DNA from: Pseudanabaena sp. PCC 7367
Lineage (GTDB): Bacteria > Cyanobacteriota > Cyanobacteriia > Pseudanabaenales > Pseudanabaenaceae
NCBI RefSeq assembly: GCF_000317065.1
Contig: NC_019701.1
Coordinates: forward strand, 620,001-684,000
Length of the DNA: 64,000 bases
Reading direction: 5' to 3'
In this document: in pieces, positions 1 through 64,000 of the stretch
Numbering within the stretch: the first letter of the stretch is position 1
Layout: every line of letters begins with the position of its first letter
Program-made: the position numbers and the translations under genes
Notes under the pieces: model-generated
Database searches by the model: none
What the model was told of the DNA's origin: nothing
Seen by the model: only the letters and a program-made list of their open reading frames with translations

Positions 1-789
1 ATTCCCAGAAACTCCATCATAGGCAAAGCGACCTTCGTTGGTGCCAATTTCATCGGCGAACGAATTGGCAATATTACCACCGGTCAAGCGCGTGTACAGG
101 CGATCTTTACCAGTAAAGCTGGTTACGAAGGTCATCCGAAGTTTACTTTGGAATACCAAATTGGAATCAACATCATCACCAAAGGCACTGGCCAAGTTCA
201 TCGCGGCTTCACCCACCAACTTGGTAGTGGTAGAGAACTGCTGGGCTTCGAGTTGAGCAGTTTTGGCTTCGAGGGCATCAACGCGACCACGCAGGGCAGC
301 CAATTCGGCGGCGAACTCTTCTTGCAGTCTTTGCAAGGCGGCCAAATCTTCTTTACTGACCTTATCGGCAAGGCCAGAGGAAATGATTTCGTTGATCTTA
401 TCCAAACAGGCATTCAAACCAGCGGCGAATTCATACCGAGTCATGGCACGCTGGCCACGATAGGTGCGATCGGGATAACCAGCAATACAACCATAGCGTT
501 CTACCAATGATTGCAGTGCGGTAAAAGCCCAGTCGGTTGGTTGCACATCAGAAAGCTGGGATACTGATGTCACCTGTGCTTGGTTAGAACTTGGTCTTAC
601 CCCAAGGGTGGACTGGGAAACAATATTGTTGTCTTGACTCTGTTGGAAATATTCCTGCACATAGGACGAGCTAGCTGGCTCGTTTGCTATTTCCAAATTT
701 TCTTTAACGGTTTGCGCTGCTGCTTGCATCACCGGCAATGCCAACATGGCACTACTAACGGCAAGCATCTTAAGCCATACTTTATGCAT
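1..789 (-). CDS. Iron-uptake porin with SLH domain (3' end outside window)
   Basis: The reverse strand is open from an ATG at 789 to the window edge (263 codons, no stop), so this is the N-terminal part of a longer protein. It begins with a typical signal peptide: charged start MHKVWLK, a hydrophobic stretch and a small-residue cleavage region around MQAAAQ. An S-layer-homology-like segment follows at about residues 80-140, including DWAFTALQSLVERYG, GYPDRTYRG and TRYEFAAGLNACLDKI. A heptad-rich coiled coil lies at about 148-195, and then the first strands of an OprB-type beta barrel. This order is characteristic of the cyanobacterial outer-membrane porins (SomA/B-like, iron-uptake porin family), where the SLH domain binds peptidoglycan-linked polymer and the barrel passes small solutes or inorganic iron. 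It is transcribed out of the window. The family assignment is confident; the solute is inferred from the family name. Confidence 0.9.
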   Translation of the reverse strand, partial: MHKVWLKMLAVSSAMLALPVMQAAAQTVKENLEIANEPASSSYVQEYFQQSQDNNIVSQSTLGVRPSSNQAQVTSVSQLSDVQPTDWAFTALQSLVERYGCIAGYPDRTYRGQRAMTRYEFAAGLNACLDKINEIISSGLADKVSKEDLAALQRLQEEFAAELAALRGRVDALEAKTAQLEAQQFSTTTKLVGEAAMNLASAFGDDVDSNLVFQSKLRMTFVTSFTGKDRLYTRLTGGNIANSFADEIGTNEGRFAYDGVSGN

Positions 790-1007
790 TAGCTTTACTC
801 TCACTCCTTACACTCACTAATCACACGTTGCGATCGCTACTTGGGCTTTACCATTAATATAATGATCATTAGCCATAGTATTGATAGCAAATTAGCAATC
901 TAGCCGATGTGCATTTGTATTGTCAATCACATATTTTATCGATTTGATGCAATTAATGCATTGATAGCATGTAAATAGTTTAAGATTGGCTTGAATAGGC
1001 TTATTAA

Positions 1008-1385
1008 CTTAAGTACAGGACAAAAAATTGAGAGCGGAACGAAATTGAGAACACTTGGTAGTCAGGTTAAATAAAATATTGCGTAAAAGGTCAAGTCCAT
1101 AACGAAAAATCGCTACATCCGTTTGTAATGAGATTCTACCTGGGCTTTTCCTGCAAATGCTTGTGCTAGCTCTACTATATTCACTGTCCTGACTTGGATC
1201 AGTGCTAGTAAAATTTGGCCAGAAAATCGATTCTTGCTCCGTGCCAAGGTAGCAATAGCGATAGTTTTTCCTTCAGTGCAATAATATCTGACATGGGTTT
1301 CATATTTGATTGTTTAGCACTTTCTATGAAACCCTTTCTTGCGCTGCTTTTCTACCTATTTCTATACTTTTTTGTCCGGTACTGA
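1008..1385 (-). mobile_element. Internally deleted IS4-type element (MITE-like, 378 bp) with 9-bp target duplication
   Basis: Both ends carry an imperfect terminal inverted repeat. The left end reads CTTAAGTACAGGACAAAAAA and the right end, read inward on the other strand, TCAGTACCGGACAAAAAA; the shared core AGTACNGGACAAAAAA has one mismatch. The element is flanked by a perfect 9-bp direct repeat, GCTTATTAA, at 999-1007 and 1386-1394, the signature of a transposition event. Inside are only the two ends of a transposase gene on the minus strand. At 378 bp it is far shorter than a full IS4-family element, so it could move only if a related transposase acts in trans. The spacer 790-1007 between it and the porin start is AT-rich and holds no gene I can recognise. 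Confidence 0.85.
1009..1303 (-). pseudogene. IS4-family transposase remnant (N- and C-terminal ends only)
   Basis: Read on the minus strand from ATG 1303, the frame gives MKPMSDIIALKEKLSLLLPW and continues to FLAKF. A 1-base frameshift near 1210 breaks it, and the next frame continues LALIQVRTVNIVELAQAF to SHYKRM and a stop at 1113-1115. This matches the N-terminal region typical of cyanobacterial IS4-type transposases (small helical region followed by SHYKRLQRFF-like sequence). The last 33 codons before the left end, IFRYGLDLLRNILFNL to ALNFLSCT, match the typical C-terminus, with the stop inside the inverted repeat. The catalytic DDE core is completely missing. The family call rests on the combination of end motifs and the 9-bp target duplication. 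Confidence 0.75.
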
Positions 1386-1464
1386 GCTTATTAAGGATCA
1401 TAAATATCAAGAGTCATCTATAAATTTATCTCAATACCTTTTTAGCAACTGACCTGAATTAAAA

Positions 1465-2517
1465 ATGGGCGATCGCCAGGATGCAGAAACCTTTAATAAC
1501 CTGCTCGCCGCGTTTGGGATGGCGCGGGGTAAGTTGCAGTTGCCCTGTGTGCCTGCCTTGAAAGCGCGTTATGTGCAAAAGGTGATCGCCCTGGCGAATT
1601 TACTCGAAAAACCGCTGACATCAGCACAAGTGGAAGAGCTAGAAACAGCGATCGCCCAGGAACTAGCCAAAGGCTTCCAAGCTTCGCAGCATTCTCAATT
1701 ATTAATTAGCTTTCAACCCAATCCCAAATCAGTCGAGCAATTAGACTTCAAAATTACTTGCCAGATCGCCTCCTTGGCAGAGTTTTATGAGGCCGCGCTC
1801 AAGGATAATTTTGCTACTGATTCTGATCAGCTCGATCGCCTGGAAACCAGTGTATTTGGGAAACATGCCAATGCCAGAGTTTTAGATTTGTTGCCGGAGT
1901 TAGGCGATCCCGAAACTACTACGATCTTGGATATTGGCGCTGGTTCTGGCCGAAATGCCCTGCCCCTAGCGCGATCGGGTTATGCAGTAGATGCGATCGA
2001 ACTGGCCGACACCTTTTGCCAGCAGTTACAGCAGCAAGCCAAAACCGAGAACCTGCCGTTATCAATTATTCAAGGTAATATTCTCGATCCGCTATTGCGC
2101 CCCAAATTAAATCATTATGCTCTGGCGATCCTGTCTGAGTTGCTGGTGCATTTTCGGGATGCTGATCAAGCTAGATTAGCCCTAGCCAAAGCCTGTGATG
2201 CCGTTAGCAAAAGTGGTTTGGTGCTGTTTAACATTTTCCTTTGCCGTCCTGACTATCAACCTACAATTGCCGATCGCCAGGTGGCACAGGTCGCCCAATC
2301 GTTTTTTCTTACTCCCGCAGAGCTAGAATCAGTGATGGATGGCTTGCCCCTGGAACTTGTCGATCGACACAGCGTATTTGACTATGAGCGCGATCGCTTG
2401 CCATCATCGGCCTGGCCACCTTCACCCTGGTTTATTAACTGGGCAACGGGTAGGCTGCTTTTTGACCTGGAACCACCACCAATTTCGCTGCAATGGTTGT
2501 TATGTCGCCGAATTTAA
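1465..2517 (+). CDS. Class I SAM-dependent methyltransferase
   Basis: 350 residues from an ATG that overlaps a HIP1 motif (atgggcgatcgcc). The N-terminal ~150 residues are helical and unassigned. The Rossmann-type methyltransferase core starts at about residue 153 with motif I, ILDIGAGSGRNALPLA. An acidic residue at the end of the next strand (VDAIE) would bind the ribose hydroxyls of S-adenosylmethionine, and NILDPLLRP is in the position of the following acidic motif. SELLVHFRD and LVLFNIFL fit motifs IV and VI. The substrate cannot be read from sequence; the closest look is to TehB/UbiE-like small-molecule methyltransferases. The gene stands alone, converging on the TPR gene downstream with a gap of about 55 bp. 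Confidence 0.8.
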   Translation: MGDRQDAETFNNLLAAFGMARGKLQLPCVPALKARYVQKVIALANLLEKPLTSAQVEELETAIAQELAKGFQASQHSQLLISFQPNPKSVEQLDFKITCQIASLAEFYEAALKDNFATDSDQLDRLETSVFGKHANARVLDLLPELGDPETTTILDIGAGSGRNALPLARSGYAVDAIELADTFCQQLQQQAKTENLPLSIIQGNILDPLLRPKLNHYALAILSELLVHFRDADQARLALAKACDAVSKSGLVLFNIFLCRPDYQPTIADRQVAQVAQSFFLTPAELESVMDGLPLELVDRHSVFDYERDRLPSSAWPPSPWFINWATGRLLFDLEPPPISLQWLLCRRI

Positions 2518-2572
2518 ATACAATGCTTGAGCAGATCCCAATTATGCAGATCTCCCTAATCTTATTCAGTCG

Positions 2573-4711
2573 CTAAAAAGAAGCCGCTGCCGCCACCAGG
2601 CTATAGGACTTGCGCAGGTTATACATTGCACCCACCTGTTCATGGCGATTGCCCAGTTGCTTAGCTAGATTCAGCCAGGTTTGGAAGGCCGCGATCGCAT
2701 TTTGATAGCTAGAGAGGGAATGGTAACTAAGACCTAACCCCTTGAGAGCAGCCATTTCCAGATGAGGCTGATTAATTGCCCGTGCTAACCGGAGCGCATC
2801 TTGATAATAGGAGATCGCAGTTTGATCTAATCCCATGCCATAGTAGGCAAAGCCCAAGGCAATCAGGGCAATCACTTCCTCTTCTTGGTCGCCGATCGTG
2901 CGGGTGAAATCCAGATTGCGCTGTTGATATTCGATCGCCGCTTGAAAATTCCCCAGATTGTAATAGGCGCTGCCCAAATTGCCCAGAATCGAGGTTTCTT
3001 TAATTTCCATCTCTCCCGCTTCCGCCACTGCCACCAAAAACTTTTGGTAATAAACAATCGCCGTGCGATCTTGCTTCAAGATGTAGTAAATATTGCCCAA
3101 ATTAGCCAGAACACTAATTTGCACCTGGCGATCGGCCAGCTCATTGGCAAACATCAAGCATTGCTGGTAATGGCTGATCGCGGTTTGATATTGAGCCAGG
3201 CCTTGATAGAGCAAGGCAATACTTTTGAGCGTGAGCATCTCTAGGCTAATATCATCTGCTTCCACGGCGGTGCGGTGCGCCTCTTCGTAACAGGCGATCG
3301 CTTCTTCATTGGCATTCAAGTAGAAATAGGCATCACCCATATTTTGCAAAATTTGCCAGTGCTGCGCCGGTTCACTCACCCGCCGATCGCCCTTTTGCCA
3401 ACTACGCGGCAACAAACCCTGGTTTAGTTCCAGCATTACCTGGATTTGCCCAGCCTGACGTAATTGCTGCCAGTCTACATATTTAATCGCTTCCGCCGCC
3501 CCATCCCAATCACGATTGGCGATCGCATTGCCATAGACCTGCACCAAATCATCTAGCAATTCCGCTGACATCTGCGCGTTTTCAAGCACAGCGGTCATTT
3601 GCACTGGAGCAGATTGAGCCGTACTAGCCGCATTGACAACCGTTTGCTCATGTTGATCAACTGGGGCGATCGTAATATCGGCAGTAATATTCACGGTGGC
3701 ATCAGCAATTTCGATTGGTTTTTCAATCACCAATTCAACTGGTTGCTGGGGTAGGTCTGGCTCTAGCTCAGCTTTGATCTCCTGATTGATTTCTTGAGTT
3801 AGCAGATTGGCCACCCGATCAATAATTGCTTCGGCGGTTGCATCTGGGGTTGAGTTGGCGGTGGTGTTTTCCTGATCCGCGATCGCCTCAGGTTGTCCAG
3901 CTTGTTCGGTCTCTACCGCATCATCAACTACCTGGCTAGCCTGATTTATGTTAGTCTCTGCGGCAACTTCCCTGGCCAGGGCTGCTAATCCAGCTTTATC
4001 GATCGCTGGGGTAGGAGTTGGCTCAGCTTCCGCTTCAGTTACTGATTGGTCAACCGGCAAATCGGTTTCTAGATCAACTTGATCATTTAGTTCTGGCTCT
4101 GATTCAGTGGCGATCGGCGGCGCAGAAAATAAAGAAGAAGTCCGAAATAACCGCGAAGCTAGCTTAGGAATGCCCGGTGTGCCGGGAGCATCGGCGGTAT
4201 CGGCGGTATCGGCGGTATCGGCGGTATCAAGATTATCAGGATTATTAGAGGAAGCGGATTGGTCGGTCTTGTTGGTGGGTGCGGAATTTTTCTGCCCCTG
4301 CTGATTCTGTTTAGCTGTCTGTTTAGCTGATGGCGGCGATTGAGTTGGCGCAGGGTTAACTGGAGTAGAGGGATCGCCAGGGCTGCCAGATTTATTGCCT
4401 GGTTTAGCGGTAGACCGTTTGGTGGGCTTACCATTTGGTTTGCCATTGTTGGTCAGGTTACTTGCGAAAATTGAGGCAGCTTGCAACATATCCGGTGGCA
4501 CCTTTGCGACTTTTTGCCAATCTAGCTCTAGGCGAATACATAAGCGCAAAAAGCTTTCCATGTCAACTGTTTTGCCATTAAAAAAGTCACTTACCTTATG
4601 CCGAGATAGCCCCATTTCAGCAGCAAGTGCTTTTTGGGTGGGGAAATGGCGTTCTAATGCTTTTTTGGTGCGTTTAATCCAACCAGCAGAGACCTTGAGT
4701 GTTTTTGACAT
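2573..4711 (-). CDS. XRE-type HTH protein with disordered linker and C-terminal TPR array
   Basis: 712 residues. Residues ~10-65 form a Cro/C1-type helix-turn-helix (FPTQKALAAEMGLSRHKVSD, then FFNGKTVDMESFLRLC). Residues ~95-400 are low complexity, rich in Pro, Gln, Asn, Ala, Asp and Glu, including a perfect DTA microrepeat. Residues ~410-700 are six or so tetratricopeptide repeats with the usual Trp/Tyr/Gly/Ala spacing (GDAYFYLNANEEAIACYEEA, GNIYYILKQDRTAIVYYQKF, GSAYYNLGNFQAAIEYQQRN). In cyanobacteria the same kind of HTH head is often found fused to NB-ARC, TPR or WD40 regulatory modules, where it may act as a DNA-binding or adaptor domain. A cytosolic scaffold or regulator is the likely role, but no partner is identifiable here: the neighbours are a convergent methyltransferase and a Nudix gene about 575 bp upstream. 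Confidence 0.75.
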   Translation of the reverse strand: MSKTLKVSAGWIKRTKKALERHFPTQKALAAEMGLSRHKVSDFFNGKTVDMESFLRLCIRLELDWQKVAKVPPDMLQAASIFASNLTNNGKPNGKPTKRSTAKPGNKSGSPGDPSTPVNPAPTQSPPSAKQTAKQNQQGQKNSAPTNKTDQSASSNNPDNLDTADTADTADTADAPGTPGIPKLASRLFRTSSLFSAPPIATESEPELNDQVDLETDLPVDQSVTEAEAEPTPTPAIDKAGLAALAREVAAETNINQASQVVDDAVETEQAGQPEAIADQENTTANSTPDATAEAIIDRVANLLTQEINQEIKAELEPDLPQQPVELVIEKPIEIADATVNITADITIAPVDQHEQTVVNAASTAQSAPVQMTAVLENAQMSAELLDDLVQVYGNAIANRDWDGAAEAIKYVDWQQLRQAGQIQVMLELNQGLLPRSWQKGDRRVSEPAQHWQILQNMGDAYFYLNANEEAIACYEEAHRTAVEADDISLEMLTLKSIALLYQGLAQYQTAISHYQQCLMFANELADRQVQISVLANLGNIYYILKQDRTAIVYYQKFLVAVAEAGEMEIKETSILGNLGSAYYNLGNFQAAIEYQQRNLDFTRTIGDQEEEVIALIALGFAYYGMGLDQTAISYYQDALRLARAINQPHLEMAALKGLGLSYHSLSSYQNAIAAFQTWLNLAKQLGNRHEQVGAMYNLRKSYSLVAAAASF
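4192..4227. repeat. Four perfect 9-bp tandem repeats inside the XRE-TPR gene
   Basis: CGGCGGTAT is repeated four times without error. On the coding strand the unit encodes Asp-Thr-Ala, producing a DTADTADTADTA run in the disordered linker. Because the unit length is a multiple of three, copy-number change would not shift the frame. Confidence 0.95.
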
Positions 4712-5287
4712 AACTAGTTGACAGTGATGTATATAGGTTTAAGAATTGCCGGGTTTCTTTGCAAATCCCGCATTGATGCAAATCAGTGCAAATCAGTAAG
4801 AGGTGATTAAGGGAATCAATGGTTCAGGCTAATTTATGTAACTTCATCGCACCCCGATCGCGGTTGATTTGATGGATGGTGAAAAGCCCAGGGCGATCGA
4901 TCGAATCAGCTCATTTAATTATGGATAGGGTGCTTTACTGGCTCAAGATTAGCTAGCTAGACTAACTTGATCTTAAAACTAAGCCATAAACTAAGCCATA
5001 AACTAAGCCATTTAGGATTTAGCAATTATGTAGGTGAGGTGAAAATCTAGCTTAAACTGAATTACTGCCTATTACTAACCATTGCTAAGATCAAGTCCGG
5101 TTAAATAACCACAATCACAAACTTGATTTGAGCCTTAATTCATCATGCTTCATTAGCGATTGTTTTGGATCGCTAATACATCTAGTGTAGTAACAGTTGC
5201 CTGATTTGGTCTATAGCTATTTGGTTTAAATCCTGGCACTAGAAAAATACCAAAATTTTTAAATCTATATTTTTAAAATCCATAGCC
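4712..5287. other. Intergenic region with a short 12-bp tandem repeat
   Basis: This 576-bp AT-rich spacer lies between the start of the XRE-TPR gene and the stop of the Nudix gene. The only structure I see is a perfect threefold repeat of AAACTAAGCCAT at 4976-5011. No open frame with a recognisable product is present on either strand. Part of it must contain the XRE-TPR promoter, but I cannot pick a convincing -10/-35 pair. Confidence 0.7.
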
Positions 5288-5743
5288 CTAGGCCAGTGCG
5301 GTGTGATTGTCCAAATAGTTTTGCAGGTGGCGATCGTGGTCATGGGCCAGTTGGCCTGCGGGCAAGGTTTCGAGCGTAAAAGCCTTAACTTCAATTACCT
5401 CGGCGGTGTCATATATTTTCATTTCGCCGCCTACCTCTGCCGCCACCGTAATGCAAATCGAATGCATTCTGGGGTCTCGATCGAGGCTGGAGTAAACTCC
5501 CACTAAGCGCACAATATTTTTAAGTTCTAATCCTGCCTCCTCGCGCAGTTCACGCTTGGCAGTGGTGGAGATATCTTCACCCCAATCAACCAGCCCACCA
5601 GGAAAACCCCATTTACCGCAATCGCGCCGTTTGATTAGCACGATTCGACCATCAGCCAGTAAAGGAATAATACTAACACCAGCCAGAGGGCGACGAAATA
5701 ATAGGCTAACAACGGTCTTGGCGATTCGCCAGATTTGATCCAT
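5288..5743 (-). CDS. Nudix hydrolase
   Basis: 151 residues with a perfect Nudix box, GX5EX7REUXEEXGU, at residues 50-72: Gly50, Glu56, Arg64, Glu65, Glu68, Glu69 and Gly71. The box glutamates bind the divalent metals that hydrolyse nucleoside diphosphate-linked substrates. The N-terminal stretch (VVSLLFRRPLAGVSIIPLLA) forms the first strands of the Nudix fold with a hydrophobic lead. The preceding KWGFPGG is the usual strand before the box. Length is normal for the family. The substrate (ADP-ribose, NADH, oxidised nucleotides or a nucleotide sugar) cannot be decided. It is a single gene with a decayed IS1 downstream on the opposite strand. Confidence 0.9.
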   Translation of the reverse strand: MDQIWRIAKTVVSLLFRRPLAGVSIIPLLADGRIVLIKRRDCGKWGFPGGLVDWGEDISTTAKRELREEAGLELKNIVRLVGVYSSLDRDPRMHSICITVAAEVGGEMKIYDTAEVIEVKAFTLETLPAGQLAHDHDRHLQNYLDNHTALA

Positions 5744-5986
5744 TAGTCTAATAATTTATGGTAACGGATGTATTCAAATTTACTCAAAACATCCATCTAG
5801 CACATATGGAAAGACTAATTCTAAGGGAACTAGGCTTAGTTAAACGATCTGCTTTAATTACTTTTAATTACTTTTAAGTAACCAACTGCACCAATCATAG
5901 GTTTCTATTACCTATATTTCTATACTAAACGGGATATTTTTTTAGTGGCAGAGAATGCTGTCATGATGGCGTTGCATAATAGAGGG

Positions 5987-6518
5987 ATGAAATGCAAATA
6001 CTGTACCTCAAATCACGTTAGTAAGAATGGACATCGCGCGGCAAACAAAATTACAAATGCCAAACATGTGGCCGTCAATTCATCGAATCGTATTCCCAAC
6101 AGGGATATTCACAAGAAGTCAAGCAGGGTTGTGTAACTCTCTATGTCAATGCTCTAGGATTTCGAGCAATTGAGCATTGTACAGGAGTCAATCATAATAC
6201 TTTGATCAACTGGGTTAAGCAAAAGGGCTCGGCATTACCTAATCCACCATCGGAATGCACCATCGGAGGATAAAATTCCACCGCTAGCTAAAATTGATGA
6301 ATTGCAAACCTTTGTCGGCTCAAAAAAAAACAAAGTCTGGCTCTGGAGTGCAGTCAACGGGTACAAAGCAGGAATCCTGGCCTGGGTGATTAGGTGATCG
6401 CAGCGCCAAGACCTTCTGGCCACTATGGTTGATTTTGCGCTGTTGGCATTGCTTCTTGTATATCACTGATGGCTATCGTGTTTATCAGTATTTTATCGAT
6501 CAAAGTGAAGGCTGTTGA
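5987..6518 (+). pseudogene. Decayed IS1-family transposase (frameshifted, 3' truncated)
   Basis: The order of fragments matches the fused InsAB-type IS1 transposase of cyanobacteria. First comes a zinc-finger head, MKCKYCTSNHVSKNGHR. A 1-base loss near 6037-6041 is followed by GKQNYKCQTCGRQFIES, then YSQEVKQGCVTLYVNALGF and HNTLINWVKQKG. Another frame break near 6262-6275 is followed by AKIDELQTFVGSKKNKVWLW. A third break at about 6385-6395, possibly a small GTGAT duplication, is followed by RSAKTFWPLW and YITDGYRVYQYFIDQ, with a stop at 6516-6518. The C-terminal part with the last catalytic acidic residue is missing. It runs into, and overlaps in antisense, the last codons of the GT2 gene that stops at 6500. 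No clear terminal inverted repeats were found. Confidence 0.85.
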
Positions 6519-7537
6519 TTGCGATTACGCCAATCGGCTTTTAGTACCTTTTGCAAATTTTGCTTGTAGATATTGCGGCTGTACCATAGTCCCATTAAGC
6601 GACCACGCAAGATTTCAATTTCGATACTCTGACGATCGCCCTCCTGCTGATCAGAATTGCGATCGATTAATTTTCCACCATGCCCCAATAGCTTCAACAG
6701 CACCACAATCATACGCACCAACCAGAGCCGGGAGAGGAAAGAATAGAACCAGTTGCGGGACTGCTTGGCAATCTTGTAGGCATCTAGCCCCACACTACTA
6801 GCGCCAAATCCCCGCTTCAAGCGCTTTAGGTAACTCCATTGCAATCGATTGGGACTCATAAAATGCGAGAGATGCAACCTGGGGTCATACCACAATCGCC
6901 AGCCAGCCAGGATCAAAGCCTGACAGAATTCGTAGTCATCACAAGAGGTGAGAATTTGCCCCGCTCGTCCGCCATTGATTGGCTCAAAGCCGCGATCGTG
7001 TAATTGTTGCCAGGCTCTTTTGCGCATGGTCAAACCAGCCCCCCATAAAAAACCCCTGGTATCAGTCACATCACCAGCGGTATCTGCCTGGGTGCCAACC
7101 GCATAATCACATTGATAATCTGCAAACCAGGTGGGTAATTCTACTTCGGCTACAGCGGAGTTTTGCCCCCCGCAAGCCCCCACCTCTGGATGGTTCTGCA
7201 TAATTTCCACTACAGTTTGAATCCAGTTGGGGGATACCCAATTATCATCATCCACAAAACTAACCAGATCATATTTAGCCGTGGCGATCCCCTTGAGTCT
7301 GGCATGGGTCTGGCCGGGTTGGGGTTCATTAACAGTAATCAAGGGCGCTTGAACATTAGCGGCAGCCCAGGTTTCGATCGCTACTGCGGTGGTGCGATCG
7401 CTGGAGGCATTATCGACTAAAATCACTTCCCAATCGATCGCGGCATCAACCTGTTGCGCGACTAAATGCTGCAATGTGGTCGGTAATCTTGCTTCACCGT
7501 TATAGCAACAAATTACAATACTGACTCCAAGACTCAT
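6500..7537 (-). CDS. Glycosyltransferase family 2
   Basis: 345 residues with a GT-A fold. The nucleotide-binding start is SIVICCYNGEARLPTTLQHL, the first Asp of the sugar-nucleotide site lies in ILVDNASSDRT (about residue 42), and a metal-binding DxD-like motif is in VSFVDDDNWVSPNW (Asp96-98). The catalytic-base region appears as TSCDDYEFC. The C-terminal ~90 residues carry an amphipathic or membrane-associated stretch (FLSRLWLVRMIVVLLKLLG), suggesting action at the inner face of the plasma membrane. With a second GT2 gene, an ABC exporter and a giant surface protein on the same strand, it probably builds a polysaccharide or protein-linked glycan. The last five codons (QQPSL plus stop) lie in antisense over the decayed IS1, so its C-terminus was probably reset by that insertion. 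Confidence 0.88.
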   Translation of the reverse strand: MSLGVSIVICCYNGEARLPTTLQHLVAQQVDAAIDWEVILVDNASSDRTTAVAIETWAAANVQAPLITVNEPQPGQTHARLKGIATAKYDLVSFVDDDNWVSPNWIQTVVEIMQNHPEVGACGGQNSAVAEVELPTWFADYQCDYAVGTQADTAGDVTDTRGFLWGAGLTMRKRAWQQLHDRGFEPINGGRAGQILTSCDDYEFCQALILAGWRLWYDPRLHLSHFMSPNRLQWSYLKRLKRGFGASSVGLDAYKIAKQSRNWFYSFLSRLWLVRMIVVLLKLLGHGGKLIDRNSDQQEGDRQSIEIEILRGRLMGLWYSRNIYKQNLQKVLKADWRNRNQQPSL

Positions 7538-7729
7538 GGGTGGTTCTCCTGATTGTTTGATCCCAACTAGCTAGATTAATTTGGCAAGCCTGTATATATT
7601 CTGGCGATCGAATCGAAATTGTCTCAAGCTTCCTTTGCTAAAAATCGTTATTTTTATGCCTACCGCAGCTTTGACTAACTAAATCTATTTTTAAAACCTT
7701 ATTTTGGAACCTAGTTTTTAGATCTAGTT

Positions 7730-8725
7730 TTAAATGTCCGGTGCATAGTTACGCCAGAACCCCAGTGAGGCAAGCAGGGCAATTGTGGCTTCGCGCAGTT
7801 GGGCGATCGCTGCCGCCAGATCCTGAGCCCCAGTTAATGATCGTTGGGCTTGATCCAGTCCATAGCGGGCATAGTGGCGTAAGGCCAAGCTAGACAGATG
7901 TTTGGCGCGATCGGCAGGTAAATATTGCTGCATGATTTTGATCGCTCGCCGAATATCGCGCATATCTTCGCCAGTGCGGACATAGCGACCACTGTTGGAG
8001 CTGGAATGAACCCGATAAAGCGCCAATACCTCTGGCTCAAACCAAACTGGATATTGGGAGGCGATCCGCACCCACATTTCCCAGTCCTCTGACCAACTGA
8101 GGCGATAGTCAAAACCACCAATTTGCTCATATACCTGCCGTCTGACCACGATCGATGGGGTTTGGATTAGCTGCTGCACGGCGATCCGCTCTAGCCAATT
8201 GGGAATAATGCCACTGGTCGATCGTTGCGATGGCAGAATATAGCCCGGTTGATCATGCTCATCCATGAGTTGGCAGCGACAAAACGCCGCACCAAGTTGG
8301 GGATTTTGGGCAAAGGCATCCTGCAACTTGGTATAGAAGCCCGGTAAAACCTGATCATCACCATGCAATAAATGGACAATCTGCCCCCGCGATCGGATCA
8401 AGCAGGTGGCAAAGTTCTTGGTATGGCCAACGTTGTGGGGTTGACGATAGAAGACCACCCGATCGCCTGCCAATTCCTGCACCACTGCTTCTGGATCATC
8501 TTTGGTCGAGCAATCATCAATCACCTCGATCTGCATCTGCGCTGCCCCCAAATCCTGCGCCAATACACTACTCAGGGTCTGCCGCAAGTAATTAGCGCAG
8601 TTATAAGTAGGGATCATCACCGACCACAAGGGGCGATCGGCCTCGGTGGAAAGGGGGTCAACCCGAATCCGATTATGCGTTGGTGATTGTGTTGATGATT
8701 GCGGTGTTGTTGGGCTTGCGGGCAT
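7730..8725 (-). CDS. Glycosyltransferase family 2
   Basis: 331 residues. After a short Pro/Thr/Ser-rich head it has the GT-A core: WSVMIPTYNCANYLRQTLSS, then IEVIDDCSTKDDPEA, and HLLHGDDQVLPGFYTKL with the DxD-like motif. SWSEDWEMWVRIA is the usual acceptor/catalytic-base region, followed by LALYRVHSSSNSG. These features are common to family-2 enzymes that add single sugars to lipid-linked or polysaccharide acceptors. It lies about 190 bp upstream of the other GT2 gene on the same strand and about 255 bp downstream of the ABC exporter. The spacings argue for a co-oriented gene group rather than a tight operon. Donor and acceptor are not predictable. Confidence 0.88.
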   Translation of the reverse strand: MPASPTTPQSSTQSPTHNRIRVDPLSTEADRPLWSVMIPTYNCANYLRQTLSSVLAQDLGAAQMQIEVIDDCSTKDDPEAVVQELAGDRVVFYRQPHNVGHTKNFATCLIRSRGQIVHLLHGDDQVLPGFYTKLQDAFAQNPQLGAAFCRCQLMDEHDQPGYILPSQRSTSGIIPNWLERIAVQQLIQTPSIVVRRQVYEQIGGFDYRLSWSEDWEMWVRIASQYPVWFEPEVLALYRVHSSSNSGRYVRTGEDMRDIRRAIKIMQQYLPADRAKHLSSLALRHYARYGLDQAQRSLTGAQDLAAAIAQLREATIALLASLGFWRNYAPDI

Positions 8726-8982
8726 AAATCCCCATCCTGATTTGACTAAGCTTGGCTAAAATTCTTCTTTTTATAACAACTATTTGGATCTGTCTGTCTC
8801 TTGAAATAACTAGCTAGCAGGAGTCACAGCAGATCGCAGCAATATGCTCTTTTCCTACTTAAACCAAAACATCGAAAAGCGCTCTAATAGGCTCTATACC
8901 AATACCTAACTATCCATAAGCCATTCATCCGAAACCTCCCCCTACTTACCAAACAAACTTATTAGTTAATAGCCTCGTAATT

Positions 8983-10806
8983 CTAGTTCGGCAGCGAAGA
9001 GGGCGCTTCGCCCAGAACAACCTCACTATAACTACCTGACTTTACAATCCGTCCCTGTTCCATCTGGCAAATCAGATCGCAATGTTCAACCGTAGAAAGG
9101 CGGTGGGCAATAATAATCACCGTTCGTTGACTGCTGAGCTGCTTGATCGCCTCCGTAACCAGCGCTTCGGTTTCATTATCCAGAGCGGCAGTAGCTTCAT
9201 CCAAAATGAGCACTTCGCGGCCATGATACAGGGCTCTAGCGATCCCCACCCGTTGCCGTTGTCCCCCGGAAAGTAATACGCCCCTTTCACCGGCATTGGT
9301 CTCCAACCCGTGAGGCAACTGGGCAATTAATTCACTTAATTGGGCGGTTTGCACAGCTTGCTCCAGTCGTGGCCAATCGACCTGAGCATCGGGCACGCCA
9401 AAGGCAATATTACGGGCGATCGTATCGTCGATTAAAAAGATTGATTGGGGAATGTAACCAACCAAATCCTGCCAGCCGCGCAGATTGCTATAGACATCTA
9501 CGCCGTCGATCGAAAACTTGCCCTGATCTATTTGGAGCAGCCCCAGGATAATATCGACCAGGGTGGTTTTACCTGCGCCAGATTTGCCAATCAAACCGAT
9601 CGATTGTCCCTTGCGAATCGTTAATGAGAGATCAGCGATCGCTGGCTCTGGCGCATTGGGATAGGTGTAGACAATGTTGGCCAGGGTGATTTGGCGTTGA
9701 AAGCTGAGTGACTGAGCCTGGTTTGAACGGGATTGACTTTGGCGATCGCTTACATTGGCTTGCAAATTAGCTTGATCGTGATCATTTGCCCAGGTTTCTA
9801 CCTCGCGGATATCTAAATACAGCTTGTCCACCACATAGGTATGCTTGCGAATATTGCCGAACGCACCCAGCAAGTTACTCACCGCCGGCAGCAATCGCAC
9901 CGAAGCCATTGCAAATACACTCAAAGTTGAAGTTAATGTGGCCGTGTCCCGTTCCATCAGCATCGAGAACACCACAAACCCAACAATATAAGCCACCAGT
10001 GCTGGTTCAAGAATGTTGCGGGGCAAGATCCGAAACGAATTAAAGTTCTGGTTCGCCATCTTATACTGGCGGGCTTCGATCGCCATTTTTCGTTCAAAAT
10101 ACGGCGCACAACCAATAATTGCCGTTTCCTTGAACCCACCCAGACTATGGTTGACCAGCTTAATCATGGCTTCACTGGAATCAGATTTTTGCTTTCCCCA
10201 CCGCGCGATCATGGTTTTGAATTGATATAAAAACAAGCTCAACAAACTCAGCAAAATCACAATGCTGATCGTGGCGGCAAAATCAGTCAATAGCAGTAAT
10301 AGCAGCAGCGAAAATACCACAGTTAAATTTGCCAGCGAAAACAGACTGGGCATCAGTACGCCATTGGCAAAGTTGGGCGTTTCGATCGCAATATTCTGGG
10401 TCAGCGAGGCGGTATTTCGTTGGAGGTGGAACGTATAGGGAACATGCAAATAGGCATGGATTAACTTTTGTCGTAGTTGTGCTTCCTGGCCAAAACCAAA
10501 GCCAAAAATATAGCGCTGCACCGCAAAATTCAAAACAGATTTAACAATCAAAACGCAGACCACAAACAGGCCAAACCAACTTATAAACTGCGTTGTGGAG
10601 CTGAACTGAAAACTGTCATATAGACCACTCGACCAGTCATTTTGCTGGATCGATGCGGGAGCTGAAGCGATCGCAATAAATGGGCCAATTAAACCAATGC
10701 CCACAGTTTCCAGGAGGGACGTAAAAATAAACAGCAGCACCAACAGCACTAGCTGCCTTTCTTGCCCCTTCAGGATATATAAAAGTCTAGAGATAAAACC
10801 GCCCAT
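8983..10806 (-). CDS. ABC transporter, fused permease/ATPase (PglK/MsbA-like exporter)
   Basis: 607 residues. Residues ~1-330 hold six membrane segments (LVLLVLLFIFTSLLETVGIG, FISWFGLFVVCVLIVKSV and others). Residues ~365-595 are the nucleotide-binding domain: Walker A GKSGAGKTT near 405, Q-loop YIPQSIFL, signature LLSGGQRQR near 508, Walker B VLILDEATAALD near 528, and switch His in IIIAHRLSTVEHCD. The N-terminal LETVGIGLIGPFI resembles the LExxxIxLxxPFI start of PglK-type lipid-linked oligosaccharide flippases. Together with the two GT2 genes downstream this suggests export of a glycolipid or oligosaccharide. A peptidase domain typical of bacteriocin exporters is absent, so it is not an obvious type 1 secretion ATPase for the giant protein upstream. 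Confidence 0.88.
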   Translation of the reverse strand: MGGFISRLLYILKGQERQLVLLVLLFIFTSLLETVGIGLIGPFIAIASAPASIQQNDWSSGLYDSFQFSSTTQFISWFGLFVVCVLIVKSVLNFAVQRYIFGFGFGQEAQLRQKLIHAYLHVPYTFHLQRNTASLTQNIAIETPNFANGVLMPSLFSLANLTVVFSLLLLLLLTDFAATISIVILLSLLSLFLYQFKTMIARWGKQKSDSSEAMIKLVNHSLGGFKETAIIGCAPYFERKMAIEARQYKMANQNFNSFRILPRNILEPALVAYIVGFVVFSMLMERDTATLTSTLSVFAMASVRLLPAVSNLLGAFGNIRKHTYVVDKLYLDIREVETWANDHDQANLQANVSDRQSQSRSNQAQSLSFQRQITLANIVYTYPNAPEPAIADLSLTIRKGQSIGLIGKSGAGKTTLVDIILGLLQIDQGKFSIDGVDVYSNLRGWQDLVGYIPQSIFLIDDTIARNIAFGVPDAQVDWPRLEQAVQTAQLSELIAQLPHGLETNAGERGVLLSGGQRQRVGIARALYHGREVLILDEATAALDNETEALVTEAIKQLSSQRTVIIIAHRLSTVEHCDLICQMEQGRIVKSGSYSEVVLGEAPSSLPN

Positions 10807-10991
10807 GCTGATCGATTAACGCTAGGTGGATAAGTTCCGGTCACGGCTATAGCTATAGCCCATTGGATTGGTTCAGGTCTACGCAGCGCCCCCAACAAGA
10901 ATGGCAGAAGCTACACCCATAGAGAAGGCTTTCATTAACTGCAAATAAGCTGAGTAATTAATTTAATTATCAGTATTATTAGTTAATCATA

Positions 10992-13900
10992 TCAGGCCAG
11001 GGCTCGGAAACCGTTGGTAATCGTGGAAACCTGACCACCACTATTAACCACAATGTCTTTTAGTCCTGCACTACCCAGCGATGGCAACACCCCTTCAATC
11101 CGATTACCCGATACCGAGGTGATCGTGACTTCCACCCCACCGATCGTAACTGTGGTATTACCCACGTCGCCGGAGAAATTAGCACCACCAATTACAAACG
11201 GCGCACCACCAGCGCTGGGCGATCGCCAGGGGTAGATGTCATAGGCAGTCACACCCACCGCCGCCGCATCTATCGGCTTGGACACGGTTAGATTGTCGTC
11301 GGAATAGTCAACGCCAATGATCACGCCACCAGGACCAGTGATTACATCCAGAGCAGTGGACAGGTCGGTGAACTCAGTGGTGCTATCAAAGGTGCCATCG
11401 GGTGCAACACCAAAGCTATATAGAGTTTCATTCCAGTCCTGTGCCAGGATATTGCCGCGCATTTCACCATTAAAGGTGGTAGCCCGATATTCAGTAATGC
11501 CATTGGTGGAGGCATCCACGATCGCCAGTGGCGCTTCATATATACCCGGTATCGATGGCTCATTAGTGCTGAAGTAGATATTTTCCGATCGGCTTGGATT
11601 GGGATGGCCATAGTAAGCTCCCGGCAGAATCAGGTTCACTTCATCATCCACATTCACATTCTGACCTTCCGGGGTAGGTCCAAAACCACTATTGGCACCA
11701 TTATCAGTGGCATAGAGACGGCCATCGATCGTCCAGACCAGGTCAAAGGCATTACGCAACCCAGTGGCATAGATCGAGATATCAACCCCTGGTACTACAG
11801 TCACCAAGTCGCCATAGACCTGATTAGTCGGATCGGCATCCGGTGAGGGAGCTGCGCCCGCCCACTCATATTGGATGTTGCCATTAAAATCAGGCGCATT
11901 GACATCAGCAATCAGGATCGCTGCCGCCAGAGGTGATTCAGGTAGATCGCCAATTTGTGGCCATTTTACGCCAGCATTGGTATTCCCACCCTGGGCGATC
12001 AACAGATTGCCACTGTCATCAAAGGTGAGGCCATTTACACCATGATCGTGGTTCGAGGTGGGCAAGTTGGTAATTACAGGATCGAGGTTAGCGAAGTTGG
12101 CACCGGATAGTAGCGATACCTGGCCAGTATAGGGCGAGAATTCACCGTCTGGAATTTCCGCGCCACCATTTACAAATAACTGGCTATGAGCCACATACAA
12201 TTGCGGATCATTGTGGTCGGCAAAGGGATCAAAGGCGATGCCCAGGATATTGGCATTAGTCAGGCCAGCGATCGCATTGATCTCTTCAGTCGCAGTGACA
12301 TTGTAGTCATCATCAAAGGTATAGGCTTTGATTTGGCCGGCGATCGAAGCGACATAGAGCCTACCATCGGGTCCCCAGGTTGCTTGGGTTGGCCCAAAGC
12401 TATCAGTACCAGCGATCGCGGTGGTGGTGAACTCGATCGGCACATTATCAAAGCTATAGGATACATAGGCAGTATTGCTCTGGCCGTTGGCAGTTTCAAT
12501 AATTACTGGTACGACCGTGCCGCCGGGTGTTGGTGGAGCCTGAATCTGGATTTTATTCCCATCTGTGAGCGTATAGTCAGCCGGATCTAGCTCAACCCCA
12601 TCCCAAATCACCTTAACTGGATTCGCGCCAGTGGTATCAAAGAAGCCAAAGCCATTGAGGGTGACAGTACCACCAAAGGCCGGAACCGTAGCTGGCTGCG
12701 CCTGGGTGGGCACATTATTAATAAACGGCAATAAACTGCTCTGATCGTGGCTGAGACTGCCGGGCACAAATGTAGTTGGCGTGGCATCGTCGATCGCCAC
12801 CAACACCTCGGCCATCAGTGGTGCAGTGTTGTCAAAGGCAAACCGACTTTGCAGGCTATAGGTCTGTCCCTGGGTGAGTTGAATATCATTGGGATTGACC
12901 TGATCGAGATCGCCATCCAGGTCAAAGTCAATGTAGAACTGGCGATCGCTGCCACCCTGCAACACAAAGTCATAGGAACCGGTGGTGGTTGCCGTGAACT
13001 CACCATCCATCGCCACGACCACATCACTATTAAATGGTGAACTACCCAGGGTGCTAGCAGACTCACTTACCGCCATACCTGGCAGGGCTTCCACATGGTC
13101 AACATCAGTTAAATCTGGTAGTGCCGTCACACTATCGAGCAAGGTGGCGATCGGCGCGTCGGCACCAGAATAATAGCGGGCAAATGTGCCACTCACCTGA
13201 TTGACGGGATAGATATTGACGATCGCATCACCGGTTAGTACCGCTGGCGGATCTTGGCTATCTTGAATGGTCAGGCTCAGTTGATGTTGCCCCAGCCCCA
13301 GGGTGGTGGAAATATCCGCATCGGCAATATTATTGCCCCGTTCGATCACAGTCGAGCCATCGCGGGTCCAAGTCCATTCAGTCAAAACCTCACCAAACTC
13401 ACGTGCCTGGGATTCACTCCCCCGCACATTTACTACCACCACACCATCGCCATCGTAGTCAACTAGGGTGGTGGGTACGTCCATTTCTACAAATAATTCT
13501 GGCAGCAGATCGGGGCTGACTTCAACCACCTCGATCGCGGCGATCGTTGCTTCACCCTGGCTGGCGGTTAATTGAATATCCAGTACCCCATCACTAACTG
13601 GCACCTGGGTCATAAATTCAATCAATGCTTGATCCTTGGCTCCACCCGATTGCTGCCACACATCCAGATCACTGCGCAGCACTTGGCCTTCTACCAGAAC
13701 AGTGAATTCCCGCTGGCCAGGCGCATTAAATATGGTTTCGGCAAAATTAAGATTGACATTATATGTGCCAACGTTATCTACGGGAATAGCATAGGCAAAG
13801 TTACTGCCACTACGTCCAGACTGGAATAGCTCGTCGGCAGTGGTGTTACTAATGGTTGCGGTGGTGGTATAGATGCTGCTGGTGCCACTATTAAAGCTAT

Positions 13901-16900
13901 CCTCAGCCCAAACCTTACCAAATTCATCGGTATATTCACTACCACCCACATTTACGCGAATCCCAGGCGGTGGCTCGATCGGGGTAATGGCGATCGCTGA
14001 AACTTTGGCCGCATCGGCACTAGCCACAAAATCAAGGTCTAGGGCTCCATCATTGATGGAAACATTAAAGGTCTGGCTATAGGCAGCATTCTTACCTACC
14101 TGGGCATATATATCCAGGTCATCAACAAAAAGTTGACCTTCAGCAGAGACATCAAAGACGCGATTGCCAGCCGAATTATGATATAGCTCGGCAAACTCCA
14201 GGCTGACTTGATATTCACCATCCACTAATGGGATCGTGTAGGCCAGATTTGCATCGTAACGCTCGGTTTGATAGAGCGGATCATCTACTGTGCCACCAAT
14301 ATCACCCGAAGTGGAGAAGGTCTTACCATTAACGAAGTCCTGATCGGCCACCCATTCCTGATTCAGGATATCGGTATAGGCACCGCCGCCAGCATTAATT
14401 AGCAGGGCATTGGGGTTACCAGGATTGCCACCACCACCGCTGTTGTCTTCAGTTACCGCCACATTGAAGCTGGTTTCCACAAACAAACCATCGGTGTCGG
14501 TAGCTCTGATCGTAAGCGCAGAAGTACCCACAACTGCTGTAGCGGCATAGGTAAGAGTTAACTCACCCGTGGTGGGATTGATCGCCGCATCATCAAACAA
14601 AGTGGGATCGCTGTTGTTTTCGATCGAATAAACTAAATCGACATCCGCATCCTCAAAGTCATCAAAGGCAGCAAACAAATCAACCACACTATTCACCTCA
14701 CCTTCAACCACCGACAGATCACTAATACCAGAAGTGGTGGGCACTTGCGGCGGCAGGTCACCCACCGGAGCAATGGCGATCGCTGACACCTTGGCATTAT
14801 CGGCACTGGCCACAAAGCTGAGATCTAATACCCCATCATTAACTGGGATCATGAAGGTTTCGGTATAGGCAGCATCCTTACCTACCTGGGCATAGATATC
14901 CAGGTCATCAACAAATAACTGCCCTTCGGCCAAGACATCAAAGACGCGATTGCCCGCTGAATTATGGTAGATTTCCGCAAATTCTAGGCTGACCTGATAC
15001 TCACCATTAGCAACTGGGATTTCATAGGCAAAGTCGCCACCATAGCGCTCAGTTTGATAGAGAGTTGGATCATCTGTGTTGTAGATGGCATTAGAGCCAG
15101 AGAAGGTCTTGCCACCAGTTGAATATTGATCCGCTGACCATTGCTGATTGAGAGAATCGGTGTAGCTATTACCACCAGCATTGATCAAGATTGTGGGCGG
15201 ATTAACAGGGCCACCGCTGTTATCTTCCGTTACCGCCACATTGAAGCTGGTTTCCACAAACAAACCATCGGTGTCGGTAGCCCTGATCGTAAGCGCAGAA
15301 CTACCCACAACTACTGTAGCGGCATAGGTTAAAGTCAACTCGCCAGTTGTAGGATTGATCGCCGCATCATCAAACAACGTAGGATCGCTGTTGTTTACGA
15401 TCGAATAAACTAAATCGACATCCGCATCTTCAAAGTCATCAAAGGCAGCAAACAGATCGACAACACTATTCACCTCACCTTCAACCACTGATACATCACT
15501 AATACCGCTGGTGGTGGGCACTTGCGGCGGCAGGTCACCCACCGGAGCAATGGCGATCGCAGAAACTTTTGCCTGGTCGGCACTGGCCACAAAACTTAGA
15601 TCTAATACCCCATCATTAACTGGGATCGTGAAGGTTTCGGTATAGGCGGCATTCTTACCTACCTGGGCATAGATATCCAGGTCATCAACAAACAATTGAC
15701 CTTCGGCCAAGACATCAAAGACGCGATTGCCAGCCGAATTGTGATAAAGCTCGGCAAACTCCAACGTTACCTGATACTCGCCATCTGCCACTGGAATTTC
15801 ATAGGCTAGATTTGCGTTGTAGCGCTCGGTTTGATAGAGCGGATCGTCGGTAGTGCCTGAGATGCCCTGTGAAGTGCCGAAGGTTTTACCGTTGGTGAAG
15901 TAGTCGTCTGCTACCCATTGCTGATTGAGGGAATCGGTATAAGCACTACCACCAGCATTGATCAGAAGTGTAGCCGGATTGCCGCCACCACCGCTGTTGT
16001 CTTCAGTAACCGCCACATTAAAGCTGGTTTCCACAAACAAACCATCGGTATCGGTGGCTCTGATTGTTAAGTCAGATGTGCCCACAACCGCTATAGCAGC
16101 ATAGGTTAAAGTCAACTCGCCAGTTGTAGGGTTGATCGCCACATCATCAAACAGACTCGGATCGCTGTTGTTTTCGATCGAATAGATTAAATCCGCATCC
16201 GCATCTTCAAAGTCATCAAAGGCGGCAAACAGATCGACCACACTATTCACCTCACCTTCAACCACCGACAGATCACTAATACCAGAAGTGGTTGGCACTT
16301 GCGGCGGCAGGTCACCCACTGGGGCAATGGCGATCGCTGATACCTTGGCATTGTCAGCACTGGCCGCAAAGTCTAAATCGAGAATCCCATCACTGACTGG
16401 GATCGTGAAGGTTTCGGTATAGGCGGCATTCTTACCTACCTGGGCATAGATATCCAGGTCATCAACAAATAACTGCCCTTCGGCCAAGACATCAAAGACG
16501 CGATTGCCAGCCGAATTGTGATAAAGCTCTGCAAACTCCAACGTTACCTGATACTCGCCATCTGCCACTGGAATTTCATAGGCTAGATTTGCGTTGTAGC
16601 GCTCGGTTTGATAGAGCGGATCGTCGGTAGTGCCAGAGATGCCCTGTGAAGTGCCGAAGGTTTTACCGTTGGTGAAGTGTTCGTCTGCTACCCATTGCTG
16701 ATTGAGGGAATCGGTATAAGCACTACCACCAGCATTGATCAAAAGCGTAGCTGGGTTGCCACCACCACCACTGTTGTCTTCAGTAACCGCCACATTGAAG
16801 CTGGTTTCCACAAACAGGCCATCGGTATCGGTAGCTCTGATTGTTAAGTCAGATGTGCCCACAACCGCTGTAGCAGCATAGGTTAAAGTCAACTCGCCAG

Positions 16901-18647
16901 TTGTAGGGTTGATCGCCACATCATCAAACAACGTGGGCTCGCTATTTGATTCGATCGAATAGATTAAATCCGCATCCGCATCTTCAATGTCATCAAAGAC
17001 TGAAAATAGATCAATGACACTATCTACCTCACCTTCGACCACCGATACATCAATAATGCCGCTGGTAGTTGGTGCATTATTCGCACCCAGCAATTGCAGG
17101 ATCTCAGTATCAGCCAACAAACTGGTACTGCCATCACTATCGGTAACCACAGCGGTGAAGTAGTTCAGGCCAGCTTCAGGATCGGTGTTGGTGAGGGTAA
17201 CGGGGATATCAACAAAGCCAGTAGAGCCAACAGTGGCGCTTTGCTCATCCACACTCACGATCGCATTGGCTTCAAACGGATCGAGATCAAACCCACTACC
17301 ATTGTCGGTAAAGAGGGCGGTTTCAAACTGCAACAATGACACATCAGCACCGACGGGCGCGCTGACTCGGATTACTTGATTAGCTATTTCGGAGGTGTCG
17401 GGAGTAGTGATCCCACCCAAAACTTCGATCGTAGGCGCGGTTGGCAATTGCTCCTTGACGATCGCTTGCGAACCAACTTCACTATTGGGAATGCGATAGG
17501 TTGCTGCGGTGTAGCTATTCCCATCACTGAAGTCAATGGTTACGGTAGTGCCAGCCAACTCCAGGCCGGAAACACTGGCGGCGTGATTTGGGCCTGGTGC
17601 AGGTAACCCCTGGGTACTGGTGGGATCATTGTCGATCGAGAAAGTAAAAGTTTCACCGGGGTCAAAGTCGGTGAACACAATTTCCAACGCATCATAGCCA
17701 AAGGTGCTATTGCCATCATGGGGCGCTAGAAAAGTATGGGAATCCTGCCCCGTTGCGGATTCACCACTATCGGGCGTAAAGTCTTTACCGATCGGATCGC
17801 CCGCTGTACCAAATGGGTCGAAGATAAGATCTGGCAGAATCGCCGTACTAATGTCAATTACAACCCGCTCAATTTGAATGCCGCTATCGGAATTGTTACT
17901 AATTTGAAATGAGCCACTGGAGTAGGTACTACTGGTGACAATATTATTATCGGGCGGCTCGATCACCAGTTCAGCCTGGGCGATCGTGGGCAAGATGTCA
18001 TTGAATTCCTCGGTGAATGCGGTGCTAAATGCCGTAGGGCTTTCGATCGCGCCAGTGGTTACCTCTAAATCCCAATCGCCACCCAGCAGACTGCTACCAG
18101 TCAAATCATCTGAGGCGGCCACATCTGCACCACTAAGCTGACTGAGCGACTGCACAAAACCTAGTCCGGCTTCACCCTTGGCCACATTGCAGCCATATAG
18201 CAAAATATCGGCATCGGCAGTGAGGGAGTTTTGCCAACCGGCGATCGCCTCGCTGTAGCTATCAATGGTCTCTTGGCCTAACCAACTGGCTCCTAGTTGC
18301 ATCCCCCCACTGGCAGCATGGGAAATAATATGGATCGCCGAGACCTGGCCAAACCCTTGACCAAACCCGCCAAACCCACTGAGATACTCGCCAATTTGCG
18401 CCACCCCATCCCGATCGGCATCGAGGAATACCACCTCTAATCCTGGCAAGGCTCCAGCCGCAAAGTTACCAGCACTGGCCGCCCGCTCATCCACAAATAC
18501 CACTCCACCGAGTTCACCGGAATTTAGTCCAGCCCCTTGAGTGAAACCCTGGCTCAAAGCTGTTGTGCTGGAATTTATACCGGGAAATGCAGCGATCAAC
18601 TCAGAATTAGTTTCTAGGAAAGACATAGGTGGCAATGGGAAGAACAA
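10992..18647 (-). CDS. Giant DUF4347/cadherin-like/malectin/PA14-like/IPT/sugar-dehydrogenase-like surface protein
   Basis: 2551 residues with a mosaic architecture. Residues ~48-225 are a DUF4347 domain (VVFVDERAA, IHIISHAASGG, ADILLYGCNVAKG, LSGADVAASDDLTG). Residues ~225-525 are beta-sandwich sequence. From ~528 to 1560 there are four units of a cadherin-like domain (SVVEGEV, TLTYAA, IRATDTDGLFVETSFNV) plus a malectin-like carbohydrate-binding domain (LLINAGG, DPLYQTERY, GNRVFDVLAEGQLFVDDL). A fifth, divergent malectin-like domain follows to ~1715. A PA14-like region (ARYYSGADAPIATLL, FTATTTGSYDFVLQGGSDR) occupies ~1820-1955, an IPT/TIG domain ~1975-2070, a beta-propeller resembling PQQ-type sugar/sorbosone dehydrogenases (WGPDGRLYVASIAG, HGVNGLTFDDSGNLLIAQGG) ~2075-2450, and a last IPT/TIG domain ~2475-2550. 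There is no classical signal peptide. Many cyanobacterial DUF4347 proteins are exported, so a cell-surface, carbohydrate-binding role is inferred. Confidence 0.85.
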   Translation of the reverse strand: MFFPLPPMSFLETNSELIAAFPGINSSTTALSQGFTQGAGLNSGELGGVVFVDERAASAGNFAAGALPGLEVVFLDADRDGVAQIGEYLSGFGGFGQGFGQVSAIHIISHAASGGMQLGASWLGQETIDSYSEAIAGWQNSLTADADILLYGCNVAKGEAGLGFVQSLSQLSGADVAASDDLTGSSLLGGDWDLEVTTGAIESPTAFSTAFTEEFNDILPTIAQAELVIEPPDNNIVTSSTYSSGSFQISNNSDSGIQIERVVIDISTAILPDLIFDPFGTAGDPIGKDFTPDSGESATGQDSHTFLAPHDGNSTFGYDALEIVFTDFDPGETFTFSIDNDPTSTQGLPAPGPNHAASVSGLELAGTTVTIDFSDGNSYTAATYRIPNSEVGSQAIVKEQLPTAPTIEVLGGITTPDTSEIANQVIRVSAPVGADVSLLQFETALFTDNGSGFDLDPFEANAIVSVDEQSATVGSTGFVDIPVTLTNTDPEAGLNYFTAVVTDSDGSTSLLADTEILQLLGANNAPTTSGIIDVSVVEGEVDSVIDLFSVFDDIEDADADLIYSIESNSEPTLFDDVAINPTTGELTLTYAATAVVGTSDLTIRATDTDGLFVETSFNVAVTEDNSGGGGNPATLLINAGGSAYTDSLNQQWVADEHFTNGKTFGTSQGISGTTDDPLYQTERYNANLAYEIPVADGEYQVTLEFAELYHNSAGNRVFDVLAEGQLFVDDLDIYAQVGKNAAYTETFTIPVSDGILDLDFAASADNAKVSAIAIAPVGDLPPQVPTTSGISDLSVVEGEVNSVVDLFAAFDDFEDADADLIYSIENNSDPSLFDDVAINPTTGELTLTYAAIAVVGTSDLTIRATDTDGLFVETSFNVAVTEDNSGGGGNPATLLINAGGSAYTDSLNQQWVADDYFTNGKTFGTSQGISGTTDDPLYQTERYNANLAYEIPVADGEYQVTLEFAELYHNSAGNRVFDVLAEGQLFVDDLDIYAQVGKNAAYTETFTIPVNDGVLDLSFVASADQAKVSAIAIAPVGDLPPQVPTTSGISDVSVVEGEVNSVVDLFAAFDDFEDADVDLVYSIVNNSDPTLFDDAAINPTTGELTLTYAATVVVGSSALTIRATDTDGLFVETSFNVAVTEDNSGGPVNPPTILINAGGNSYTDSLNQQWSADQYSTGGKTFSGSNAIYNTDDPTLYQTERYGGDFAYEIPVANGEYQVSLEFAEIYHNSAGNRVFDVLAEGQLFVDDLDIYAQVGKDAAYTETFMIPVNDGVLDLSFVASADNAKVSAIAIAPVGDLPPQVPTTSGISDLSVVEGEVNSVVDLFAAFDDFEDADVDLVYSIENNSDPTLFDDAAINPTTGELTLTYAATAVVGTSALTIRATDTDGLFVETSFNVAVTEDNSGGGGNPGNPNALLINAGGGAYTDILNQEWVADQDFVNGKTFSTSGDIGGTVDDPLYQTERYDANLAYTIPLVDGEYQVSLEFAELYHNSAGNRVFDVSAEGQLFVDDLDIYAQVGKNAAYSQTFNVSINDGALDLDFVASADAAKVSAIAITPIEPPPGIRVNVGGSEYTDEFGKVWAEDSFNSGTSSIYTTTATISNTTADELFQSGRSGSNFAYAIPVDNVGTYNVNLNFAETIFNAPGQREFTVLVEGQVLRSDLDVWQQSGGAKDQALIEFMTQVPVSDGVLDIQLTASQGEATIAAIEVVEVSPDLLPELFVEMDVPTTLVDYDGDGVVVVNVRGSESQAREFGEVLTEWTWTRDGSTVIERGNNIADADISTTLGLGQHQLSLTIQDSQDPPAVLTGDAIVNIYPVNQVSGTFARYYSGADAPIATLLDSVTALPDLTDVDHVEALPGMAVSESASTLGSSPFNSDVVVAMDGEFTATTTGSYDFVLQGGSDRQFYIDFDLDGDLDQVNPNDIQLTQGQTYSLQSRFAFDNTAPLMAEVLVAIDDATPTTFVPGSLSHDQSSLLPFINNVPTQAQPATVPAFGGTVTLNGFGFFDTTGANPVKVIWDGVELDPADYTLTDGNKIQIQAPPTPGGTVVPVIIETANGQSNTAYVSYSFDNVPIEFTTTAIAGTDSFGPTQATWGPDGRLYVASIAGQIKAYTFDDDYNVTATEEINAIAGLTNANILGIAFDPFADHNDPQLYVAHSQLFVNGGAEIPDGEFSPYTGQVSLLSGANFANLDPVITNLPTSNHDHGVNGLTFDDSGNLLIAQGGNTNAGVKWPQIGDLPESPLAAAILIADVNAPDFNGNIQYEWAGAAPSPDADPTNQVYGDLVTVVPGVDISIYATGLRNAFDLVWTIDGRLYATDNGANSGFGPTPEGQNVNVDDEVNLILPGAYYGHPNPSRSENIYFSTNEPSIPGIYEAPLAIVDASTNGITEYRATTFNGEMRGNILAQDWNETLYSFGVAPDGTFDSTTEFTDLSTALDVITGPGGVIIGVDYSDDNLTVSKPIDAAAVGVTAYDIYPWRSPSAGGAPFVIGGANFSGDVGNTTVTIGGVEVTITSVSGNRIEGVLPSLGSAGLKDIVVNSGGQVSTITNGFRALA
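13985..17065 (-). repeat. Four tandem 777-bp cadherin-like/malectin coding repeats
   Basis: Equivalent codons at 17065, 16288, 15511 and 14734 are each exactly 777 bp apart (259 codons). Each unit encodes one cadherin-like and one malectin-like domain. Long tracts are almost identical between units, especially units 1 and 2, while unit 4 has a slightly longer linker (GGGGNPGNPN). The fifth malectin-like domain at 13505-13965 is clearly diverged and lacks the cadherin-like partner. Such repeats can expand or contract by recombination. Confidence 0.92.
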
Positions 18648-19442
18648 CTAAGAAAATATCTGAGGAGGTTGACAGCATTAGCTATCAAGTGCCTGAATTT
18701 ACACTTGCCCTCATTGCAAACATTAGCGATAAACAGTGGAGTGAATGTAGAGGGAATGTGCAGAGATTGTGGAGAGAGGTTCAAAATGGAGCTGTTTTGA
18801 AAACCATTGAGCATTAAAAATCCACCAAACATCTATCCTGATTGGTTCACAAGCCTGACAGGAAACAAATATTCAGATCTACTGATGGCGATCGCTAGGC
18901 TTGATTTAATAATTTCTTTAGCAATTTGCCTCTATAATTTAGAAGAGAATAACCTTATATAACTATTCAAAAAGTAATCACTAAGATTAGAAATTTAGTG
19001 GTAGAAATTTAAAGAAGACTGGCGATCTGAATATTCTGGATATCAAGCTTTAGACTTATCTACGCATAGAACTGATGTAGTAATCGACCACGTTAATTAT
19101 GATTGGTCGCACTCTTGCAAAAGAGCTATCACAATCGCAAATCAAGCATCAAATTCTTTGTGGTGGACTAGTAGATCGACTGGCATATTCTGGCATATTA
19201 AGGGGCATTAATTGGGATAAGGTAAATTGAGGCAGATTTACCGATGCCATGCTGGGATTGTGATGGACGATCCCCAAGCAATTAATAAACAAATCAATAG
19301 ACTACTTGCGCAAAACTATAAGCAGGTGATGTTTTAGCATTCTTTTAGCTACTAAAGCAGCAAATCATCCTGGTGAGGGTAGGCGCAACCTAAGTTATTT
19401 GTGTGGCGATCGATAAGTTCATTAAATCCAATCTATTAATCT
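18648..19442. other. 795-bp intergenic region, probably decayed coding sequence
   Basis: This AT-rich gap separates the divergent giant-protein gene and the GT4 gene, so both promoters should lie here. The longest plausible fragments are a 38-codon frame starting at the ATG near 19099 (MIGRTLAKELSQSQI) and a frame ending near 19338 (IVMDDPQAINKQINRLLAQ). Each is broken by stops, and neither can be assigned to a family. They look like remnants of a small gene rather than functional genes. Confidence 0.5.
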
Positions 19443-20738
19443 ATGAGAGTTTTACACCTAGCCACCCATGAAGGATCGGGAGCGGGACGCGCTGCCGGCA
19501 GAATCCATTTAGGTTTGCGCCGCGAAAAATTTGATTCCCATATGCTGGTGGCTCAAAAAAGCTCAGAGCTGCCAACCGTCGTCAAACTCGATCGCTATCG
19601 TACTTTCTTCAAAAAAGTACAAGCCCGCCTCTTTGGACGAGAATTAAGTAAGCGACTGGGGCAAAATACTACCTTCTCGATCAATGCCACTGCTTCCCTG
19701 TTGCGATCGCCCATTGACCAAATTGCCCCAGATCTAATTAATTTGCATTGGGTGGGTTGGGAATATTTTAAGATTGAAGACCTGGCCAAATTGCAAAAAC
19801 CTTTGGTGTGGACATTACAAGACATGTGGCCCTTTACGGGTGGGTGTCACTATAGCCAGGGTTGCGATCGTTATTTGCAATCCTGTGGCAATTGTCCACA
19901 ACTCAAGGCCAACCAGGAAAACGACCTATCGCGCTGGGTATGGCAACGAAAGGCGCGATCGTGGCAGGATTTGGATCTCACCATTGTTACGCCTAGTACC
20001 TGGATGGCTGATTGTGCCAGGGCCAGTTCTCTGTTTAAACAGTTAAGGATTGAAACGATTCCCTTTGGCCTGGATACGCAAATATATCGACCGATCGATC
20101 CACAGCTTGCCCGCCAAAAATTGGCATTGCCCACCAATAAAAAATTAGTGCTATTTGGCGCATTGAGTGCCACTCAGGATCACCGCAAAGGTTTTCATTT
20201 ATTGATTCCTGCCCTGACAAAGCTAGCTCAATCGGAATGGGGCGATCGGATCGAATTAGTGGTTTTCGGCGCTTCCCGCCCCGATGAGCCGATCGATCTG
20301 GGGTTCCCAACTCACTATTTAGGCCAACTCAACACCGATGCAGCTTTAACAGAAGCCTATTCAGCCGCAGATGTGATGATTGTACCGTCGGTTGAAGAGG
20401 CATTCGGCCAAACCGCTTCGGAGGCATTGGCCTGCGGCACACCAGTGATCGCCTTTCGTGGCACTGGCGTACAGGATATTGTTGATCACCAGCAAACGGG
20501 CTATCTGGTTAAACCCTATGAGGTGGAGGATCTCGCTGCTGGAATCGCCTGGGTCTTGGATGCTGATCCAGAACTAACCGCCAAGCTACGCTATCAATCT
20601 CGGCTCAAAGCAGAAACGGAGTTCTCTTTGTCAGTTCAAGCCCAGCGCTATTTAAAAATCTATGCTGAGCTAGCAAATGCCGATCGCCAGGAGCGATTGC
20701 CTCAAGCGATCCCCGTTCTTACCAAAGAGTTTTCTTAA
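19443..20738 (+). CDS. Glycosyltransferase family 4
   Basis: 431 residues. The GT-B fold starts with MRVLHLATHEGSGAGRAAGR, in which the glycine-rich loop after the first strand (GSGAGRAA) contacts the donor. LINLHWVGWEYF and WTLQDMWPFTGGCHYSQGC, with a Cys-rich stretch (CHYSQGC, CGNC), are typical of a GT4 subgroup of exopolysaccharide/O-antigen mannosyl- or galactosyltransferases. The C-terminal half has KGFHLLIPAL, the donor-binding EX7E motif region in VPSVEEAFGQTASEALACGT and GTGVQDIVDH. It transfers sugar from a nucleotide-sugar to a growing polysaccharide at the cytoplasmic membrane. It is divergent from the giant surface protein and 48 bp upstream of the DUF5682 gene. The exact sugar is not predictable. 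Confidence 0.88.
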   Translation: MRVLHLATHEGSGAGRAAGRIHLGLRREKFDSHMLVAQKSSELPTVVKLDRYRTFFKKVQARLFGRELSKRLGQNTTFSINATASLLRSPIDQIAPDLINLHWVGWEYFKIEDLAKLQKPLVWTLQDMWPFTGGCHYSQGCDRYLQSCGNCPQLKANQENDLSRWVWQRKARSWQDLDLTIVTPSTWMADCARASSLFKQLRIETIPFGLDTQIYRPIDPQLARQKLALPTNKKLVLFGALSATQDHRKGFHLLIPALTKLAQSEWGDRIELVVFGASRPDEPIDLGFPTHYLGQLNTDAALTEAYSAADVMIVPSVEEAFGQTASEALACGTPVIAFRGTGVQDIVDHQQTGYLVKPYEVEDLAAGIAWVLDADPELTAKLRYQSRLKAETEFSLSVQAQRYLKIYAELANADRQERLPQAIPVLTKEFS

Positions 20739-20786
20739 ATCTGGATTAGGATTGTAAAGTAAGGTATATGGTGAGCAACCAGAAAG

Positions 20787-23585
20787 ATGACCGGAGCCAG
20801 GATGGAGCGATCGCCAAATACCAAGCCAAATACCAAGCCAGATCAAGAATCAAAGCAGGATTTAGATCAAGAACTAGAGCAGCTATTTGCAAACTTGATC
20901 AGTGAAGATTTAATCTTCTTCCCCATTCGCCACCATAGCCCCGCCTGTGCCTGGCATTTGCAAAAACTAATTAGCGATTGGCGACCGGCTCGGATTCTGA
21001 TTGAAGGCCCCAGAGATATGAATGAGCTGGTGACTCATTTGCTCAAGCCAGAGACCCAAGCACCGATCGCAGTGTTTACTACCTACATCGACCATGCCCA
21101 AAGATTAGGAGAGCTACCGGAAGAACTGGCAGCAATGAGAGCACAACGATTTGCGGCCTATTATCCCTTTTGCGACTATTCGCCAGAACTGGTTGCAGTA
21201 CGGGCAGGGAGTGAGATCGGAGCCAAGATCCAGTTCATTGATTTGCTGTATGCCGAAAAAGTGATTGCCAGCTATCTGCAAGCTGAAGAAGCGGAAGAAG
21301 AACAGGATGACAATCGCCCTGAGCCTTTAGATCAAGCGCCAGATCAAGCACCAGGGGAAAACTCAGATCGCCCTTCCCATCAGGTGCAAACCCTCCTGGA
21401 AGAGAACTATTTTCAGCACAGCCAATACTTGAATGCCCTGGCAAAAAAAACAGGTTGCCGAGATGCTGATGACCTATGGGATCATATGTTTGAGGCCAAT
21501 TTCTTGCATTTGCCCACAGCTAAATTCATCCAAAATGTGGCCGCCTATTGTTGGATGGCCAGACGTGATTCGTCCAGGCAATCGCTGGTACAGGATGGCA
21601 CGATCGCCCGTGAGGAAGCTATGGCAGCCGCGATCCAGTTAGCCAAAAAAGAAATCAAAAAGGAAGTGGTAAACGCGAGGAAGAATGCAAGCAAGCAAAA
21701 AGAGGGATCAACAGATCTAAATGATTACAACCATAAAATTTTGGTAGTTACTGGTGGGTTTCACACGATCGCCCTGCCTGATTTGATCAAGCAGAAGTTG
21801 CCCAAACAAAAAAAACTGAAATTAAAAACAGAAGAGGCGCAGACCGTTTTAATGCGCTATGGCTTCGAGCAATTGGATGCCCTAAATGGTTATGGGGCGG
21901 GAATGCCATCCCCAGGTTATTATCAACGGTTTTGGGAACAGTTGCAGCTAGATCCTACTGAACCTCTCAGCGAAACGGCTAATCAGATTCTAGTGGAATT
22001 AGGAATGCGATCGCGCCTCAGCCTTGATCACAACAAGAATAACGAATCTCAAAAAGAACAAAAAAAATCTGAGCAAGAATATTCCCTGCAATCGGAACCA
22101 CAACCAATTCAAGGATTGTTGCCTCTTTCTACCGCTGATGCGATCGCGGCTTTGACTCAAGCTAGGAGTCTGGCAGCATTTCGTGGTCACAGTGGTCCTA
22201 CCCGCGAAGACTTACTCGATGGGGTGCGAAGCTGCCTAGTAAAGGGAGCAATGGATGCGGAAGGGGTGGTGTTAATGTCACTGGTGCAGCAACTTCTGCG
22301 CGGCGATCGGATTGGTGAATTGCCCGATGATGTGGGCATTGCGCCGATTGTGGCAGACTTCCGACAGCGATCGACTAAACTCCGCCTCAGGGTCAATAAT
22401 TCCACCGCTAAATCCTCTACCCTGGAAATTTATCGCAAACCAAAGCATCGCCACACCAGTCGCTTTTTCCATACTCTGGCATTCTTGGAAGTTCCCTTTG
22501 CCAGGTTAGTTACAGGGCCAGACTTCGTGCAGGGGAATCAACTCGATCGCCTTCAGGAAGTGTGGGAATATCGCTGGGTGCCACAAACGGAAAGCACCTT
22601 AATAGAGCGATCGCTTTATGGGGCTACAATCGAAGCAGCCGCGATCAATCGATTGCGACAAGCAATTTATGATCTAGAGCAGGAAGGGAGGGCAAGGTCA
22701 GCAATCGAAGCGGTCAAGATGCTCACGATCGCTTGTCGGATGGGGTTACATGCCCATGCAAGTGGGTTATTGAACTTGATTGCTAGCAATATTGCCGAAG
22801 ACCCCGAATTTAGTTCCCTGGTTGATGCGGTGGCGGAATTATTATTGTTATGGCAATCGCGGGAACCACTGGCAGCACAGGGCTTAAGCCAAGTTAAGGA
22901 GTTATGTGCGATCGCCTATCAACGGCTCTGTTATCTGCTGCCAAATTTAGCGAATTGCGCGGAGGAGATGGTTAATGATTTATTGACCAAGTTCTGTGCG
23001 GTGCGTGAATTTTTATACATGACCGCGAGCAATAATAGCCAGAAGCAAGACCCAGAGGAGATTTGGCTCGATCGGGAACTTTTCTATCAAGGGATTGAAT
23101 TGTTACTGGACTTACCTCAAGGACAACCAGCCTTGCAGGGAGGCGCAGTGGGAATTTTATATAGCGATCGGCGGATTACAGAGGAGCAAATCATGGCGAT
23201 CGCTACAGCCTATTTAAATAGTTCAGAAGCGGCTCCTAGGGTTACGGCTGAATTTTTGCGTGGGTTGCTGAGAACCTGCCGCGAGGTAGCCTGGAACCTG
23301 CCCCAATTGTTGCAAGTAATTGACCAACAATTGCAGTCCTGGGAAGAGGAAGGCTTCATGAAGGCACTACCGGAATTCCGACTAGCGTTCGCCGATCTTA
23401 CTCCCCGCGAAACCGATCGAGTGGCGGCGCTAGTAGCTGGCCTCCATGATGAACAGCACCTGGGCGATCTCACTGAACGGCGATTAACTGAAGCCGATCT
23501 GCAAATGGGTTTACAAATGAATCAGTTATTAACAGATTCACTCAAGCAGGATGGTCTATTGGCGTGGATTTCAAGTAATAGTTAG
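20787..23585 (+). CDS. DUF5682 family protein
   Basis: 932 residues with an acidic, Lys/Gln-rich head, then the conserved DUF5682 core: FFPIRHHSPACAWHLQKLIS near residue 47, ILIEGPRDMNELV, AVFTTYID, a histidine-containing LVVTGGFHTIALPDL near 315-330, and FRGHSGPTREDLLDGVRSCL near 470. The second half is alpha-helical and ends in a Leu-rich repeat-like array. The RHHSP and TGGFHT motifs suggest a metal-dependent or hydrolase-like active site related to the EreA/ChaN-like superfamily, but no reaction is established. In many bacteria this family is encoded beside MoxR-type AAA ATPases and VWA proteins. None is present here: the neighbours are GT4 upstream and convergent valS. An alternative start at 20802 (MERSPNT) is possible. 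Confidence 0.8.
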   Translation: MTGARMERSPNTKPNTKPDQESKQDLDQELEQLFANLISEDLIFFPIRHHSPACAWHLQKLISDWRPARILIEGPRDMNELVTHLLKPETQAPIAVFTTYIDHAQRLGELPEELAAMRAQRFAAYYPFCDYSPELVAVRAGSEIGAKIQFIDLLYAEKVIASYLQAEEAEEEQDDNRPEPLDQAPDQAPGENSDRPSHQVQTLLEENYFQHSQYLNALAKKTGCRDADDLWDHMFEANFLHLPTAKFIQNVAAYCWMARRDSSRQSLVQDGTIAREEAMAAAIQLAKKEIKKEVVNARKNASKQKEGSTDLNDYNHKILVVTGGFHTIALPDLIKQKLPKQKKLKLKTEEAQTVLMRYGFEQLDALNGYGAGMPSPGYYQRFWEQLQLDPTEPLSETANQILVELGMRSRLSLDHNKNNESQKEQKKSEQEYSLQSEPQPIQGLLPLSTADAIAALTQARSLAAFRGHSGPTREDLLDGVRSCLVKGAMDAEGVVLMSLVQQLLRGDRIGELPDDVGIAPIVADFRQRSTKLRLRVNNSTAKSSTLEIYRKPKHRHTSRFFHTLAFLEVPFARLVTGPDFVQGNQLDRLQEVWEYRWVPQTESTLIERSLYGATIEAAAINRLRQAIYDLEQEGRARSAIEAVKMLTIACRMGLHAHASGLLNLIASNIAEDPEFSSLVDAVAELLLLWQSREPLAAQGLSQVKELCAIAYQRLCYLLPNLANCAEEMVNDLLTKFCAVREFLYMTASNNSQKQDPEEIWLDRELFYQGIELLLDLPQGQPALQGGAVGILYSDRRITEEQIMAIATAYLNSSEAAPRVTAEFLRGLLRTCREVAWNLPQLLQVIDQQLQSWEEEGFMKALPEFRLAFADLTPRETDRVAALVAGLHDEQHLGDLTERRLTEADLQMGLQMNQLLTDSLKQDGLLAWISSNS

Positions 23586-23638
23586 GGCGATCGCCAGGAT
23601 ATCAATCTACCAATCATTATGCGAACTGCTATAAGTCA

Positions 23639-26329
23639 TTAATTCATCTGTTGCAATTGTTCCAATCGCCCAGTTAGAATCTGTGCCTGTTGTTTTGCTT
23701 CCTCTAGTTCCGCTCTGGCTCCCTCGACAATATGGGCAGGAGCCTTTTTAACATACCCTTCATTACTCAATCGGCCTTGCAAAGAAGCAATGTTGCCATT
23801 GAGTTTGCCCAGATTCTTTTCCAATCGTTGCCGCAACTGAGCCACATCGACCACTCCGGTTAATGGCACCAATACTTGCACCGTACCGACCACTCCAGCC
23901 ATAGTCTGTCCCAAATCCGCTGGCACGGTTTCCACAATTTGCAACTCCTCCACCCTGGCCAGGTGCTTGATATAGGCTGCACCTGCTAGGCAGGGATGCA
24001 ATTCATCACCTTCACCCTGCAATACTGCTTTGATTTTCTGGGAAGGCTTGATTTCTAGTTCCGCGCGTAAATTCCGAATCACCCGAATCGCCTCGAAGAT
24101 CGAGTTAAACTGAGCATCGATCGCACTATCAATCAAACTATCCGCCGCCTCTGGATAGGGCTGGATCGCCAATGGCTTTTCTGCCTCACTTGCGACCGCG
24201 CTCCAGATTTCTTCGGTCAAATGCGGCATATAGGGATGCAACAGCGCCAGGGTTCCTTTCAGCACATGTAACAATACACCCTGGGCAATCGCCTGCGATC
24301 GCTGATCTTCACTTTGCAATCTAGGTTTGACCAGCTCAATATAGTAATCGCAAAACTCATTCCAAATGAACCCATACAGAGTCCGTGCTGCCTCACCCAG
24401 GCCATATTTAGGGATCTGTTGATTCACCATCTGAGCCGTTTGATTGAAACGAGAAAGAATCCAGCGATCGCATGATTCCAATTCAGCTAGAGCAGGTAAT
24501 TTGGGGCGATCGTCCCCCAGATTCATCAACACAAACCGCGAAGCATTCCAAAGCTTGTTGGCAAAGTTCCGCGCTGACTCCACCGTAGAAGATTCATCGG
24601 TTTTGCGATTGTAATCAAGGCGAATATCCTGCCCCGCGCCCACCACTTCATTGATCAGGGCATAGCGCAAGGCATCAGTGCCATATTTATCAATTAGAAC
24701 TAAAGGATCGATGCCATTATTTTTAGTCTTCGACATCTTCTGGTTATTCTCATCCCGCACCAGACCATGAATATAAACATCCTTAAAGGGCATTTGCTTA
24801 GTAAAATACCCCGCCATCATGGTCATTCGTGCCACCCAGAAGAAGATAATATCAAAACCACAGATCAACACACTGGTAGGATAAAACGTCTCCAAATCCT
24901 CAGTTTGCTCTGGCCAACCCAGGGTTGAAAAAGGCCACAGCCCTGAAGAGAACCAGGTATCGAGTACATCTTCATCCTGCACCAGTTCAACCTCGCGGCC
25001 TAGTTTAGCTTTGGCCTTAGCCTTGGCTTCCGTTTCATTGTGAGCCACAAAAATTTCCCCTTCTGGCGTGTACCAGGCTGGAATCTGATGCCCCCACCAC
25101 AACTGCCGCGAAATGCACCAATCTTTGATCTTAACCAGCCAATCGCGGTAGACCTTATGCCAGCGTTCCGGCACAATCTGGGGGGAATTATGTTGGTCTA
25201 GCTGCTCCATTGCAAAATCGGCGATCGCCCTGGTTTTGGCGAACCACTGCATCGACAGGAACGGCTCGATCGGCACCTTGCCCCGCTCTGAATAGGGCAC
25301 AGCATGGACATAATCTTCGATGTGGTCAAGCAAACCCAGCGAATCCAGCTTAGCGACAATATTTTTACGCGCCACAAACCGATCTTGGCCTGCAAATTCA
25401 CCGCCATTTTCATTGATCGTGGCATCTTTGTTCATCACATTGATCATTGGTAGGTCATGGCGCTGACCGATCTCAAAGTCGTTGAAATCATGGGCAGGCG
25501 TAATCTTAACGCAGCCAGTGCCAAACTCCATGTCCACATATTCATCACCAACGATCGGGATTTCCCTGTTCATGATCGGCAACGTGACAGTTTGACCAAT
25601 TAAATGCTGGTAGCGATCGTCCTTGGGGTTCACAGCCACCGCCGTATCACCCAGCATAGTCTCTGGCCGAGTAGTCGCCACCACCAGATAGCCGTCTCCA
25701 GTGGTAAGTGGATAGCGGAAATGCCAGAGATGGCCATTGGTTTCCTGGTTTTCTACTTCCAGATCAGAAACGGCGGATTGTGAGGCGGGGCACCAGTTGA
25801 CCAGATATTCACCGCGATAGATCAAGCCATCTTCGTACATACTCACAAACGCTTCGATCACCGCCTTCGACAAGCCCTGATCCAGGGTGAAGCGTTCCCG
25901 CTGCCAATCCACCGATGCGCCGAGTTTACGAATTTGATTAGTAATCCGATCGCTGGAATCACCCTTCCAGTCCCAGGCTCGTTCCAGAAATTTCGATCGC
26001 CCCAAGTCCTGCCTGGTTTTACCTTCAGCTCGCAATTGCCGTTCCAGAACAGTATGTACCGCAATACTGGCATGGTCTTTACCCGGCAGCCACAGCGTAT
26101 TAAACCCCTTCATCCGGTGGTAACGAATCAACACATCGGCGATCGTTTTCTCAAAGGCATGTCCCATGTGCAAACTACCGGTCACATTGGGCGGAGCCAT
26201 CATAATGCAATAGGACTCTTTGCTGCTCTTTGAAGCTGCCCGAAACAACCCCTGCTCTTCCCAATAGGCTTGCCATTTGGCTTCAGTGTCGAATGGATTA
26301 TATTGTTTGGGCAGTTCGTAGGCGGTCAT
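23639..26329 (-). CDS. valS: Valyl-tRNA synthetase
   Basis: 896 residues, full length for bacterial ValRS. The class I signatures are present: [14 protein letters not shown] with the HIGH equivalent HMGH at 54-57, and [11 protein letters not shown] with the KMSKS loop as KMSKT at about 529-533. The connective-peptide editing domain lies between them ([39 protein letters not shown]), which hydrolyses misacylated Thr-tRNAVal. An anticodon-binding helical domain follows, then the C-terminal coiled-coil arm (about 820-895) unique to ValRS. It charges tRNAVal in the cytosol. The start [20 protein letters not shown] is the standard N-terminus. It is convergent with DUF5682 with a gap of about 53 bp. 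Confidence 0.98.
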
Positions 26330-26831
26330 AGGTCTTAGGTTACTTTTTAATACTTAAGTGCTTGAGGGAAGTGCTTGAGGGTAGGCTGGAAAAGATCGGT
26401 GGATTTCTAATATAACCAAACTTTATTGTAATCACCAAATTGTAATCACCAATTGGGCTTACGCGCGTAAAGTTCAGCTTATCGCTTGTCAGCTCGATAA
26501 ATTCGATCAAACGATCGCTGACTAAGCAATGGAGTTCTCAGACGATTCCCAGTGACAGCAAGTTAGAGATTATTACCACCCTTGCAAAAGTCCCTTATTG
26601 CCATCCAAGCATCATGATCTCAGAAATTATTCGGGCATTTGGGCAGGAAGTCTATTAAAGATTCTGGTGAACTGGATGCAGTCAGTTGCGAGCAACGTTA
26701 TCGGTAAGAATTGCGATCGACTCAACCATGATCTTAACCAAAGGGATTTCCATTACTCCTGAGTTATTGGTATGCTCAGTTTGTTTAACAGCATACTTAG
26801 TTGCAGTTGCATATAATTTAGTCGCATAAAG
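26330..26831. other. Intergenic region between divergent valS and pilin-like lipoprotein
   Basis: This 502-bp gap lies between two divergent genes and must carry both promoters. It has a 13-bp direct repeat (AAGTGCTTGAGGG, twice in tandem near 26355-26381) just upstream of valS. No T-box or other known leader structure is recognisable, and no coding frame is convincing. Confidence 0.6.
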
Positions 26832-27539
26832 ATGTCGATCTCAGGGTATACAAAAATAGCGATCGGTCTAGCTCTCTCCTTAGCTTTAGTGGGCTGTAAT
26901 AATTCGGTTGCCAGTGATGAAGATAGCTCCAATGCTAGTGATAATAGTGAGGCAAGCAGCAATAGCAACGATCAACTAGCAGGGCAATGGCGCGTTACCG
27001 ATGGATCGGGCGAAACTGCTACGTTTGTGTTTACGCCAGAAGGTAAGCTCTATATCCTCAGCGATACTAACAGCGAGACGATCGAGTTGGATTATGAAAA
27101 AATTTCCGATGATCCTACACTGCCCCAGACTACTTCGATCAATACACCCCCTAGCCAGGAAAGTCGCATTGCCAAGGCCAAAGCTGCGGAGGCCAGAAAC
27201 TATGTGGGCAGCATGAATCGTGCCCAACAGGCTTTTTATTTTGAAAATGCAGCTTTTACTGACGATCTGCAGGAACTTGCTGTCGGGATTGAATCCGAGT
27301 CCCAGAACTACAGCTACAGCATTGTGGTTAATCAAAATGGCTTGGTCAGTAATTTAGCGATCGCCAAAGATCCCACCCTGCGCAGCTATGTTGGTTTGGT
27401 CTATCAGTTAGAACCAGGTAGCCCTGTCACTGAGGTAATTATCTGCGAAAGTGATAGCGCCACCACTGAAGCACCCTCTTTGTCAACTTATGACGGAAAT
27501 ACTGAAGTGAACTGCCCATCTGGCTATAGTAAATTTTGA
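26832..27539 (+). CDS. Lipoprotein with type IV pilin-like (G/H family) C-terminal domain
   Basis: 235 residues. A lipoprotein signal peptide ends in the lipobox LVGC (Cys22), followed by a Ser/Asn/Asp-rich linker. Residues ~50-85 form a small beta domain (GQWRVTDGSGETATFVFTPE). Residues ~110-235 match the globular domain of the cyanobacterial 'type IV pilin-like G and H' family, beginning with the helix AKAAEARNYVGSMNRAQQAF, then YFENAAFTDDLQEL, and Cys pairs at the C-terminus. True pilins in this family start with a prepilin peptidase site and a long hydrophobic helix; both are absent here, so the domain is displayed on a lipid anchor instead of a filament. Location is probably the periplasm or outer membrane. 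It is a single gene; function is unknown. Confidence 0.75.
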   Translation: MSISGYTKIAIGLALSLALVGCNNSVASDEDSSNASDNSEASSNSNDQLAGQWRVTDGSGETATFVFTPEGKLYILSDTNSETIELDYEKISDDPTLPQTTSINTPPSQESRIAKAKAAEARNYVGSMNRAQQAFYFENAAFTDDLQELAVGIESESQNYSYSIVVNQNGLVSNLAIAKDPTLRSYVGLVYQLEPGSPVTEVIICESDSATTEAPSLSTYDGNTEVNCPSGYSKF

Positions 27540-27769
27540 TCAGTTTGATTAAATTGTTAACTTCGAGCCATAGACCAATTTCTAACTATTAATAAATCCT
27601 GGCGTTAATCAATTTGTGCCAGGGGAAAATATATATTTAGATAAGTCTTAAATGTGATGTAGCTCGATCGCTATATTTATATATTTCTTGTGGGGATAAC
27701 CCCGATCAAGCATAGCTAGCAATTAAGTTAAGATCAGTATTTTAGTAACCGTAATTAATCGATCAACCC

Positions 27770-28282
27770 ATGCCCAGATCCCAGCGTAATGATAATTTCG
27801 TCGATCGCACCTTTACCGTCATTGCCGATGCGATCCTCAAGCTTTTCCCCACCAGCCAACAGGCTAAAGAAGCCTTTGCCTATTATCGTGATGGCATGTC
27901 AGCCCAGGGTGATGGTGACTATGCCGAAGCCTTGGCCAACTACGAAGAAGCATTGAAACTGGAAGAAAACGACTACGATCGCAGCTATATTTACTACAAC
28001 ATGGGTTTAATCCATGCCAGTAATGGCGATTTTAATCAGGCGTTGGAGTTTTACCACGAAGCGATCGATCTTAACCCGCGTCTATGTCAGGCCTTAAATA
28101 ATACGGCGGTGATCTATCACTACATGGGTGAAAAGGCCGAAGACTCCGAAGTGGCTGAAGAAAATTTTGATCAAGCAGCAGAATATTGGGTCAGGGCAAT
28201 CCGGATCGCCCCCAACAACTACATCGAAGCCCAAAACTGGCTTAAAACCACTGGTAGAGCGGATATTAGTTCTTTTATCTAG
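27770..28282 (+). CDS. ycf3: Photosystem I assembly protein Ycf3
   Basis: 170 residues, the normal length for cyanobacterial and plastid Ycf3. The conserved head [20 protein letters not shown] is followed by three TPRs: [40 protein letters not shown], and the longer third repeat with [20 protein letters not shown]. The end [13 protein letters not shown] is diagnostic. Ycf3 is a thylakoid-associated chaperone that binds PsaA/PsaD during assembly of photosystem I. It is transcribed alone, upstream of gatC with a gap of about 255 bp. Confidence 0.97.
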
Positions 28283-28490
28283 TATTTGCTCTGAATCTTT
28301 GCCCAAATATTTGACCTGATATTTGCCCTGATATTTAATTATGAATTTGGCATCTCATTGCCATAATCGCTAGATTTCTGCGATCGCTACTTCTAAAATC
28401 GCCAAGCGCAGTAACTATTGGTGGCTAGCAATTAGGCGACTGATTTGTTAGGCTGTTTTAGCAACGCTCAAGCCTTAAATCTAAAATTTT

Positions 28491-28522
28491 AACTTTCAAC
28501 TTTTAACTTTCAACTTTCAACT
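28491..28522. repeat. Heptamer tandem repeat just upstream of gatC
   Basis: Four copies of AACTTTY (three AACTTTC, one AACTTTT) plus a partial fifth copy end about 17 bp before the gatC start. It would lie in the 5' leader or promoter region. There is no other obvious ribosome-binding site for gatC. Confidence 0.9.
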
Positions 28523-28538
28523 AAATAGCTGAATTACC

Positions 28539-28829
28539 ATGATCGATCGCCAACAAGTCCAACATGTTGCCCACTTAGCTCGCCTCCAGCTCAGTGAAGC
28601 CGAAGAATCTAAATTCACACAGCAATTGGGCGACATTCTGGATTATTTTGATCAACTAAATGAACTCGATCCATTACTAGAAGGTGTGGAGCCTACGCTC
28701 AGGGCGATCGCCAATGTGAACGTGACTCGCCCCGATGCCAAAATCCCCAGTCTCGATCGAGAGGGTGTCCTGGAAAGTGCCCCTGCCCGTGAAGATGAGT
28801 TTTTCCAAGTGCCCCAAATTATGGGCTAA
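28539..28829 (+). CDS. gatC: Asp-tRNA(Asn)/Glu-tRNA(Gln) amidotransferase subunit C
   Basis: 96 residues, typical for GatC. The head MIDRQQVQHVAHLARLQLSE and the following helix FTQQLGDILDYFDQLNELD match the family. The C-terminal part has the conserved RPDAKIPSLDREGVLESAP and ends FFQVPQIMG. GatC clamps GatA to GatB in the amidotransferase that converts Glu-tRNAGln to Gln-tRNAGln, needed in cyanobacteria because they lack glutaminyl-tRNA synthetase. GatA and GatB are not in this window, which is usual since the genes are dispersed in cyanobacteria. Confidence 0.95.
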   Translation: MIDRQQVQHVAHLARLQLSEAEESKFTQQLGDILDYFDQLNELDPLLEGVEPTLRAIANVNVTRPDAKIPSLDREGVLESAPAREDEFFQVPQIMG

Positions 28830-28884
28830 GCTCCTTTATCTTGAAAGGTGCGATCGCTAAAAAAATAAGCTAGCAAAAAACAAT

Positions 28885-28904
28885 GGGCAGCCCTAGAGCT
28901 GTCC
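28885..28904 (-). terminator. Intrinsic terminator of the rplU-rpmA transcript
   Basis: A 7-bp stem (GGACAGC/GCTGCCC on the minus strand, with one G-U pair) and a 6-nt loop are followed on the minus strand by a T-rich run (attgtttttt). It lies about 85 bp beyond the rpmA stop. On the plus strand it may also slow transcription coming from gatC. Confidence 0.75.
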
Positions 28905-28987
28905 ATCGCTATATTTATTTGATGCTTGATGCTTGATGCTTAGATAAGATATCTAGTTTAGTTTGATATCCAGATTAGATTGGATTA

Positions 28988-29248
28988 CTAGCTAGCAGCA
29001 GGATAAACACTCACCTTTTTGCGGCTCTTGCCCTTGCGCTCAAACGTCACAAAGCCTTCTACAGTGGCAAACAAAGTATCATCACTGCCGCGACCAACAT
29101 TATTACCAGGATGAACCTTGGTTCCCCGCTGACGCACGATAATGCTACCAGCGGTCACAAATTCACCGCCAAAGCGCTTTACACCCAGGCGCTGCGCATT
29201 AGAATCGCGCCCGTTCTTGGTACTACCGGAACCTTTCTTATGTGCCAT
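28988..29248 (-). CDS. rpmA: 50S ribosomal protein L27
   Basis: 86 residues. The head [20 protein letters not shown] is the L27 signature; the conserved flexible N-terminus reaches the peptidyl-transferase centre. [20 protein letters not shown] and [20 protein letters not shown] complete the family pattern. A good Shine-Dalgarno (GGAGG) precedes the ATG. It follows rplU on the same strand with a 152-bp gap, the conserved rplU-rpmA order. There is no Firmicutes-type cleaved prosequence. Confidence 0.98.
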
Positions 29249-29400
29249 TTGTTTTCCTCCAGACCTACGTTGCTTATCTACTTAATGCTTATTAATGCTT
29301 ATTAGTGCTTAAGGATTAATCTAAATCCTAATTTGACCGTCTAATTACCAGAATAAATAATTGTTAGCGCCAATCTCCACAATCTCTATTGTCTAAAAAT

Positions 29401-29805
29401 TTATTCAGCAGCTACTTCTGCCGTAACTGTCTCTGCCGCTTCAGCACTTACTTTCACCGGCTCAGGTGTAGCCGCTTTAGCCGTTTTGCCGCCGTGGCTA
29501 ATATTTTGCACCATCAATCGGGTTAGCACCTGTCTATGCCCATTTTTGCTGCGGGTCTTTTTCTTGGGCTGCATCTTATAGACAATCACCTTTTTAGCCT
29601 TGCGGTGCTGCATGACGGTCACTTCAACGCTAGCATTGTCAACCAAAGGCTGGCCAACGCTCACATTGCCGTCCATATTTACCAGCAACACATCGGAGAT
29701 GCTAAAGCTTTCACCCGGCTCGGCATTAATTTTTTCCACGTCATAGAACCGACCTGGCTCAAATCGATATTGCTTGCCGCCTGTTTGAACAATCGCGTAA
29801 CTCAT
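29401..29805 (-). CDS. rplU: 50S ribosomal protein L21
   Basis: 134 residues from the ATG at 29805 (MSYAIVQTGGKQYRFEPGRF), preceded by a GAAGGA ribosome-binding site; a TTG three codons further upstream overlaps that site and is unlikely to be used. The conserved L21 core includes GESFSISDVLLVNMDGNVSV, VIVYKMQPKKKTRSKNGHRQ and LTRLMVQNIS. The C-terminal ~25 residues form an Ala/Glu/Val-rich tail (AAEAAETVTAEVAAE) beyond the normal end, as in several other cyanobacteria. It is the first gene of rplU-rpmA. Confidence 0.97.
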   Translation of the reverse strand: MSYAIVQTGGKQYRFEPGRFYDVEKINAEPGESFSISDVLLVNMDGNVSVGQPLVDNASVEVTVMQHRKAKKVIVYKMQPKKKTRSKNGHRQVLTRLMVQNISHGGKTAKAATPEPVKVSAEAAETVTAEVAAE

Positions 29806-30017
29806 TTCCTTCAACCTCTTACAATGCCGTACGGGTACTAGCAGACAATTAATAATTAATTTTAAATTAATTTAATTAGCGCTAACTAGCTTTTAGGGTT
29901 TAACCCGATCCGAGCTTGGCAACTTTGTGAATAATAATTAAATGGCTTTTACTTAAAAAAGCACAGAATCTAATACTACACCAATTATTCTGGCGATCGC
30001 AACTTAACTTTTAAGCT

Positions 30018-30962
30018 CTAATTGGCTTGCTCTAACTCAGGGGCATGAATTGATGACATTGGCGGTACTGGTGGTGGTACTGGGCTGACGGAAGATACTG
30101 CCGCAGGATCAGCCCTCACATTCCTTACATTAGGATCATGCTCCACCTCAAACACATGGGCATAGAGATTAGCCAGAATTTGCTTACCTTCCTGGGTCAA
30201 TCGCAAATAATCAGCCGCATGGGCAATATAGGGGAAAACCACACTCCAATAGAACTTGGGATAGTTTTGGCGCAGGTCTTCGGGATTTTCATAGCCGAGT
30301 TGATTATTAACGCCAGTCTCCTCGAATTCATAATAAAGCGCTGGGATTTTTTGCAAATAGCGCGGATCGCTCAGTTGGCCAATTAAATCAGCGGCTCGCA
30401 CCAACCCAGGATAATTAACCGTATCCTGATGATCGCTATCCAGGGGCACCGGAAATCGGGTTAATTCAATATTGGTTTTAATTACATCTGCTTTGATTAA
30501 TCGATGGCCACCAAACCGCTCTTGAATGAATAGCTTGCCGCGATCGACATGGTAGGGCGTGAGGCTGGCATCAGTTGCACTGAGGGGTAGCTCAACCAAC
30601 ATTTCACCATTACCAGTGGCATAGAGATGCTTGCTAATTTGATCCTGGCGGCACACCCCTCGCACATAGCCAATATCATGACAGAGCAGGGAAATCATAA
30701 AATGGAGCCAATCTTCAGTAGAAACTCCACCTTCACGGATATGCTTACCCCGTAAGATTTCCAGCCCCACCAGAGTGACAAAAATAGTATGCTCCACATC
30801 ATGATAGAGCGCATTACTATTGGCAATATTTTCCAGTGCCATGCTGCCTGCCCAGGCAATAATATCAGCGTAGTCAGGCTTGAGCCCACCATAGGTAGAG
30901 TAGTAGCCTTCTTTGAGGCTGCGGGCACAATCCTCAATCAATAGCTTGGTCGGATTAAACAT
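30018..30962 (-). CDS. HD-domain metalloprotein (Npun_R2479-like)
   Basis: 314 residues. The metal-binding HD residues are visible: His54-Asp55 and His58 in LYHDVEHTIFV, then His95-Asp96 in MISLLCHDIGYVRG. A further conserved helix includes GLVRAADLIGQLSDPRYLQK. These positions match the PDEase-like HD superfamily (HDc). The sequence resembles a protein family conserved in cyanobacteria and annotated as HD-domain metalloproteins, of unknown substrate, possibly a nucleotide or cyclic-nucleotide phosphohydrolase. The C-terminal ~25 residues are Pro/Ser/Val-rich and look unstructured. It is a single gene with its 5' side on the long gap before rpsU. Confidence 0.85.
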   Translation of the reverse strand: MFNPTKLLIEDCARSLKEGYYSTYGGLKPDYADIIAWAGSMALENIANSNALYHDVEHTIFVTLVGLEILRGKHIREGGVSTEDWLHFMISLLCHDIGYVRGVCRQDQISKHLYATGNGEMLVELPLSATDASLTPYHVDRGKLFIQERFGGHRLIKADVIKTNIELTRFPVPLDSDHQDTVNYPGLVRAADLIGQLSDPRYLQKIPALYYEFEETGVNNQLGYENPEDLRQNYPKFYWSVVFPYIAHAADYLRLTQEGKQILANLYAHVFEVEHDPNVRNVRADPAAVSSVSPVPPPVPPMSSIHAPELEQAN

Positions 30963-31503
30963 GGGATTTCCTTGCGGCTAACATATACAGAAGATCCTAA
31001 ATAAACACAAGCATCACTGAGTAAGCAACTATAGATGTAGCATCTAAGTATGCTAAGTCTAAGTATTCTAAGTTAAGTATGATATTTCGGTTAACCCCAG
31101 ATTCGATCGTCTATTAAGCCCTCTCCAGTTTAACAATCGCAATAGACAAATTGATTGTCCATCAATTCACCAATTACCGATTCACCAATTACCGATCGAT
31201 TCAAGCAGGCCAACATCCTAATTAGCACTATTGGCAAGCCTAAGTCAGGATTCAATGATGTATTTAGTAAGGTAAAGAAGCAAGCTGTTGCCGTAGATCA
31301 GATTCTATGTGGTAATCTAGTACCTCTAGATAATTTAATCTGGGGACTATTCGTGTAGGCTTCTTGATAATCGTTTTGACGATCGCTAAGTCGGCGCAGT
31401 GTTTACAGCGAATCGCACATTGAAAATTATTTTAAGTATTTCGATCTGGATGGTGATTGTATTTGATTTAGATAATTAGATAAGTAGGTAGATATATAAG
31501 AAA
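30963..31503. other. Intergenic region without a convincing gene
   Basis: This 541-bp stretch carries a TTG-started 67-codon frame at 31155-31358 containing FKQANILISTIGKPKSGF. It has no ATG, no ribosome-binding site and no recognisable family, and its first codons cover a short direct repeat (TCACCAATTACCGAT, twice). I treat it as non-coding. A TATATA box at 31493-31498 lies at the right place to start the structured RNA that follows. Confidence 0.5.
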
Positions 31504-31729
31504 AGGCTCTGGTTAAGTAAATTGCTTAGCAGCCAACAGGAAAAGCAAAGAGCCTGAGAGAAATTATTACTCTACTTAGTTCCGGTGCGAGGGGCTATTG
31601 CAATCACTTTTTAGAAATTTTTAGAAAAAGTGTGATTAGGGTATAGAGTCGATCGATCATCGATGCAAGTTGAAATAGACACTCTAGACCGCGAGAGTAT
31701 TACTTGGCTGGGCTGTTTTAGCCCTTTTA
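31504..31729 (+). ncRNA. Structured RNA or attenuator leader upstream of rpsU
   Basis: Several hairpins follow one another. Stem 1: AGGCTCT (31504-31510) pairs with AGAGCCT (31549-31555), and after an 11-nt one-sided bulge TTGCTT (31522-31527) pairs with AAGCAA (31543-31548). Stem 2 is AATCACTTTTT/AAAAAGTGTGATT near 31600-31637. Stem 3 is ACTCT/AGAGT at 31681-31698. An intrinsic terminator closes it at 31710-31729. The rpsU start is about 140 nt downstream. The layout fits either a free small RNA or a transcription-attenuating leader for rpsU. No match to 6S, tmRNA, RNase P or SRP RNA was seen. Confidence 0.5.
31710..31729 (+). terminator. Intrinsic terminator upstream of rpsU
   Basis: GGGCT-GTTTT-AGCCC followed directly by TTTTAT: a 5-bp GC-rich stem, a 5-nt loop and a T run. 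It sits in the rpsU leader, about 140 nt before the start codon, not at the end of any gene. Confidence 0.7.
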
Positions 31730-31867
31730 TTGGTGTTGATTGTTTAGACGACAAGGGTTTGCTTTGCTGCTGCTACCCTGCTAATCCAACTCCAATCCGC
31801 ACATATTGTGTGTATTCAGTAATTAGTTAGTATTTTCTGGTTAATCTTTATCTAAGGAGGTTATTTA

Positions 31868-32047
31868 ATGGCTCAAGTTATTGTTGGTGAAAACGAAGGC
31901 ATTGAATCTGCGTTGCGTCGGTTTAGACGTGAAGTTTCCAAGGCTGGTATCTTCCCAGATATGAAGAAAAAGCGCTACTTTGAAACCCCAGCCCAAAAAC
32001 GCGATCGTAAAGCCGCAGCTCGTCGCCGTCAAAGCAAGGGGCACTAG
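31868..32047 (+). CDS. rpsU: 30S ribosomal protein S21
   Basis: 59 residues. [20 protein letters not shown], then [19 protein letters not shown] and a basic tail ending RRRQSKGH, is the cyanobacterial S21 sequence. A perfect AAGGAGG at 31854-31860 lies 7 nt upstream of the ATG. S21 binds near the anti-Shine-Dalgarno end of 16S rRNA and helps initiation. In several cyanobacteria rpsU is preceded by an RNA-binding-protein gene (rbp); here that gene is absent and a structured leader with a terminator takes its place. Confidence 0.97.
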
Positions 32048-32125
32048 GAATTTTTGCTTGGACTACATGATCGCTTAGTTTGCATAGAAAGCGATCGGTA
32101 GCTACAAATATCAGCATAATATTGA

Positions 32126-32254
32126 TCCGGAGTCTGGTTAAACTACACAGGCTCTTTATTATTTTATGACAAGAAGTCGGATGAAGAGAAAAGGGCGATC
32201 GCTGATGCGGCGGAGCTATTCATCAGTAAGCTAAACCGCTACAAGCCAGACTAG
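32126..32254 (+). other. Possible gene remnant between rpsU and tRNA-Lys
   Basis: An open stretch of 42 codons without a start codon has protein-like composition: WLNYTGSLLFYDKKSDEEKR, then ELFISKLNRYKPD and a TAG. It may be the C-terminus of a lost gene. No family could be assigned, and chance cannot be excluded. Confidence 0.25.
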
Positions 32255-32340
32255 ATAAAAATCATAAGTTGCTACAAAAATAATTTAAGCGATCGCCTAT
32301 AAAACCAAGTTGCAATATGTTACGATAGTCAACGGCTTGC

Positions 32341-32412
32341 GGGTCGCTAACTCAACGGTAGAGTACTCGGCTTTTAACCGATTAGTTCCGAGTTCGAATC
32401 TCGGGCGACCCA
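32341..32412 (+). tRNA. tRNA-Lys (anticodon UUU)
   Basis: The acceptor stem GGGTCGC (32341-32347) pairs perfectly with GCGACCC (32405-32411), with discriminator A at 32412. The D arm is ACTC-loop-GAGT. The anticodon loop CTTTTAA gives UUU. The T arm is CCGAG-TTCGAAT-CTCGG. The first anticodon-stem pair would be a C-U mismatch (positions 27-43), which is unusual; the other four pairs are normal. CCA is not encoded in full. Confidence 0.95.
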
Positions 32413-32464
32413 TTTTAAAATATAATAAATACCTGAAATCGCTGATCATAGGATAGTTGAAACA

Positions 32465-33277
32465 ATGGACTATTTACAGCGATCGCTTGCCATAAATAAT
32501 ATAGAATCATCGATCGACCTGTGGCTAGATATGAACCTCCTCTTCGATCTCTATGCCGACCTGCCGCGCCAAGCTCCTGGGAGTGATGCCTCCACCCGCA
32601 AAGCACTAGAGTTTTTTACTGATCTATCCGCAAATCCAAAGATACTCGATCTTGGCTGTGGTACTGGCGCTTCCACCCTCACCCTGGCCAAGCAATTACC
32701 AACGGCCACAATCACTGCCCTGGACACCTTTCCTGAGTTTTTGGAATTACTTAACCAACGCAGCGAGCAGGCAGGGTATGCCGATCGCCTCGCTACCCTC
32801 AATTGTTCAATGGCGGAGCTACCTTTTCCTGCCCATCACTTTGACCTGATCTGGTCAGAGGGCGCGATTTATAACATTGGCTTTGAAACAGGCTTGGCCT
32901 ACTGGCGGCAATTCTTGAAACCAGGCGGGGCGATCGCGGTTAGTGATGTATCCTGGTTGGTTGAATATGCAGAGATACCTGATGAAGTTATGAGATTCTG
33001 GCAGACCGAGTATCCTGCGATCCAATCGATCGCTGCAAACCTGAATACGATCGCCAGGCTAGGATATCAAAATCTGGCTCACTTTATCCTGCCAGAGTCA
33101 GACTGGTGGCAATCATACTATCTGCCTATTGCCAGTAAAATGGAAGTATTGCGATCGAGATATGCTGATGACGCAGAAGCCACCGCATGGCTGGAGCAAC
33201 AGGCTACTGAGATCGAAATGTATCGAGCTTATAGCAGTTATTATGGCTATGTTTTTTACTGCATTCAAACAAGCTAA
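32465..33277 (+). CDS. Class I SAM-dependent methyltransferase
   Basis: 270 residues from the first ATG. The family usually starts close to MNLLFDLYADLPRQAPGSDA, so the ATG at 32531 is a good alternative (248 residues). Motif I is ILDLGCGTGASTLTLA (about 60-75), then an acidic strand end in ITALDTFPEFLELL, a motif II/III region LNCSMAELPFPAHHFDLIWS, and the post-motif FLKPGGAIAVSDVSWL. It resembles UbiE/Methyltransf_11-type enzymes acting on small molecules; the C-terminal half is helical. The substrate is not predictable. It starts about 50 bp after tRNA-Lys. Confidence 0.85.
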   Translation: MDYLQRSLAINNIESSIDLWLDMNLLFDLYADLPRQAPGSDASTRKALEFFTDLSANPKILDLGCGTGASTLTLAKQLPTATITALDTFPEFLELLNQRSEQAGYADRLATLNCSMAELPFPAHHFDLIWSEGAIYNIGFETGLAYWRQFLKPGGAIAVSDVSWLVEYAEIPDEVMRFWQTEYPAIQSIAANLNTIARLGYQNLAHFILPESDWWQSYYLPIASKMEVLRSRYADDAEATAWLEQQATEIEMYRAYSSYYGYVFYCIQTS

Positions 33278-33480
33278 TTAGTTAAAATGTGGACTGATTA
33301 GACTGATTAAAATGAAGGGTGGCGATCGCATATCCTCCAGCATTAGATTATTAGATATTTATGATTACCGCCGATCGAACCAGTTCAAAACCATTAATTA
33401 AGCCGGATGCTGTATTTACTATTGCATAATTTATTGGCCGATCGGTTTATCAAGTAAGAGTAGGCATTGTCGCTGGCTAT

Positions 33481-34356
33481 ATGGCTAATTCAAATCAACC
33501 TGATCAAGAAAATCAGTTCCCGGTAGATTCAGAGAAACAGCGCCGGGAAGCAGAAGCCATGCACGATATTATGCTTTTGCTTGAGCATATGACCCAGCGC
33601 GAAAAGGTGACGATCGAGTTAATTGTCGATCGCCTTTATGATGTGGGGGCAACTAATTTAATCGAGCAAAAAATTCACTCACAGCGCCTCCAGAAGACCA
33701 TCAAGCCGATCGCCAGATCGCCTATGTCTAAATCAGCGGTGCGGATCGCGGCCTGGTATTGGTTTAAGCAAAATTGCCCCAAACTAATCACCGATTGGCT
33801 CTATACCAAGGTTTCCTTTGGCGCTGATAGCTCTAATAGCGTTGTCGCAGAGGTAAAAGCGATCGCCAATGGTGAACAGGCTCCGGTGGATTTGCCCATC
33901 AATCGCAATAATGGCAGTAATGGCACTGAGCCATCGCTCCAGGTTGAACAAATGGCTACGCCTCCATCCTCTCCCTCGGTGGTCAAGATTGAAACTGAAC
34001 CAGTTAATGGTGCAGCCAGGAATAGGAAGAAGAGCGGTAATAACAAGAATGGCGATCGGAATTATTCAAAAAACCACAATGGCCAAACAGCAAGGCCAGC
34101 AGTAAATTCAACTAGTGCGATCGTGTTGGCAAAATCAAGGATCAATCACCCAGATCCAGAGGCAATGGCAGCGATCCAGGAGATCGAGAACCTGCAACAA
34201 CGGGTAAGATTGCTTACCAGTGCACTGGTGGTGATGATCGTGGCGTTTAGCAGTGGAACAATCTGGTTGGGGCATCGCCTGGGACTAAAACCAGCGGATA
34301 TTTTCAGCGATCAATCTCGCACTACATTGATTGATGATCAGGGAATGCTCAAGTAA
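33481..34356 (+). CDS. Protein of unknown function with C-terminal membrane anchor
   Basis: 291 residues. Residues ~20-125 are a helical, charged domain with EAMHDIMLLLEHMTQREKVT and AVRIAAWYWFKQNCPKLITD. Then comes a low-complexity linker rich in Asn, Lys, Ser and Pro (about 135-220), a short coiled coil (IQEIENLQQRVRLLTSA) and one membrane helix near residues 240-262 (LVVMIVAFSSGTIWLG). This looks like a cytosolic domain tethered to the plasma membrane. I do not recognise the family. The stop codon ends at the base before the stop codon of the convergent TPR-sulfotransferase gene, so the two transcripts must overlap. Confidence 0.75.
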   Translation: MANSNQPDQENQFPVDSEKQRREAEAMHDIMLLLEHMTQREKVTIELIVDRLYDVGATNLIEQKIHSQRLQKTIKPIARSPMSKSAVRIAAWYWFKQNCPKLITDWLYTKVSFGADSSNSVVAEVKAIANGEQAPVDLPINRNNGSNGTEPSLQVEQMATPPSSPSVVKIETEPVNGAARNRKKSGNNKNGDRNYSKNHNGQTARPAVNSTSAIVLAKSRINHPDPEAMAAIQEIENLQQRVRLLTSALVVMIVAFSSGTIWLGHRLGLKPADIFSDQSRTTLIDDQGMLK

Positions 34357-36849
34357 TTAAATCTCTTCAGCCAGAGCGGCCTTAAGCGGGTCTAGATATT
34401 TCTCATAATTCTTATACCGCCCCACCGACTTGTTATAAATCGGCTGGCGCACCTGGTCATAGCTAACAGTGCGGGCAAAGCGCTTTGATTCATAAAAACT
34501 AAGGCAAGCATCATCCCATTCCAGCCCCAAAAACTCGATCATCTGGCGGCTCATAGCTTCCTGGTTGGCGACCACCTCTTCATATTTAATCTCCATAATT
34601 GGTAGATCGAGGGTGGCTTGCCAATGCTCCATCAAGCGCCGATAGAGCTGGTAATAGTAGCCAATATTGCCAAGGTCATGCTTTTGTGGGTGCGAGCCAA
34701 TAAAGTTTTGGAAATAATAAGACACACCATTATCAAGCGGGTCACGGGTGCAATGGAAAATTCTGGCTTTGGGAAAGAGGATTGCAATCAAACCCAAATG
34801 CATAAAGTTATAGGGCATTTTGTCGGTAATCCGCTCAGCCGTAGCCGAGAATTGCCGCAGCCGATCGAGATGCTGCTGAGCCATTTCGTCCACCAAGCCC
34901 TGATTAAAATAATCAATTAAATCTGGGTAAGGGCGCGACAGACCAAACCGCTGTATTGTTTTATGCAGCAGCATCGCCACATCAGTTAGCTCGCCCGCAC
35001 CATAAACCGCAGGGTGACTGGCCACAATCTGCTCAACCAGGGTAGTACCAGAGCGGGGCATCCCCACAATAAACACCGGAACTTCGCTATTGTTCTGGGC
35101 ACGGGGCAGCTTAGCCAGATTTTCCCGATCGTAGGCATTACTCAAAGACCCAAAGTCTAATTTGCTCTGGTGGCGATCGTACTTGTCGGTATATTGTGAA
35201 TTAGCCTGTTGATAGGCATCAAAGGCGGCATCATATTCATTAATGCTGTCATAGAGATCGCCAAGCGTAAATAACAAATGTTGCTTTTGGCCTGGCCCAA
35301 TTTGAGTTTTCTCAAGTCTTGCCTTGAGGGATGGTAGCGCCTCGTGGGTCTTCTTGAGACGGCGACACACCGTAGCATAGGTAATCAAGAAGCTATAATT
35401 TTCGGGATAAGCCTCAAATAATGGTTTAATCAGGTCGTAGGCTGCTTGATATTGCTTTTGGCGCTCCAGAATCCCAGCCTTGCCAGCGATCGCTTCAGGA
35501 TTATCAGGATAAATCCGCAGCACGCGATCGTAAACAGCAAGTGCTCGCTCGAAATCACCACTGGTTTGCAAGGCGCTGCCAAGACTATATTGAGCTTTGA
35601 GGAAATTTGGCTTAGCCGCGACTGCCTGTTCAAAGAATTTAATCGCCTCAGCAGTATTTCCACCCATCATGTAAATATTACCGCAGGTGTTGAGGGCTTC
35701 AGCAAAATTAGGACGCAGTGCCAAAGCCCGCTTACAGCTTTCTAAGGCCTTATCCAACTCCCGCATGGCACCATAGGCTTCCGCCTCAATTTGATGCGCC
35801 TCGGCTAGATTGGGGTTGAGTTGCAATGCCTGTTTGGCATATTGCATTGCCGTTCCCACATCCCCTTGTTTACCGATCGCAGTTGCCAGATAACTATAGG
35901 CTTCGGCGTTACGGGGGCTTAGTTCGATCGCCTTACGTAGGTGAGCGATCGCGTCAGTTTGGCGATCAAGGATCTCACTGAAGGTGATGCCAAGATTGAT
36001 GTGAGCTGGAACACAATCGGGCTTTATTTCGATAATGTTTTCCAGGCAGCTAATCGCCTCATTGGTTTTGCCTTGTTTTGACAGGCTTTTGGCTAATTGC
36101 AATTGGCTTTGATAATCAATCAAAGTGGGGTTTAGTTGGATTGCCTTGAGTTGGTGCAGTGAGAGCTTGGCATTTAAGGCCACTGACAATTCCCAATGGG
36201 CTTCTGCCAGCTCAGGATCTTTAGCGATCGCCTGTTCATATTGTGCGATCGCCTGTTCATATTGTGCGATCGCCTCTTCAGTTCGGTCTTGCAGCAAATA
36301 AGCTTTTGCCAGGGCTCGGTAAGCGGGCGCAGAATTGGGGTTCAATTGTAGTGCTTGATTACTGGCCGCAACTGCCGCTGGAGCATCATATTGTTGAATC
36401 TGCACCAATGCCATTTCGGTGTAGGCTTGCTCATAGTTAGGGTTAACCGCGATCGCCTTTTGGTAGTTATCGATCGCTTTTGCCAAATCCCCTTGCAGTT
36501 TATGCACATTCCCCAACCCTAAATAGGCCTCTGCCATTTTGGGTCTAATTGCCAATGCTTGCTCATAGCTGGCCAAGGCATGATCATACTGCCCCAAGGC
36601 GGTTTGCACTTCGCCCAAATTATTATAGAAAACCGGATTATTACCATTGGCGGCGATCGCCATATTGATATACTTCAGCGCCAGTTCATGCTTTTGCACC
36701 TGATGAGCAATTACCCCGCGTAAATGCAAGGCATCCGCATGGTTCGGTTGTTCCGTTAATACCTGACGATACAAGACATCTGCTTGTTGCAATTGTCCTG
36801 CTTGATGCAGTTGCAGAGCCTGGGCAAAGGTAGCGGCGATCGATGTCAT
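34357..36849 (-). CDS. TPR-sulfotransferase fusion protein
   Basis: 830 residues. Residues ~1-550 are a long TPR array (about 14 repeats; for example YNNLGEVQTALGQYDHALAS and AYLGLGNVHKLQGDLAKAID), including a short internal duplication AIAQYEQAIAQYEQAIA. Residues ~585-830 are a P-loop sulfotransferase. The 5'-phosphosulfate loop is FIVGMPRSGTTLVEQIVASHP-like near 590-610, and the 3'-phosphate-binding motif is FHCTRDPLDNGVSYYFQNF near 696. The enzyme would move sulfate from PAPS to a protein or carbohydrate, with TPRs binding the acceptor. Related TPR-sulfotransferases are common in cyanobacteria and alphaproteobacteria. It is on the same strand as the PPIase and RTX genes and downstream of them, with a 74-bp gap to the PPIase. 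Confidence 0.9.
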   Translation of the reverse strand: MTSIAATFAQALQLHQAGQLQQADVLYRQVLTEQPNHADALHLRGVIAHQVQKHELALKYINMAIAANGNNPVFYNNLGEVQTALGQYDHALASYEQALAIRPKMAEAYLGLGNVHKLQGDLAKAIDNYQKAIAVNPNYEQAYTEMALVQIQQYDAPAAVAASNQALQLNPNSAPAYRALAKAYLLQDRTEEAIAQYEQAIAQYEQAIAKDPELAEAHWELSVALNAKLSLHQLKAIQLNPTLIDYQSQLQLAKSLSKQGKTNEAISCLENIIEIKPDCVPAHINLGITFSEILDRQTDAIAHLRKAIELSPRNAEAYSYLATAIGKQGDVGTAMQYAKQALQLNPNLAEAHQIEAEAYGAMRELDKALESCKRALALRPNFAEALNTCGNIYMMGGNTAEAIKFFEQAVAAKPNFLKAQYSLGSALQTSGDFERALAVYDRVLRIYPDNPEAIAGKAGILERQKQYQAAYDLIKPLFEAYPENYSFLITYATVCRRLKKTHEALPSLKARLEKTQIGPGQKQHLLFTLGDLYDSINEYDAAFDAYQQANSQYTDKYDRHQSKLDFGSLSNAYDRENLAKLPRAQNNSEVPVFIVGMPRSGTTLVEQIVASHPAVYGAGELTDVAMLLHKTIQRFGLSRPYPDLIDYFNQGLVDEMAQQHLDRLRQFSATAERITDKMPYNFMHLGLIAILFPKARIFHCTRDPLDNGVSYYFQNFIGSHPQKHDLGNIGYYYQLYRRLMEHWQATLDLPIMEIKYEEVVANQEAMSRQMIEFLGLEWDDACLSFYESKRFARTVSYDQVRQPIYNKSVGRYKNYEKYLDPLKAALAEEI

Positions 36850-36923
36850 ACGATTGAGTCTGGCTATACTAAATTAAATTAAATTTAAGTCAAATAAATT
36901 CATAAACTTGGGGGCGATCGCAA

Positions 36924-37673
36924 TTATTGGGATGCATTGTCTTCAAGGAGGCTCTTCACAGCGCCGATCGCTTTAATTTGATCGCGTACCCAGGCTTCAA
37001 ACATCTCATTAATTAACTGTTTGCGAATTGCCGCATCCATCTGCGCTGGATAATATTTTTCTAAGCGAATAATCACATACCAGTCTTCGAGTCGGGTGGG
37101 TGGCCACAATTGACCAGGCTGGCTCACTGCCAGGGTTTTGGCGATCGCTGGGTGTGGAGTGGTCAGGGGTGCTGGGCCCACCAAGCCACCTGTGTTTGCT
37201 TCCCCTCCCTGGGAATATTGCCGCGCCAGATCACTGAAAGTTTGTTCTCCCTCCTTAATCCGGAAATAAAGCTCCTGGGCTAAGCCTAGGTCTTTGGTGC
37301 GGATCAGTGAATATAACACCCGATCTAAAGCCTGTTTGCGGGTCATGAAATAGGACTCAACTTTTGGCCCCCATTTACTTTCCTTAAACTTTTCGAGCTT
37401 AACCGGCCTGGTGACGATCGATTCTAGCTGATCAACTTCAATTCCCTGGGTTTGCAACCAATCCTTTTGCGCCTCTGGGGTGAGCAGTTTGTTGCGTTCA
37501 TAAAATTGCTTTAGAAATTCATCCCGCTCCTCCGGCATACAATCATAATCTTTGATCGCATCATCTACTACCAAGCCACGCATCAAGTGCGGCATCAGTT
37601 GATAGCGCCCTATTAAGCTAATCAATTCACGATCGCTAATTACGCGATCGCCAATTTGCAGAATTCCGGTCAT
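36924..37673 (-). CDS. Parvulin-type peptidyl-prolyl cis-trans isomerase
   Basis: 249 residues. The N-terminal ~105 residues form a SurA-like helical chaperone part (DRELISLIGRYQLMPHLMRG). The rotamase domain spans about 110-215: LAQELYFRIKEGEQTFSDLA, ARQYSQGGEANTGGLVGP and TRLEDWYVIIRLEKYYPAQM. No signal peptide is visible, so it may act in the cytosol or be exported by a non-Sec route. In many cyanobacteria such isomerases stand beside RTX proteins or type 1 secretion genes and may keep the substrate unfolded or help it fold. Here the RTX gene lies 300 bp upstream on the same strand. No HlyB/HlyD exporter is in the window. Confidence 0.88.
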   Translation of the reverse strand: MTGILQIGDRVISDRELISLIGRYQLMPHLMRGLVVDDAIKDYDCMPEERDEFLKQFYERNKLLTPEAQKDWLQTQGIEVDQLESIVTRPVKLEKFKESKWGPKVESYFMTRKQALDRVLYSLIRTKDLGLAQELYFRIKEGEQTFSDLARQYSQGGEANTGGLVGPAPLTTPHPAIAKTLAVSQPGQLWPPTRLEDWYVIIRLEKYYPAQMDAAIRKQLINEMFEAWVRDQIKAIGAVKSLLEDNASQ

Positions 37674-37858
37674 AGCAACTTTTACTTATCCATAGATGGT
37701 CTGTATACATCCTGCTTGAGGTTTTCCCATTTTGCCACTTTTTCCACCCCAAGATAAACATTTATCGCGCTCTTGATTCTGGGTGGTGTTGAGCCAAAGC
37801 AAACATGCAATTCCAAATTTAGTTTTTAGTTAAACAGCGAGCAGGCGCAAACAAAAGA

Positions 37859-37877
37859 GAGCGGCAATCTACCGCTC
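37859..37877 (-). terminator. Intrinsic terminator of the RTX gene
   Basis: A 6-bp stem (GAGCGG/CCGCTC) with a 7-nt loop is followed on the minus strand by TCTTTTG. It lies about 95 bp beyond the RTX stop and would separate it from the PPIase gene. Confidence 0.65.
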
Positions 37878-37972
37878 CCCTTATTTAACTATTGCTAACC
37901 AAAATGGTTATTAATTAGTTAGTTATTCTCAGTCATACATTACTGACTGGTTTCTGTCTTTGCCTGTATAGA

Positions 37973-40036
37973 CTAGGCGAAGAAGACGATGTCGCTGTTG
38001 CCAACGGTTGGCGCAGGCGGGATGAAACCAGTAGGAGCAACGAACAAAGGTGCTCCAGCCAAGGTCGCAAATTGCTCGGCAGCAATTGGGCCAGCACCAT
38101 CGGCATCGTACCAGAGGTCGCCAGTAGCAGTGTTGTACAGGAAGAAGTCGGCCACGATCGTGCTGGTGGTTACACCAAAGAAGGCTGCGATCGGTGCATA
38201 AGGTGCCACATTACCAGGGCTCACGCCAGGAGCGGCAGTAAACTTGGTCAAGTAGTAACCATCAGGACTGGTTAGGTTGTAGAAACCGGCAAAACCAGTG
38301 GTTGGCGATACATCACTAATTGTGGCAGGCTCGTTACCGAAGCCAGTAGTGTTGATGGCAATTACATCATTACCATTAGCATCAAAGTCAGTGATGATAT
38401 CGATACCATCGGCAGGGCTGTTGTACGCAAAGTAGTCAGTACCTGCGCCACCAGTGATGGTGTCATTACCAGCATTACCGAACAAGGTGTCGTTACCAGC
38501 GTTACCAAAGATTTCATCGCCAGCAGCATCACCGTAGACGGAGTCATTACCAGAATTACCAATCAAGGTGTCAGCATCGTCACCACCACGGATGGTGTCA
38601 GCACCGAGGTTACCGTCGATCGTGTCTGCGCCAGTACCACCTAACAAGGAGTCTTGACCAAAGCCACCATCAATGGTGTCATTACCAGCATCACCCAAGA
38701 CAGTGTCATTACCATCGTTACCCTTCAGGGTATCGTTGCCGTCACCACCAGAGATGCTGTCGAAACCGTTCTCACCAAGAACAGAGTCATTACCGGTACC
38801 ACCAGTAATGGTGTCATTACCATCATCACCAGCGATGGTGTCATCACCAGCACCACCATCTAGGGTGTCGCCGACATCAGGAATGCTACCACCACCGAAG
38901 CCGTCGATGCTGTCATTGCCATCTTCACCGAAGATTTCATCAGCACCAGCGTTACCCAAAGCAGTGTCATTACCAGCACCACCGAAGATCGTGTCATTAC
39001 CGGACTGACCTTCGATGAAGTCAAAGCCAGCAGCAGCCATCATGGAATCATCACCAGCACCACCAGCAAGTGTGTCATCGTTGACGGTACCTTCGATCAA
39101 CTCAGAACCGGGAGTACCGGTTAGGTTTACACCAGCGCGGCCAGGGATGTTACCACCGACTACGAAAGTAAAGGCAGTGCCGTCGCCATTTACAGCATCA
39201 GCATTGGAGCTGTTAGCAACCACACCGTTGATTTCTACATCGTTGCTACCGAAACCAAGTAGATCGGTAACACTAACATTTTCGATCGTGATGGTTTGAC
39301 CAGCTACACTTTCAGGGGCACTCAGGCCAGGAGTAGAAGCACTACCAGTGAAGGTTACTACTACATCATCACCGGATTGAGTGAAGGTTACGGTTGCGTC
39401 CTTATCGAGCTGGTTGATGATCAAGACATCAGCAGTACCAGAACCAGCGCGGAAGTCGTTGATGGTGTCAGTACCACCAAATCCACCAACGGTATTACCA
39501 GAGAAAGTGCTGGTAGGTTCGAAGATGAACTCATCAGAATCATCACCACCAGAGAGGATTGCGCTACCAGCGCCACCGATCAACTGGTCTTCACCGGAAC
39601 CACCGAAGATCAGGTCGGTAGAAGTAGTACCAGCAAACAAGGTGTCGTTACCCTTGTCACCATTCATGATGCTGGCTTCAGTACCACGGGAAATCAAGAT
39701 ATCTTCATCTTGACCACCGAACATGGTGTCGCCACCAATTTCGGTTGAATAAAGAACGTCATTACCCTTGTTACCACTTAAGGTGTCACCACCGAAACCA
39801 AAAGTAGAACCAAACAGGGTGTCACTGCCGGAACCACCGAACAGGCTATCGTTACCAGAAGCAGTGTCAGTGCTGCTATTTGCTTGGATTAGGTCACTAC
39901 CACTATTACCGTTCAGGGTGTCATTACCAGGACCACCGATAATAGTATCGTCACCTTCTAGACCGCGAACCTCATCACCTTCAGCGGAAGCGGCTTCACG
40001 GAGATCATTAAATTCTGTACCAACTATTAGAGCCAT
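37973..40036 (-). CDS. RTX calcium-binding protein (hemolysin-type repeats)
   Basis: 687 residues, very acidic. It has two blocks of GGxGxDxUx nonapeptide repeats at about 25-165 and 310-545, for example DTIIGGPGNDTLNGNSGSD, GGSGEDQLIGGAGSAILSG and GAGDDTIAGDDGNDTITGG. Between them lies a Ser/Thr/Val-rich beta region. After the second block come DYFAYNSPADGIDIITDFDA and a C-terminal domain with GDLWYDADGAGP, a form often seen at the end of cyanobacterial RTX proteins. The repeats form calcium-stabilised beta rolls outside the cell. There is no N-terminal signal peptide; the C-terminal signal of type 1 secretion is the expected route. A GAGGAG ribosome-binding site precedes the ATG. No enzymatic domain is visible, so a surface-layer, matrix or motility role is likelier than a toxin. 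Confidence 0.92.
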   Translation of the reverse strand: MALIVGTEFNDLREAASAEGDEVRGLEGDDTIIGGPGNDTLNGNSGSDLIQANSSTDTASGNDSLFGGSGSDTLFGSTFGFGGDTLSGNKGNDVLYSTEIGGDTMFGGQDEDILISRGTEASIMNGDKGNDTLFAGTTSTDLIFGGSGEDQLIGGAGSAILSGGDDSDEFIFEPTSTFSGNTVGGFGGTDTINDFRAGSGTADVLIINQLDKDATVTFTQSGDDVVVTFTGSASTPGLSAPESVAGQTITIENVSVTDLLGFGSNDVEINGVVANSSNADAVNGDGTAFTFVVGGNIPGRAGVNLTGTPGSELIEGTVNDDTLAGGAGDDSMMAAAGFDFIEGQSGNDTIFGGAGNDTALGNAGADEIFGEDGNDSIDGFGGGSIPDVGDTLDGGAGDDTIAGDDGNDTITGGTGNDSVLGENGFDSISGGDGNDTLKGNDGNDTVLGDAGNDTIDGGFGQDSLLGGTGADTIDGNLGADTIRGGDDADTLIGNSGNDSVYGDAAGDEIFGNAGNDTLFGNAGNDTITGGAGTDYFAYNSPADGIDIITDFDANGNDVIAINTTGFGNEPATISDVSPTTGFAGFYNLTSPDGYYLTKFTAAPGVSPGNVAPYAPIAAFFGVTTSTIVADFFLYNTATGDLWYDADGAGPIAAEQFATLAGAPLFVAPTGFIPPAPTVGNSDIVFFA
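38440..39080 (-). repeat. RTX nonapeptide-coding repeat block
   Basis: About 640 bp of imperfect 27-bp units (GTG/ATG-TC-ATTACCA-like on the plus strand) encode successive GGxGxDxUx repeats. Plus-strand frames here give long Ser/Pro-rich phantom proteins that are not genes. Confidence 0.85.
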
Positions 40037-40644
40037 GTTTAACTTACTTACTCCTCAGATTATTCTTAGCTTACAAGTTCTTGCCTTCTGTTGCTATGCC
40101 ATTTTGAAGACGGCTATGAGTACCAATCAGTTCCTGAGATCGGTTGACTGGAGTTAATTCAAGCCTCATTCAAAACTTGCCACCTTGAGAATATAACATA
40201 TAGACCAAGGGTGGAAAGGCAGAAAGCTGCATATGGCTTTTCCGAGGTGTTCTTTTGTACCTCAGCCAAAATTCTATGTCCATTTAATCGCATAAACAAC
40301 ATCTTTGGTAGAAAGATATGCCTTAATAGGTACTTCTTACCTTTTCGATCGCAACTTACCCATGCTTAGCTTATTGGTTGGCAAACCACTCATAGGTCAA
40401 AATTATATGTTGTGTGATCATGGCAAATGGCCTCGGCAGGATGCTGTAAGGGAAACTGCGGCGATCGCTATTCATTAGCTACCCATACGCGCATTTGGAC
40501 ATGCAGTTTTAGGCATGCAAATGGATGAATTAGAGTATTAATTTTGGCGCGGCGAATTACTTAATATTAGCAAAAATGTTTAAACGACTTTTGCTGATAA
40601 GCCATAACTACTAAGGTATCCCCTGGATATAGCTATTGTTGCCA
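40037..40644. other. Intergenic region upstream of the RTX gene
   Basis: This 608-bp spacer lies between the RTX start and the end of the sulfotransferase gene, both on the minus strand, so it should hold the RTX promoter and leader. Apart from the RTX ribosome-binding site I see no gene, repeat or clear terminator. Confidence 0.6.
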
Positions 40645-41433
40645 TTAACTTAAGTCGATGTTTAAAAGCTGGCTGAGGCGATCGATTTCCTGGTGATATT
40701 TTCGCTTCAGGTAATTGCGATCGCGTGGCTGCATTGCTTGCTGGTATTTGCCCACTAATATCCGCTCTGGTGCTGGCGGTACGATTGTTGAGTCAATCTC
40801 AAGGAATTCATAAATCCGCCGCAGGGTTTGGTTATGTTGCGATTGCAGCTCTTCATTGCGCAGGATTAACAAGTTCTGGCGATCGAAATACTTGAGCAAA
40901 TTTTGAATCTGGCGGTAATAAAAGCCCCGATCGACATAGGAATGGGTGCGAATTGGCGATCGCTCTGCTTCTGGATTAGCCCCGAGTTTCAAGCGTAAAT
41001 ATTCCAGTCTGATCGCAATCGGAAAAGGCAGCCACTCCCAACCTCTAGATTTTTCCATCTGGTATTGGGAATAGGCGCGATCGATCGGATTACGCAAGAT
41101 CAAAATCACTTTCATATTCGGGTTATAAGCATAAATCCGCTGCGGCACCCAGGGTAGATACATATATATGGGTGTAGCCTCACCAACTGCTAGCTGATCG
41201 TGGTAGTTAGGGAAAAAGCTGTGATAGTAGTCATAATTAGGCTTTTGGGACGAGCTTTGGTTAGCTAAATCCTTGGCCTGAATCTTACTTTGAGCATAAT
41301 AATTTTTGTCGTAGTCAAAGAAATGGACTTCTTTAACCGGAGCCATGCAAACCTGCGGGTGTTGAGCCAGGAACTTCGCCAGGGCAGTAGTACCACCTTT
41401 CTGGGTGCCAGCGATGATGAAATTAACTTGCAT
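40645..41433 (-). CDS. Sulfotransferase (heparan-sulfate-type)
   Basis: 262 residues. The PAPS 5'-phosphosulfate loop is FIIAGTQKGGTTALAKFLAQ (residues 5-24), with the catalytic Lys in QKGGTT. EVHFFDYDKNYY follows, as in the HS-NST/Sulfotransfer_1 group. The 3'-phosphate-binding motif is ILILRNPIDRAYSQYQMEKS (about 109-128) and DRGFYYRQIQNLLKYFD is the conserved helix before the end. It transfers sulfate to sugars or proteins in the cytosol. Length is normal for the bacterial family. It lies 600 bp upstream of the RTX gene on the same strand. With the TPR-sulfotransferase it forms a pair of PAPS-dependent enzymes flanking the RTX/PPIase genes. Confidence 0.88.
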   Translation of the reverse strand: MQVNFIIAGTQKGGTTALAKFLAQHPQVCMAPVKEVHFFDYDKNYYAQSKIQAKDLANQSSSQKPNYDYYHSFFPNYHDQLAVGEATPIYMYLPWVPQRIYAYNPNMKVILILRNPIDRAYSQYQMEKSRGWEWLPFPIAIRLEYLRLKLGANPEAERSPIRTHSYVDRGFYYRQIQNLLKYFDRQNLLILRNEELQSQHNQTLRRIYEFLEIDSTIVPPAPERILVGKYQQAMQPRDRNYLKRKYHQEIDRLSQLLNIDLS

Positions 41434-41978
41434 ATTGGTTCTGTTTGAAGATTATGGCGATCGCTCTGGCAGCCCTCAACTATCAGCACTATCAGCTTAG
41501 AATATCGAGCAACGGGACTGAAATAATTGATTATGTTGCCTAGCAGTGCTTTTGAGCATCCTCAAGCAAAATGCATTAATTAGCATTGCTTATCCTATAT
41601 ATGGGATATGGGATATGGGATATGGGATATGGGGTCTACTTATGCGGGATGAAACTGCGCATCTAAATTACTGAAGCGATCGCAATTAGCATTATCCCAA
41701 CTAGTCAAATTATCCTAACAATTTGCAATAGCCAGATTTAGGGATGAGCTGCCAAAGCACAAACTAATGCCGTCATAGGCATCTTAATTCTTTATTCTTT
41801 GCAGATATTACTTTACCGATAGTGCAAGAGAAGTAGAGATAAAAATGTCGCCAATAAAAATATCAAACATATGACTGCTCTCAATTTTACCGATCGCTTG
41901 CTCGTTAAATTATCCCAATCATATACAACGCCGCAAAAGAGTTACTAAGAGGAGAGCAGCATATCAAGCAACATTAAT
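41434..41978. other. Intergenic region with heptamer repeat
   Basis: This 545-bp gap lies between the sulfotransferase start and the lepB stop. It is non-coding as far as I can see. Besides the ATATGGG repeat it is AT-rich and without clear hairpins. Confidence 0.6.
41599..41633. repeat. Five perfect 7-bp tandem repeats (ATATGGG)
   Basis: ATATGGG occurs five times without error between sulfotransferase and lepB. Short tandem heptamers of this kind are known as STRR elements in cyanobacteria. The count may vary between strains. Confidence 0.95.
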
Positions 41979-42812
41979 CTACTCAGCAGCAGCACTTTGC
42001 TCAAGATTTGAATAGGTGGGCTTTTTGAGAGTGCCAGCGCGATTGTCGATCGGCCAATAGCGAAAGAATGCCCGACCAACCACATTTTTAGCAGGCAGAT
42101 AACCCCAGGCATGGGAATCAAGGCTACGATTGCGATTGTCCCCCATCACCCAATAATTACCCGGCGGGATCGTAAACCTAATCTCGCCATCAGCTTCATT
42201 GACCAGATCAATTTCACCTAGATCAACACAGCTATCACAGGATTGATTGGCGGCATAGGGCAAGGTGTAGTCCATCGGCTCTTTGATATAGGGCTCAGCG
42301 ATCGGCTGGTCATTGATAAAGGTTTGGCCATCCTTGATCGCTACCTCATCCCCTGGCACACCGATCACCCGCTTGATATAAACCTTACTACTATCAGGCA
42401 CGGCAGGCTGATCGGGCGGATAGAACACAATCACTTCACCCCGCTGTGGATCTCGAAACCGATAGGATATTTTCTCAATTAAGAGGCGATCGTTAATTTG
42501 CAGAGTGGGCTCCATCGAGCTAGAGGGGATATAGCGCGGCTCGGCCACAAAAATTCTCACCCCAAAGGCCAACAACACCGCCACCAGAATCGTTGGCACA
42601 TTCTCTTCTAGTTGTTGCCGTACCCATCCCGGTGACTTTTGCGGTTGATTAGGCTCACCGTTTGGCTTGGTTTGATCATCCGGCGATCGGGATGACGACT
42701 GATTGGCGGAATTGCCAGTAGAGTTATCCGCGTCATGCTCGGAATCATTACTATTACTAGCAGTTAAATTTTCCGTGGATTGCAGTCGATCGGTGCTTGG
42801 GTCTGAGGACAT
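41979..42812 (-). CDS. lepB: Signal peptidase I
   Basis: 277 residues. Residues 1-65 are an unusual Ser/Asn/Asp/Gln/Pro-rich hydrophilic head. One membrane helix follows (VPTILVAVLLAFGVRIFVAE, about 72-91), and then the periplasmic or lumenal catalytic domain: box B PSSSMEPTLQINDRLLIEK with nucleophile Ser99, box D YIKRVIGVPGDEV with general base Lys147, and box E GDNRNRSLDSHAWG. It cleaves signal peptides from Sec and Tat substrates at the plasma and thylakoid membranes. It lies about 104 bp downstream of lysC on the same strand. Confidence 0.95.
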   Translation of the reverse strand: MSSDPSTDRLQSTENLTASNSNDSEHDADNSTGNSANQSSSRSPDDQTKPNGEPNQPQKSPGWVRQQLEENVPTILVAVLLAFGVRIFVAEPRYIPSSSMEPTLQINDRLLIEKISYRFRDPQRGEVIVFYPPDQPAVPDSSKVYIKRVIGVPGDEVAIKDGQTFINDQPIAEPYIKEPMDYTLPYAANQSCDSCVDLGEIDLVNEADGEIRFTIPPGNYWVMGDNRNRSLDSHAWGYLPAKNVVGRAFFRYWPIDNRAGTLKKPTYSNLEQSAAAE

Positions 42813-42916
42813 ATGTTTTTTCTAGAATTGAATCCCAGCGGGATAAGAAATAATCCAGATACTTAAATACTTAGAAATAACTAAATATGCACTTAGGCTA
42901 GTTTAGCTTGTTTGGT

Positions 42917-44803
42917 TTAGGATTCCTGGGCAAGATTAAATGCCTGGTGAATCGTTTTCAATGCCACGATCGCATCCTCTTGACGCACCACACAGCTTAC
43001 TTTAATTTCCGAGGTAGCAATCATCTCAATATTAATGCCTGCCTTGGCAAAGGCCGTAAACATCTGCGCTGCTACTCCCGGCTGTTCGATCATACCCGTG
43101 CCCACGATGCTAACCTTGGCGATCGCCTCATCTTTGACCACTTCACCATAACCTAGCTCCATGGCGGCATTTTTTAATACTGCTTCCGCCTGATTTAGAT
43201 CGGCCACTGGTACCGTAAAGGCAATGTCGTTATATTGTTGCCCCGGCTGCGATTGAATGATCGTATCAACGCTGATACTACGATCGGCTAAGCACTGAAA
43301 TATGCTTGCCGCTACCCCTGGGCGATCGGGTACATTTTTAATTGCCAATCGAGTACGATTGAGATCCAGTGCCACACCTCGCACAGGCGCATCTGGACTC
43401 TGCTCTGGCTTTTGATTTGGTATTTGATTTGGTATTTGTGTAGAGGCATCAGAATTACTGGCTTTAATTGGCAAACCAATCGCCGAGCTAATTTCCTGCA
43501 CCGCAAAGACATCCTGCAATGCAGCGATCGCTTGGTCATAGCTATGCTCGGCAATCACACAGCTAATTTTGATCTCCGAAGTTGAAATCATCTGAATGTT
43601 AACTCCTGCTTTGCCCAGAGCCATAAACATCTGGGCGGCAATGCCCGGTCTACCGATCATACCCACACCAACAATGCTCACGATCGCAATCGCCGGATCA
43701 CAAACAATCGCCGCATGTTCTAACTCCAAATGTTCTACGACTGTGCGAGCTTGAGTAAGTTCCTGCCGATCGACCGTAAAGGCGATGTCGTTGAGGTTGG
43801 CAGGCTCCTGGATCGATTGCACAATCAAGTCTATATTCAAACCTGCCCCAGAGAGAGCACCAAAGAGTTGGGCAGCAATACCAGGACAATCGGGCACCCC
43901 CAGGATCGCAATTTTAGCCTGGGAGCGATCGGAGGTAATCCCCTCCACAAAGCGGTTTACTTCTAGAGCCTGGTAATTGCCACTGGCCAAAGTAGGAGAG
44001 ATGACCACGGTGCCAGGATCTTCAAGCCAACTCGATCGCACCGCCATCTTGACACCAAAATTGCGGGCGATTTCTACGGCGCGGGGATGCAACACCTTGG
44101 CTCCCTGACTGGCCAGTTCCAGCATCTCATCACAGGTAATTTGGTCTAGTAACCTGGCTTCCGGCACAATGCGCGGATCGGTGGTCAAAATCCCTGGTAC
44201 ATCGGTATAGATCTCGCAAATTTCTGCACCAATTGCCGCCGCGATCGCCACCGCCGAAGTATCCGAACCACCACGACCAAAGGTAGTAATTTGCCTGGTG
44301 GGCTGTTGGCCATCGGTTGCGATCGCCACGCCCTGAAATCCGGCAATGATCACCACTTTTCCCGCATCTAAGCATTCGCGCACATGGCCAGTTTCTATGC
44401 GCAATACCCTGGCGCGGGTATGGTGCGGCTCAGTAATAATCGGCACTTGCGCTCCAGTTAGGGCGATCGCCGGTTGGCCGATCGATTGCAAGGACATACT
44501 CAACAGGGCGATCGAGATCTGCTCACCAGCGGAAAGCAATAGATCCATTTCGCGGGCTCTGGCCTGGGGATCGCTTTGCTGATCAAGAGAATGTTGTTGC
44601 TCTTTTTGTTGCAGATCAAGAGCTTTCTCAACCACTGCATCAGCTAAGCCCACTAATGTATCGGTGGTTTTGCCCATTGCCGACACCACCACCACTACCT
44701 GGTGACCCTGAGCTACCGTAGCTTTAATTCGATCGCGGACCGCTTTGATCCGGGTGGCATCGGCGACGGATGAGCCACCATACTTTTGCACAATCAACGA
44801 CAT
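42917..44803 (-). CDS. lysC: Aspartate kinase with four ACT domains
   Basis: 628 residues. The kinase domain (about 1-265) starts LIVQKYGGSSVADATRIKAV and contains SAMGKTTDTLVGLAD, TTFGRGGSDTSAVAIAAAIG and VLHPRAVEIARNFG. Four ACT regulatory domains follow in two pairs: ILGVPDCPGIAAQLFGALSG, VGVGMIGRPGIAAQMFMALG, IKNVPDRPGVAASIFQCLAD and VGTGMIEQPGVAAQMFTAFA. The doubled ACT pair makes it much longer than two-ACT aspartate kinases, and is the usual cyanobacterial form. It phosphorylates aspartate, the first step to lysine, threonine and methionine, with feedback by lysine and threonine through ACT sites. Confidence 0.96.
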   Translation of the reverse strand: MSLIVQKYGGSSVADATRIKAVRDRIKATVAQGHQVVVVVSAMGKTTDTLVGLADAVVEKALDLQQKEQQHSLDQQSDPQARAREMDLLLSAGEQISIALLSMSLQSIGQPAIALTGAQVPIITEPHHTRARVLRIETGHVRECLDAGKVVIIAGFQGVAIATDGQQPTRQITTFGRGGSDTSAVAIAAAIGAEICEIYTDVPGILTTDPRIVPEARLLDQITCDEMLELASQGAKVLHPRAVEIARNFGVKMAVRSSWLEDPGTVVISPTLASGNYQALEVNRFVEGITSDRSQAKIAILGVPDCPGIAAQLFGALSGAGLNIDLIVQSIQEPANLNDIAFTVDRQELTQARTVVEHLELEHAAIVCDPAIAIVSIVGVGMIGRPGIAAQMFMALGKAGVNIQMISTSEIKISCVIAEHSYDQAIAALQDVFAVQEISSAIGLPIKASNSDASTQIPNQIPNQKPEQSPDAPVRGVALDLNRTRLAIKNVPDRPGVAASIFQCLADRSISVDTIIQSQPGQQYNDIAFTVPVADLNQAEAVLKNAAMELGYGEVVKDEAIAKVSIVGTGMIEQPGVAAQMFTAFAKAGINIEMIATSEIKVSCVVRQEDAIVALKTIHQAFNLAQES

Positions 44804-45521
44804 TTCAATTGCAGGTTTGAATATTTTAGTAACTTAAAAATTTGCCAATGCCTGAAAATCAGGTTTACTTAGTTTACCTGCCTGAGTGACTTGCTTAGTT
44901 ATGATTAACCAATTAACCAAGGTTGCCAATTTACACTGCTGCGATCGATTTATTTATTACTCATCACTATTTTTATGCTCATAATTAAATAATTAACGAC
45001 CAGTCAAAGCTGATTAAAGATGATTTAAGTTAGGGTGTTTCTTACCGTGACCATCGTTGACGACGATTAACCCCATAAAAATCACTATTGTCATAGTTTC
45101 TCAACTATAATTAAATAAGTAACAGTTAATTAACACTCTAGATAGATATTTAGGCGATCGCAGCTTTTAGATAGAAGACTCTAGGCTGCAAATTTGTCTA
45201 TTGGGAGAGTTAAGAGCAAGCCATAAATTGCTGTAATTCGCCCAAAAAAGCTGTTTATTGATGCATTTGCACCAATAAGACAATTTTATTGATTAAAAAT
45301 CTTAAATACGTCATTAGAAGCTTGATTTCCGCCTAATACTATGTAGCCAACCTCATCCGTCTGTCTAGAAGCTGCCACCACCAGCATCTATGCCATATTT
45401 ACCAGGCATGACAGGCAAAATTGCCCCTAAATTACTCTGGTGATATGATTGCGATTGAAAGCAATGTATGGCCAGTAATTTAATTAATTAGTAACTAGTT
45501 GTATTTAGGGAATCAAGTTCT
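44804..45521. other. Intergenic region between divergent lysC and gpmI
   Basis: This 718-bp AT-rich region carries both promoters. No small gene or known riboswitch (lysine type included) is recognisable. The clearest signal is the promoter-like pair at 45421-45449 upstream of gpmI. Confidence 0.6.
45421..45449 (+). promoter_or_regulatory. Candidate gpmI promoter
   Basis: TTGCCC and TATGAT are separated by 17 bp, a good sigma-70-type arrangement. The predicted start is about 65 nt before the gpmI ATG. This is inferred from sequence only. Confidence 0.45.
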
Positions 45522-47126
45522 ATGAGCACGGAGTCTGTTTCTCCAGTCGTCTTGGTTATTTTAGACGGCTGGGGCTACCGTGAAGAGGTAGACGGTAATG
45601 CCATTGCTGCCGCCAACACTCCCATCATGGATAGCCTCTGGCAGGCATATCCCAAGACTCTGTTGCAAGCATCTGGGAAGGATGTGGGGTTGCCGCGTGG
45701 TCAAATGGGTAATTCTGAAGTTGGGCATATTAGCATTGGCGCAGGACGAATTGTGCCCCAGGAACTGGTTCGGATTTCTGATGCGGTCGAAGATGGCACG
45801 ATTGCTAGTAATAGCGCCTTGCTGAATGTTTGTACGACCGTTAAAGCCAATGGCGGCAAGCTCCATCTAATTGGTTTGTGCTCTGATGGTGGCGTTCATT
45901 CTCACCTCGATCATTTACTTGGCCTATTGGATATGGTCAAATCCCAGGGGCTTGAGCGCGTTTGTATCCATGCGATCACTGATGGTAGGGACACTTTGCC
46001 CAGGTCAGGAATTTCCCATCTCACTAAGCTCCAAAATTACGTCGATCGCATTGGCGTTGGCCAAATCGTTACGGTGATGGGACGCTATTTTGCGATGGAT
46101 CGGGATAAGCGCTGGGATCGGGTTCAAAAAGCCTACGAGGTAATGGTTAGCACTGACACAGAATCAATTACTGCCAGCAGTGCCGTTGAAATCCTGGAAA
46201 AATCCTATGCCAATGACATTACCGATGAGTTTGTGGAACCGGTCAGGATTGCCCCAGGCGCGATCGAACCAAATGATGGCATAATTTTCTTTAATTTCCG
46301 TCCCGATCGGGCGCGGGAAATCACCCAGGCGCTCATGGCTGATAATTTCACTGGGTTTGAGCGTGAGCAAGTTAAACCGCTTTCGTTTGTTTCGCTCACT
46401 CAGTACGATGCAAGTTTAGATTTGGATGTGGCGTTTTTGCCCCAAAGTCTAGATAATTTGCTTGGGCAAGTGGTGGCAAGTCACGGACTCAGGCAATTTC
46501 GCACCGCAGAAACCGAAAAATATGCCCATGTTACCTATTTCATGGATGGTGGCAATGAAGAACCCAGCCCCGGAGACGATCGCTTATTGGTGAATAGTCC
46601 CAGGGTTTCAACCTATGACCAACAGCCAGAAATGTCGGCAAATGCCGTTGCCAATGCAGTGGTCGAAGCGATTGATAAACGCTATTATTCGTTGGTTGTG
46701 GTTAACTTTGCCAATCCCGACATGGTAGGACATACGGGGAATTTTGAAGCTACGGTTAATGCCCTTGGCCACATTGATACCTGCGTGGGCAGGGTAATCG
46801 AGGCTGCCTCCAACTCCGGTGGCGTAGTATTAATCACCGCCGATCACGGCAATGCCGAGTATATGCACGACCAGGATGGCAAGCCTTGGACTGCGCATAC
46901 CACCAATCCAGTACCATTTATTATGGTAGAAAGTGAAGGCATTAAGATCCCCGGTGGCGGCGGCGAAGTAAAATTAAGATCTGGCGGTCGTTTGGCAGAT
47001 ATTGCACCGACTATTCTTGATATTTTACAAATTCCCAAGCCAGAGGAGATGAGTGGCGAAAGCCTGATTGTGCCCTCTGACTATACGGTGAGTAAGCAGC
47101 GCACCCCAGTAAAGATCAGAGCATAG
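45522..47126 (+). CDS. gpmI: 2,3-bisphosphoglycerate-independent phosphoglycerate mutase
   Basis: 534 residues, typical for the cofactor-independent enzyme. It starts with the metal-site motif VVLVILDGWGYREEVDGNAI. The phosphoserine nucleophile is Ser65 in GQMGNSEVGHISIGAGR. The phosphatase-like part has HAITDGRDTLPRSG, and the second metal site is VVVNFANPDMVGHTGNFEA and VLITADHGNAEYM. It interconverts 3- and 2-phosphoglycerate in glycolysis, downstream of the Calvin cycle, and needs Mn2+ or similar. It is a single gene, with an intergenic gap of about 118 bp before the OmpA-like signalling gene. Confidence 0.97.
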   Translation: MSTESVSPVVLVILDGWGYREEVDGNAIAAANTPIMDSLWQAYPKTLLQASGKDVGLPRGQMGNSEVGHISIGAGRIVPQELVRISDAVEDGTIASNSALLNVCTTVKANGGKLHLIGLCSDGGVHSHLDHLLGLLDMVKSQGLERVCIHAITDGRDTLPRSGISHLTKLQNYVDRIGVGQIVTVMGRYFAMDRDKRWDRVQKAYEVMVSTDTESITASSAVEILEKSYANDITDEFVEPVRIAPGAIEPNDGIIFFNFRPDRAREITQALMADNFTGFEREQVKPLSFVSLTQYDASLDLDVAFLPQSLDNLLGQVVASHGLRQFRTAETEKYAHVTYFMDGGNEEPSPGDDRLLVNSPRVSTYDQQPEMSANAVANAVVEAIDKRYYSLVVVNFANPDMVGHTGNFEATVNALGHIDTCVGRVIEAASNSGGVVLITADHGNAEYMHDQDGKPWTAHTTNPVPFIMVESEGIKIPGGGGEVKLRSGGRLADIAPTILDILQIPKPEEMSGESLIVPSDYTVSKQRTPVKIRA

Positions 47127-47244
47127 GTGCATAGGTTAGGTAAGGTAGAGGGAATTGTCATGGGTGGCGATCGTTATTTGCATATACATATATGTTATGT
47201 GACCAAATAGTTGGCAATAGAGATAACTAGCTAGGGGTTGGGGC

Positions 47245-50200
47245 ATGACCTCACCAAACTCAAATCCAGATCCAGGTAATCCATCTAGGCATGGCGATCG
47301 CCTGCATTCCATCAATCCTCAAGCAAATGATGCTAATGATGCTAATGATCCTGAGGACATTAATCCCCTGTCTGGGCTGATTGGCACCCTGTCGGATCTG
47401 CAAGTGGTAAAAATGCAGCAGCGACAGCGGGCTAACCCTGGCCAGATCTCACCTATGCCTGCACCAGAGCTAAATGCTGATTCCGTTGAGTTCAGCCAAC
47501 CCCAACCTGGCGATCGAGATTTTCAACTTGATCAAGCCTCCAATGAACTTGATGAACCCCTGGAGCCTAATCAAAGAAAGCAGAAGGCTCACCCTTACAC
47601 CAATCTGGTTAAACGGTTCAGGGCAAACTCAAATCAAGTCAGGCCAACAGCTCAAGCGTCACAGCATCCAGCATTAACGACTGAGCCAGAACAGCCCAAT
47701 CCCTTTGAGTCAGACAATCTTGATAGTTTGGCTGATCTGGACAATCTAGGCGAGCAAAGCAATGGCAATCTACCGGAAATTGTTTATCAACCCAATTATG
47801 ATCGCTCTGAATCAGTCCACCCCCAGGAGAATTCCCCGCTTGGGCTAGAAGATTTAGAGGCTCTGGGCGATCTAGATGATTTAGGTGCAATAGACCACTT
47901 AGACCACGATCAAGATTCAACTCCAAATGCACCCACTACTCCAGCCACACCGGTAAGCGATTCAGCTAAGCCGATCGAACCCACCCAGTCAAATTCAACC
48001 CATGCTTCAACTGATTCTTTAGCCAGTGGTGCGCTTGATGCATTGTTCCAAGACCTCGATCTTGGTTCAGCCCAGACTGGTTTTGAGTTTGATAACAATC
48101 CAACTAATCAAAATGACCAAAACAATGCTCAGATCACCGATCAACTTACCGATCAACTTAGTAATGAGCTAGACGATCTGCTCAATGGCTTAAATAGTTT
48201 AGGGAATAGTTTAGGGGCAGCTTCAATATCAGAGTTGAAGATAGAGCCTGAAGCTGGCGATCGCCCCCCTGCTAATTCCCCAGACCAAAATCAAGCTCAA
48301 AATCAAGTTAGGACTAGTTCACTAATTGGAGATCAAAATATCAACAATCCGCCGATTAACAAGCAACCTAAACCAGGAACCGCTGGTGGGGCAACTGCTC
48401 AACCATTGCTAAATGAGGCTGGTGAACCGATCGGGTTATTGCGTGATTTGCTAGGCAGTGCCGCCGAAGATGAAGTTAGCCTGATCGAGCAAAGACTCGC
48501 ACAAATTACCAACAAAGTTGAACAGCTTGATTATCAGATTAATACACCGCCCGATACCTCACAAATTGATGGGCAATTTGCCAACATTGGTGGTCAGCTT
48601 GCCGAGATCGACGGTCAGTTTGCCAATCTGGAAAACCAACTGGAAAGCAGATTAGCCACGCTCCAGAACACCATCCAGAACCACCCTAAAATAATTGAGC
48701 TGGATGGCCGCCTGGGCGATCTACAAAGTGTAGTGGCCGATCGCTCTGCCCTCGAAGCCCTCGATCGGCAGGTGGAATTAATCAACCAGGAAATAGCCCA
48801 AATTGCTGATATCAAACTACTCAAGCAACAGCTAGAGAGTCTGAGCCAGAATGTCTACCAGCGCCAGGACATTGACATGGTGATGCAAAAGCTGTTGGAG
48901 GTACTGCGGCAGCATGGTAATTATCCCAAACGTTTAGCCTTGCTGAAACGGCGCTTAGTTCATCTGGAACAGCGGATCAATGAACCCCAGGAACTAATTG
49001 AATTACTGCTGCCGATCGTAAATGAGCTACTACGTCGCAAAATTTCGATGGCCAGGGATGAATTTGCTAAATCACTAGCCACTGTTGTAGATGAAATGAT
49101 CCACGACAAAATTGAAGAAGACCGCGAGGCAATGAGTATTGCGATCGCACCGATTCTGGCGGAGGCAATTATCCATCGTTCGATCGCTGCGCCCGGCGAA
49201 TTTGCCAGTGCGATCGCGCCGGAACTGGATGTGGCGATCCGCGAGCAGATTAAAAATAATGCCAACTCCATGGTCGATGCCCTCTATCCGATCATTGGCA
49301 ATACGATCGCCAAGTATATGGTGGAAGCAATTCGGGTCATTAATGAAAAGATTGAGAATGCCTTTAGCCCCGAAGGGATTATGCGCAAAATCCGCGCCAA
49401 GGCACAGGGGGTTTCGGAAGCAGAATTGATTTTTCAAAGTGCCATGCCCAGCGTGGTGCGGGCAGCATTTTTGATCCACAAAGAATCAGGGCTGGTGATC
49501 GCCGAAACCCAACCGGACGGCGAGCAACAACTGGAATCAGACATGCTCGGTGGCATGCTCACGGCGATCCGTAGTTTTGTGAATGATTGGGTTTCAACTT
49601 CTGAGCACAACTCCGAACTGGATGAAATTGACTATGGCCGATCGAAAATTATGTTGGAAGTGGCCGGGTTTTGCTATCTGGCGGTAGTAGTGGAAGGCGA
49701 ATCAGGGCGATCGCAAATTGCCAAAAAGATGCGCCAGGTGATGGCCACGATTATCCAAAAATACAGCCGCCTGATCGAAAATTTTGAAGGCGATCCCACC
49801 ACCATTCCCAGGCAGGTTAAGAAAACCCTGGATCAACTGCTGGATAAACCGGCCACTGAGGAGAATTTCAGATCGCCTCTCTATGGCATTGGCATATTAA
49901 TCCTATTGTTGCTTGGTTTGGCAACGATTCCCTGGTGGTTTACCTGGCGACGCGCCAAAGCTGTTAAGGCCGTAGATCAAGCCCTTGATAATGCACCAGC
50001 CCTGTCGGTTTATAACCTGGATGCCGAAATCAAGGGGGGTGAATTGGCTTTAACTGGACGAGTGCCAACGGAGTATTTACGAGCCCAGGCGGAAGATGTG
50101 GCTACGCAAGCCTTACTTACTAGCACAACCCAAACCCGATTCGAGCTGGTCAATAATATTGTGGCCGTAGAAGTACCGCCCGATCCCACTGTGGTCGCCC

Positions 50201-50733
50201 AGGAAGTAGAACGCACCGCTGCGAGCCTAAACCAATTTGAAGCGATCGCCATCACCGTAGAATTTAACGCCAGCGAAGTTAATCTAGCCGGTACGATTGG
50301 CACGGCTGAGCAAGCCCAATTAATCAGCCAGTCATTTGCCCAGATCCCTGGTGTGACGAAGGTGGTTACCAGTTTGCAGGTGGTAGTGCCGGAGATCCCA
50401 ACCCTCACCACCAAAATCTTTTTTGCCCTAGGCGATAGCACCATTACCACCGCTGAAGATCCCAAGATCGCCCAGGTTAAGAATTTTTTAGTCAAATATC
50501 CCAACTATAAACTTAGAATTATAGGCAGCAGTGATCCGGTGGGTAGCTTGGCTAACAATGAGCAACTGGCCTGGGATCGGGCAGAAACTGTGAAAAATGC
50601 CCTGATCGCTCAGGCAATCGATCCGCAACGGTTAACAACCGCAGCCGTTGCCCTAGGGAGCCTAAATCGAGGTGATCAACCTTCCTGGCTCGATCGCCGC
50701 GTGGAGTTTGAAGTAATTGCGCCATCTGAGTGA
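47245..50733 (+). CDS. Longin/roadblock-like, BON and OmpA-domain envelope signalling protein
   Basis: 1162 residues. Residues ~1-400 are low complexity (Asn, Asp, Gln, Pro, Leu) with ANDAND microrepeats. Residues ~410-560 are coiled coil with repeated QLAEIDGQFANLENQLESRL-type heptads; ~560-720 are helical. Residues ~725-835 look like a longin/roadblock-type domain: AAFLIHKESGLVIAETQPDG, MLGGMLTAIRSFVNDWV, then RSKIMLEVAGFCYLAVVVEG. A single membrane helix lies near 878-898 (GIGILILLLLGLATIPWWF). After it come two BON-like segments (about 905-1045) and an OmpA-like peptidoglycan-binding domain (FFALGDSTITTAEDPKIAQV, IIGSSDPVGSLANNEQLAWD). The N-terminus should be cytoplasmic and the C-terminus periplasmic. 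The next genes are a Ras-like GTPase, a cyclase and a kinase. Longin/roadblock domains are known GTPase partners, so this is a plausible anchor for the GTPase. Confidence 0.8.
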   Translation: MTSPNSNPDPGNPSRHGDRLHSINPQANDANDANDPEDINPLSGLIGTLSDLQVVKMQQRQRANPGQISPMPAPELNADSVEFSQPQPGDRDFQLDQASNELDEPLEPNQRKQKAHPYTNLVKRFRANSNQVRPTAQASQHPALTTEPEQPNPFESDNLDSLADLDNLGEQSNGNLPEIVYQPNYDRSESVHPQENSPLGLEDLEALGDLDDLGAIDHLDHDQDSTPNAPTTPATPVSDSAKPIEPTQSNSTHASTDSLASGALDALFQDLDLGSAQTGFEFDNNPTNQNDQNNAQITDQLTDQLSNELDDLLNGLNSLGNSLGAASISELKIEPEAGDRPPANSPDQNQAQNQVRTSSLIGDQNINNPPINKQPKPGTAGGATAQPLLNEAGEPIGLLRDLLGSAAEDEVSLIEQRLAQITNKVEQLDYQINTPPDTSQIDGQFANIGGQLAEIDGQFANLENQLESRLATLQNTIQNHPKIIELDGRLGDLQSVVADRSALEALDRQVELINQEIAQIADIKLLKQQLESLSQNVYQRQDIDMVMQKLLEVLRQHGNYPKRLALLKRRLVHLEQRINEPQELIELLLPIVNELLRRKISMARDEFAKSLATVVDEMIHDKIEEDREAMSIAIAPILAEAIIHRSIAAPGEFASAIAPELDVAIREQIKNNANSMVDALYPIIGNTIAKYMVEAIRVINEKIENAFSPEGIMRKIRAKAQGVSEAELIFQSAMPSVVRAAFLIHKESGLVIAETQPDGEQQLESDMLGGMLTAIRSFVNDWVSTSEHNSELDEIDYGRSKIMLEVAGFCYLAVVVEGESGRSQIAKKMRQVMATIIQKYSRLIENFEGDPTTIPRQVKKTLDQLLDKPATEENFRSPLYGIGILILLLLGLATIPWWFTWRRAKAVKAVDQALDNAPALSVYNLDAEIKGGELALTGRVPTEYLRAQAEDVATQALLTSTTQTRFELVNNIVAVEVPPDPTVVAQEVERTAASLNQFEAIAITVEFNASEVNLAGTIGTAEQAQLISQSFAQIPGVTKVVTSLQVVVPEIPTLTTKIFFALGDSTITTAEDPKIAQVKNFLVKYPNYKLRIIGSSDPVGSLANNEQLAWDRAETVKNALIAQAIDPQRLTTAAVALGSLNRGDQPSWLDRRVEFEVIAPSE

Positions 50734-50939
50734 ATCATGATCGACATCGTTCCGCTAGCATGGTAGAAAAGTGTGTGGGGATACACATCGACGAACTAGT
50801 AACCGACTCATTTAAATGTGAAAGATTTTGCTCCTGGCAAAGTACCTACCTCGATCGGAGCGATCGCAATCGCTATAATTGCCACAGACTAGATGTGATT
50901 GAAAAGCGGCAATTGCTACTCACAACCAAATATTTATGA
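50730..50939 (+). CDS. Possible small coupled protein between OmpA-like and GTPase genes
   Basis: 69 codons starting with GTG at 50730, which overlaps the TGA of the OmpA-like gene (GTGA), and ending at a TGA that overlaps the GTPase ATG (ATGA). These are the classic 4-nt overlaps of coupled genes. The protein would be basic, with four Cys (CVGIHIDE, FKCERFCSW, YNCHRLD). An ATG follows at codon 11 (MVEKCVGIHIDELV). No family is recognised. A TATAAT at 50874-50879 inside it, 57 bp before the GTPase, might instead be a promoter, with no good -35 seen. The frame could be chance, since a 207-bp gap allows it. Confidence 0.3.
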   Translation: MNHDRHRSASMVEKCVGIHIDELVTDSFKCERFCSWQSTYLDRSDRNRYNCHRLDVIEKRQLLLTTKYL

Positions 50940-51463
50940 CTACGGTATCTAAAAAAATCTGTATGATTGGTGATTTTGCGGTGGGAAAGACTTCCTTAAT
51001 CCGCCGTTTTGTCGATCAGGCCTTTAGCGATCGTTATCTTTCTACCGTAGGTGTAAAAATATCGCGTAAATTGGTGGATTTAGCTGAATCCAGCAAGTAT
51101 AAATCTGCCCAACTATTGATTTGGGACTTGGAAGGACAAACCAAATTCAAGTCGATCGCGCCCAGCTATTTACAAGGAGCTAGTGGTGCAATTATTGTGG
51201 CCGATGCTACCCGCCCCGAAACGATCGCTAGTATTGCTGGCCATGTGGAATTGTTTTTGAGTATCAATCCCAAAGCAAGTGTGAGTATAGCCTTTAATAA
51301 GATCGATCTGGTTGATCCACCTAAACTAGCCCATTTGCAAGAAATGTTGCAGTTGCCCAACCAGCTGCGCCGCCATAATACCTATGACACCTCTGCTAAA
51401 ACTGGCAAAGATGTTGACTTGATTTTCCAAAAATTAGCCCATGAAATCGTAGAATCTGCATGA
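50936..51463 (+). CDS. Ras/Rab-like small GTPase
   Basis: 175 residues with all five G motifs: G1 GDFAVGKTS (12-20), switch I Thr37 in STVGVKIS, G3 DLEGQ (64-68) with the catalytic Gln present, G4 NKID (121-124), and G5 TSAK (152-155). It is a minimal Ras-fold GTPase of the prokaryotic MglA/Rup/Rab-like kind, without a lipidation Cys at the C-terminus. The intact Gln68 suggests normal GTP hydrolysis. It would switch between GTP and GDP forms and bind an effector; the adjacent longin-like/OmpA protein and the two paralogous PAS sensors are the obvious candidates. Its TGA overlaps the ATG of the cyclase gene (ATGA), so translation is probably coupled. Confidence 0.93.
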   Translation: MTTVSKKICMIGDFAVGKTSLIRRFVDQAFSDRYLSTVGVKISRKLVDLAESSKYKSAQLLIWDLEGQTKFKSIAPSYLQGASGAIIVADATRPETIASIAGHVELFLSINPKASVSIAFNKIDLVDPPKLAHLQEMLQLPNQLRRHNTYDTSAKTGKDVDLIFQKLAHEIVESA

Positions 51464-54273
51464 ATCCGGTTCTCAAGAAATTTTTTGCTAGCCGATCGAT
51501 CTGCTACCTGGTGGTGGACCGCGATCTGGTGATTAAAGAAATTTCCCCCGGCCTTGAACGTTTTGCGGATACCACTGAACTGCTGCAAGTTGGCGAAGAC
51601 GTGCGGCTCAGCTTCCCAGAATTATATGGCATGGAAGCATGTATGCAAGAAATTTGCCAGCGGCAGCGCTCCAGCTTTGAGTTGGTTGGGGTTTCTAGGG
51701 CAATACAGCCAATTGACAATAGTGAGGGGGAAGACAATTTAAGCGTCAGCATCGATAACATCGATCGAGATACAGAAAGTCAGCCAGACCAGTTGACTGC
51801 AGATACTTCCAGATCAGATAGATCAGATAGGCGATCGTCCCAATTGCCCCGTACTGAGTTTTATATGGACATTTTTATCAGTCGGTTTGAACAGGAAGAA
51901 CTGAATCGATCGGGATTCACCAATCTGGCGGACAACCTGGTTGATGGCTTGATTATTCTGTTTGAAGATGTATCCGATCGGATGGAAATCGAGCAAAAGC
52001 TGATGCAAAGCTCCAATGAGGCCAATCTTTTATTAGACGCTCTGTCTACCTCAAATAGCTATGTAGAAACGATTCTTAGCTCCATGGCCGATGCCATGAT
52101 TGTCACCACTGCTTCTGGCATGATTAAGGTGGTCAACGCAGCGGCACAGCAATTATTTGGCTATCCAGAAGCGGAGCTAGCAGGACAGCACATTTCTACC
52201 TTAATTGCGATCGCCGCTCCCATGGCCAAGATTGAGACACAATCAGCGAAACAAGACAATCAAAATATTTCCCCTGCTGGCGCTCAAGCACAACCTGGTC
52301 AATCGGCTCTTCACCCTCAACCAGAAGCCCCCAACCCAATTGCCGCCGAGGATGATCAGCAGGCATTTTTTTTTCCCGCTCAAAATCTGAGGCAATCAGC
52401 CTTTGAGACAACCTGCCGCACTAAGTCTGGCAAAAAAGTAGTGATTTCCTTTTTGCGATCGACCGTTGAACTAGAAGATAGCTTTGGCTTGGGCAATCGC
52501 CAGGACATTATCTATGTGGGGCGGGATATTACTGCCTGGCAAGCAAGACAGCAACGCATTACAATCCAGCATGAAGTAACCAGGATTCTGGCCGAATCAA
52601 TTACAATCGAGCAGGCTGCTCCCCAGTTACTAGCGGCAATCTGTAAGCATTTAGATTGGGACATTGGTGAGTTTTGGATTGTCGAGCGCGATCGCAGTCT
52701 TACCAATCAATCCAATCAATCGAGAGCTCAAACGATCAGGCGGAATCTGCGCCAAGCCAGGGTATTGCATTGCACTGAAATGTGGCACAGTGACAAAATC
52801 GACGCTAGAGACTGGCAGCAGGAAACCTCCCACAGGGACTTTGCGATCGGCGAGGGATTGCCAGGAAAAGTTTGGGCACAGACCAATTCATTGTGGATGG
52901 CTAATCTAGCAAACTCTAAACCCGGCAATGATCTTAGTGATACTGCAAATATCACTGAGATATCAGAACGAGCTACGATCGCATCTGAGTTGGGATTGCA
53001 ATGTGGATTTGGCTTCCCGATTCAAAGCAGCATTGCGGTTTGGGGCGTAATTACTTGCTTTAGCCGTGAGGTGCGCGATCCTGACTTAGATTTACTCCAA
53101 ATTGGCGCTAACATTGGCAACCAGATTGGTTTATTTATCGATCGCAAGCGAGCGGAGATGGAACTGCGGGAGAGCGAGGAAAGATACCGCGATCTGTTTG
53201 AAAGTGCGATCGACTTGATGTTTGAGAACTCCAGTGATTTAATCCAGTGGGTTAGTGCAGAAGGACGACTGGTGTATGTGAATCGTGCTTGGCGTAATGT
53301 GTTGGGCTATAGTGAAACTGAAATCGCCGAGCTTTTGTTTGTAGATGTCGTCCATCCCGATTGCCGCGATCGCTATCGCCAACTACTGGCTGGTTTAAAC
53401 GTGACCACCACTGATCCGGCTAATGTAGCGAGCGAGGCCAAGCTGGAGTTGATTACCAGTGATGGTAGTAAGGTGTTTGTGGAGGGCACAATTAATTGTA
53501 AATATGCCGATGGCAGATTGGTGGCAATTCGTGCCATTTTCAAAGACATCACCGAACGGTTAATTGCGGAGGCCGCCCTGCGCCAGCAAAAGGAGCAAAC
53601 CGATCGCCTACTGCTCAATATTCTCCCCGCCACCATTGCCGATCGGCTTAAGCAAGAAACCAATATTTATCTAGCCAATGAAACTTCGGTGGTGCCCCAG
53701 GGTAGTGTAATTGCGGAAAGTTTTAATGCGGTTACGGTCATGTTTGCGGACATTGTCAATTTCACCGAAATTGCCAGCACCCTTAATCCAATCGAACTGG
53801 TGGGTTTGCTCAATCAAATTTTTTCCAGCTTCGATCGCCTCTGTGAACAATATGGCCTAGAAAAAATTAAAACCATTGGTGATGCCTATATGGTGGTAGG
53901 AGGACTCCCCACACCAAGTCCTGATCATGCGGTGGCGATCGCCACTATGGCTTTGGCAATCCAGTCTCAACTAACCCAACTTAACCAGCAGACTAAGCGC
54001 AACTTGCAAATGCGGATCGGCATCCATAGCGGGCCAGTGGTTGCCGGCGTGATTGGCCTCAAAAAATTCATCTATGATCTGTGGGGGGATACGGTCAACA
54101 TTGCCAGCCGGATGGAGTCCCAGGGGATCGTTGACAAAGTCCAGGTCTCAGCTTCAACCTACGAATTATTACAGCATCACTATTTGTTTGAAAAGCGGGG
54201 CACTATTAATATTAGGGGCAAAGGAAATATGCCCACCTACATTCTGCTGAGCCCAAAGCCCAACAATAACTAG
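51460..54273 (+). CDS. PAS/GAF-containing class III adenylate cyclase
   Basis: 937 residues. Residues ~1-85 are a sensor module (MNPVLKKFF, then LVIKEISPGLERFAD and VGEDVRLSFPELYGME) shared with the kinase gene downstream. After an acidic insert, a PAC-like end (LIILFEDVSDRMEIEQKLMQ) leads into a PAS domain at about 205-355 with another low-complexity insert. A GAF domain follows at about 375-565 (ILAESITIEQAAPQLLAAIC) and a PAS at about 585-705. The catalytic domain is at about 735-925: metal-binding FADIVNFTEIA, IKTIGDAYMVVGG with the adenine-selecting Lys, and YDLWGDTVNIASRMES with the Asp expected for ATP rather than GTP. It makes cAMP, in the cytosol. It has no membrane segment. It overlaps the GTPase stop by 4 nt. 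Confidence 0.9.
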   Translation: MNPVLKKFFASRSICYLVVDRDLVIKEISPGLERFADTTELLQVGEDVRLSFPELYGMEACMQEICQRQRSSFELVGVSRAIQPIDNSEGEDNLSVSIDNIDRDTESQPDQLTADTSRSDRSDRRSSQLPRTEFYMDIFISRFEQEELNRSGFTNLADNLVDGLIILFEDVSDRMEIEQKLMQSSNEANLLLDALSTSNSYVETILSSMADAMIVTTASGMIKVVNAAAQQLFGYPEAELAGQHISTLIAIAAPMAKIETQSAKQDNQNISPAGAQAQPGQSALHPQPEAPNPIAAEDDQQAFFFPAQNLRQSAFETTCRTKSGKKVVISFLRSTVELEDSFGLGNRQDIIYVGRDITAWQARQQRITIQHEVTRILAESITIEQAAPQLLAAICKHLDWDIGEFWIVERDRSLTNQSNQSRAQTIRRNLRQARVLHCTEMWHSDKIDARDWQQETSHRDFAIGEGLPGKVWAQTNSLWMANLANSKPGNDLSDTANITEISERATIASELGLQCGFGFPIQSSIAVWGVITCFSREVRDPDLDLLQIGANIGNQIGLFIDRKRAEMELRESEERYRDLFESAIDLMFENSSDLIQWVSAEGRLVYVNRAWRNVLGYSETEIAELLFVDVVHPDCRDRYRQLLAGLNVTTTDPANVASEAKLELITSDGSKVFVEGTINCKYADGRLVAIRAIFKDITERLIAEAALRQQKEQTDRLLLNILPATIADRLKQETNIYLANETSVVPQGSVIAESFNAVTVMFADIVNFTEIASTLNPIELVGLLNQIFSSFDRLCEQYGLEKIKTIGDAYMVVGGLPTPSPDHAVAIATMALAIQSQLTQLNQQTKRNLQMRIGIHSGPVVAGVIGLKKFIYDLWGDTVNIASRMESQGIVDKVQVSASTYELLQHHYLFEKRGTINIRGKGNMPTYILLSPKPNNN

Positions 54274-54510
54274 TTAAAAATGACCTAGATCGATGGGGGA
54301 ATCTAGATTAATATTGATGAATCTAAGCCTCCGGCTAAATTTATGAATATAATTTGTAAATCCAGATGATCATCTGCTGACGCTACTTAAGATTGGTTCA
54401 TGTAAAGCAAACAGGTAGACTTTTATAGTGGTTATTACCTAAAGTGATAGAGCATAATCATTGCATCTGCCTGCCCTGCCAATTTAACTGCTTAGCCCTT
54501 GATTAGGAGT

Positions 54511-56943
54511 ATGAACCCCCTTTTAAAAAAGCTCCTAGCTCCACGCCGAATGGAGTACTTGCTCCTCGATCAAAATTTAGTTATTCAAGAAGCTTCATAC
54601 GGTGTTGAGCGCTTTTCTGAACCCCACGAGAATACTCTGGTGGGGCAGGATGTGCGTATGGGTTTTCCAGAGCTATTTGGCCTAGAAAGCACCTTGCAGG
54701 AAATTTTACAGGGGCAAATTAGCAACTTTGAGCTAAAAGGCATTGGGCGATTTACCGAGGAGCAACCTAAGCTTTATTTTGATCTTTATATCGTTTCTGA
54801 TCCCGAACCAGAGAACGATCGGATTAAGCTGGTAATTTTCTTTGAGGATGTCACCGAAAGGATGGTGATGGAGCAAAATCTGTCCCAACGGAACAAAGAA
54901 ACTACACTCCTGCTTGATGCCCTGACCACAGCAAAAGATTACCTTGATAAAATCATCACTTCGATCGCCGATGCCTTGATTGTGACCACCGAAACCGGCA
55001 TCATCAAGAGCCTCAACCCCAGTGCCGAAGACTTATTTGGTTATGAAGAAGCTGAGCTAACTAACCAACCAATTGGTACTTTAATCGACTCACGTAGCTT
55101 TATTAACACTGTTCACCAACGCAATCAGAAAAGCAGCGATCGGCGTGGACAGGGGCAGTTACTCAGCGGTGAAGAGGTAATTTGCAAAACCAAATCTGGG
55201 CAGAAAGTGCCGGTAGCTTTTTCCTGCTCGTCAATTCGTGCCACTAGCAAAAATGGCCGCGACATCGTTTATATTGGCCGCGATATTACTAAGCGTAAAC
55301 AGGCAGAAGAAAGATTAAGGGTTGCCCAGCAACAGGCTGAACAGGCTTCCCAGGCTAAAAGTCTATTTTTGGCCAATATGAGTCATGAAATCCGCACACC
55401 GATGAATGCGGTGCTGGGAATGACGGAACTAATGCTGGGCACTGATTTAACCCCAGAGCAATTTGACTTTGTCGAAAATATTCGGATCAGTGGTGATTCA
55501 CTGTTAAATTTAATTAACGAAATCCTTGACCTCTCTAAGCTAGAGGCAGGGGAAATGCAACTGGAGCGCCTATCTTTTGATCTGGTGTCCTGCGTGGAAG
55601 AGGTAGCAACCTTGCTGGCAGCCCAGGCTCACAACAAAGGCTTAGAAATTACCACCTTGATCGATCCAGCGATCCCTTGGCGGGTATCGGGGGATAGTGC
55701 ACGATTGCGCCAGATCCTGACTAATTTATTGGGTAATGCAATTAAGTTTACCAATGCTGGCGAAGTGGCGATCGAGGTGAATATCCTCTCGCAACAACAC
55801 GATTTAATCAAACTAGCATTTGCAGTAATTGATACGGGCATTGGCATTTCCCAGCCCAACCAGGACAAACTATTTATGCCATTTTCCCAGGTCGATGCTT
55901 CAACCACCAGGCGCTATGGTGGCACTGGATTGGGGCTGGCAATCTGTAAGCAATTGGTTCATTTAATGGGAGGTGAAATCGGCGTGGAAAGTGAGCTTGG
56001 CGAGGGAACCAGGTTCTGGTTCAATTTACCCTTTGATCTGCACCAGGCAGCCCAACCAGATTTTAATCAGTTGTCGTTTATCCTGCATTCTTCACTAGCC
56101 GGTAAGCGCTTTCTGGTGGTGGATGATAACGCCAATAGCCGCCAGGCGATCGTGCGGCAGGCTGCCAACTGGGATGTGGTGGTGGCAGAAGCAGACAATG
56201 GCGGCTCAGCCTTGGCCATGCTTCGGGAGTCGGTGCAAACGGAGGCTACTTATGATCTGGTGCTGATCGATAGCGTACTGGGTGATATGAGTGGTCTGGA
56301 TTTAGCGGCGCAAATCAAAGCTGAAGAGGCTCTTAGTAATTTACAGCTAGTGTTTATAACCAGAAGTAATCAAGGTAGTTTGGCGCGATTGGCGCTCGAT
56401 CGCTATTTTGCTGACCACATGACCAAACCAGTTAAGCTGAGCAAGCTAGCGGAAACACTCAGGCATGTTTTAAATCTTGATTTAGATCCTACCCTTTCGG
56501 AGATTCTACCCGCAGCAGAAGTAAAGCGGCAACAGCAACGCACCAATCTAAAAATTTTGTTAGCCGAGGATAACCTGGTCAATCAAAAGGTGGCACTAAA
56601 AATGCTTGAGAAATTGGGCTATAAGGCTGATGTAGCCCAGAATGGCCAGCAGGTATTGCAATTGATGGCTCGCACTAACTATGACTTGATCCTAATGGAT
56701 TGCCAAATGCCGCTCCTGGATGGTTATGCGACGACTCAAGAAATTCGCAATCGGGAAGGAGAAAATCGCCATACGGTGATTGTGGCCATGACCGCCAACG
56801 CAATGAAAGAAGATCGCCAGAAATGCCTGGATGCTGGTATGGATGACTATATCAGTAAGCCCGTTAGTAAAAAGGATATTCAAGACATTCTGGATGAATG
56901 GAGCAGTATGATTACGCCATTGGATCAATTGGAATCAGATTAA
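54511..56943 (+). CDS. Hybrid histidine kinase with two receiver domains
   Basis: 810 residues from the ATG at 54511. An upstream in-frame TTG (54499) is unlikely, because the paralogous cyclase starts at the same point (MNPLLKK versus MNPVLKK). The sensor module (about 1-85) and following PAC/PAS region (about 110-265) match the cyclase. HisKA has the phosphorylated His near 292 in LANMSHEIRTPMNAVLGMTE. HATPase_c is at about 390-505 (NLLGNAIKFTN, DTGIGISQ, GTGLGLAICKQL). Receiver 1 starts FLVVDDNANSRQ, with Asp in LVLIDSVLGDMSG near 586. Receiver 2 starts ILLAEDNLVNQKVAL, with Asp in LILMDCQMPLLDG near 729. There is no Hpt domain, so a separate phosphotransfer protein or response regulator is needed. 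Gap to the cyclase gene: about 237 bp. Confidence 0.93.
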   Translation: MNPLLKKLLAPRRMEYLLLDQNLVIQEASYGVERFSEPHENTLVGQDVRMGFPELFGLESTLQEILQGQISNFELKGIGRFTEEQPKLYFDLYIVSDPEPENDRIKLVIFFEDVTERMVMEQNLSQRNKETTLLLDALTTAKDYLDKIITSIADALIVTTETGIIKSLNPSAEDLFGYEEAELTNQPIGTLIDSRSFINTVHQRNQKSSDRRGQGQLLSGEEVICKTKSGQKVPVAFSCSSIRATSKNGRDIVYIGRDITKRKQAEERLRVAQQQAEQASQAKSLFLANMSHEIRTPMNAVLGMTELMLGTDLTPEQFDFVENIRISGDSLLNLINEILDLSKLEAGEMQLERLSFDLVSCVEEVATLLAAQAHNKGLEITTLIDPAIPWRVSGDSARLRQILTNLLGNAIKFTNAGEVAIEVNILSQQHDLIKLAFAVIDTGIGISQPNQDKLFMPFSQVDASTTRRYGGTGLGLAICKQLVHLMGGEIGVESELGEGTRFWFNLPFDLHQAAQPDFNQLSFILHSSLAGKRFLVVDDNANSRQAIVRQAANWDVVVAEADNGGSALAMLRESVQTEATYDLVLIDSVLGDMSGLDLAAQIKAEEALSNLQLVFITRSNQGSLARLALDRYFADHMTKPVKLSKLAETLRHVLNLDLDPTLSEILPAAEVKRQQQRTNLKILLAEDNLVNQKVALKMLEKLGYKADVAQNGQQVLQLMARTNYDLILMDCQMPLLDGYATTQEIRNREGENRHTVIVAMTANAMKEDRQKCLDAGMDDYISKPVSKKDIQDILDEWSSMITPLDQLESD

Positions 56944-57161
56944 ATTAAGAAATAAAGTGGCTTTTGGTTAGTTCACCTGGTGGTGATGTGAGACTGGTAA
57001 AAACGCGATCAAATATCTTGGATATTTCCTACGCATGGTTCTAAAGCAGATAAGATCTTGAATAGACGTATTGCCTTAATGTTCAGATATTGGCTGGAAT
57101 CCTGATTCCCCTACAATATTGGACTTTTGCAAGAGTTCGCATAAATAAGTAGAGAGCAATC

Positions 57162-58118
57162 ATGCTAATCAAAATTAAGCCAGGCTGGTTTTTGCCCGAA
57201 CATGAAGCTACGCCTGAATCGGTTTTCAGCAATCGTCGTCAATTTATCAAAAAGCTGGGATTAGCCAGTATTAGTGGTGCTGCCCTACTCAGTGGTTGTG
57301 GCAAAATTCAACAGGAGCAGGTACGCCAGAACCTGGAAGCAGCAAACTTGCGGGGATTGAGTTTTACCCCCAACCCCAAATTCACCCTCGATCGCCCCCT
57401 TACCTCTGAGTCGGTGGCAGCTACTTATAATAATTTCTATGAATTCAGCAGCGGCAAGGAAGTTTGGCGCAATGTGGGCTCCTTTAATCCGCACCCCTGG
57501 TCAGTAGAAATCAGTGGCATGGTCAATAATCCCCAAACCCTGGCGATCGAAGACCTGCTGGCAAAAATGCCCTTAGAAGAACGGCTCTATCGCCACCGTT
57601 GTGTAGAAGCCTGGGCGATGGCGGTTCCTTGGATCGGCTTTCCACTGCAAGCTATGATCACTCAAGCTGATCCGAAACCTGCGGCTAAATATGTTAAATT
57701 CTCAACTTTCTATCGCCCCAATGAAGCACCGTTACAAAGTAAAGGCTATCCCTGGCCATATACAGAAGGCTTGACGATCGAGGAAGCCGCCAACGAACTC
57801 ACCTTTGTGGCAGTTGGCATTTATGGCCACGAATTACCCAAACAACATGGTGCGCCGATTCGGTTGGTGCTGCCCTGGAAGTATGGCTTCAAGAGTATTA
57901 AGTCGATCGATAAAATTGAATTTACTGACCAAAAACCAGCTACTTTTTGGAATACCCTGGTGCCGTCTGAATATGGCTTTGAGGCTAATGTAAACCCGAA
58001 TATTCCCCACCCCCGTTGGTCACAGGCCACGGAACGGATGATCAGCACGGGCGATCGGCGTAAAACCTTGCTCTACAATGGTTATGGCGAATATGTTGCT
58101 GATTTATATAATATTTAA
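57162..58118 (+). CDS. msrP: Molybdoenzyme MsrP (protein-methionine-sulfoxide reductase, YedY-type)
   Basis: 318 residues. The twin-arginine motif SNRRQFIKKLG (Arg25-Arg26) is followed by a lipobox LLSGC at Cys46, so it may be a Tat-exported lipoprotein. The sulfite-oxidase-like fold includes the molybdenum-ligating Cys147 in RHRCVEAWAMAVPWIGF, and TFYRPNEAPLQSKGYPWPYT and YGHELPKQHGAPIRLVLPWK contact the molybdopterin. It reduces methionine sulfoxide in periplasmic proteins. The usual haem-binding membrane partner MsrQ is not next to it. It is a single gene after the signalling cluster. Confidence 0.93.
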   Translation: MLIKIKPGWFLPEHEATPESVFSNRRQFIKKLGLASISGAALLSGCGKIQQEQVRQNLEAANLRGLSFTPNPKFTLDRPLTSESVAATYNNFYEFSSGKEVWRNVGSFNPHPWSVEISGMVNNPQTLAIEDLLAKMPLEERLYRHRCVEAWAMAVPWIGFPLQAMITQADPKPAAKYVKFSTFYRPNEAPLQSKGYPWPYTEGLTIEEAANELTFVAVGIYGHELPKQHGAPIRLVLPWKYGFKSIKSIDKIEFTDQKPATFWNTLVPSEYGFEANVNPNIPHPRWSQATERMISTGDRRKTLLYNGYGEYVADLYNI

Positions 58119-58795
58119 ATCTGCTCTTAAATATGCTCTTAAAATATAATTTGAAGCAGGCATAGATAGGCGCTTGTGTTCAGGTGTATCTAGAAAAGCC
58201 CTAAATACAAATATATAAAATATAAATATAAATATAAATATATCTGAGACACAGCAACACTATCTATGCAAAAGAACCTAGTTAAGCAATCCCCAGTTAA
58301 ATGAAGTAGAGGTTAGGGATAGAAGAATTGCTAGTTAGAGCTTGGTTTAAGTTGTGGTGCATGCGCACGTTATCCAAACGCATAACTTGCACTTCTTAAC
58401 CATTACTCTATCTGAGATGATCCTGGCTATGCAGATTAAACTTCTAATCCTGCTTACTTCTAGGGCTTGAATTTTTTATATTGCTCTGGCGCTGAATCCG
58501 TGTAATCGGCTTTGCAATAGTTGGGCTATTTGCGATCGCGTCAATAATATCAATAATTCAGAGATTGTCCAAAGATTAACCAGTATGACCACCACAGGAG
58601 TTATCCATGATCGTCATACAGGCTATCACAACATGGTTTACGGATTTTGGTTGAGTTACCACCATCTAAAATAAAAAGGCGCGGGGAATTAACTTAAGTA
58701 CAATTAGATTGAAAGAAGTGATCGATACATGACATATCTTCAAATCTTCAAACCGCAGTAGCACTTTAATTAAGTTAAGCCTTAACTATTAACCT
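58119..58795. other. Intergenic region, AT-rich
   Basis: This 677-bp spacer lies between the convergent msrP and OmpR-type regulator genes. It contains an (AAATAT)n tract near 58200-58245 and a 28-codon frame at 58585 (MTTTGVIHDRHTGYHNMVYG) that looks like chance. A 15-bp match (ATTAACTTAAGTACA at 58688) to the left boundary of the IS4-type element is present without the rest of its end. Confidence 0.6.
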
Positions 58796-59515
58796 CTAGA
58801 CCTTAGCGGCAACCTTTTCAGTTGGTTTATCGGAATTGCGCTTCAAGCGATAACCAACACTATGGATGGTTTCGATCAAATCAGGCGGAGCACCTGCAGC
58901 TTTCAGCTTGTTGCGCAAACTCTTGATATTGGTGTTGATCGTATCTTCTTTTGGGGGATCATCCAAAGACCACACATGCTCAACAATGACATGGCGACGG
59001 AGCACATTATAACCATGTCTGAGCAGGAGTTCCAGGATGCCAAACTCTTTGGGAGTTAAAGAAATGACACGATCTTGGTAGGTTACCTCATAGACATTGA
59101 GATCGACCTGGAGATCGCCCCACCGCAACACCATCGGGATCGGCGCATTGACTCGGCGCATGAGGGCACGCACCCGCGCTAACATTTCTGGCAAATCGAT
59201 CGGCTTGACAATATAATCATCAGCGCCAGCATCTAAGCCAGTAATTTTGTCGGTGCTGGTATCACGGGCGGTCATCATGATGATCGGAATATCCGTATCC
59301 TCTGATCGCATCCGCTTACACAGCTCGATCCCATCAATTTTGGGCAACATCACATCTAGTAACACCAGATTAAAGTCACCCCTTTTGAACTGCTCGAGTC
59401 CAGCTTCGCCATCATCTGCAACTGTAACTAGACAATGATTGTCTGTTAGAAATTCAGTCACAGTATCAGCTAGTGGAGCATCGTCTTCAACTAGGAGAAT
59501 TTTCATATTACGCAT
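58796..59515 (-). CDS. OmpR/PhoB-family response regulator
   Basis: 239 residues (or 236 from the second Met, MKILLVEDD). The receiver domain has acidic pair Asp11-Asp12, phospho-acceptor Asp54 in NLVLLDVMLPKIDG, Thr in IIMMTARDTSTD and Lys in DYIVKPIDLPEML. The winged-helix DNA-binding domain (about 130-230) is of the OmpR type: VISLTPKEFGILELLLRHGY, VLRRHVIVEHVWSLDDPPKE and INTNIKSLRNKLKAAG. Phosphorylation would dimerise it and switch target promoters. No kinase gene is adjacent on the same strand; the large REC-type kinase lies about 890 bp away on the other strand. It is similar to RppA/NrsR-type regulators of cyanobacteria. Confidence 0.93.
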   Translation of the reverse strand: MRNMKILLVEDDAPLADTVTEFLTDNHCLVTVADDGEAGLEQFKRGDFNLVLLDVMLPKIDGIELCKRMRSEDTDIPIIMMTARDTSTDKITGLDAGADDYIVKPIDLPEMLARVRALMRRVNAPIPMVLRWGDLQVDLNVYEVTYQDRVISLTPKEFGILELLLRHGYNVLRRHVIVEHVWSLDDPPKEDTINTNIKSLRNKLKAAGAPPDLIETIHSVGYRLKRNSDKPTEKVAAKV

Positions 59516-60409
59516 TTGTCACTAGTAATCAACTTGAAAGTACACAATGAATCACATCTTCGCCACGATCCTATGGCTAAACCATAGAAAACATGCATAA
59601 GTTATTATAGATGGTAATTATAGGCAAATAACATATAAATATAAATAAGGTTAGGAAATCAAGCAAGCTTAATAATTAATAAATATTTGTAAAATAAATC
59701 GAGTGCAAAAATAAGCAAGGTGTATATTGTCTTAGTTTTATATGAACAAACTAAATCTCTAGGCCATTGCTTGTTGAGTAGGCGATCGCTCCAACCAATA
59801 ATTCTTGATAATTATTTAGGGCGATTTATTTAAGACTGAGCTAAGATCTAAATTAGGACAGCTTCAGCATATTGTTTGCCCTCCTGTTTGCTGAAATGTT
59901 CAATAGCTCTGGTTTAGATTTTTAAGACGCTTAGATTCTTATAGCCTAATCTGATTTGCAATGCTGATAACCATTGGTTTCAGTAGTTTCAACTAAATGC
60001 AATCGCAGCCTTTGGGGTAATTAGCACCAAAATCAAGTGGGGTTCAGTTTTTTAGTTGCACACCACATTAACATACAAGCTTTAGGCTAAAGTGCTGCAA
60101 AATTCTAGCATAAACTTTGTTAGATCAGCTTTTTAGATCTGCACAGCATCTTGAAAATTACTGGTTTGAGCCTGAGTGGAGGAACTAGTCTGTCGAAAAT
60201 GGTGGCGATCGACTTAAACCAATTGGCTGTTAGGATAATCGTAATTATGTGCCAAAAAATCCTGCGATTGGATGAATTGGCAGCTTGGGGCAGCTTAAGT
60301 ATTTGGCTAAGCTACGGATTCCAACTCAATTTAAAATCAATTTAGTGGACTACCCATTGCTGCCGATCAGTTACCTTTAACTTAATCAAAGAGCATAGTT
60401 TTAGAGAAT
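59516..60409. other. Intergenic region between divergent response regulator and kinase genes
   Basis: This 894-bp AT-rich region has no recognisable gene. The only longer frame (TTG at 60151, 64 codons) has no ribosome-binding site and no family. It must hold the promoters of both regulators. Confidence 0.55.
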
Positions 60410-63400
60410 ATGGTTGCAGATGCCGAGCCGAAGAGAATTCTGATCGTAGAGGATCAAGGGGCGATCGCCCTGAATATTTGCGATCGGCTCAGGGAAATTG
60501 GTTATCAGGTGGTGGCGATCGTTTCTTCGGGGGAAAAGGCGATCGCCGCCGTGCAAGAGATGTCGATCGATCTGGTGTTGATGGATATTGAAATGGCTAA
60601 TGGTCTGGATGGGATTCATGCAGCCAAAAGAATTCGAGAGATCGCCGAACTGCCAGTGGTTTTTCTGACTGCCCACAGCGATCGACATACCATTGAGAAA
60701 GCCAAGCATACCGGAGCCTATGGTTATGTCACTAAACCGTTTCAAGCCCATGAGCTGCTGTCTACAATTGAAACGGCCTTAGCCCGTCACCAGCTCGATC
60801 GGCAGACCTGGCAGCGAGAACAATGGTTGGTGACCACCCTCGGTAGTATTAGCGAAGGGGTAATCACCACAGACCTGGCTGGACTGGTTACCTACATTAA
60901 TCCCAGAGCCGTAAAATTCACTGGTTATAGTCATGCTTTTGCCAAGGGACGGCCAATCGGCCAGATTCTCAAGGTGGTTGGCGCAGAGCAAAATACGGTA
61001 AATTTGTTGGCTGGTGTTGGCGATCGCCCTTTGGGTAACCGGAGTGGCATTGATGAACTAATGGCTCAAATTGAACCAGTGGTTAAGACCAAGCCGTTAT
61101 ATCTAGTCGATCGCAGCGATCGTCAATTGTTGCCGATTGAAATTAACGTCACCCCAATTAGAACTAATCAAGCCAGAATTAATGGCGTAGTTTTTGTCCT
61201 GCATGATGTCAGCAGCCATCTGGAAATAGAAGTTAACTTGCGCAAACTGATCGATGCCAAAACCGCTGATATTCGTGATGCCAACTATAAGCTGGTGGCG
61301 GAAATTAGTGAGAAGCGGCGGGTGCAAGAAATTCTATTTCAGCATCTCGAACGACTAGAGAATCTTTATCAAATGGTGTTTGCCCTGGGGCACGCCAGTG
61401 ATTCACAGCAAATTTATACGGCGGCTCTGACCGGAATGCAAGATATTCTGGGGGTCTCGCGGGCATCGCTGATGATTGCCGCTCCCAATGGCGATCTTCA
61501 ATTTGGTGCATCTCAGGGGCTCGATCGCCAACAGGAACAAACCCTATTGCAATTATTAACACCGCACCCACCCGAATTTGCCGTTGCTGGTAATTTTACG
61601 CCTGGTTCTAGGGGCTCTAGGGACTCTAGGGGCTCCAGGGTACAGACTCAATCAGATGATACCGAGTTTTTGCTCGAATGTGTTGAGCCTGAGGCTGGTA
61701 ATTGTGGCAATAGCAATCAAGCAAACCAAGCTCAAATATGGTCACAATTAAACATTGGCGCGATCGCCTCATTTAGTTTGATCCACCAGAACAAGCTCTT
61801 GGGCAGAATTCTGGTTTATTATCAACAACCACCAGAATTAAAAGAAGAAGAAGTTCAATTGGGCAAAACGGCAGCTAATTTCATTGCCATGGCGATCGCC
61901 CGCACCAACGCAGTCGCAGAATTAAGCCAGAGTGAAGCCAAATTTCGTTCGATCTATAACCAGGCAGCGGTGGGCATCTCCTACCATGACTTAGCTGGTA
62001 ATTTTGAGTTGGTCAACCAGAGCCTTTGCCAGATTTTAGGCTATAGCCGACAAGAGCTATTGGGGCAGAGTTTGGCTAAGTTTATTCATCAAGAGGACTT
62101 TGCTATTTATGAGGTCTATGCCAGCGATCTGCAACGGGGACAGCTTGAGCAAAATACCTTCACGATGGAAAGTCGGTTTATCACCAAGTCAGAGCAAGTG
62201 ATCTGGTGTAATCTGACCATGTCCTTACTGCGATCGCCCCAGGGAACACCAGAAAAGGTGGTGGGGATTGTTGAAGATATTAGTGCGCGCAAATTAGTAG
62301 AAGCAACGATCCGCGAGCGGATGGCTGTGGTTACCCATGCGCCAGTGGTGCTGTGGAAAACTGACCAAAATGGCATAATTACCCTTTCAGAAGGTAAGGG
62401 GCTGGCACAATTTGGCTATCAACCTGGCGAATTAGAAGGGGTTTCGATCGATAGCCTTGAGCCAAGATTTCCCGCAGTGATTGCTCAAACTAAGTTCACC
62501 CTGCGCACTGGTCAACCCTTTGATATTGCCCTTGAACATGATGACTACATTTTTAAATATTCAGGGGAGCCAACCTTTGATAATGCCGGCAAAGTAAACG
62601 GCATGATCGGCGTGGCCGTGGACATTAGCGATCGCATTCACGCCGAGAAAGCCCAAAATGACCTGGAGAAAGAAAAGCAGCTTAGCCAAACCCGAATCCA
62701 GTTCTTCTCAATGGCTTCCCATGAATTCCGCACGCCTCTAGCTACGATCCTGGGCACTACGCAAATATTGGAAACCGCTAGCACCCAAATTCCACCGGAA
62801 AAGCTCCAGCGCAATGTGAGTCGGATTAGAAATTCAGCAAATCAGATCAATCGCCTGCTCACCGACATTCTCACGATCAATCGCGCTGAAACGGGCAGGC
62901 TGGAATTCACGCCCCAACCGATCGACCTGCTCAACTTCTGCCAGCATTTGGTTGAAGAAATTCAAATTGGCGTGGGCATTGAACATCACATAAAATTCGA
63001 CCGAGAACATTGGCAGGCTAGCGATGATACGGCGGCCAGAATTAAAGTATTGGCGGACGAACAACTATTACTTTCTATTCTGAATAACTTGTTATCCAAT
63101 GCGGTGAAATATTCCCCCCCTGGCAGCACCGTTACACTCAAGCTCAGTCAGTCAGCGATCGCCCCAGAGGCTCAATTAGCTCTGTCAAAGCAAGTAGAGC
63201 GATCGGCTTTAACCAATAATTCATCCACTGCTCCTGAAGCTACCCTAGATGATTCTGAATATGACTATTGGGCTGTTTTCCAGGTAGGCGATCAAGGGCG
63301 GGGCATTTCGCCAGAAGATCAAGCACAACTCTTCGAGGTGTTCTTTCGAGGCAAAAACGTCGATCGGATTGTGGGCTCTGGAATCGGACTTACGGTAGTC

Positions 63401-63532
63401 AAGAAATGTGTAGATATTCACAACGGCGAAATCAGCGTTCAAAGTGGGTTAGGGCAAGGAACTGCTTTTACAGTTAGAATTCCGGTTAAAGAAGTTACAC
63501 CTAACTTGAGTAGCGTGCAATCAAATGCATAA
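60410..63532 (+). CDS. Multi-sensor histidine kinase with N-terminal receiver domain
   Basis: 1040 residues. A REC domain comes first (about 8-130: ILIVEDQGAIALNICDRLRE, phospho-Asp59 in LVLMDIEMANGLDG, Lys in GYVTKPFQAHELLS). PAS domain 1 is at about 145-290 (ISEGVITTDLAGLVTYINPR), then a coiled linker, a GAF-like region at about 320-510 with a short GSRGSRDSRGSR insert, PAS 2 at about 515-630 (SIYNQAAVGISYHDLAGNFE) and PAS 3 at about 635-755 (PVVLWKTDQNGIITLSEGKG). HisKA has the active His near 771 in MASHEFRTPLATILGTTQI, and HATPase_c is at about 875-1030 (LNNLLSNAVKYSP, DQGRGISPEDQ, GSGIGLTVVKKCV). It is soluble. The N-terminal receiver suggests it is itself a target in a phosphorelay. 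Confidence 0.93.
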   Translation: MVADAEPKRILIVEDQGAIALNICDRLREIGYQVVAIVSSGEKAIAAVQEMSIDLVLMDIEMANGLDGIHAAKRIREIAELPVVFLTAHSDRHTIEKAKHTGAYGYVTKPFQAHELLSTIETALARHQLDRQTWQREQWLVTTLGSISEGVITTDLAGLVTYINPRAVKFTGYSHAFAKGRPIGQILKVVGAEQNTVNLLAGVGDRPLGNRSGIDELMAQIEPVVKTKPLYLVDRSDRQLLPIEINVTPIRTNQARINGVVFVLHDVSSHLEIEVNLRKLIDAKTADIRDANYKLVAEISEKRRVQEILFQHLERLENLYQMVFALGHASDSQQIYTAALTGMQDILGVSRASLMIAAPNGDLQFGASQGLDRQQEQTLLQLLTPHPPEFAVAGNFTPGSRGSRDSRGSRVQTQSDDTEFLLECVEPEAGNCGNSNQANQAQIWSQLNIGAIASFSLIHQNKLLGRILVYYQQPPELKEEEVQLGKTAANFIAMAIARTNAVAELSQSEAKFRSIYNQAAVGISYHDLAGNFELVNQSLCQILGYSRQELLGQSLAKFIHQEDFAIYEVYASDLQRGQLEQNTFTMESRFITKSEQVIWCNLTMSLLRSPQGTPEKVVGIVEDISARKLVEATIRERMAVVTHAPVVLWKTDQNGIITLSEGKGLAQFGYQPGELEGVSIDSLEPRFPAVIAQTKFTLRTGQPFDIALEHDDYIFKYSGEPTFDNAGKVNGMIGVAVDISDRIHAEKAQNDLEKEKQLSQTRIQFFSMASHEFRTPLATILGTTQILETASTQIPPEKLQRNVSRIRNSANQINRLLTDILTINRAETGRLEFTPQPIDLLNFCQHLVEEIQIGVGIEHHIKFDREHWQASDDTAARIKVLADEQLLLSILNNLLSNAVKYSPPGSTVTLKLSQSAIAPEAQLALSKQVERSALTNNSSTAPEATLDDSEYDYWAVFQVGDQGRGISPEDQAQLFEVFFRGKNVDRIVGSGIGLTVVKKCVDIHNGEISVQSGLGQGTAFTVRIPVKEVTPNLSSVQSNA

Positions 63533-63898
63533 TCATGATTTATGTTTGTTGATCATCTTAAACACTTCATCCCTGACCTGGTTCAAGCTTATTCGCAAAA
63601 AGATCGGTTTAGCTTAAACGAATGTTAATCGCAATGCAAAAATTGCTTGGTTCAAAAAAGCTCGCTCTATAATTCTTCTCTGGCAAGCATCATACTATTG
63701 CATTCATGCAAGTTATGTTGATGCTTCCCGATGAGATGTCTTAGCTGAGACATTCACCTAAATCGCCTTACATTATGCGCTCTGAATCTAATGTATATTT
63801 CGAGATAACCTTGCTGCGACATCTTGTTGATTTGTAAGCTGGCTAAGGCAGAGAATTACGACTAGTTATTTAGAATTACGAAACCTTTCGAGGTAAAT
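63533..63898. other. Intergenic region upstream of the permease gene
   Basis: This 366-bp AT-rich region includes TATAAT at 63668-63673 with TTGCTT 19 bp before it, a weak candidate promoter. A 10-bp direct repeat AGAATTACGA at 63852-63861 and 63872-63881, 20 bp apart, lies just ahead of the permease ribosome-binding site and could be a regulator site. Confidence 0.4.
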
Positions 63899-64000
63899 AT
63901 GGCAAGCGATCATACCCCACAGCAGCTCAAACGCGAGCTAGGAATCTGGGGGGCGGTGCTGATGGGCTTGGGCTCGATCGTGGGCACCGGGGTATTTGTG
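63899..64000 (+). CDS. APC-family amino acid permease (5' end only)
   Basis: 34 codons from the ATG at 63899, preceded by a GAGG ribosome-binding site, are open to the window edge. LKRELGIWGAVLMGLGSIVG and TGVFV form the first membrane helix of the amino acid-polyamine-organocation family, in which the helix-breaking GSIVGTG motif binds the substrate backbone. The specific substrate is unknown because the rest is outside the window. Confidence 0.85.
   Translation, partial: MASDHTPQQLKRELGIWGAVLMGLGSIVGTGVFV

Follow-up and report, generated by a model that had tools for sequence, protein, structure and literature searches.

The closest described systems to the protein treated here come from several directions. 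In the sugar dehydrogenase sGDH, a PQQ-type beta-propeller, His144 is the catalytic base; HHIP, of the same fold, is a non-enzyme. Malectin-type domains are also able to bind peptides or other proteins. In Xenopus malectin, the residues that contact diglucose are Y67, Y89, Y116, F117 and D186 (PMC7783096). The DUF4347 domain is carried by Tce1 (PA0256; PMC8262886), a putative cysteine protease of the P. aeruginosa T6SS with the pair His186/Cys240 (PMC13323088). A literature search for malectin–propeller proteins found nothing, and DUF4347 is named in four papers found.

The window analysed here, a stretch of 64,000 nucleotides from Pseudanabaena sp. PCC 7367, holds a giant gene whose product, based on a conserved core, is on balance probably a multivalent glycan binder that is exported and directed at the exopolysaccharide of the same cell (Table 1). 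The listed start codon is TTG, with an ATG at residue 8 (18626). The GC content of the open frame (0.505) is close to that of the other genes (0.48–0.53), and so there is no sign of a foreign insert. A scan for promoters and terminators was uninformative (5 promoter-like sites vs 15.7 by chance, 10 terminator-like sites vs 10.3), and so lends no support to an operon with the ABC gene.

Table 1. Features of the giant gene and its neighbours, in window coordinates
Feature	Coordinates	Strand	Basis or remark
GT2 glycosyltransferase	6500..7537	(-)	downstream of giant gene
GT2 glycosyltransferase	7730..8725	(-)	downstream of giant gene
PglK/HepA-like ABC exporter, linked to core in other genomes	8983..10806	(-)	NCBIfam + genome comparison
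Whole ORF, 2551 aa	10992..18647	(-)	single open frame, no internal stop
C-terminal TIG/IPT domain	10995..11258	(-)	Pfam
Sugar-dehydrogenase-like beta-propeller (residues 2067-2460); His2202, Arg2298	11268..12449	(-)	Pfam + predicted fold
First TIG/IPT domain, approximate bounds	12456..12734	(-)	Pfam
PA14-like stretch (residues about 1830-1960), approximate bounds	12768..13160	(-)	Pfam 16.1 bits, below cut-off 24
Malectin 5 (residues 1564-1705), outside repeat	13533..13958	(-)	Pfam/HMM
Repeat unit 4: putative Ig/cadherin-like spacer (1306-1409) + malectin 4 (1415-1552), 3 extra codons, different end	13959..14732	(-)	repeat + Pfam
Repeat unit 3: spacer (1047-1150) + malectin 3 (1153-1290)	14733..15509	(-)	repeat + Pfam
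Repeat unit 2: spacer (788-891) + malectin 2 (894-1031)	15510..16286	(-)	repeat + Pfam
Repeat unit 1: putative Ig/cadherin-like spacer (residues 529-632) + malectin 1 (residues 635-772)	16287..17063	(-)	repeat + Pfam
ndom, unmodelled conserved domain (residues 224-425)	17373..17978	(-)	recurs in relatives
DUF4347 head (residues 49-219); His110 (18318-18320), Cys153 (18189-18191)	17991..18503	(-)	Pfam + predicted fold
GT4 glycosyltransferase	19443..20738	(+)	upstream, opposite strand

From the N-terminus the protein runs through a DUF4347 head, a conserved domain of ~200 aa (ndom), four units of spacer plus malectin, a fifth malectin, a PA14-like stretch, a TIG domain, a propeller and a second TIG domain. 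In Pfam, DUF4347 is matched at 4.7e-53 and Malectin, in five stretches, at 1.6e-161; two TIG domains and GSDH (6.3e-9, over its cut-off) are matched as well. The PF11721 profile gives five malectin matches of 100–125 bits each (cut-off 23 bits), four within the repeat and one outside it; the 4.89-Mb genome has no malectin match elsewhere. No cadherin or Ig-like model of Pfam matches the spacer of this protein. A homologous Tolypothrix spacer (L078), ~50 per cent identical, matches Big_9 (31.0 bits) and He_PIG (28.5 bits), both over their cut-offs, and the spacer is therefore taken as a bacterial Ig/cadherin-like domain. Of the mosaic proposed in the sequence-only reading, the DUF4347, malectin, TIG/IPT and GSDH-propeller parts hold, while the cadherin-like part is reached only through the Tolypothrix spacer and PA14 stays below threshold, the relative L052 scoring just over the PA14 cut-off (25.0 bits). 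That reading also saw carbohydrate binding suggested in several parts, and with five malectins carbohydrate-binding domains are indeed present.

In a model of residues 1706–2551 the propeller comes out with high confidence, and the GSDH model matches it at 36 bits (cut-off 25). As modelled, it has the PQQ/AA12 sugar-dehydrogenase fold: the comparison with a PQQ sugar dehydrogenase gives a Z of 32.6 (rmsd 2.8, 301 residues), followed by the PQQ domain of fungal pyranose dehydrogenase (32.2), AA12 (31.2), sGDH (~30) and HHIP (26.0), and Foldseek agrees with the assignment. His144 of sGDH corresponds to His2202 by way of a bridging relative (L053), and Arg228/Asn229 to Arg2298/Asn2299 in a profile alignment; the equivalents of His144 and Arg228 are retained in this protein and in the cyanobacterial cores. 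These matches could suggest that the main role of the protein is enzymatic and lies outside the cell: the propeller would work as a sugar oxidoreductase of PQQ type (AA12-like), and the malectins would only keep it on its polysaccharide substrate. Such a role would also fit a family that conserves the propeller rather than the array. However, the C-terminal blades gave no sequence alignment to sGDH, so that the PQQ-site match covers His144 and Arg228/Asn229 only, and the fold is shared with a non-enzyme, HHIP. In addition, the genome encodes no PqqE over cut-off, and PQQ would therefore have to come from outside. A protein that is first of all an enzyme is rather unlikely on this evidence.

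The malectin array, the variable part, has a more involved history. The exact period reported by the sequence-only reading is confirmed, with start-to-start distances of 777, 777 and 777 bp, or 259 codons each; counted between malectins, one of the distances becomes 786, as unit 4 carries three additional codons. The units had also been called nearly identical, and this they are not: DNA identity is 0.914 between units 1 and 2 and 0.776–0.820 in the remaining pairs, with dS of 0.275 and 0.69–1.04, respectively. Across unit pairs dN/dS is ~0.12–0.18, which means that the units are under purifying selection. The 58 sites informative among the four units divide into 40 that group 12|34, 12 that group 13|24 and 6 that group 14|23, and sites of one pattern tend to lie together, in 14 runs where 28.3 are expected (a number as low in 0 of 20000 shuffles). 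Between units 3 and 4, dS in the malectin half (1.47) far exceeds that in the spacer half (0.37). Parts of a unit thus carry different histories, and the mosaic site patterns and uneven dS fit repeated recombination or gene conversion rather than a single recent burst. An origin by recent duplication or gene conversion, as first supposed, therefore survives in its second half, while a dS of up to 1.04 speaks against one recent burst; only units 1 and 2 look like a fairly recent pair.

The same turnover is visible among relatives. The core, that is, the propeller with its TIG domain, was found at 78 loci of named genomes, in cyanobacteria, planctomycetes, verrucomicrobia and Bdellovibrionales and more distantly in others, and a domain combination at first thought unusual is not a one-off, since the core family spans several phyla and five of the compared core proteins (this one, L048, L076, L078 and L129) have a DUF4347 head. 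Several relatives are headless. None of the genomes of the strain's own family in the class sample has the C-terminal core, and the core tree is a quick one with weakly supported deep forks, on which no argument is built. Read as whole proteins, the cyanobacterial members vary around the order (DUF4347)–ndom–(array)–malectin–core, with ndom placed behind the core in L076 and L101. Spacers are Ig/cadherin-like (this protein, L076), Calx-beta-like (L049 and several Nostocales) or Pro/Thr-rich (L048, as read from the sequence); CBM6/CBM35 domains also occur in L047, L051/L089 and L083, and a CBM-like domain, read by eye, alternates with the spacer in L078 and L129. Some loci depart further from this plan: tandem pairs of core proteins occur in Nostocales genomes (L073, L074, L075), the longer proteins of Methylobacterium/Methylorubrum (L140–L144) are reversed, with the propeller before the malectins, and L091, L098, L113, L125 and other planctomycete loci have Kelch-like-looking tails behind the core (e.g. 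VFVAGGG).

Relatives carry 0–5 malectins, and in a malectin tree the array domains cluster by protein (units 1–4 of this protein at 100/99, L048 1–3, L049 1–2, L101 2–4, L076 1–4), with further within-protein pairs in L067, L069, L077, L124 and L073. The last malectin, where resolved, groups across species (L067 with L069; L077 with L124 and L073). These groupings indicate that arrays expand or homogenise within lineages and that the anchor malectin is inherited together with the core. Near relatives are set apart by clean gaps that span whole units: 246 aa between L078 and L129 (cores 90 per cent identical), 185 aa between L067 and L068 (98 per cent), 161 aa between L067 and L070 (96 per cent), and 267 and 115 aa between L074 and L075 (98 per cent), where several comparisons involve drafts or MAGs and the lower unit number of L068, L070 and L075 may reflect collapsed repeats; between L078 and L129 the larger number of units is in the draft. 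A change in copy number, as had been anticipated, is thus what is found, and no fixed repeat number holds across relatives. The array evolves as whole units are gained, lost and partly recombined, around a core that does not change.

It might be argued from this that array length has no function, that unit number drifts by recombination and that the near-exact spacing reflects in-frame unequal exchange only. Unit numbers that differ even at cores 96–98 per cent identical, and the mosaic units themselves, are in keeping with such drift. However, the reading frame is kept throughout the units, purifying selection acts on them, and arrays have been independently rebuilt by lineages with different spacers, which points to some use for an array. 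An array whose length has no function is quite improbable, and this reading can hold together with that of a glycan-binding protein.

What the array would bind is suggested by its neighbours. The sequence-only reading placed the gene in a glycan gene region, and this is borne out by an ABC exporter and two GT2 genes downstream and a GT4 gene upstream. The best NCBIfam matches of the exporter are PglK, MsbA and HepA, all far under the equivalog cut-offs (HepA/PglK, 269 vs 725 and 325 vs 1000 bits), and it therefore forms a separate subfamily. In a survey of 12 genomes, full-length relatives of the exporter (44–48 per cent identity) adjoin the core in three (G213, G140, G061) and lie 17 kb away in a fourth (G164), so that core and exporter are linked wherever both occur among the genomes searched, five in all with this one. 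An exporter of the same subfamily also adjoins the core in Pleurocapsa (L083). Two genomes have the exporter without the core (G004, G014), and three have the core without a full-length relative of the exporter (G083, G379, G136). The two are linked where both occur, yet neither needs the other. GT2 and GT4 genes surround the linked copies, and with an exporter and glycosyltransferases adjacent, the glycan is most likely the cell's own exopolysaccharide. The window further encodes a TPR-sulfotransferase (34357-36849, minus strand), a 687-aa RTX protein with nine HemolysinCabind stretches (37973-40036, minus strand) and a 932-aa DUF5682-family protein (20787-23585, plus strand). A second sulfotransferase (40645-41433, minus strand) has a relative that adjoins the core in L065, which hints at a sulfated polysaccharide.

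There is reason to think that the protein is extracellular. By a hydropathy scan, not a trained predictor, no signal peptide was seen in this protein or its cyanobacterial relatives, and many planctomycete, verrucomicrobial and Bdellovibrio relatives (e.g. L081, L091, L092, L098 and L125) have a hydrophobic, signal-peptide-like N-terminus, which makes an extracellular location likely. In the cyanobacteria the route would presumably be a non-Sec one. An HlyD-type adaptor is encoded in the genome, not near the giant gene, and no HemolysinCabind match to RTX nonapeptide repeats was found in the protein with Pfam, so that it is not filed as RTX; with neither signal peptide nor RTX repeats, type I export is a guess.

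At the other end of the protein, DUF4347 (PF14252) is matched at 179.7 bits (cut-off 24.6). In a model of residues 36–430 the head gives Z values of 12.9 to Tce1 (9qpe_G), 9.0 to SAVED-CHAT, 8.2 to legumain, 6.6 to RgpB and 6.1 to caspase-3, of which only that to Tce1 stands well above the noise level of the comparison (Z 7–8). Clan CD folds fill the list and Foldseek agrees on it. The head is thus predicted to have a caspase/legumain/CHAT-like fold (clan CD cysteine peptidase) with its His-Cys pair intact; His110 and Cys153 are in register with His186 and Cys240 of Tce1, and a comparison of 25 DUF4347 sequences shows the Cys in all and the His in 20. A sequence-profile link between DUF4347 and CHAT/C14 is not counted, as the motifs align but at an hhalign probability of 1–8 per cent. 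The genome encodes a second DUF4347 protein, without malectin (L061 6354-9281; G000:C2, about 2,449,000; 975-992 codons), and among viral contigs DUF4347 was found at one locus. The adjoining ndom has no match in Pfam or NCBIfam and recurs in relatives at 41–58 per cent identity, and its model compared with known folds reaches at best a noise-level Z of 7.5 (YcnI, then DUF4466). It is also present in L134 (Krumholzibacteriota, two copies) and L138 (Halorubrum).

That the protein acts on other cells, as an adhesin- or effector-like molecule whose malectins bind foreign glycans (of a host, prey or neighbour) and whose head is an active peptidase, would be in keeping with the fold and His/Cys pair shared with Tce1 (PMC13323088) and with an array turnover that would fit changing targets, but is very improbable for a gene linked to glycan synthesis and export rather than to toxin, immunity or T6SS genes, with units under purifying selection and several relatives devoid of the head.

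The preferred reading is thus a surface protein that binds the exopolysaccharide of its own cell. The C-terminal propeller of sugar-dehydrogenase type and its TIG domain are the fixed part, and the row of malectins ahead of it, held apart by Ig-like spacers, would bind extracellular glycan with avidity. The head, with its His-Cys pair intact, has the predicted fold of a cysteine peptidase, and the adjacent genes encode a lipid-linked-oligosaccharide-type ABC exporter and glycosyltransferases. Such a protein probably holds or organises exopolysaccharide at the surface. Counting against it are an ABC linkage that is not universal, the absence of a recognisable signal peptide and of RTX repeats, two malectin contact residues of the five that units 1–4 do not keep, the departure of malectin 5, by eye, at most of the five, and the ability of malectin-type domains to bind peptides or other proteins. 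A bolder version, given the slimmest chance here, has an active clan CD head that processes or anchors the protein and an active AA12-type propeller that is held on the cell's own exopolysaccharide by the lineage-rebuilt array; if true, a single surface machine would bind, hold and modify the sheath.

Several points reach beyond this one gene. A family for which no paper was found is outlined, with a propeller–TIG core and a variable sugar-binding array in several phyla, and the linkage of core and ABC exporter genes proposes a ligand for the malectin array. The family also has an extra domain that neither Pfam nor NCBIfam covers, and the DUF4347 head found on giant proteins of cyanobacteria gains a predicted fold. 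Pairs of relatives with whole units more or fewer provide ready comparisons for the effects of valence in glycan binding, and the giant protein is a good example from nature of how a putative glycan-binding array evolves.

Set beside the known systems, each part of the protein is familiar and differently placed. Like the ER malectins of Xenopus and human (PF11721; 2jwp, 2k46, 9ikp), its malectins are matched by the HMM of the domain, and units 1–4 retain Y89 and Y116 in an alignment to the solved structures and, by eye, a D at the position of D186; unlike them, they are repeated within a giant protein, units 1–4 have no equivalents of Y67 and F117, and malectin 5 differs by eye at most of the five contact positions. 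With Tce1 (9qpe) the head has in common DUF4347, the predicted fold and the His/Cys register, whereas here DUF4347 heads a giant protein and no T6SS link is seen. The neighbouring exporter has HepA and PglK among its best matches while scoring far under their equivalog cut-offs. The propeller shares its modelled fold (Z 24–33) with PQQ sugar dehydrogenases and AA12 (3a9g, 6jt5, 6i1q, sGDH 1c9u) and with HHIP (7pgm, 3ho4), and with sGDH the equivalents of His144 and Arg228, but it does so at ~10–20 per cent sequence identity and is flanked by TIG domains and malectins.

Follow-up and report, generated by a model that had tools for sequence, protein, structure and literature searches.

The described system closest to the present cluster is the Group 1 Rup neighbourhood, which was published with the same composition in 2014 by Wuichet and Sogaard-Andersen (PMC4316618). 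In the sections of that paper on these systems, Rup GTPases were grouped by tree, taxonomy and neighbourhood, with Cyanobacteria in Group 1; the domain on the membrane protein was left unidentified, the outputs were 'typically' GGDEF/EAL proteins or histidine kinases, the Group 1 GTPases were without the G3 Gln, and no member had been experimentally characterized as of that paper. Part of a second source gives Rup as the group nearest to Rab/Rho/Ras/Ran (PMC4915359). Beyond PMC4316618, no later characterization of Group 1 Rup systems was found in the literature searched, and no mention of OmpA or of a GTPase was found in the available part of a paper on a tapered-filament gene. The 2014 report corrects an earlier reading made from the DNA letters alone (the sequence-only reading), to which no described system of this composition was known.

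The window analysed here is a stretch of 64,000 nucleotides of Pseudanabaena sp. PCC 7367 (NC_019701.1); all positions are those of the window and all features of the cluster lie on its plus strand. At 47245-56943, four ORFs follow in series, in agreement with the sequence-only reading. In the order 5' to 3', from the ORF list and Pfam, they encode an OmpA/longin membrane protein (47245..50733, 1162 aa; ORF, Pfam, hydropathy and a model of residues 650-882), a Rab-like (Rup-like) small GTPase (50936..51463, 175 aa; Pfam, family profile against PDB sequences, motifs), a PAS-containing class III cyclase (51460..54273, 937 aa; Pfam) and a PAS-containing hybrid histidine kinase with two receiver stretches (54511..56943; Pfam, start by homologue alignment). 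As in the Group 1 Rup loci, so far as PMC4316618 describes them, a Rab/Ras-like GTPase stands beside a membrane protein that has a transmembrane helix, OmpA and a domain without assignment, and beside a signalling output whose N-terminal region is conserved; the published loci also have a coiled-coil gene nearby.

The gap between the OmpA/longin gene and the GTPase gene is 202 nt, so a single transcript is not assured, and promoter-like and terminator-like matches (14 and 10 found, 14.8 and 10.2 expected) were in no excess over shuffles. The GTPase and cyclase genes overlap by 4 nt, with the cyclase ATG over the GTPase TGA (ATGA), as had been read before. The listed start of the kinase is TTG 54499; ATG 54511 fits the homologue alignment and is probably the true start, since many relatives begin with MN there, and counted from it the gap between cyclase and kinase is 237 nt. 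The flanking genes of the cluster encode a phosphoglycerate mutase, by reading of its sequence, and a molybdopterin oxidoreductase (Pfam). Elsewhere in the window, at 37973-40036 on the minus strand, an ORF is rich in GGxGxD-like repeats and looks RTX-like by eye.

The OmpA/longin protein consists of a long N-terminal region without a Pfam match, a helical stretch, the longin domain, one predicted transmembrane helix, BON and OmpA. The predicted helix (residues about 877-899, 49873..49941) is the hydropathy maximum, its residues being overlapped by all of the top three hydrophobic 19-residue windows, and a hydrophobic stretch C-terminal to the longin domain was also present in the relatives' alignment rows seen. 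The BON region (best stretch 908-955, two stretches) and the OmpA domain (1059-1136), together at 49966..50652, scored 42 bits and 40.2 bits in Pfam, both above cut-off, in line with the BON-like and OmpA-like domains proposed earlier. A second protein of the host genome (G000:C2:1054316-1055152) matches the periplasmic half only (query 183-465, 35% identity) and is without the longin part.

Pfam assigns nothing to residues 736-870 of the OmpA/longin protein (49450..49854). From an AlphaFold2 model, Foldseek and VIA-align they are predicted to be a longin domain, a fold familiar chiefly from membrane-traffic proteins of eukaryotes. The model of residues 650-882, built from 62 relatives, had a pLDDT of 78.8 as a whole and a pTM of 0.65, with 10-residue block means of 68-97 in the longin region. 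Its predicted fold order of two strands, a helix, three strands and two C-terminal helices (E88-96, E102-106, H116-136, E144-148, E151-158, E161-168, H173-196 and H207-217 in model numbering) is the longin topology. Foldseek against the PDB gave 13 matches at E <=0.001, including Sec22b, Ykt6, VAMP7, AP-2 sigma, the COPI zeta subunit and a TRAPP entry, and the matches also include Mon1-Ccz1. In VIA-align, all 127 of the 127 Sec22b residues were aligned to the model (Z 15.0, rmsd 2.5), followed by VAMP7 (Z 14.2), Fuzzy (12.8), Ykt6 (12.7) and a Lokiarchaeal longin (11.1), at a sequence identity to eukaryotic longin structures of 6-14% in the rows listed. No related PDB sequence was found for this domain in a sequence search of the PDB, and none of the 25 listed of 49 Pfam families for the 62 members was a longin or roadblock family. 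The sequence-only reading had proposed a cytoplasmic longin/roadblock-like domain at residues 725-835; the model bears out the longin half of that description and shifts the predicted borders to 736-870.

It is very improbable that this domain is instead a roadblock domain of the MglB kind and the system a variant of MglA/MglB. Roadblock and longin have a common core, and the model does align to roadblock chains, with Z 10.6 over 101 residues for the S. avermitilis roadblock 3kye_C and 10.4 over 107 residues for 3t12_C, from an MglA-MglB entry, which we take to be the MglB chain. The scores of Sec22b, VAMP7 and Ykt6 are higher, however, and these alignments run through the C-terminal helix, which according to part of PMC10933270 marks longin where roadblock has an N-terminal helix. 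In the model this longin-type helix is residues 207-217, with block pLDDT of 96 and 90. PF03259 (roadblock) is moreover absent from the Pfam matches of the OmpA/longin protein up to E 1, and no PF03259 protein was found above cut-off in the host genome (best E 0.88). Roadblock as a label for residues 736-870 was dropped for longin, on Z 15.0 for Sec22b versus 10.4 for the MglB-type roadblock.

The window GTPase is a single-domain protein with a Ras match of 93 bits in Pfam. Its motifs are GDFAVGKTS at 12, WDLEGQ at 63, NKID at 121 and TSAK at 152, so that G1, G3, G4 and G5 are kept, together with the T of G2 in STVGVK, and the earlier description as a complete Ras/Rab-like GTPase is sound. With the GTPase family profile, Rab and Rab-like proteins take all of the top 60 places among 901 PDB sequences. 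Within the host genome (4.89 Mb, two contigs), the window GTPase is the one strong Ras match, and three weaker matches lie in longer open frames. The catalytic Gln noted in the sequence-only reading is indeed intact (WDLEGQ) and is atypical, since among 106 unique relatives the G3 residue is H in 46, S in 30, Q in 15, R in 5, E in 5, N in 3, C in 1 and K in 1. Because Gln is rare among the relatives, it should carry no mechanistic weight for the family. Judged by these sequences, the absence of the G3 Gln in Group 1 given in PMC4316618 holds as a tendency, not as a rule. The idea is also put forward in that part of the paper that a Gln of the output N-terminal module makes up for the missing G3 Gln (PMC4316618). 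By a rough regular expression, a QQ pair was found in this module in 11/12 outputs beside Q-type GTPases and in 64/100 beside non-Q GTPases, where the remainder includes 11 without a regex match and probable misreads. The pair is kept even beside GTPases with their own Gln, a pattern that lends no support to simple compensation by the output Gln and does not refute it either.

For the cyclase, the class III match PF00211 reached 231.5 bits (catalytic domain, residues 752-930, 53713..54249), with PAS above cut-off and a GAF match below its cut-off. The cyclase motifs KIKT and YDLWG look adenylate-type by the usual rules; the enzyme named 'adenylate cyclase' in the sequence-only reading is a class III cyclase and a putative adenylate cyclase. 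The kinase has PAS, HisKA, HATPase_c and two receiver stretches, all above Pfam cut-offs, as expected of the hybrid histidine kinase proposed before. Residues 1-240 of the cyclase and 1-183 of the kinase are 39.6% identical by BLAST, so the N-terminal modules of the two outputs are related, as had been suggested. The kinase copy (54511..55008) was modelled as a PAS fold with a signalling helix (AlphaFold2, pLDDT 89.8), which matched the photoactive yellow protein domain of Ppr with Z 10.4 and rmsd 3.3 over 102 aligned residues, and from this model the modules common to cyclase and kinase are predicted to be PAS domains. The conserved N-terminal region of the published outputs contains an invariant Gln (PMC4316618), for which Q122 and Q126 of the module, conserved at >=90% in 68 sequences, are the candidates.

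The gene association recurs among the cyanobacterial genomes searched. In 244 genomes, a single-sequence search found the GTPase in 31, residues 697-1162 of the OmpA/longin protein in 31, and both in 30. In 386 genomes, a profile search found the longin part in 45, the GTPase in 45 and both in 44; 46/52 longin places are followed on the same strand by a GTPase at a distance of up to 5 kb, three further rows being excluded as short fragments of the same proteins, and a longin lies upstream of 46/50 GTPases. A finer comparison took the best 80 of 550 relatives, hence the closest, as named loci; they have 81 GTPase ORFs. A longin or OmpA ORF was found <=4 kb upstream of 71/81 of these, and 67/81 start <=213 nt from its end; in two of the ten without such an ORF, the GTPase start is no more than 220 nt from the end of its contig. 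Within 4 kb upstream, 56/81 have a coiled-coil ORF, and an output with the common N-terminal module lies <=3 kb downstream of 67/81. In the window, no coiled-coil gene adjoins the cluster; a homologue, 55% identical, is unlinked in the host genome at G000:C2:1441635-1442189. The four-gene association is not chance. The sequence-only reading had offered gene order beyond this strain as its own check, and the order recurs both in these genomes and on the rhizobial plasmids described below.

The exceptions to the pairing are few. Six of the 52 longin places have no GTPase neighbour, one of them in G195, a genome without a GTPase match at cut-off, and the longin protein may therefore have a GTPase-independent role; 4/50 GTPases have no longin neighbour. 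In G203, G039, G099 and G195 (L100, L101, L102 and L103), a second, longer (~1200 aa) OmpA/longin paralogue has no GTPase neighbour. GTPase-cyclase pairs can also occur by themselves: G045 and G033 (L088 and L089) each have a second GTPase with a PAS-cyclase of its own behind it and no longin gene in the vicinity. In a divergent class of five loci from one family (L094-L098), the coiled-coil protein, the longin protein and the GTPase are kept, the GTPases being 39-45% identical; a kinase match is present in 3/5 loci, and the L095 longin protein also has OmpA in Pfam. In this class, ORFs of 127-135 aa directly follow the GTPase in L094, L095 (L095:6497-6904), L097 and L098; the L095 one has no Pfam match.

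Outputs at the relatives' loci comprised 39/73 with HisKA, 21/73 with a class III cyclase and 6/73 with GGDEF at 1e-5. The 73 were kept after four proteins >1300 aa and ten near-duplicates had been dropped, in a set made up of proteins on the same strand whose N-terminal module starts by residue 60. The enzymes vary while the GTPase and the longin protein stay together, as would suit a switch that has PAS-gated enzymes as exchangeable outputs. A reverse arrangement is unlikely; in it the PAS enzymes would regulate the GTPase as their output, and the longin/OmpA protein would act as effector to position envelope machinery. Small ligands and light are common inputs of PAS modules. A GTPase output downstream of a histidine kinase has also been posited for conservons, to which Group 1 Rup systems are called analogous in the part of PMC4316618 concerned. 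The constancy of the GTPase and longin protein beside enzymes that differ between loci is better explained by a fixed switch with interchangeable outputs.

The longin/OmpA protein and the GTPase might also make up an envelope complex for positioning or tethering, with the enzymes just co-regulated neighbours. This would suit the 14/81 GTPases in the named loci that have no N-module output <=3 kb downstream, the two divergent loci L094 and L098 that have no kinase or cyclase match beside the GTPase, and the role of MglA/MglB as a polarity module given in PMC4316618. We regard it as rather less probable still, since a related N-terminal module precedes both histidine kinases and cyclases at these loci and the window has the cyclase ATG overlapping the GTPase TGA.

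Genome searches covered Cyanobacteria, and other taxa come from plasmids alone. In a tblastn search of the GTPase against plasmids, four records matched (one Nostoc, two Rhizobium and one Mesorhizobium). The plasmids of Mesorhizobium sp. WSM1497 and Rhizobium sp. 007 carry, in order, genes for the coiled-coil protein (profile E 3e-29 and 1.7e-28, respectively), a longin-TM-OmpA protein (4.1e-57 and 1.3e-57), the GTPase and a class III cyclase, whose N-terminal module match is weak (7.2e-5 and 1.4e-4). OmpA was confirmed by Pfam in the Mesorhizobium longin protein, BON was not reported by Pfam in the L188 longin/OmpA protein, and the longin region on the third rhizobial plasmid is 89% identical. 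By eye, the rhizobial longin/OmpA proteins (L187:4920-7985, L188:4921-7986) have several near-identical repeats of ~130 residues between the transmembrane helix and OmpA.

The preferred reading is a GTPase-longin-output mechanism, as a variant of the Group 1 Rup kind of module, and as a whole it is given a probability of about 0.55. From the arrangement we infer a topology in which the OmpA domain would anchor the membrane protein to peptidoglycan and the longin domain would be displayed on the cytoplasmic face of the inner membrane. There it would bind the Rab-like GTPase and control its nucleotide state or membrane placement, in the manner of the longin and roadblock domains that act on Rab, Rag and MglA GTPases. 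Given a longin on a TM/OmpA protein beside the GTPase, and no PF03259 protein above cut-off, the longin is most simply the regulator or docking site of the GTPase. Longins occur in SNAREs and adaptor subunits too, so the fold alone is no proof of GTPase regulation. The direction of regulation would be from envelope to output: the active GTPase would engage the N-terminal PAS module common to cyclase and hybrid kinase, and the envelope or positional state would be turned into cyclic-nucleotide and phosphorelay output, with the coiled-coil protein as a further candidate component encoded elsewhere in the host genome.

Mutual information between GTPase and longin was computed on 91 unique pairs (effective number 56), with a top z of 5.0, and is not decisive because the sequences share ancestry; 11 of the top 30 covarying pairs involve GTPase residues 51-59, a variable-length loop, and the others are scattered. 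Motility, polarity and wall stress, named in the sequence-only reading, are candidate roles of the cluster. A role in motility is plausible, since external cAMP stimulated gliding in Spirulina platensis, as given in part of PMC4284465. The family NF038350 (taxis_HmpF) is present in 84/244 genomes, including all 31 GTPase genomes (p 5.6e-17, ignoring phylogeny). As 53/84 of the NF038350 genomes are without the GTPase and Synechococcus elongatus has NF038350, this association is no proof of a motility role.

Compared with Group 1 Rup systems as published (PMC4316618, in the sections cited), the window cluster differs in that the G3 Gln is kept in its GTPase, the coiled-coil gene lies elsewhere in the host genome, a class III cyclase is among the outputs, and the membrane-protein domain is a predicted longin. 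It is filed as a variant of the Group 1 Rup kind, not as a confirmed member, because the coiled-coil gene is unlinked and the G3 Gln is present. What appears to be new here is the model-based longin identification, class III cyclases as a recurrent output, the same four genes on rhizobial plasmids, the unlinked position of the coiled-coil gene in the Pseudanabaena genome, and a G3 Gln that the relatives compared seldom have. If a longin is truly conserved beside a bacterial Rab-like GTPase, the cluster would be a simple operon for genetic tests of Rab-longin pairing and a first functional handle on GTPases that are called experimentally uncharacterized in the part of PMC4316618 concerned.

In MglA/MglB of Myxococcus and Thermus, as here, the small GTPase is paired with a member of the roadblock/longin superfamily. 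That member, MglB, is a roadblock protein in its own right; the predicted longin of the present cluster is fused to a transmembrane helix, BON and OmpA. Actinobacterial conservons (CvnA-D) likewise encode a small GTPase, a roadblock-superfamily protein and a histidine kinase together, but the present cluster has no separate roadblock protein and its outputs differ, and the text on conservons in PMC4316618 mentions no OmpA protein. Regarding origins, parts of the sources hold that eukaryotic longins derived from prokaryotic roadblock-type domains (PMC3521125), that the roadblock/longin families are thought archaeal in origin with roadblock proteins sporadic in bacteria (PMC10933270), and, in a table, that 'Longin/Roadblock' is jointly present in Bacteria (PMC4917890); an earlier report of bacterial longins was not found in a partial check of the open-access literature. 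In a more tentative reading, rather less likely than not, the Rab-like GTPase and longin regulator as bacterial operon partners could be the equivalent of the Rab-longin machinery of eukaryotes (TRAPP, DENN, Mon1-Ccz1), and might even be related to it; in filamentous cyanobacteria the pair would couple cell-wall state or position to signalling by cyclic nucleotides and phosphorelay. The structural matches of the longin model in VIA-align include TRAPP subunits, Fuzzy and SNARE longins. As with the eukaryotic Rab-acting longins (TRAPP core, DENN modules, Mon1-Ccz1, Fuzzy-Inturned), a Rab-like GTPase has a putative longin partner; unlike them, the present longin is bacterial and fused to a transmembrane helix, BON and OmpA.
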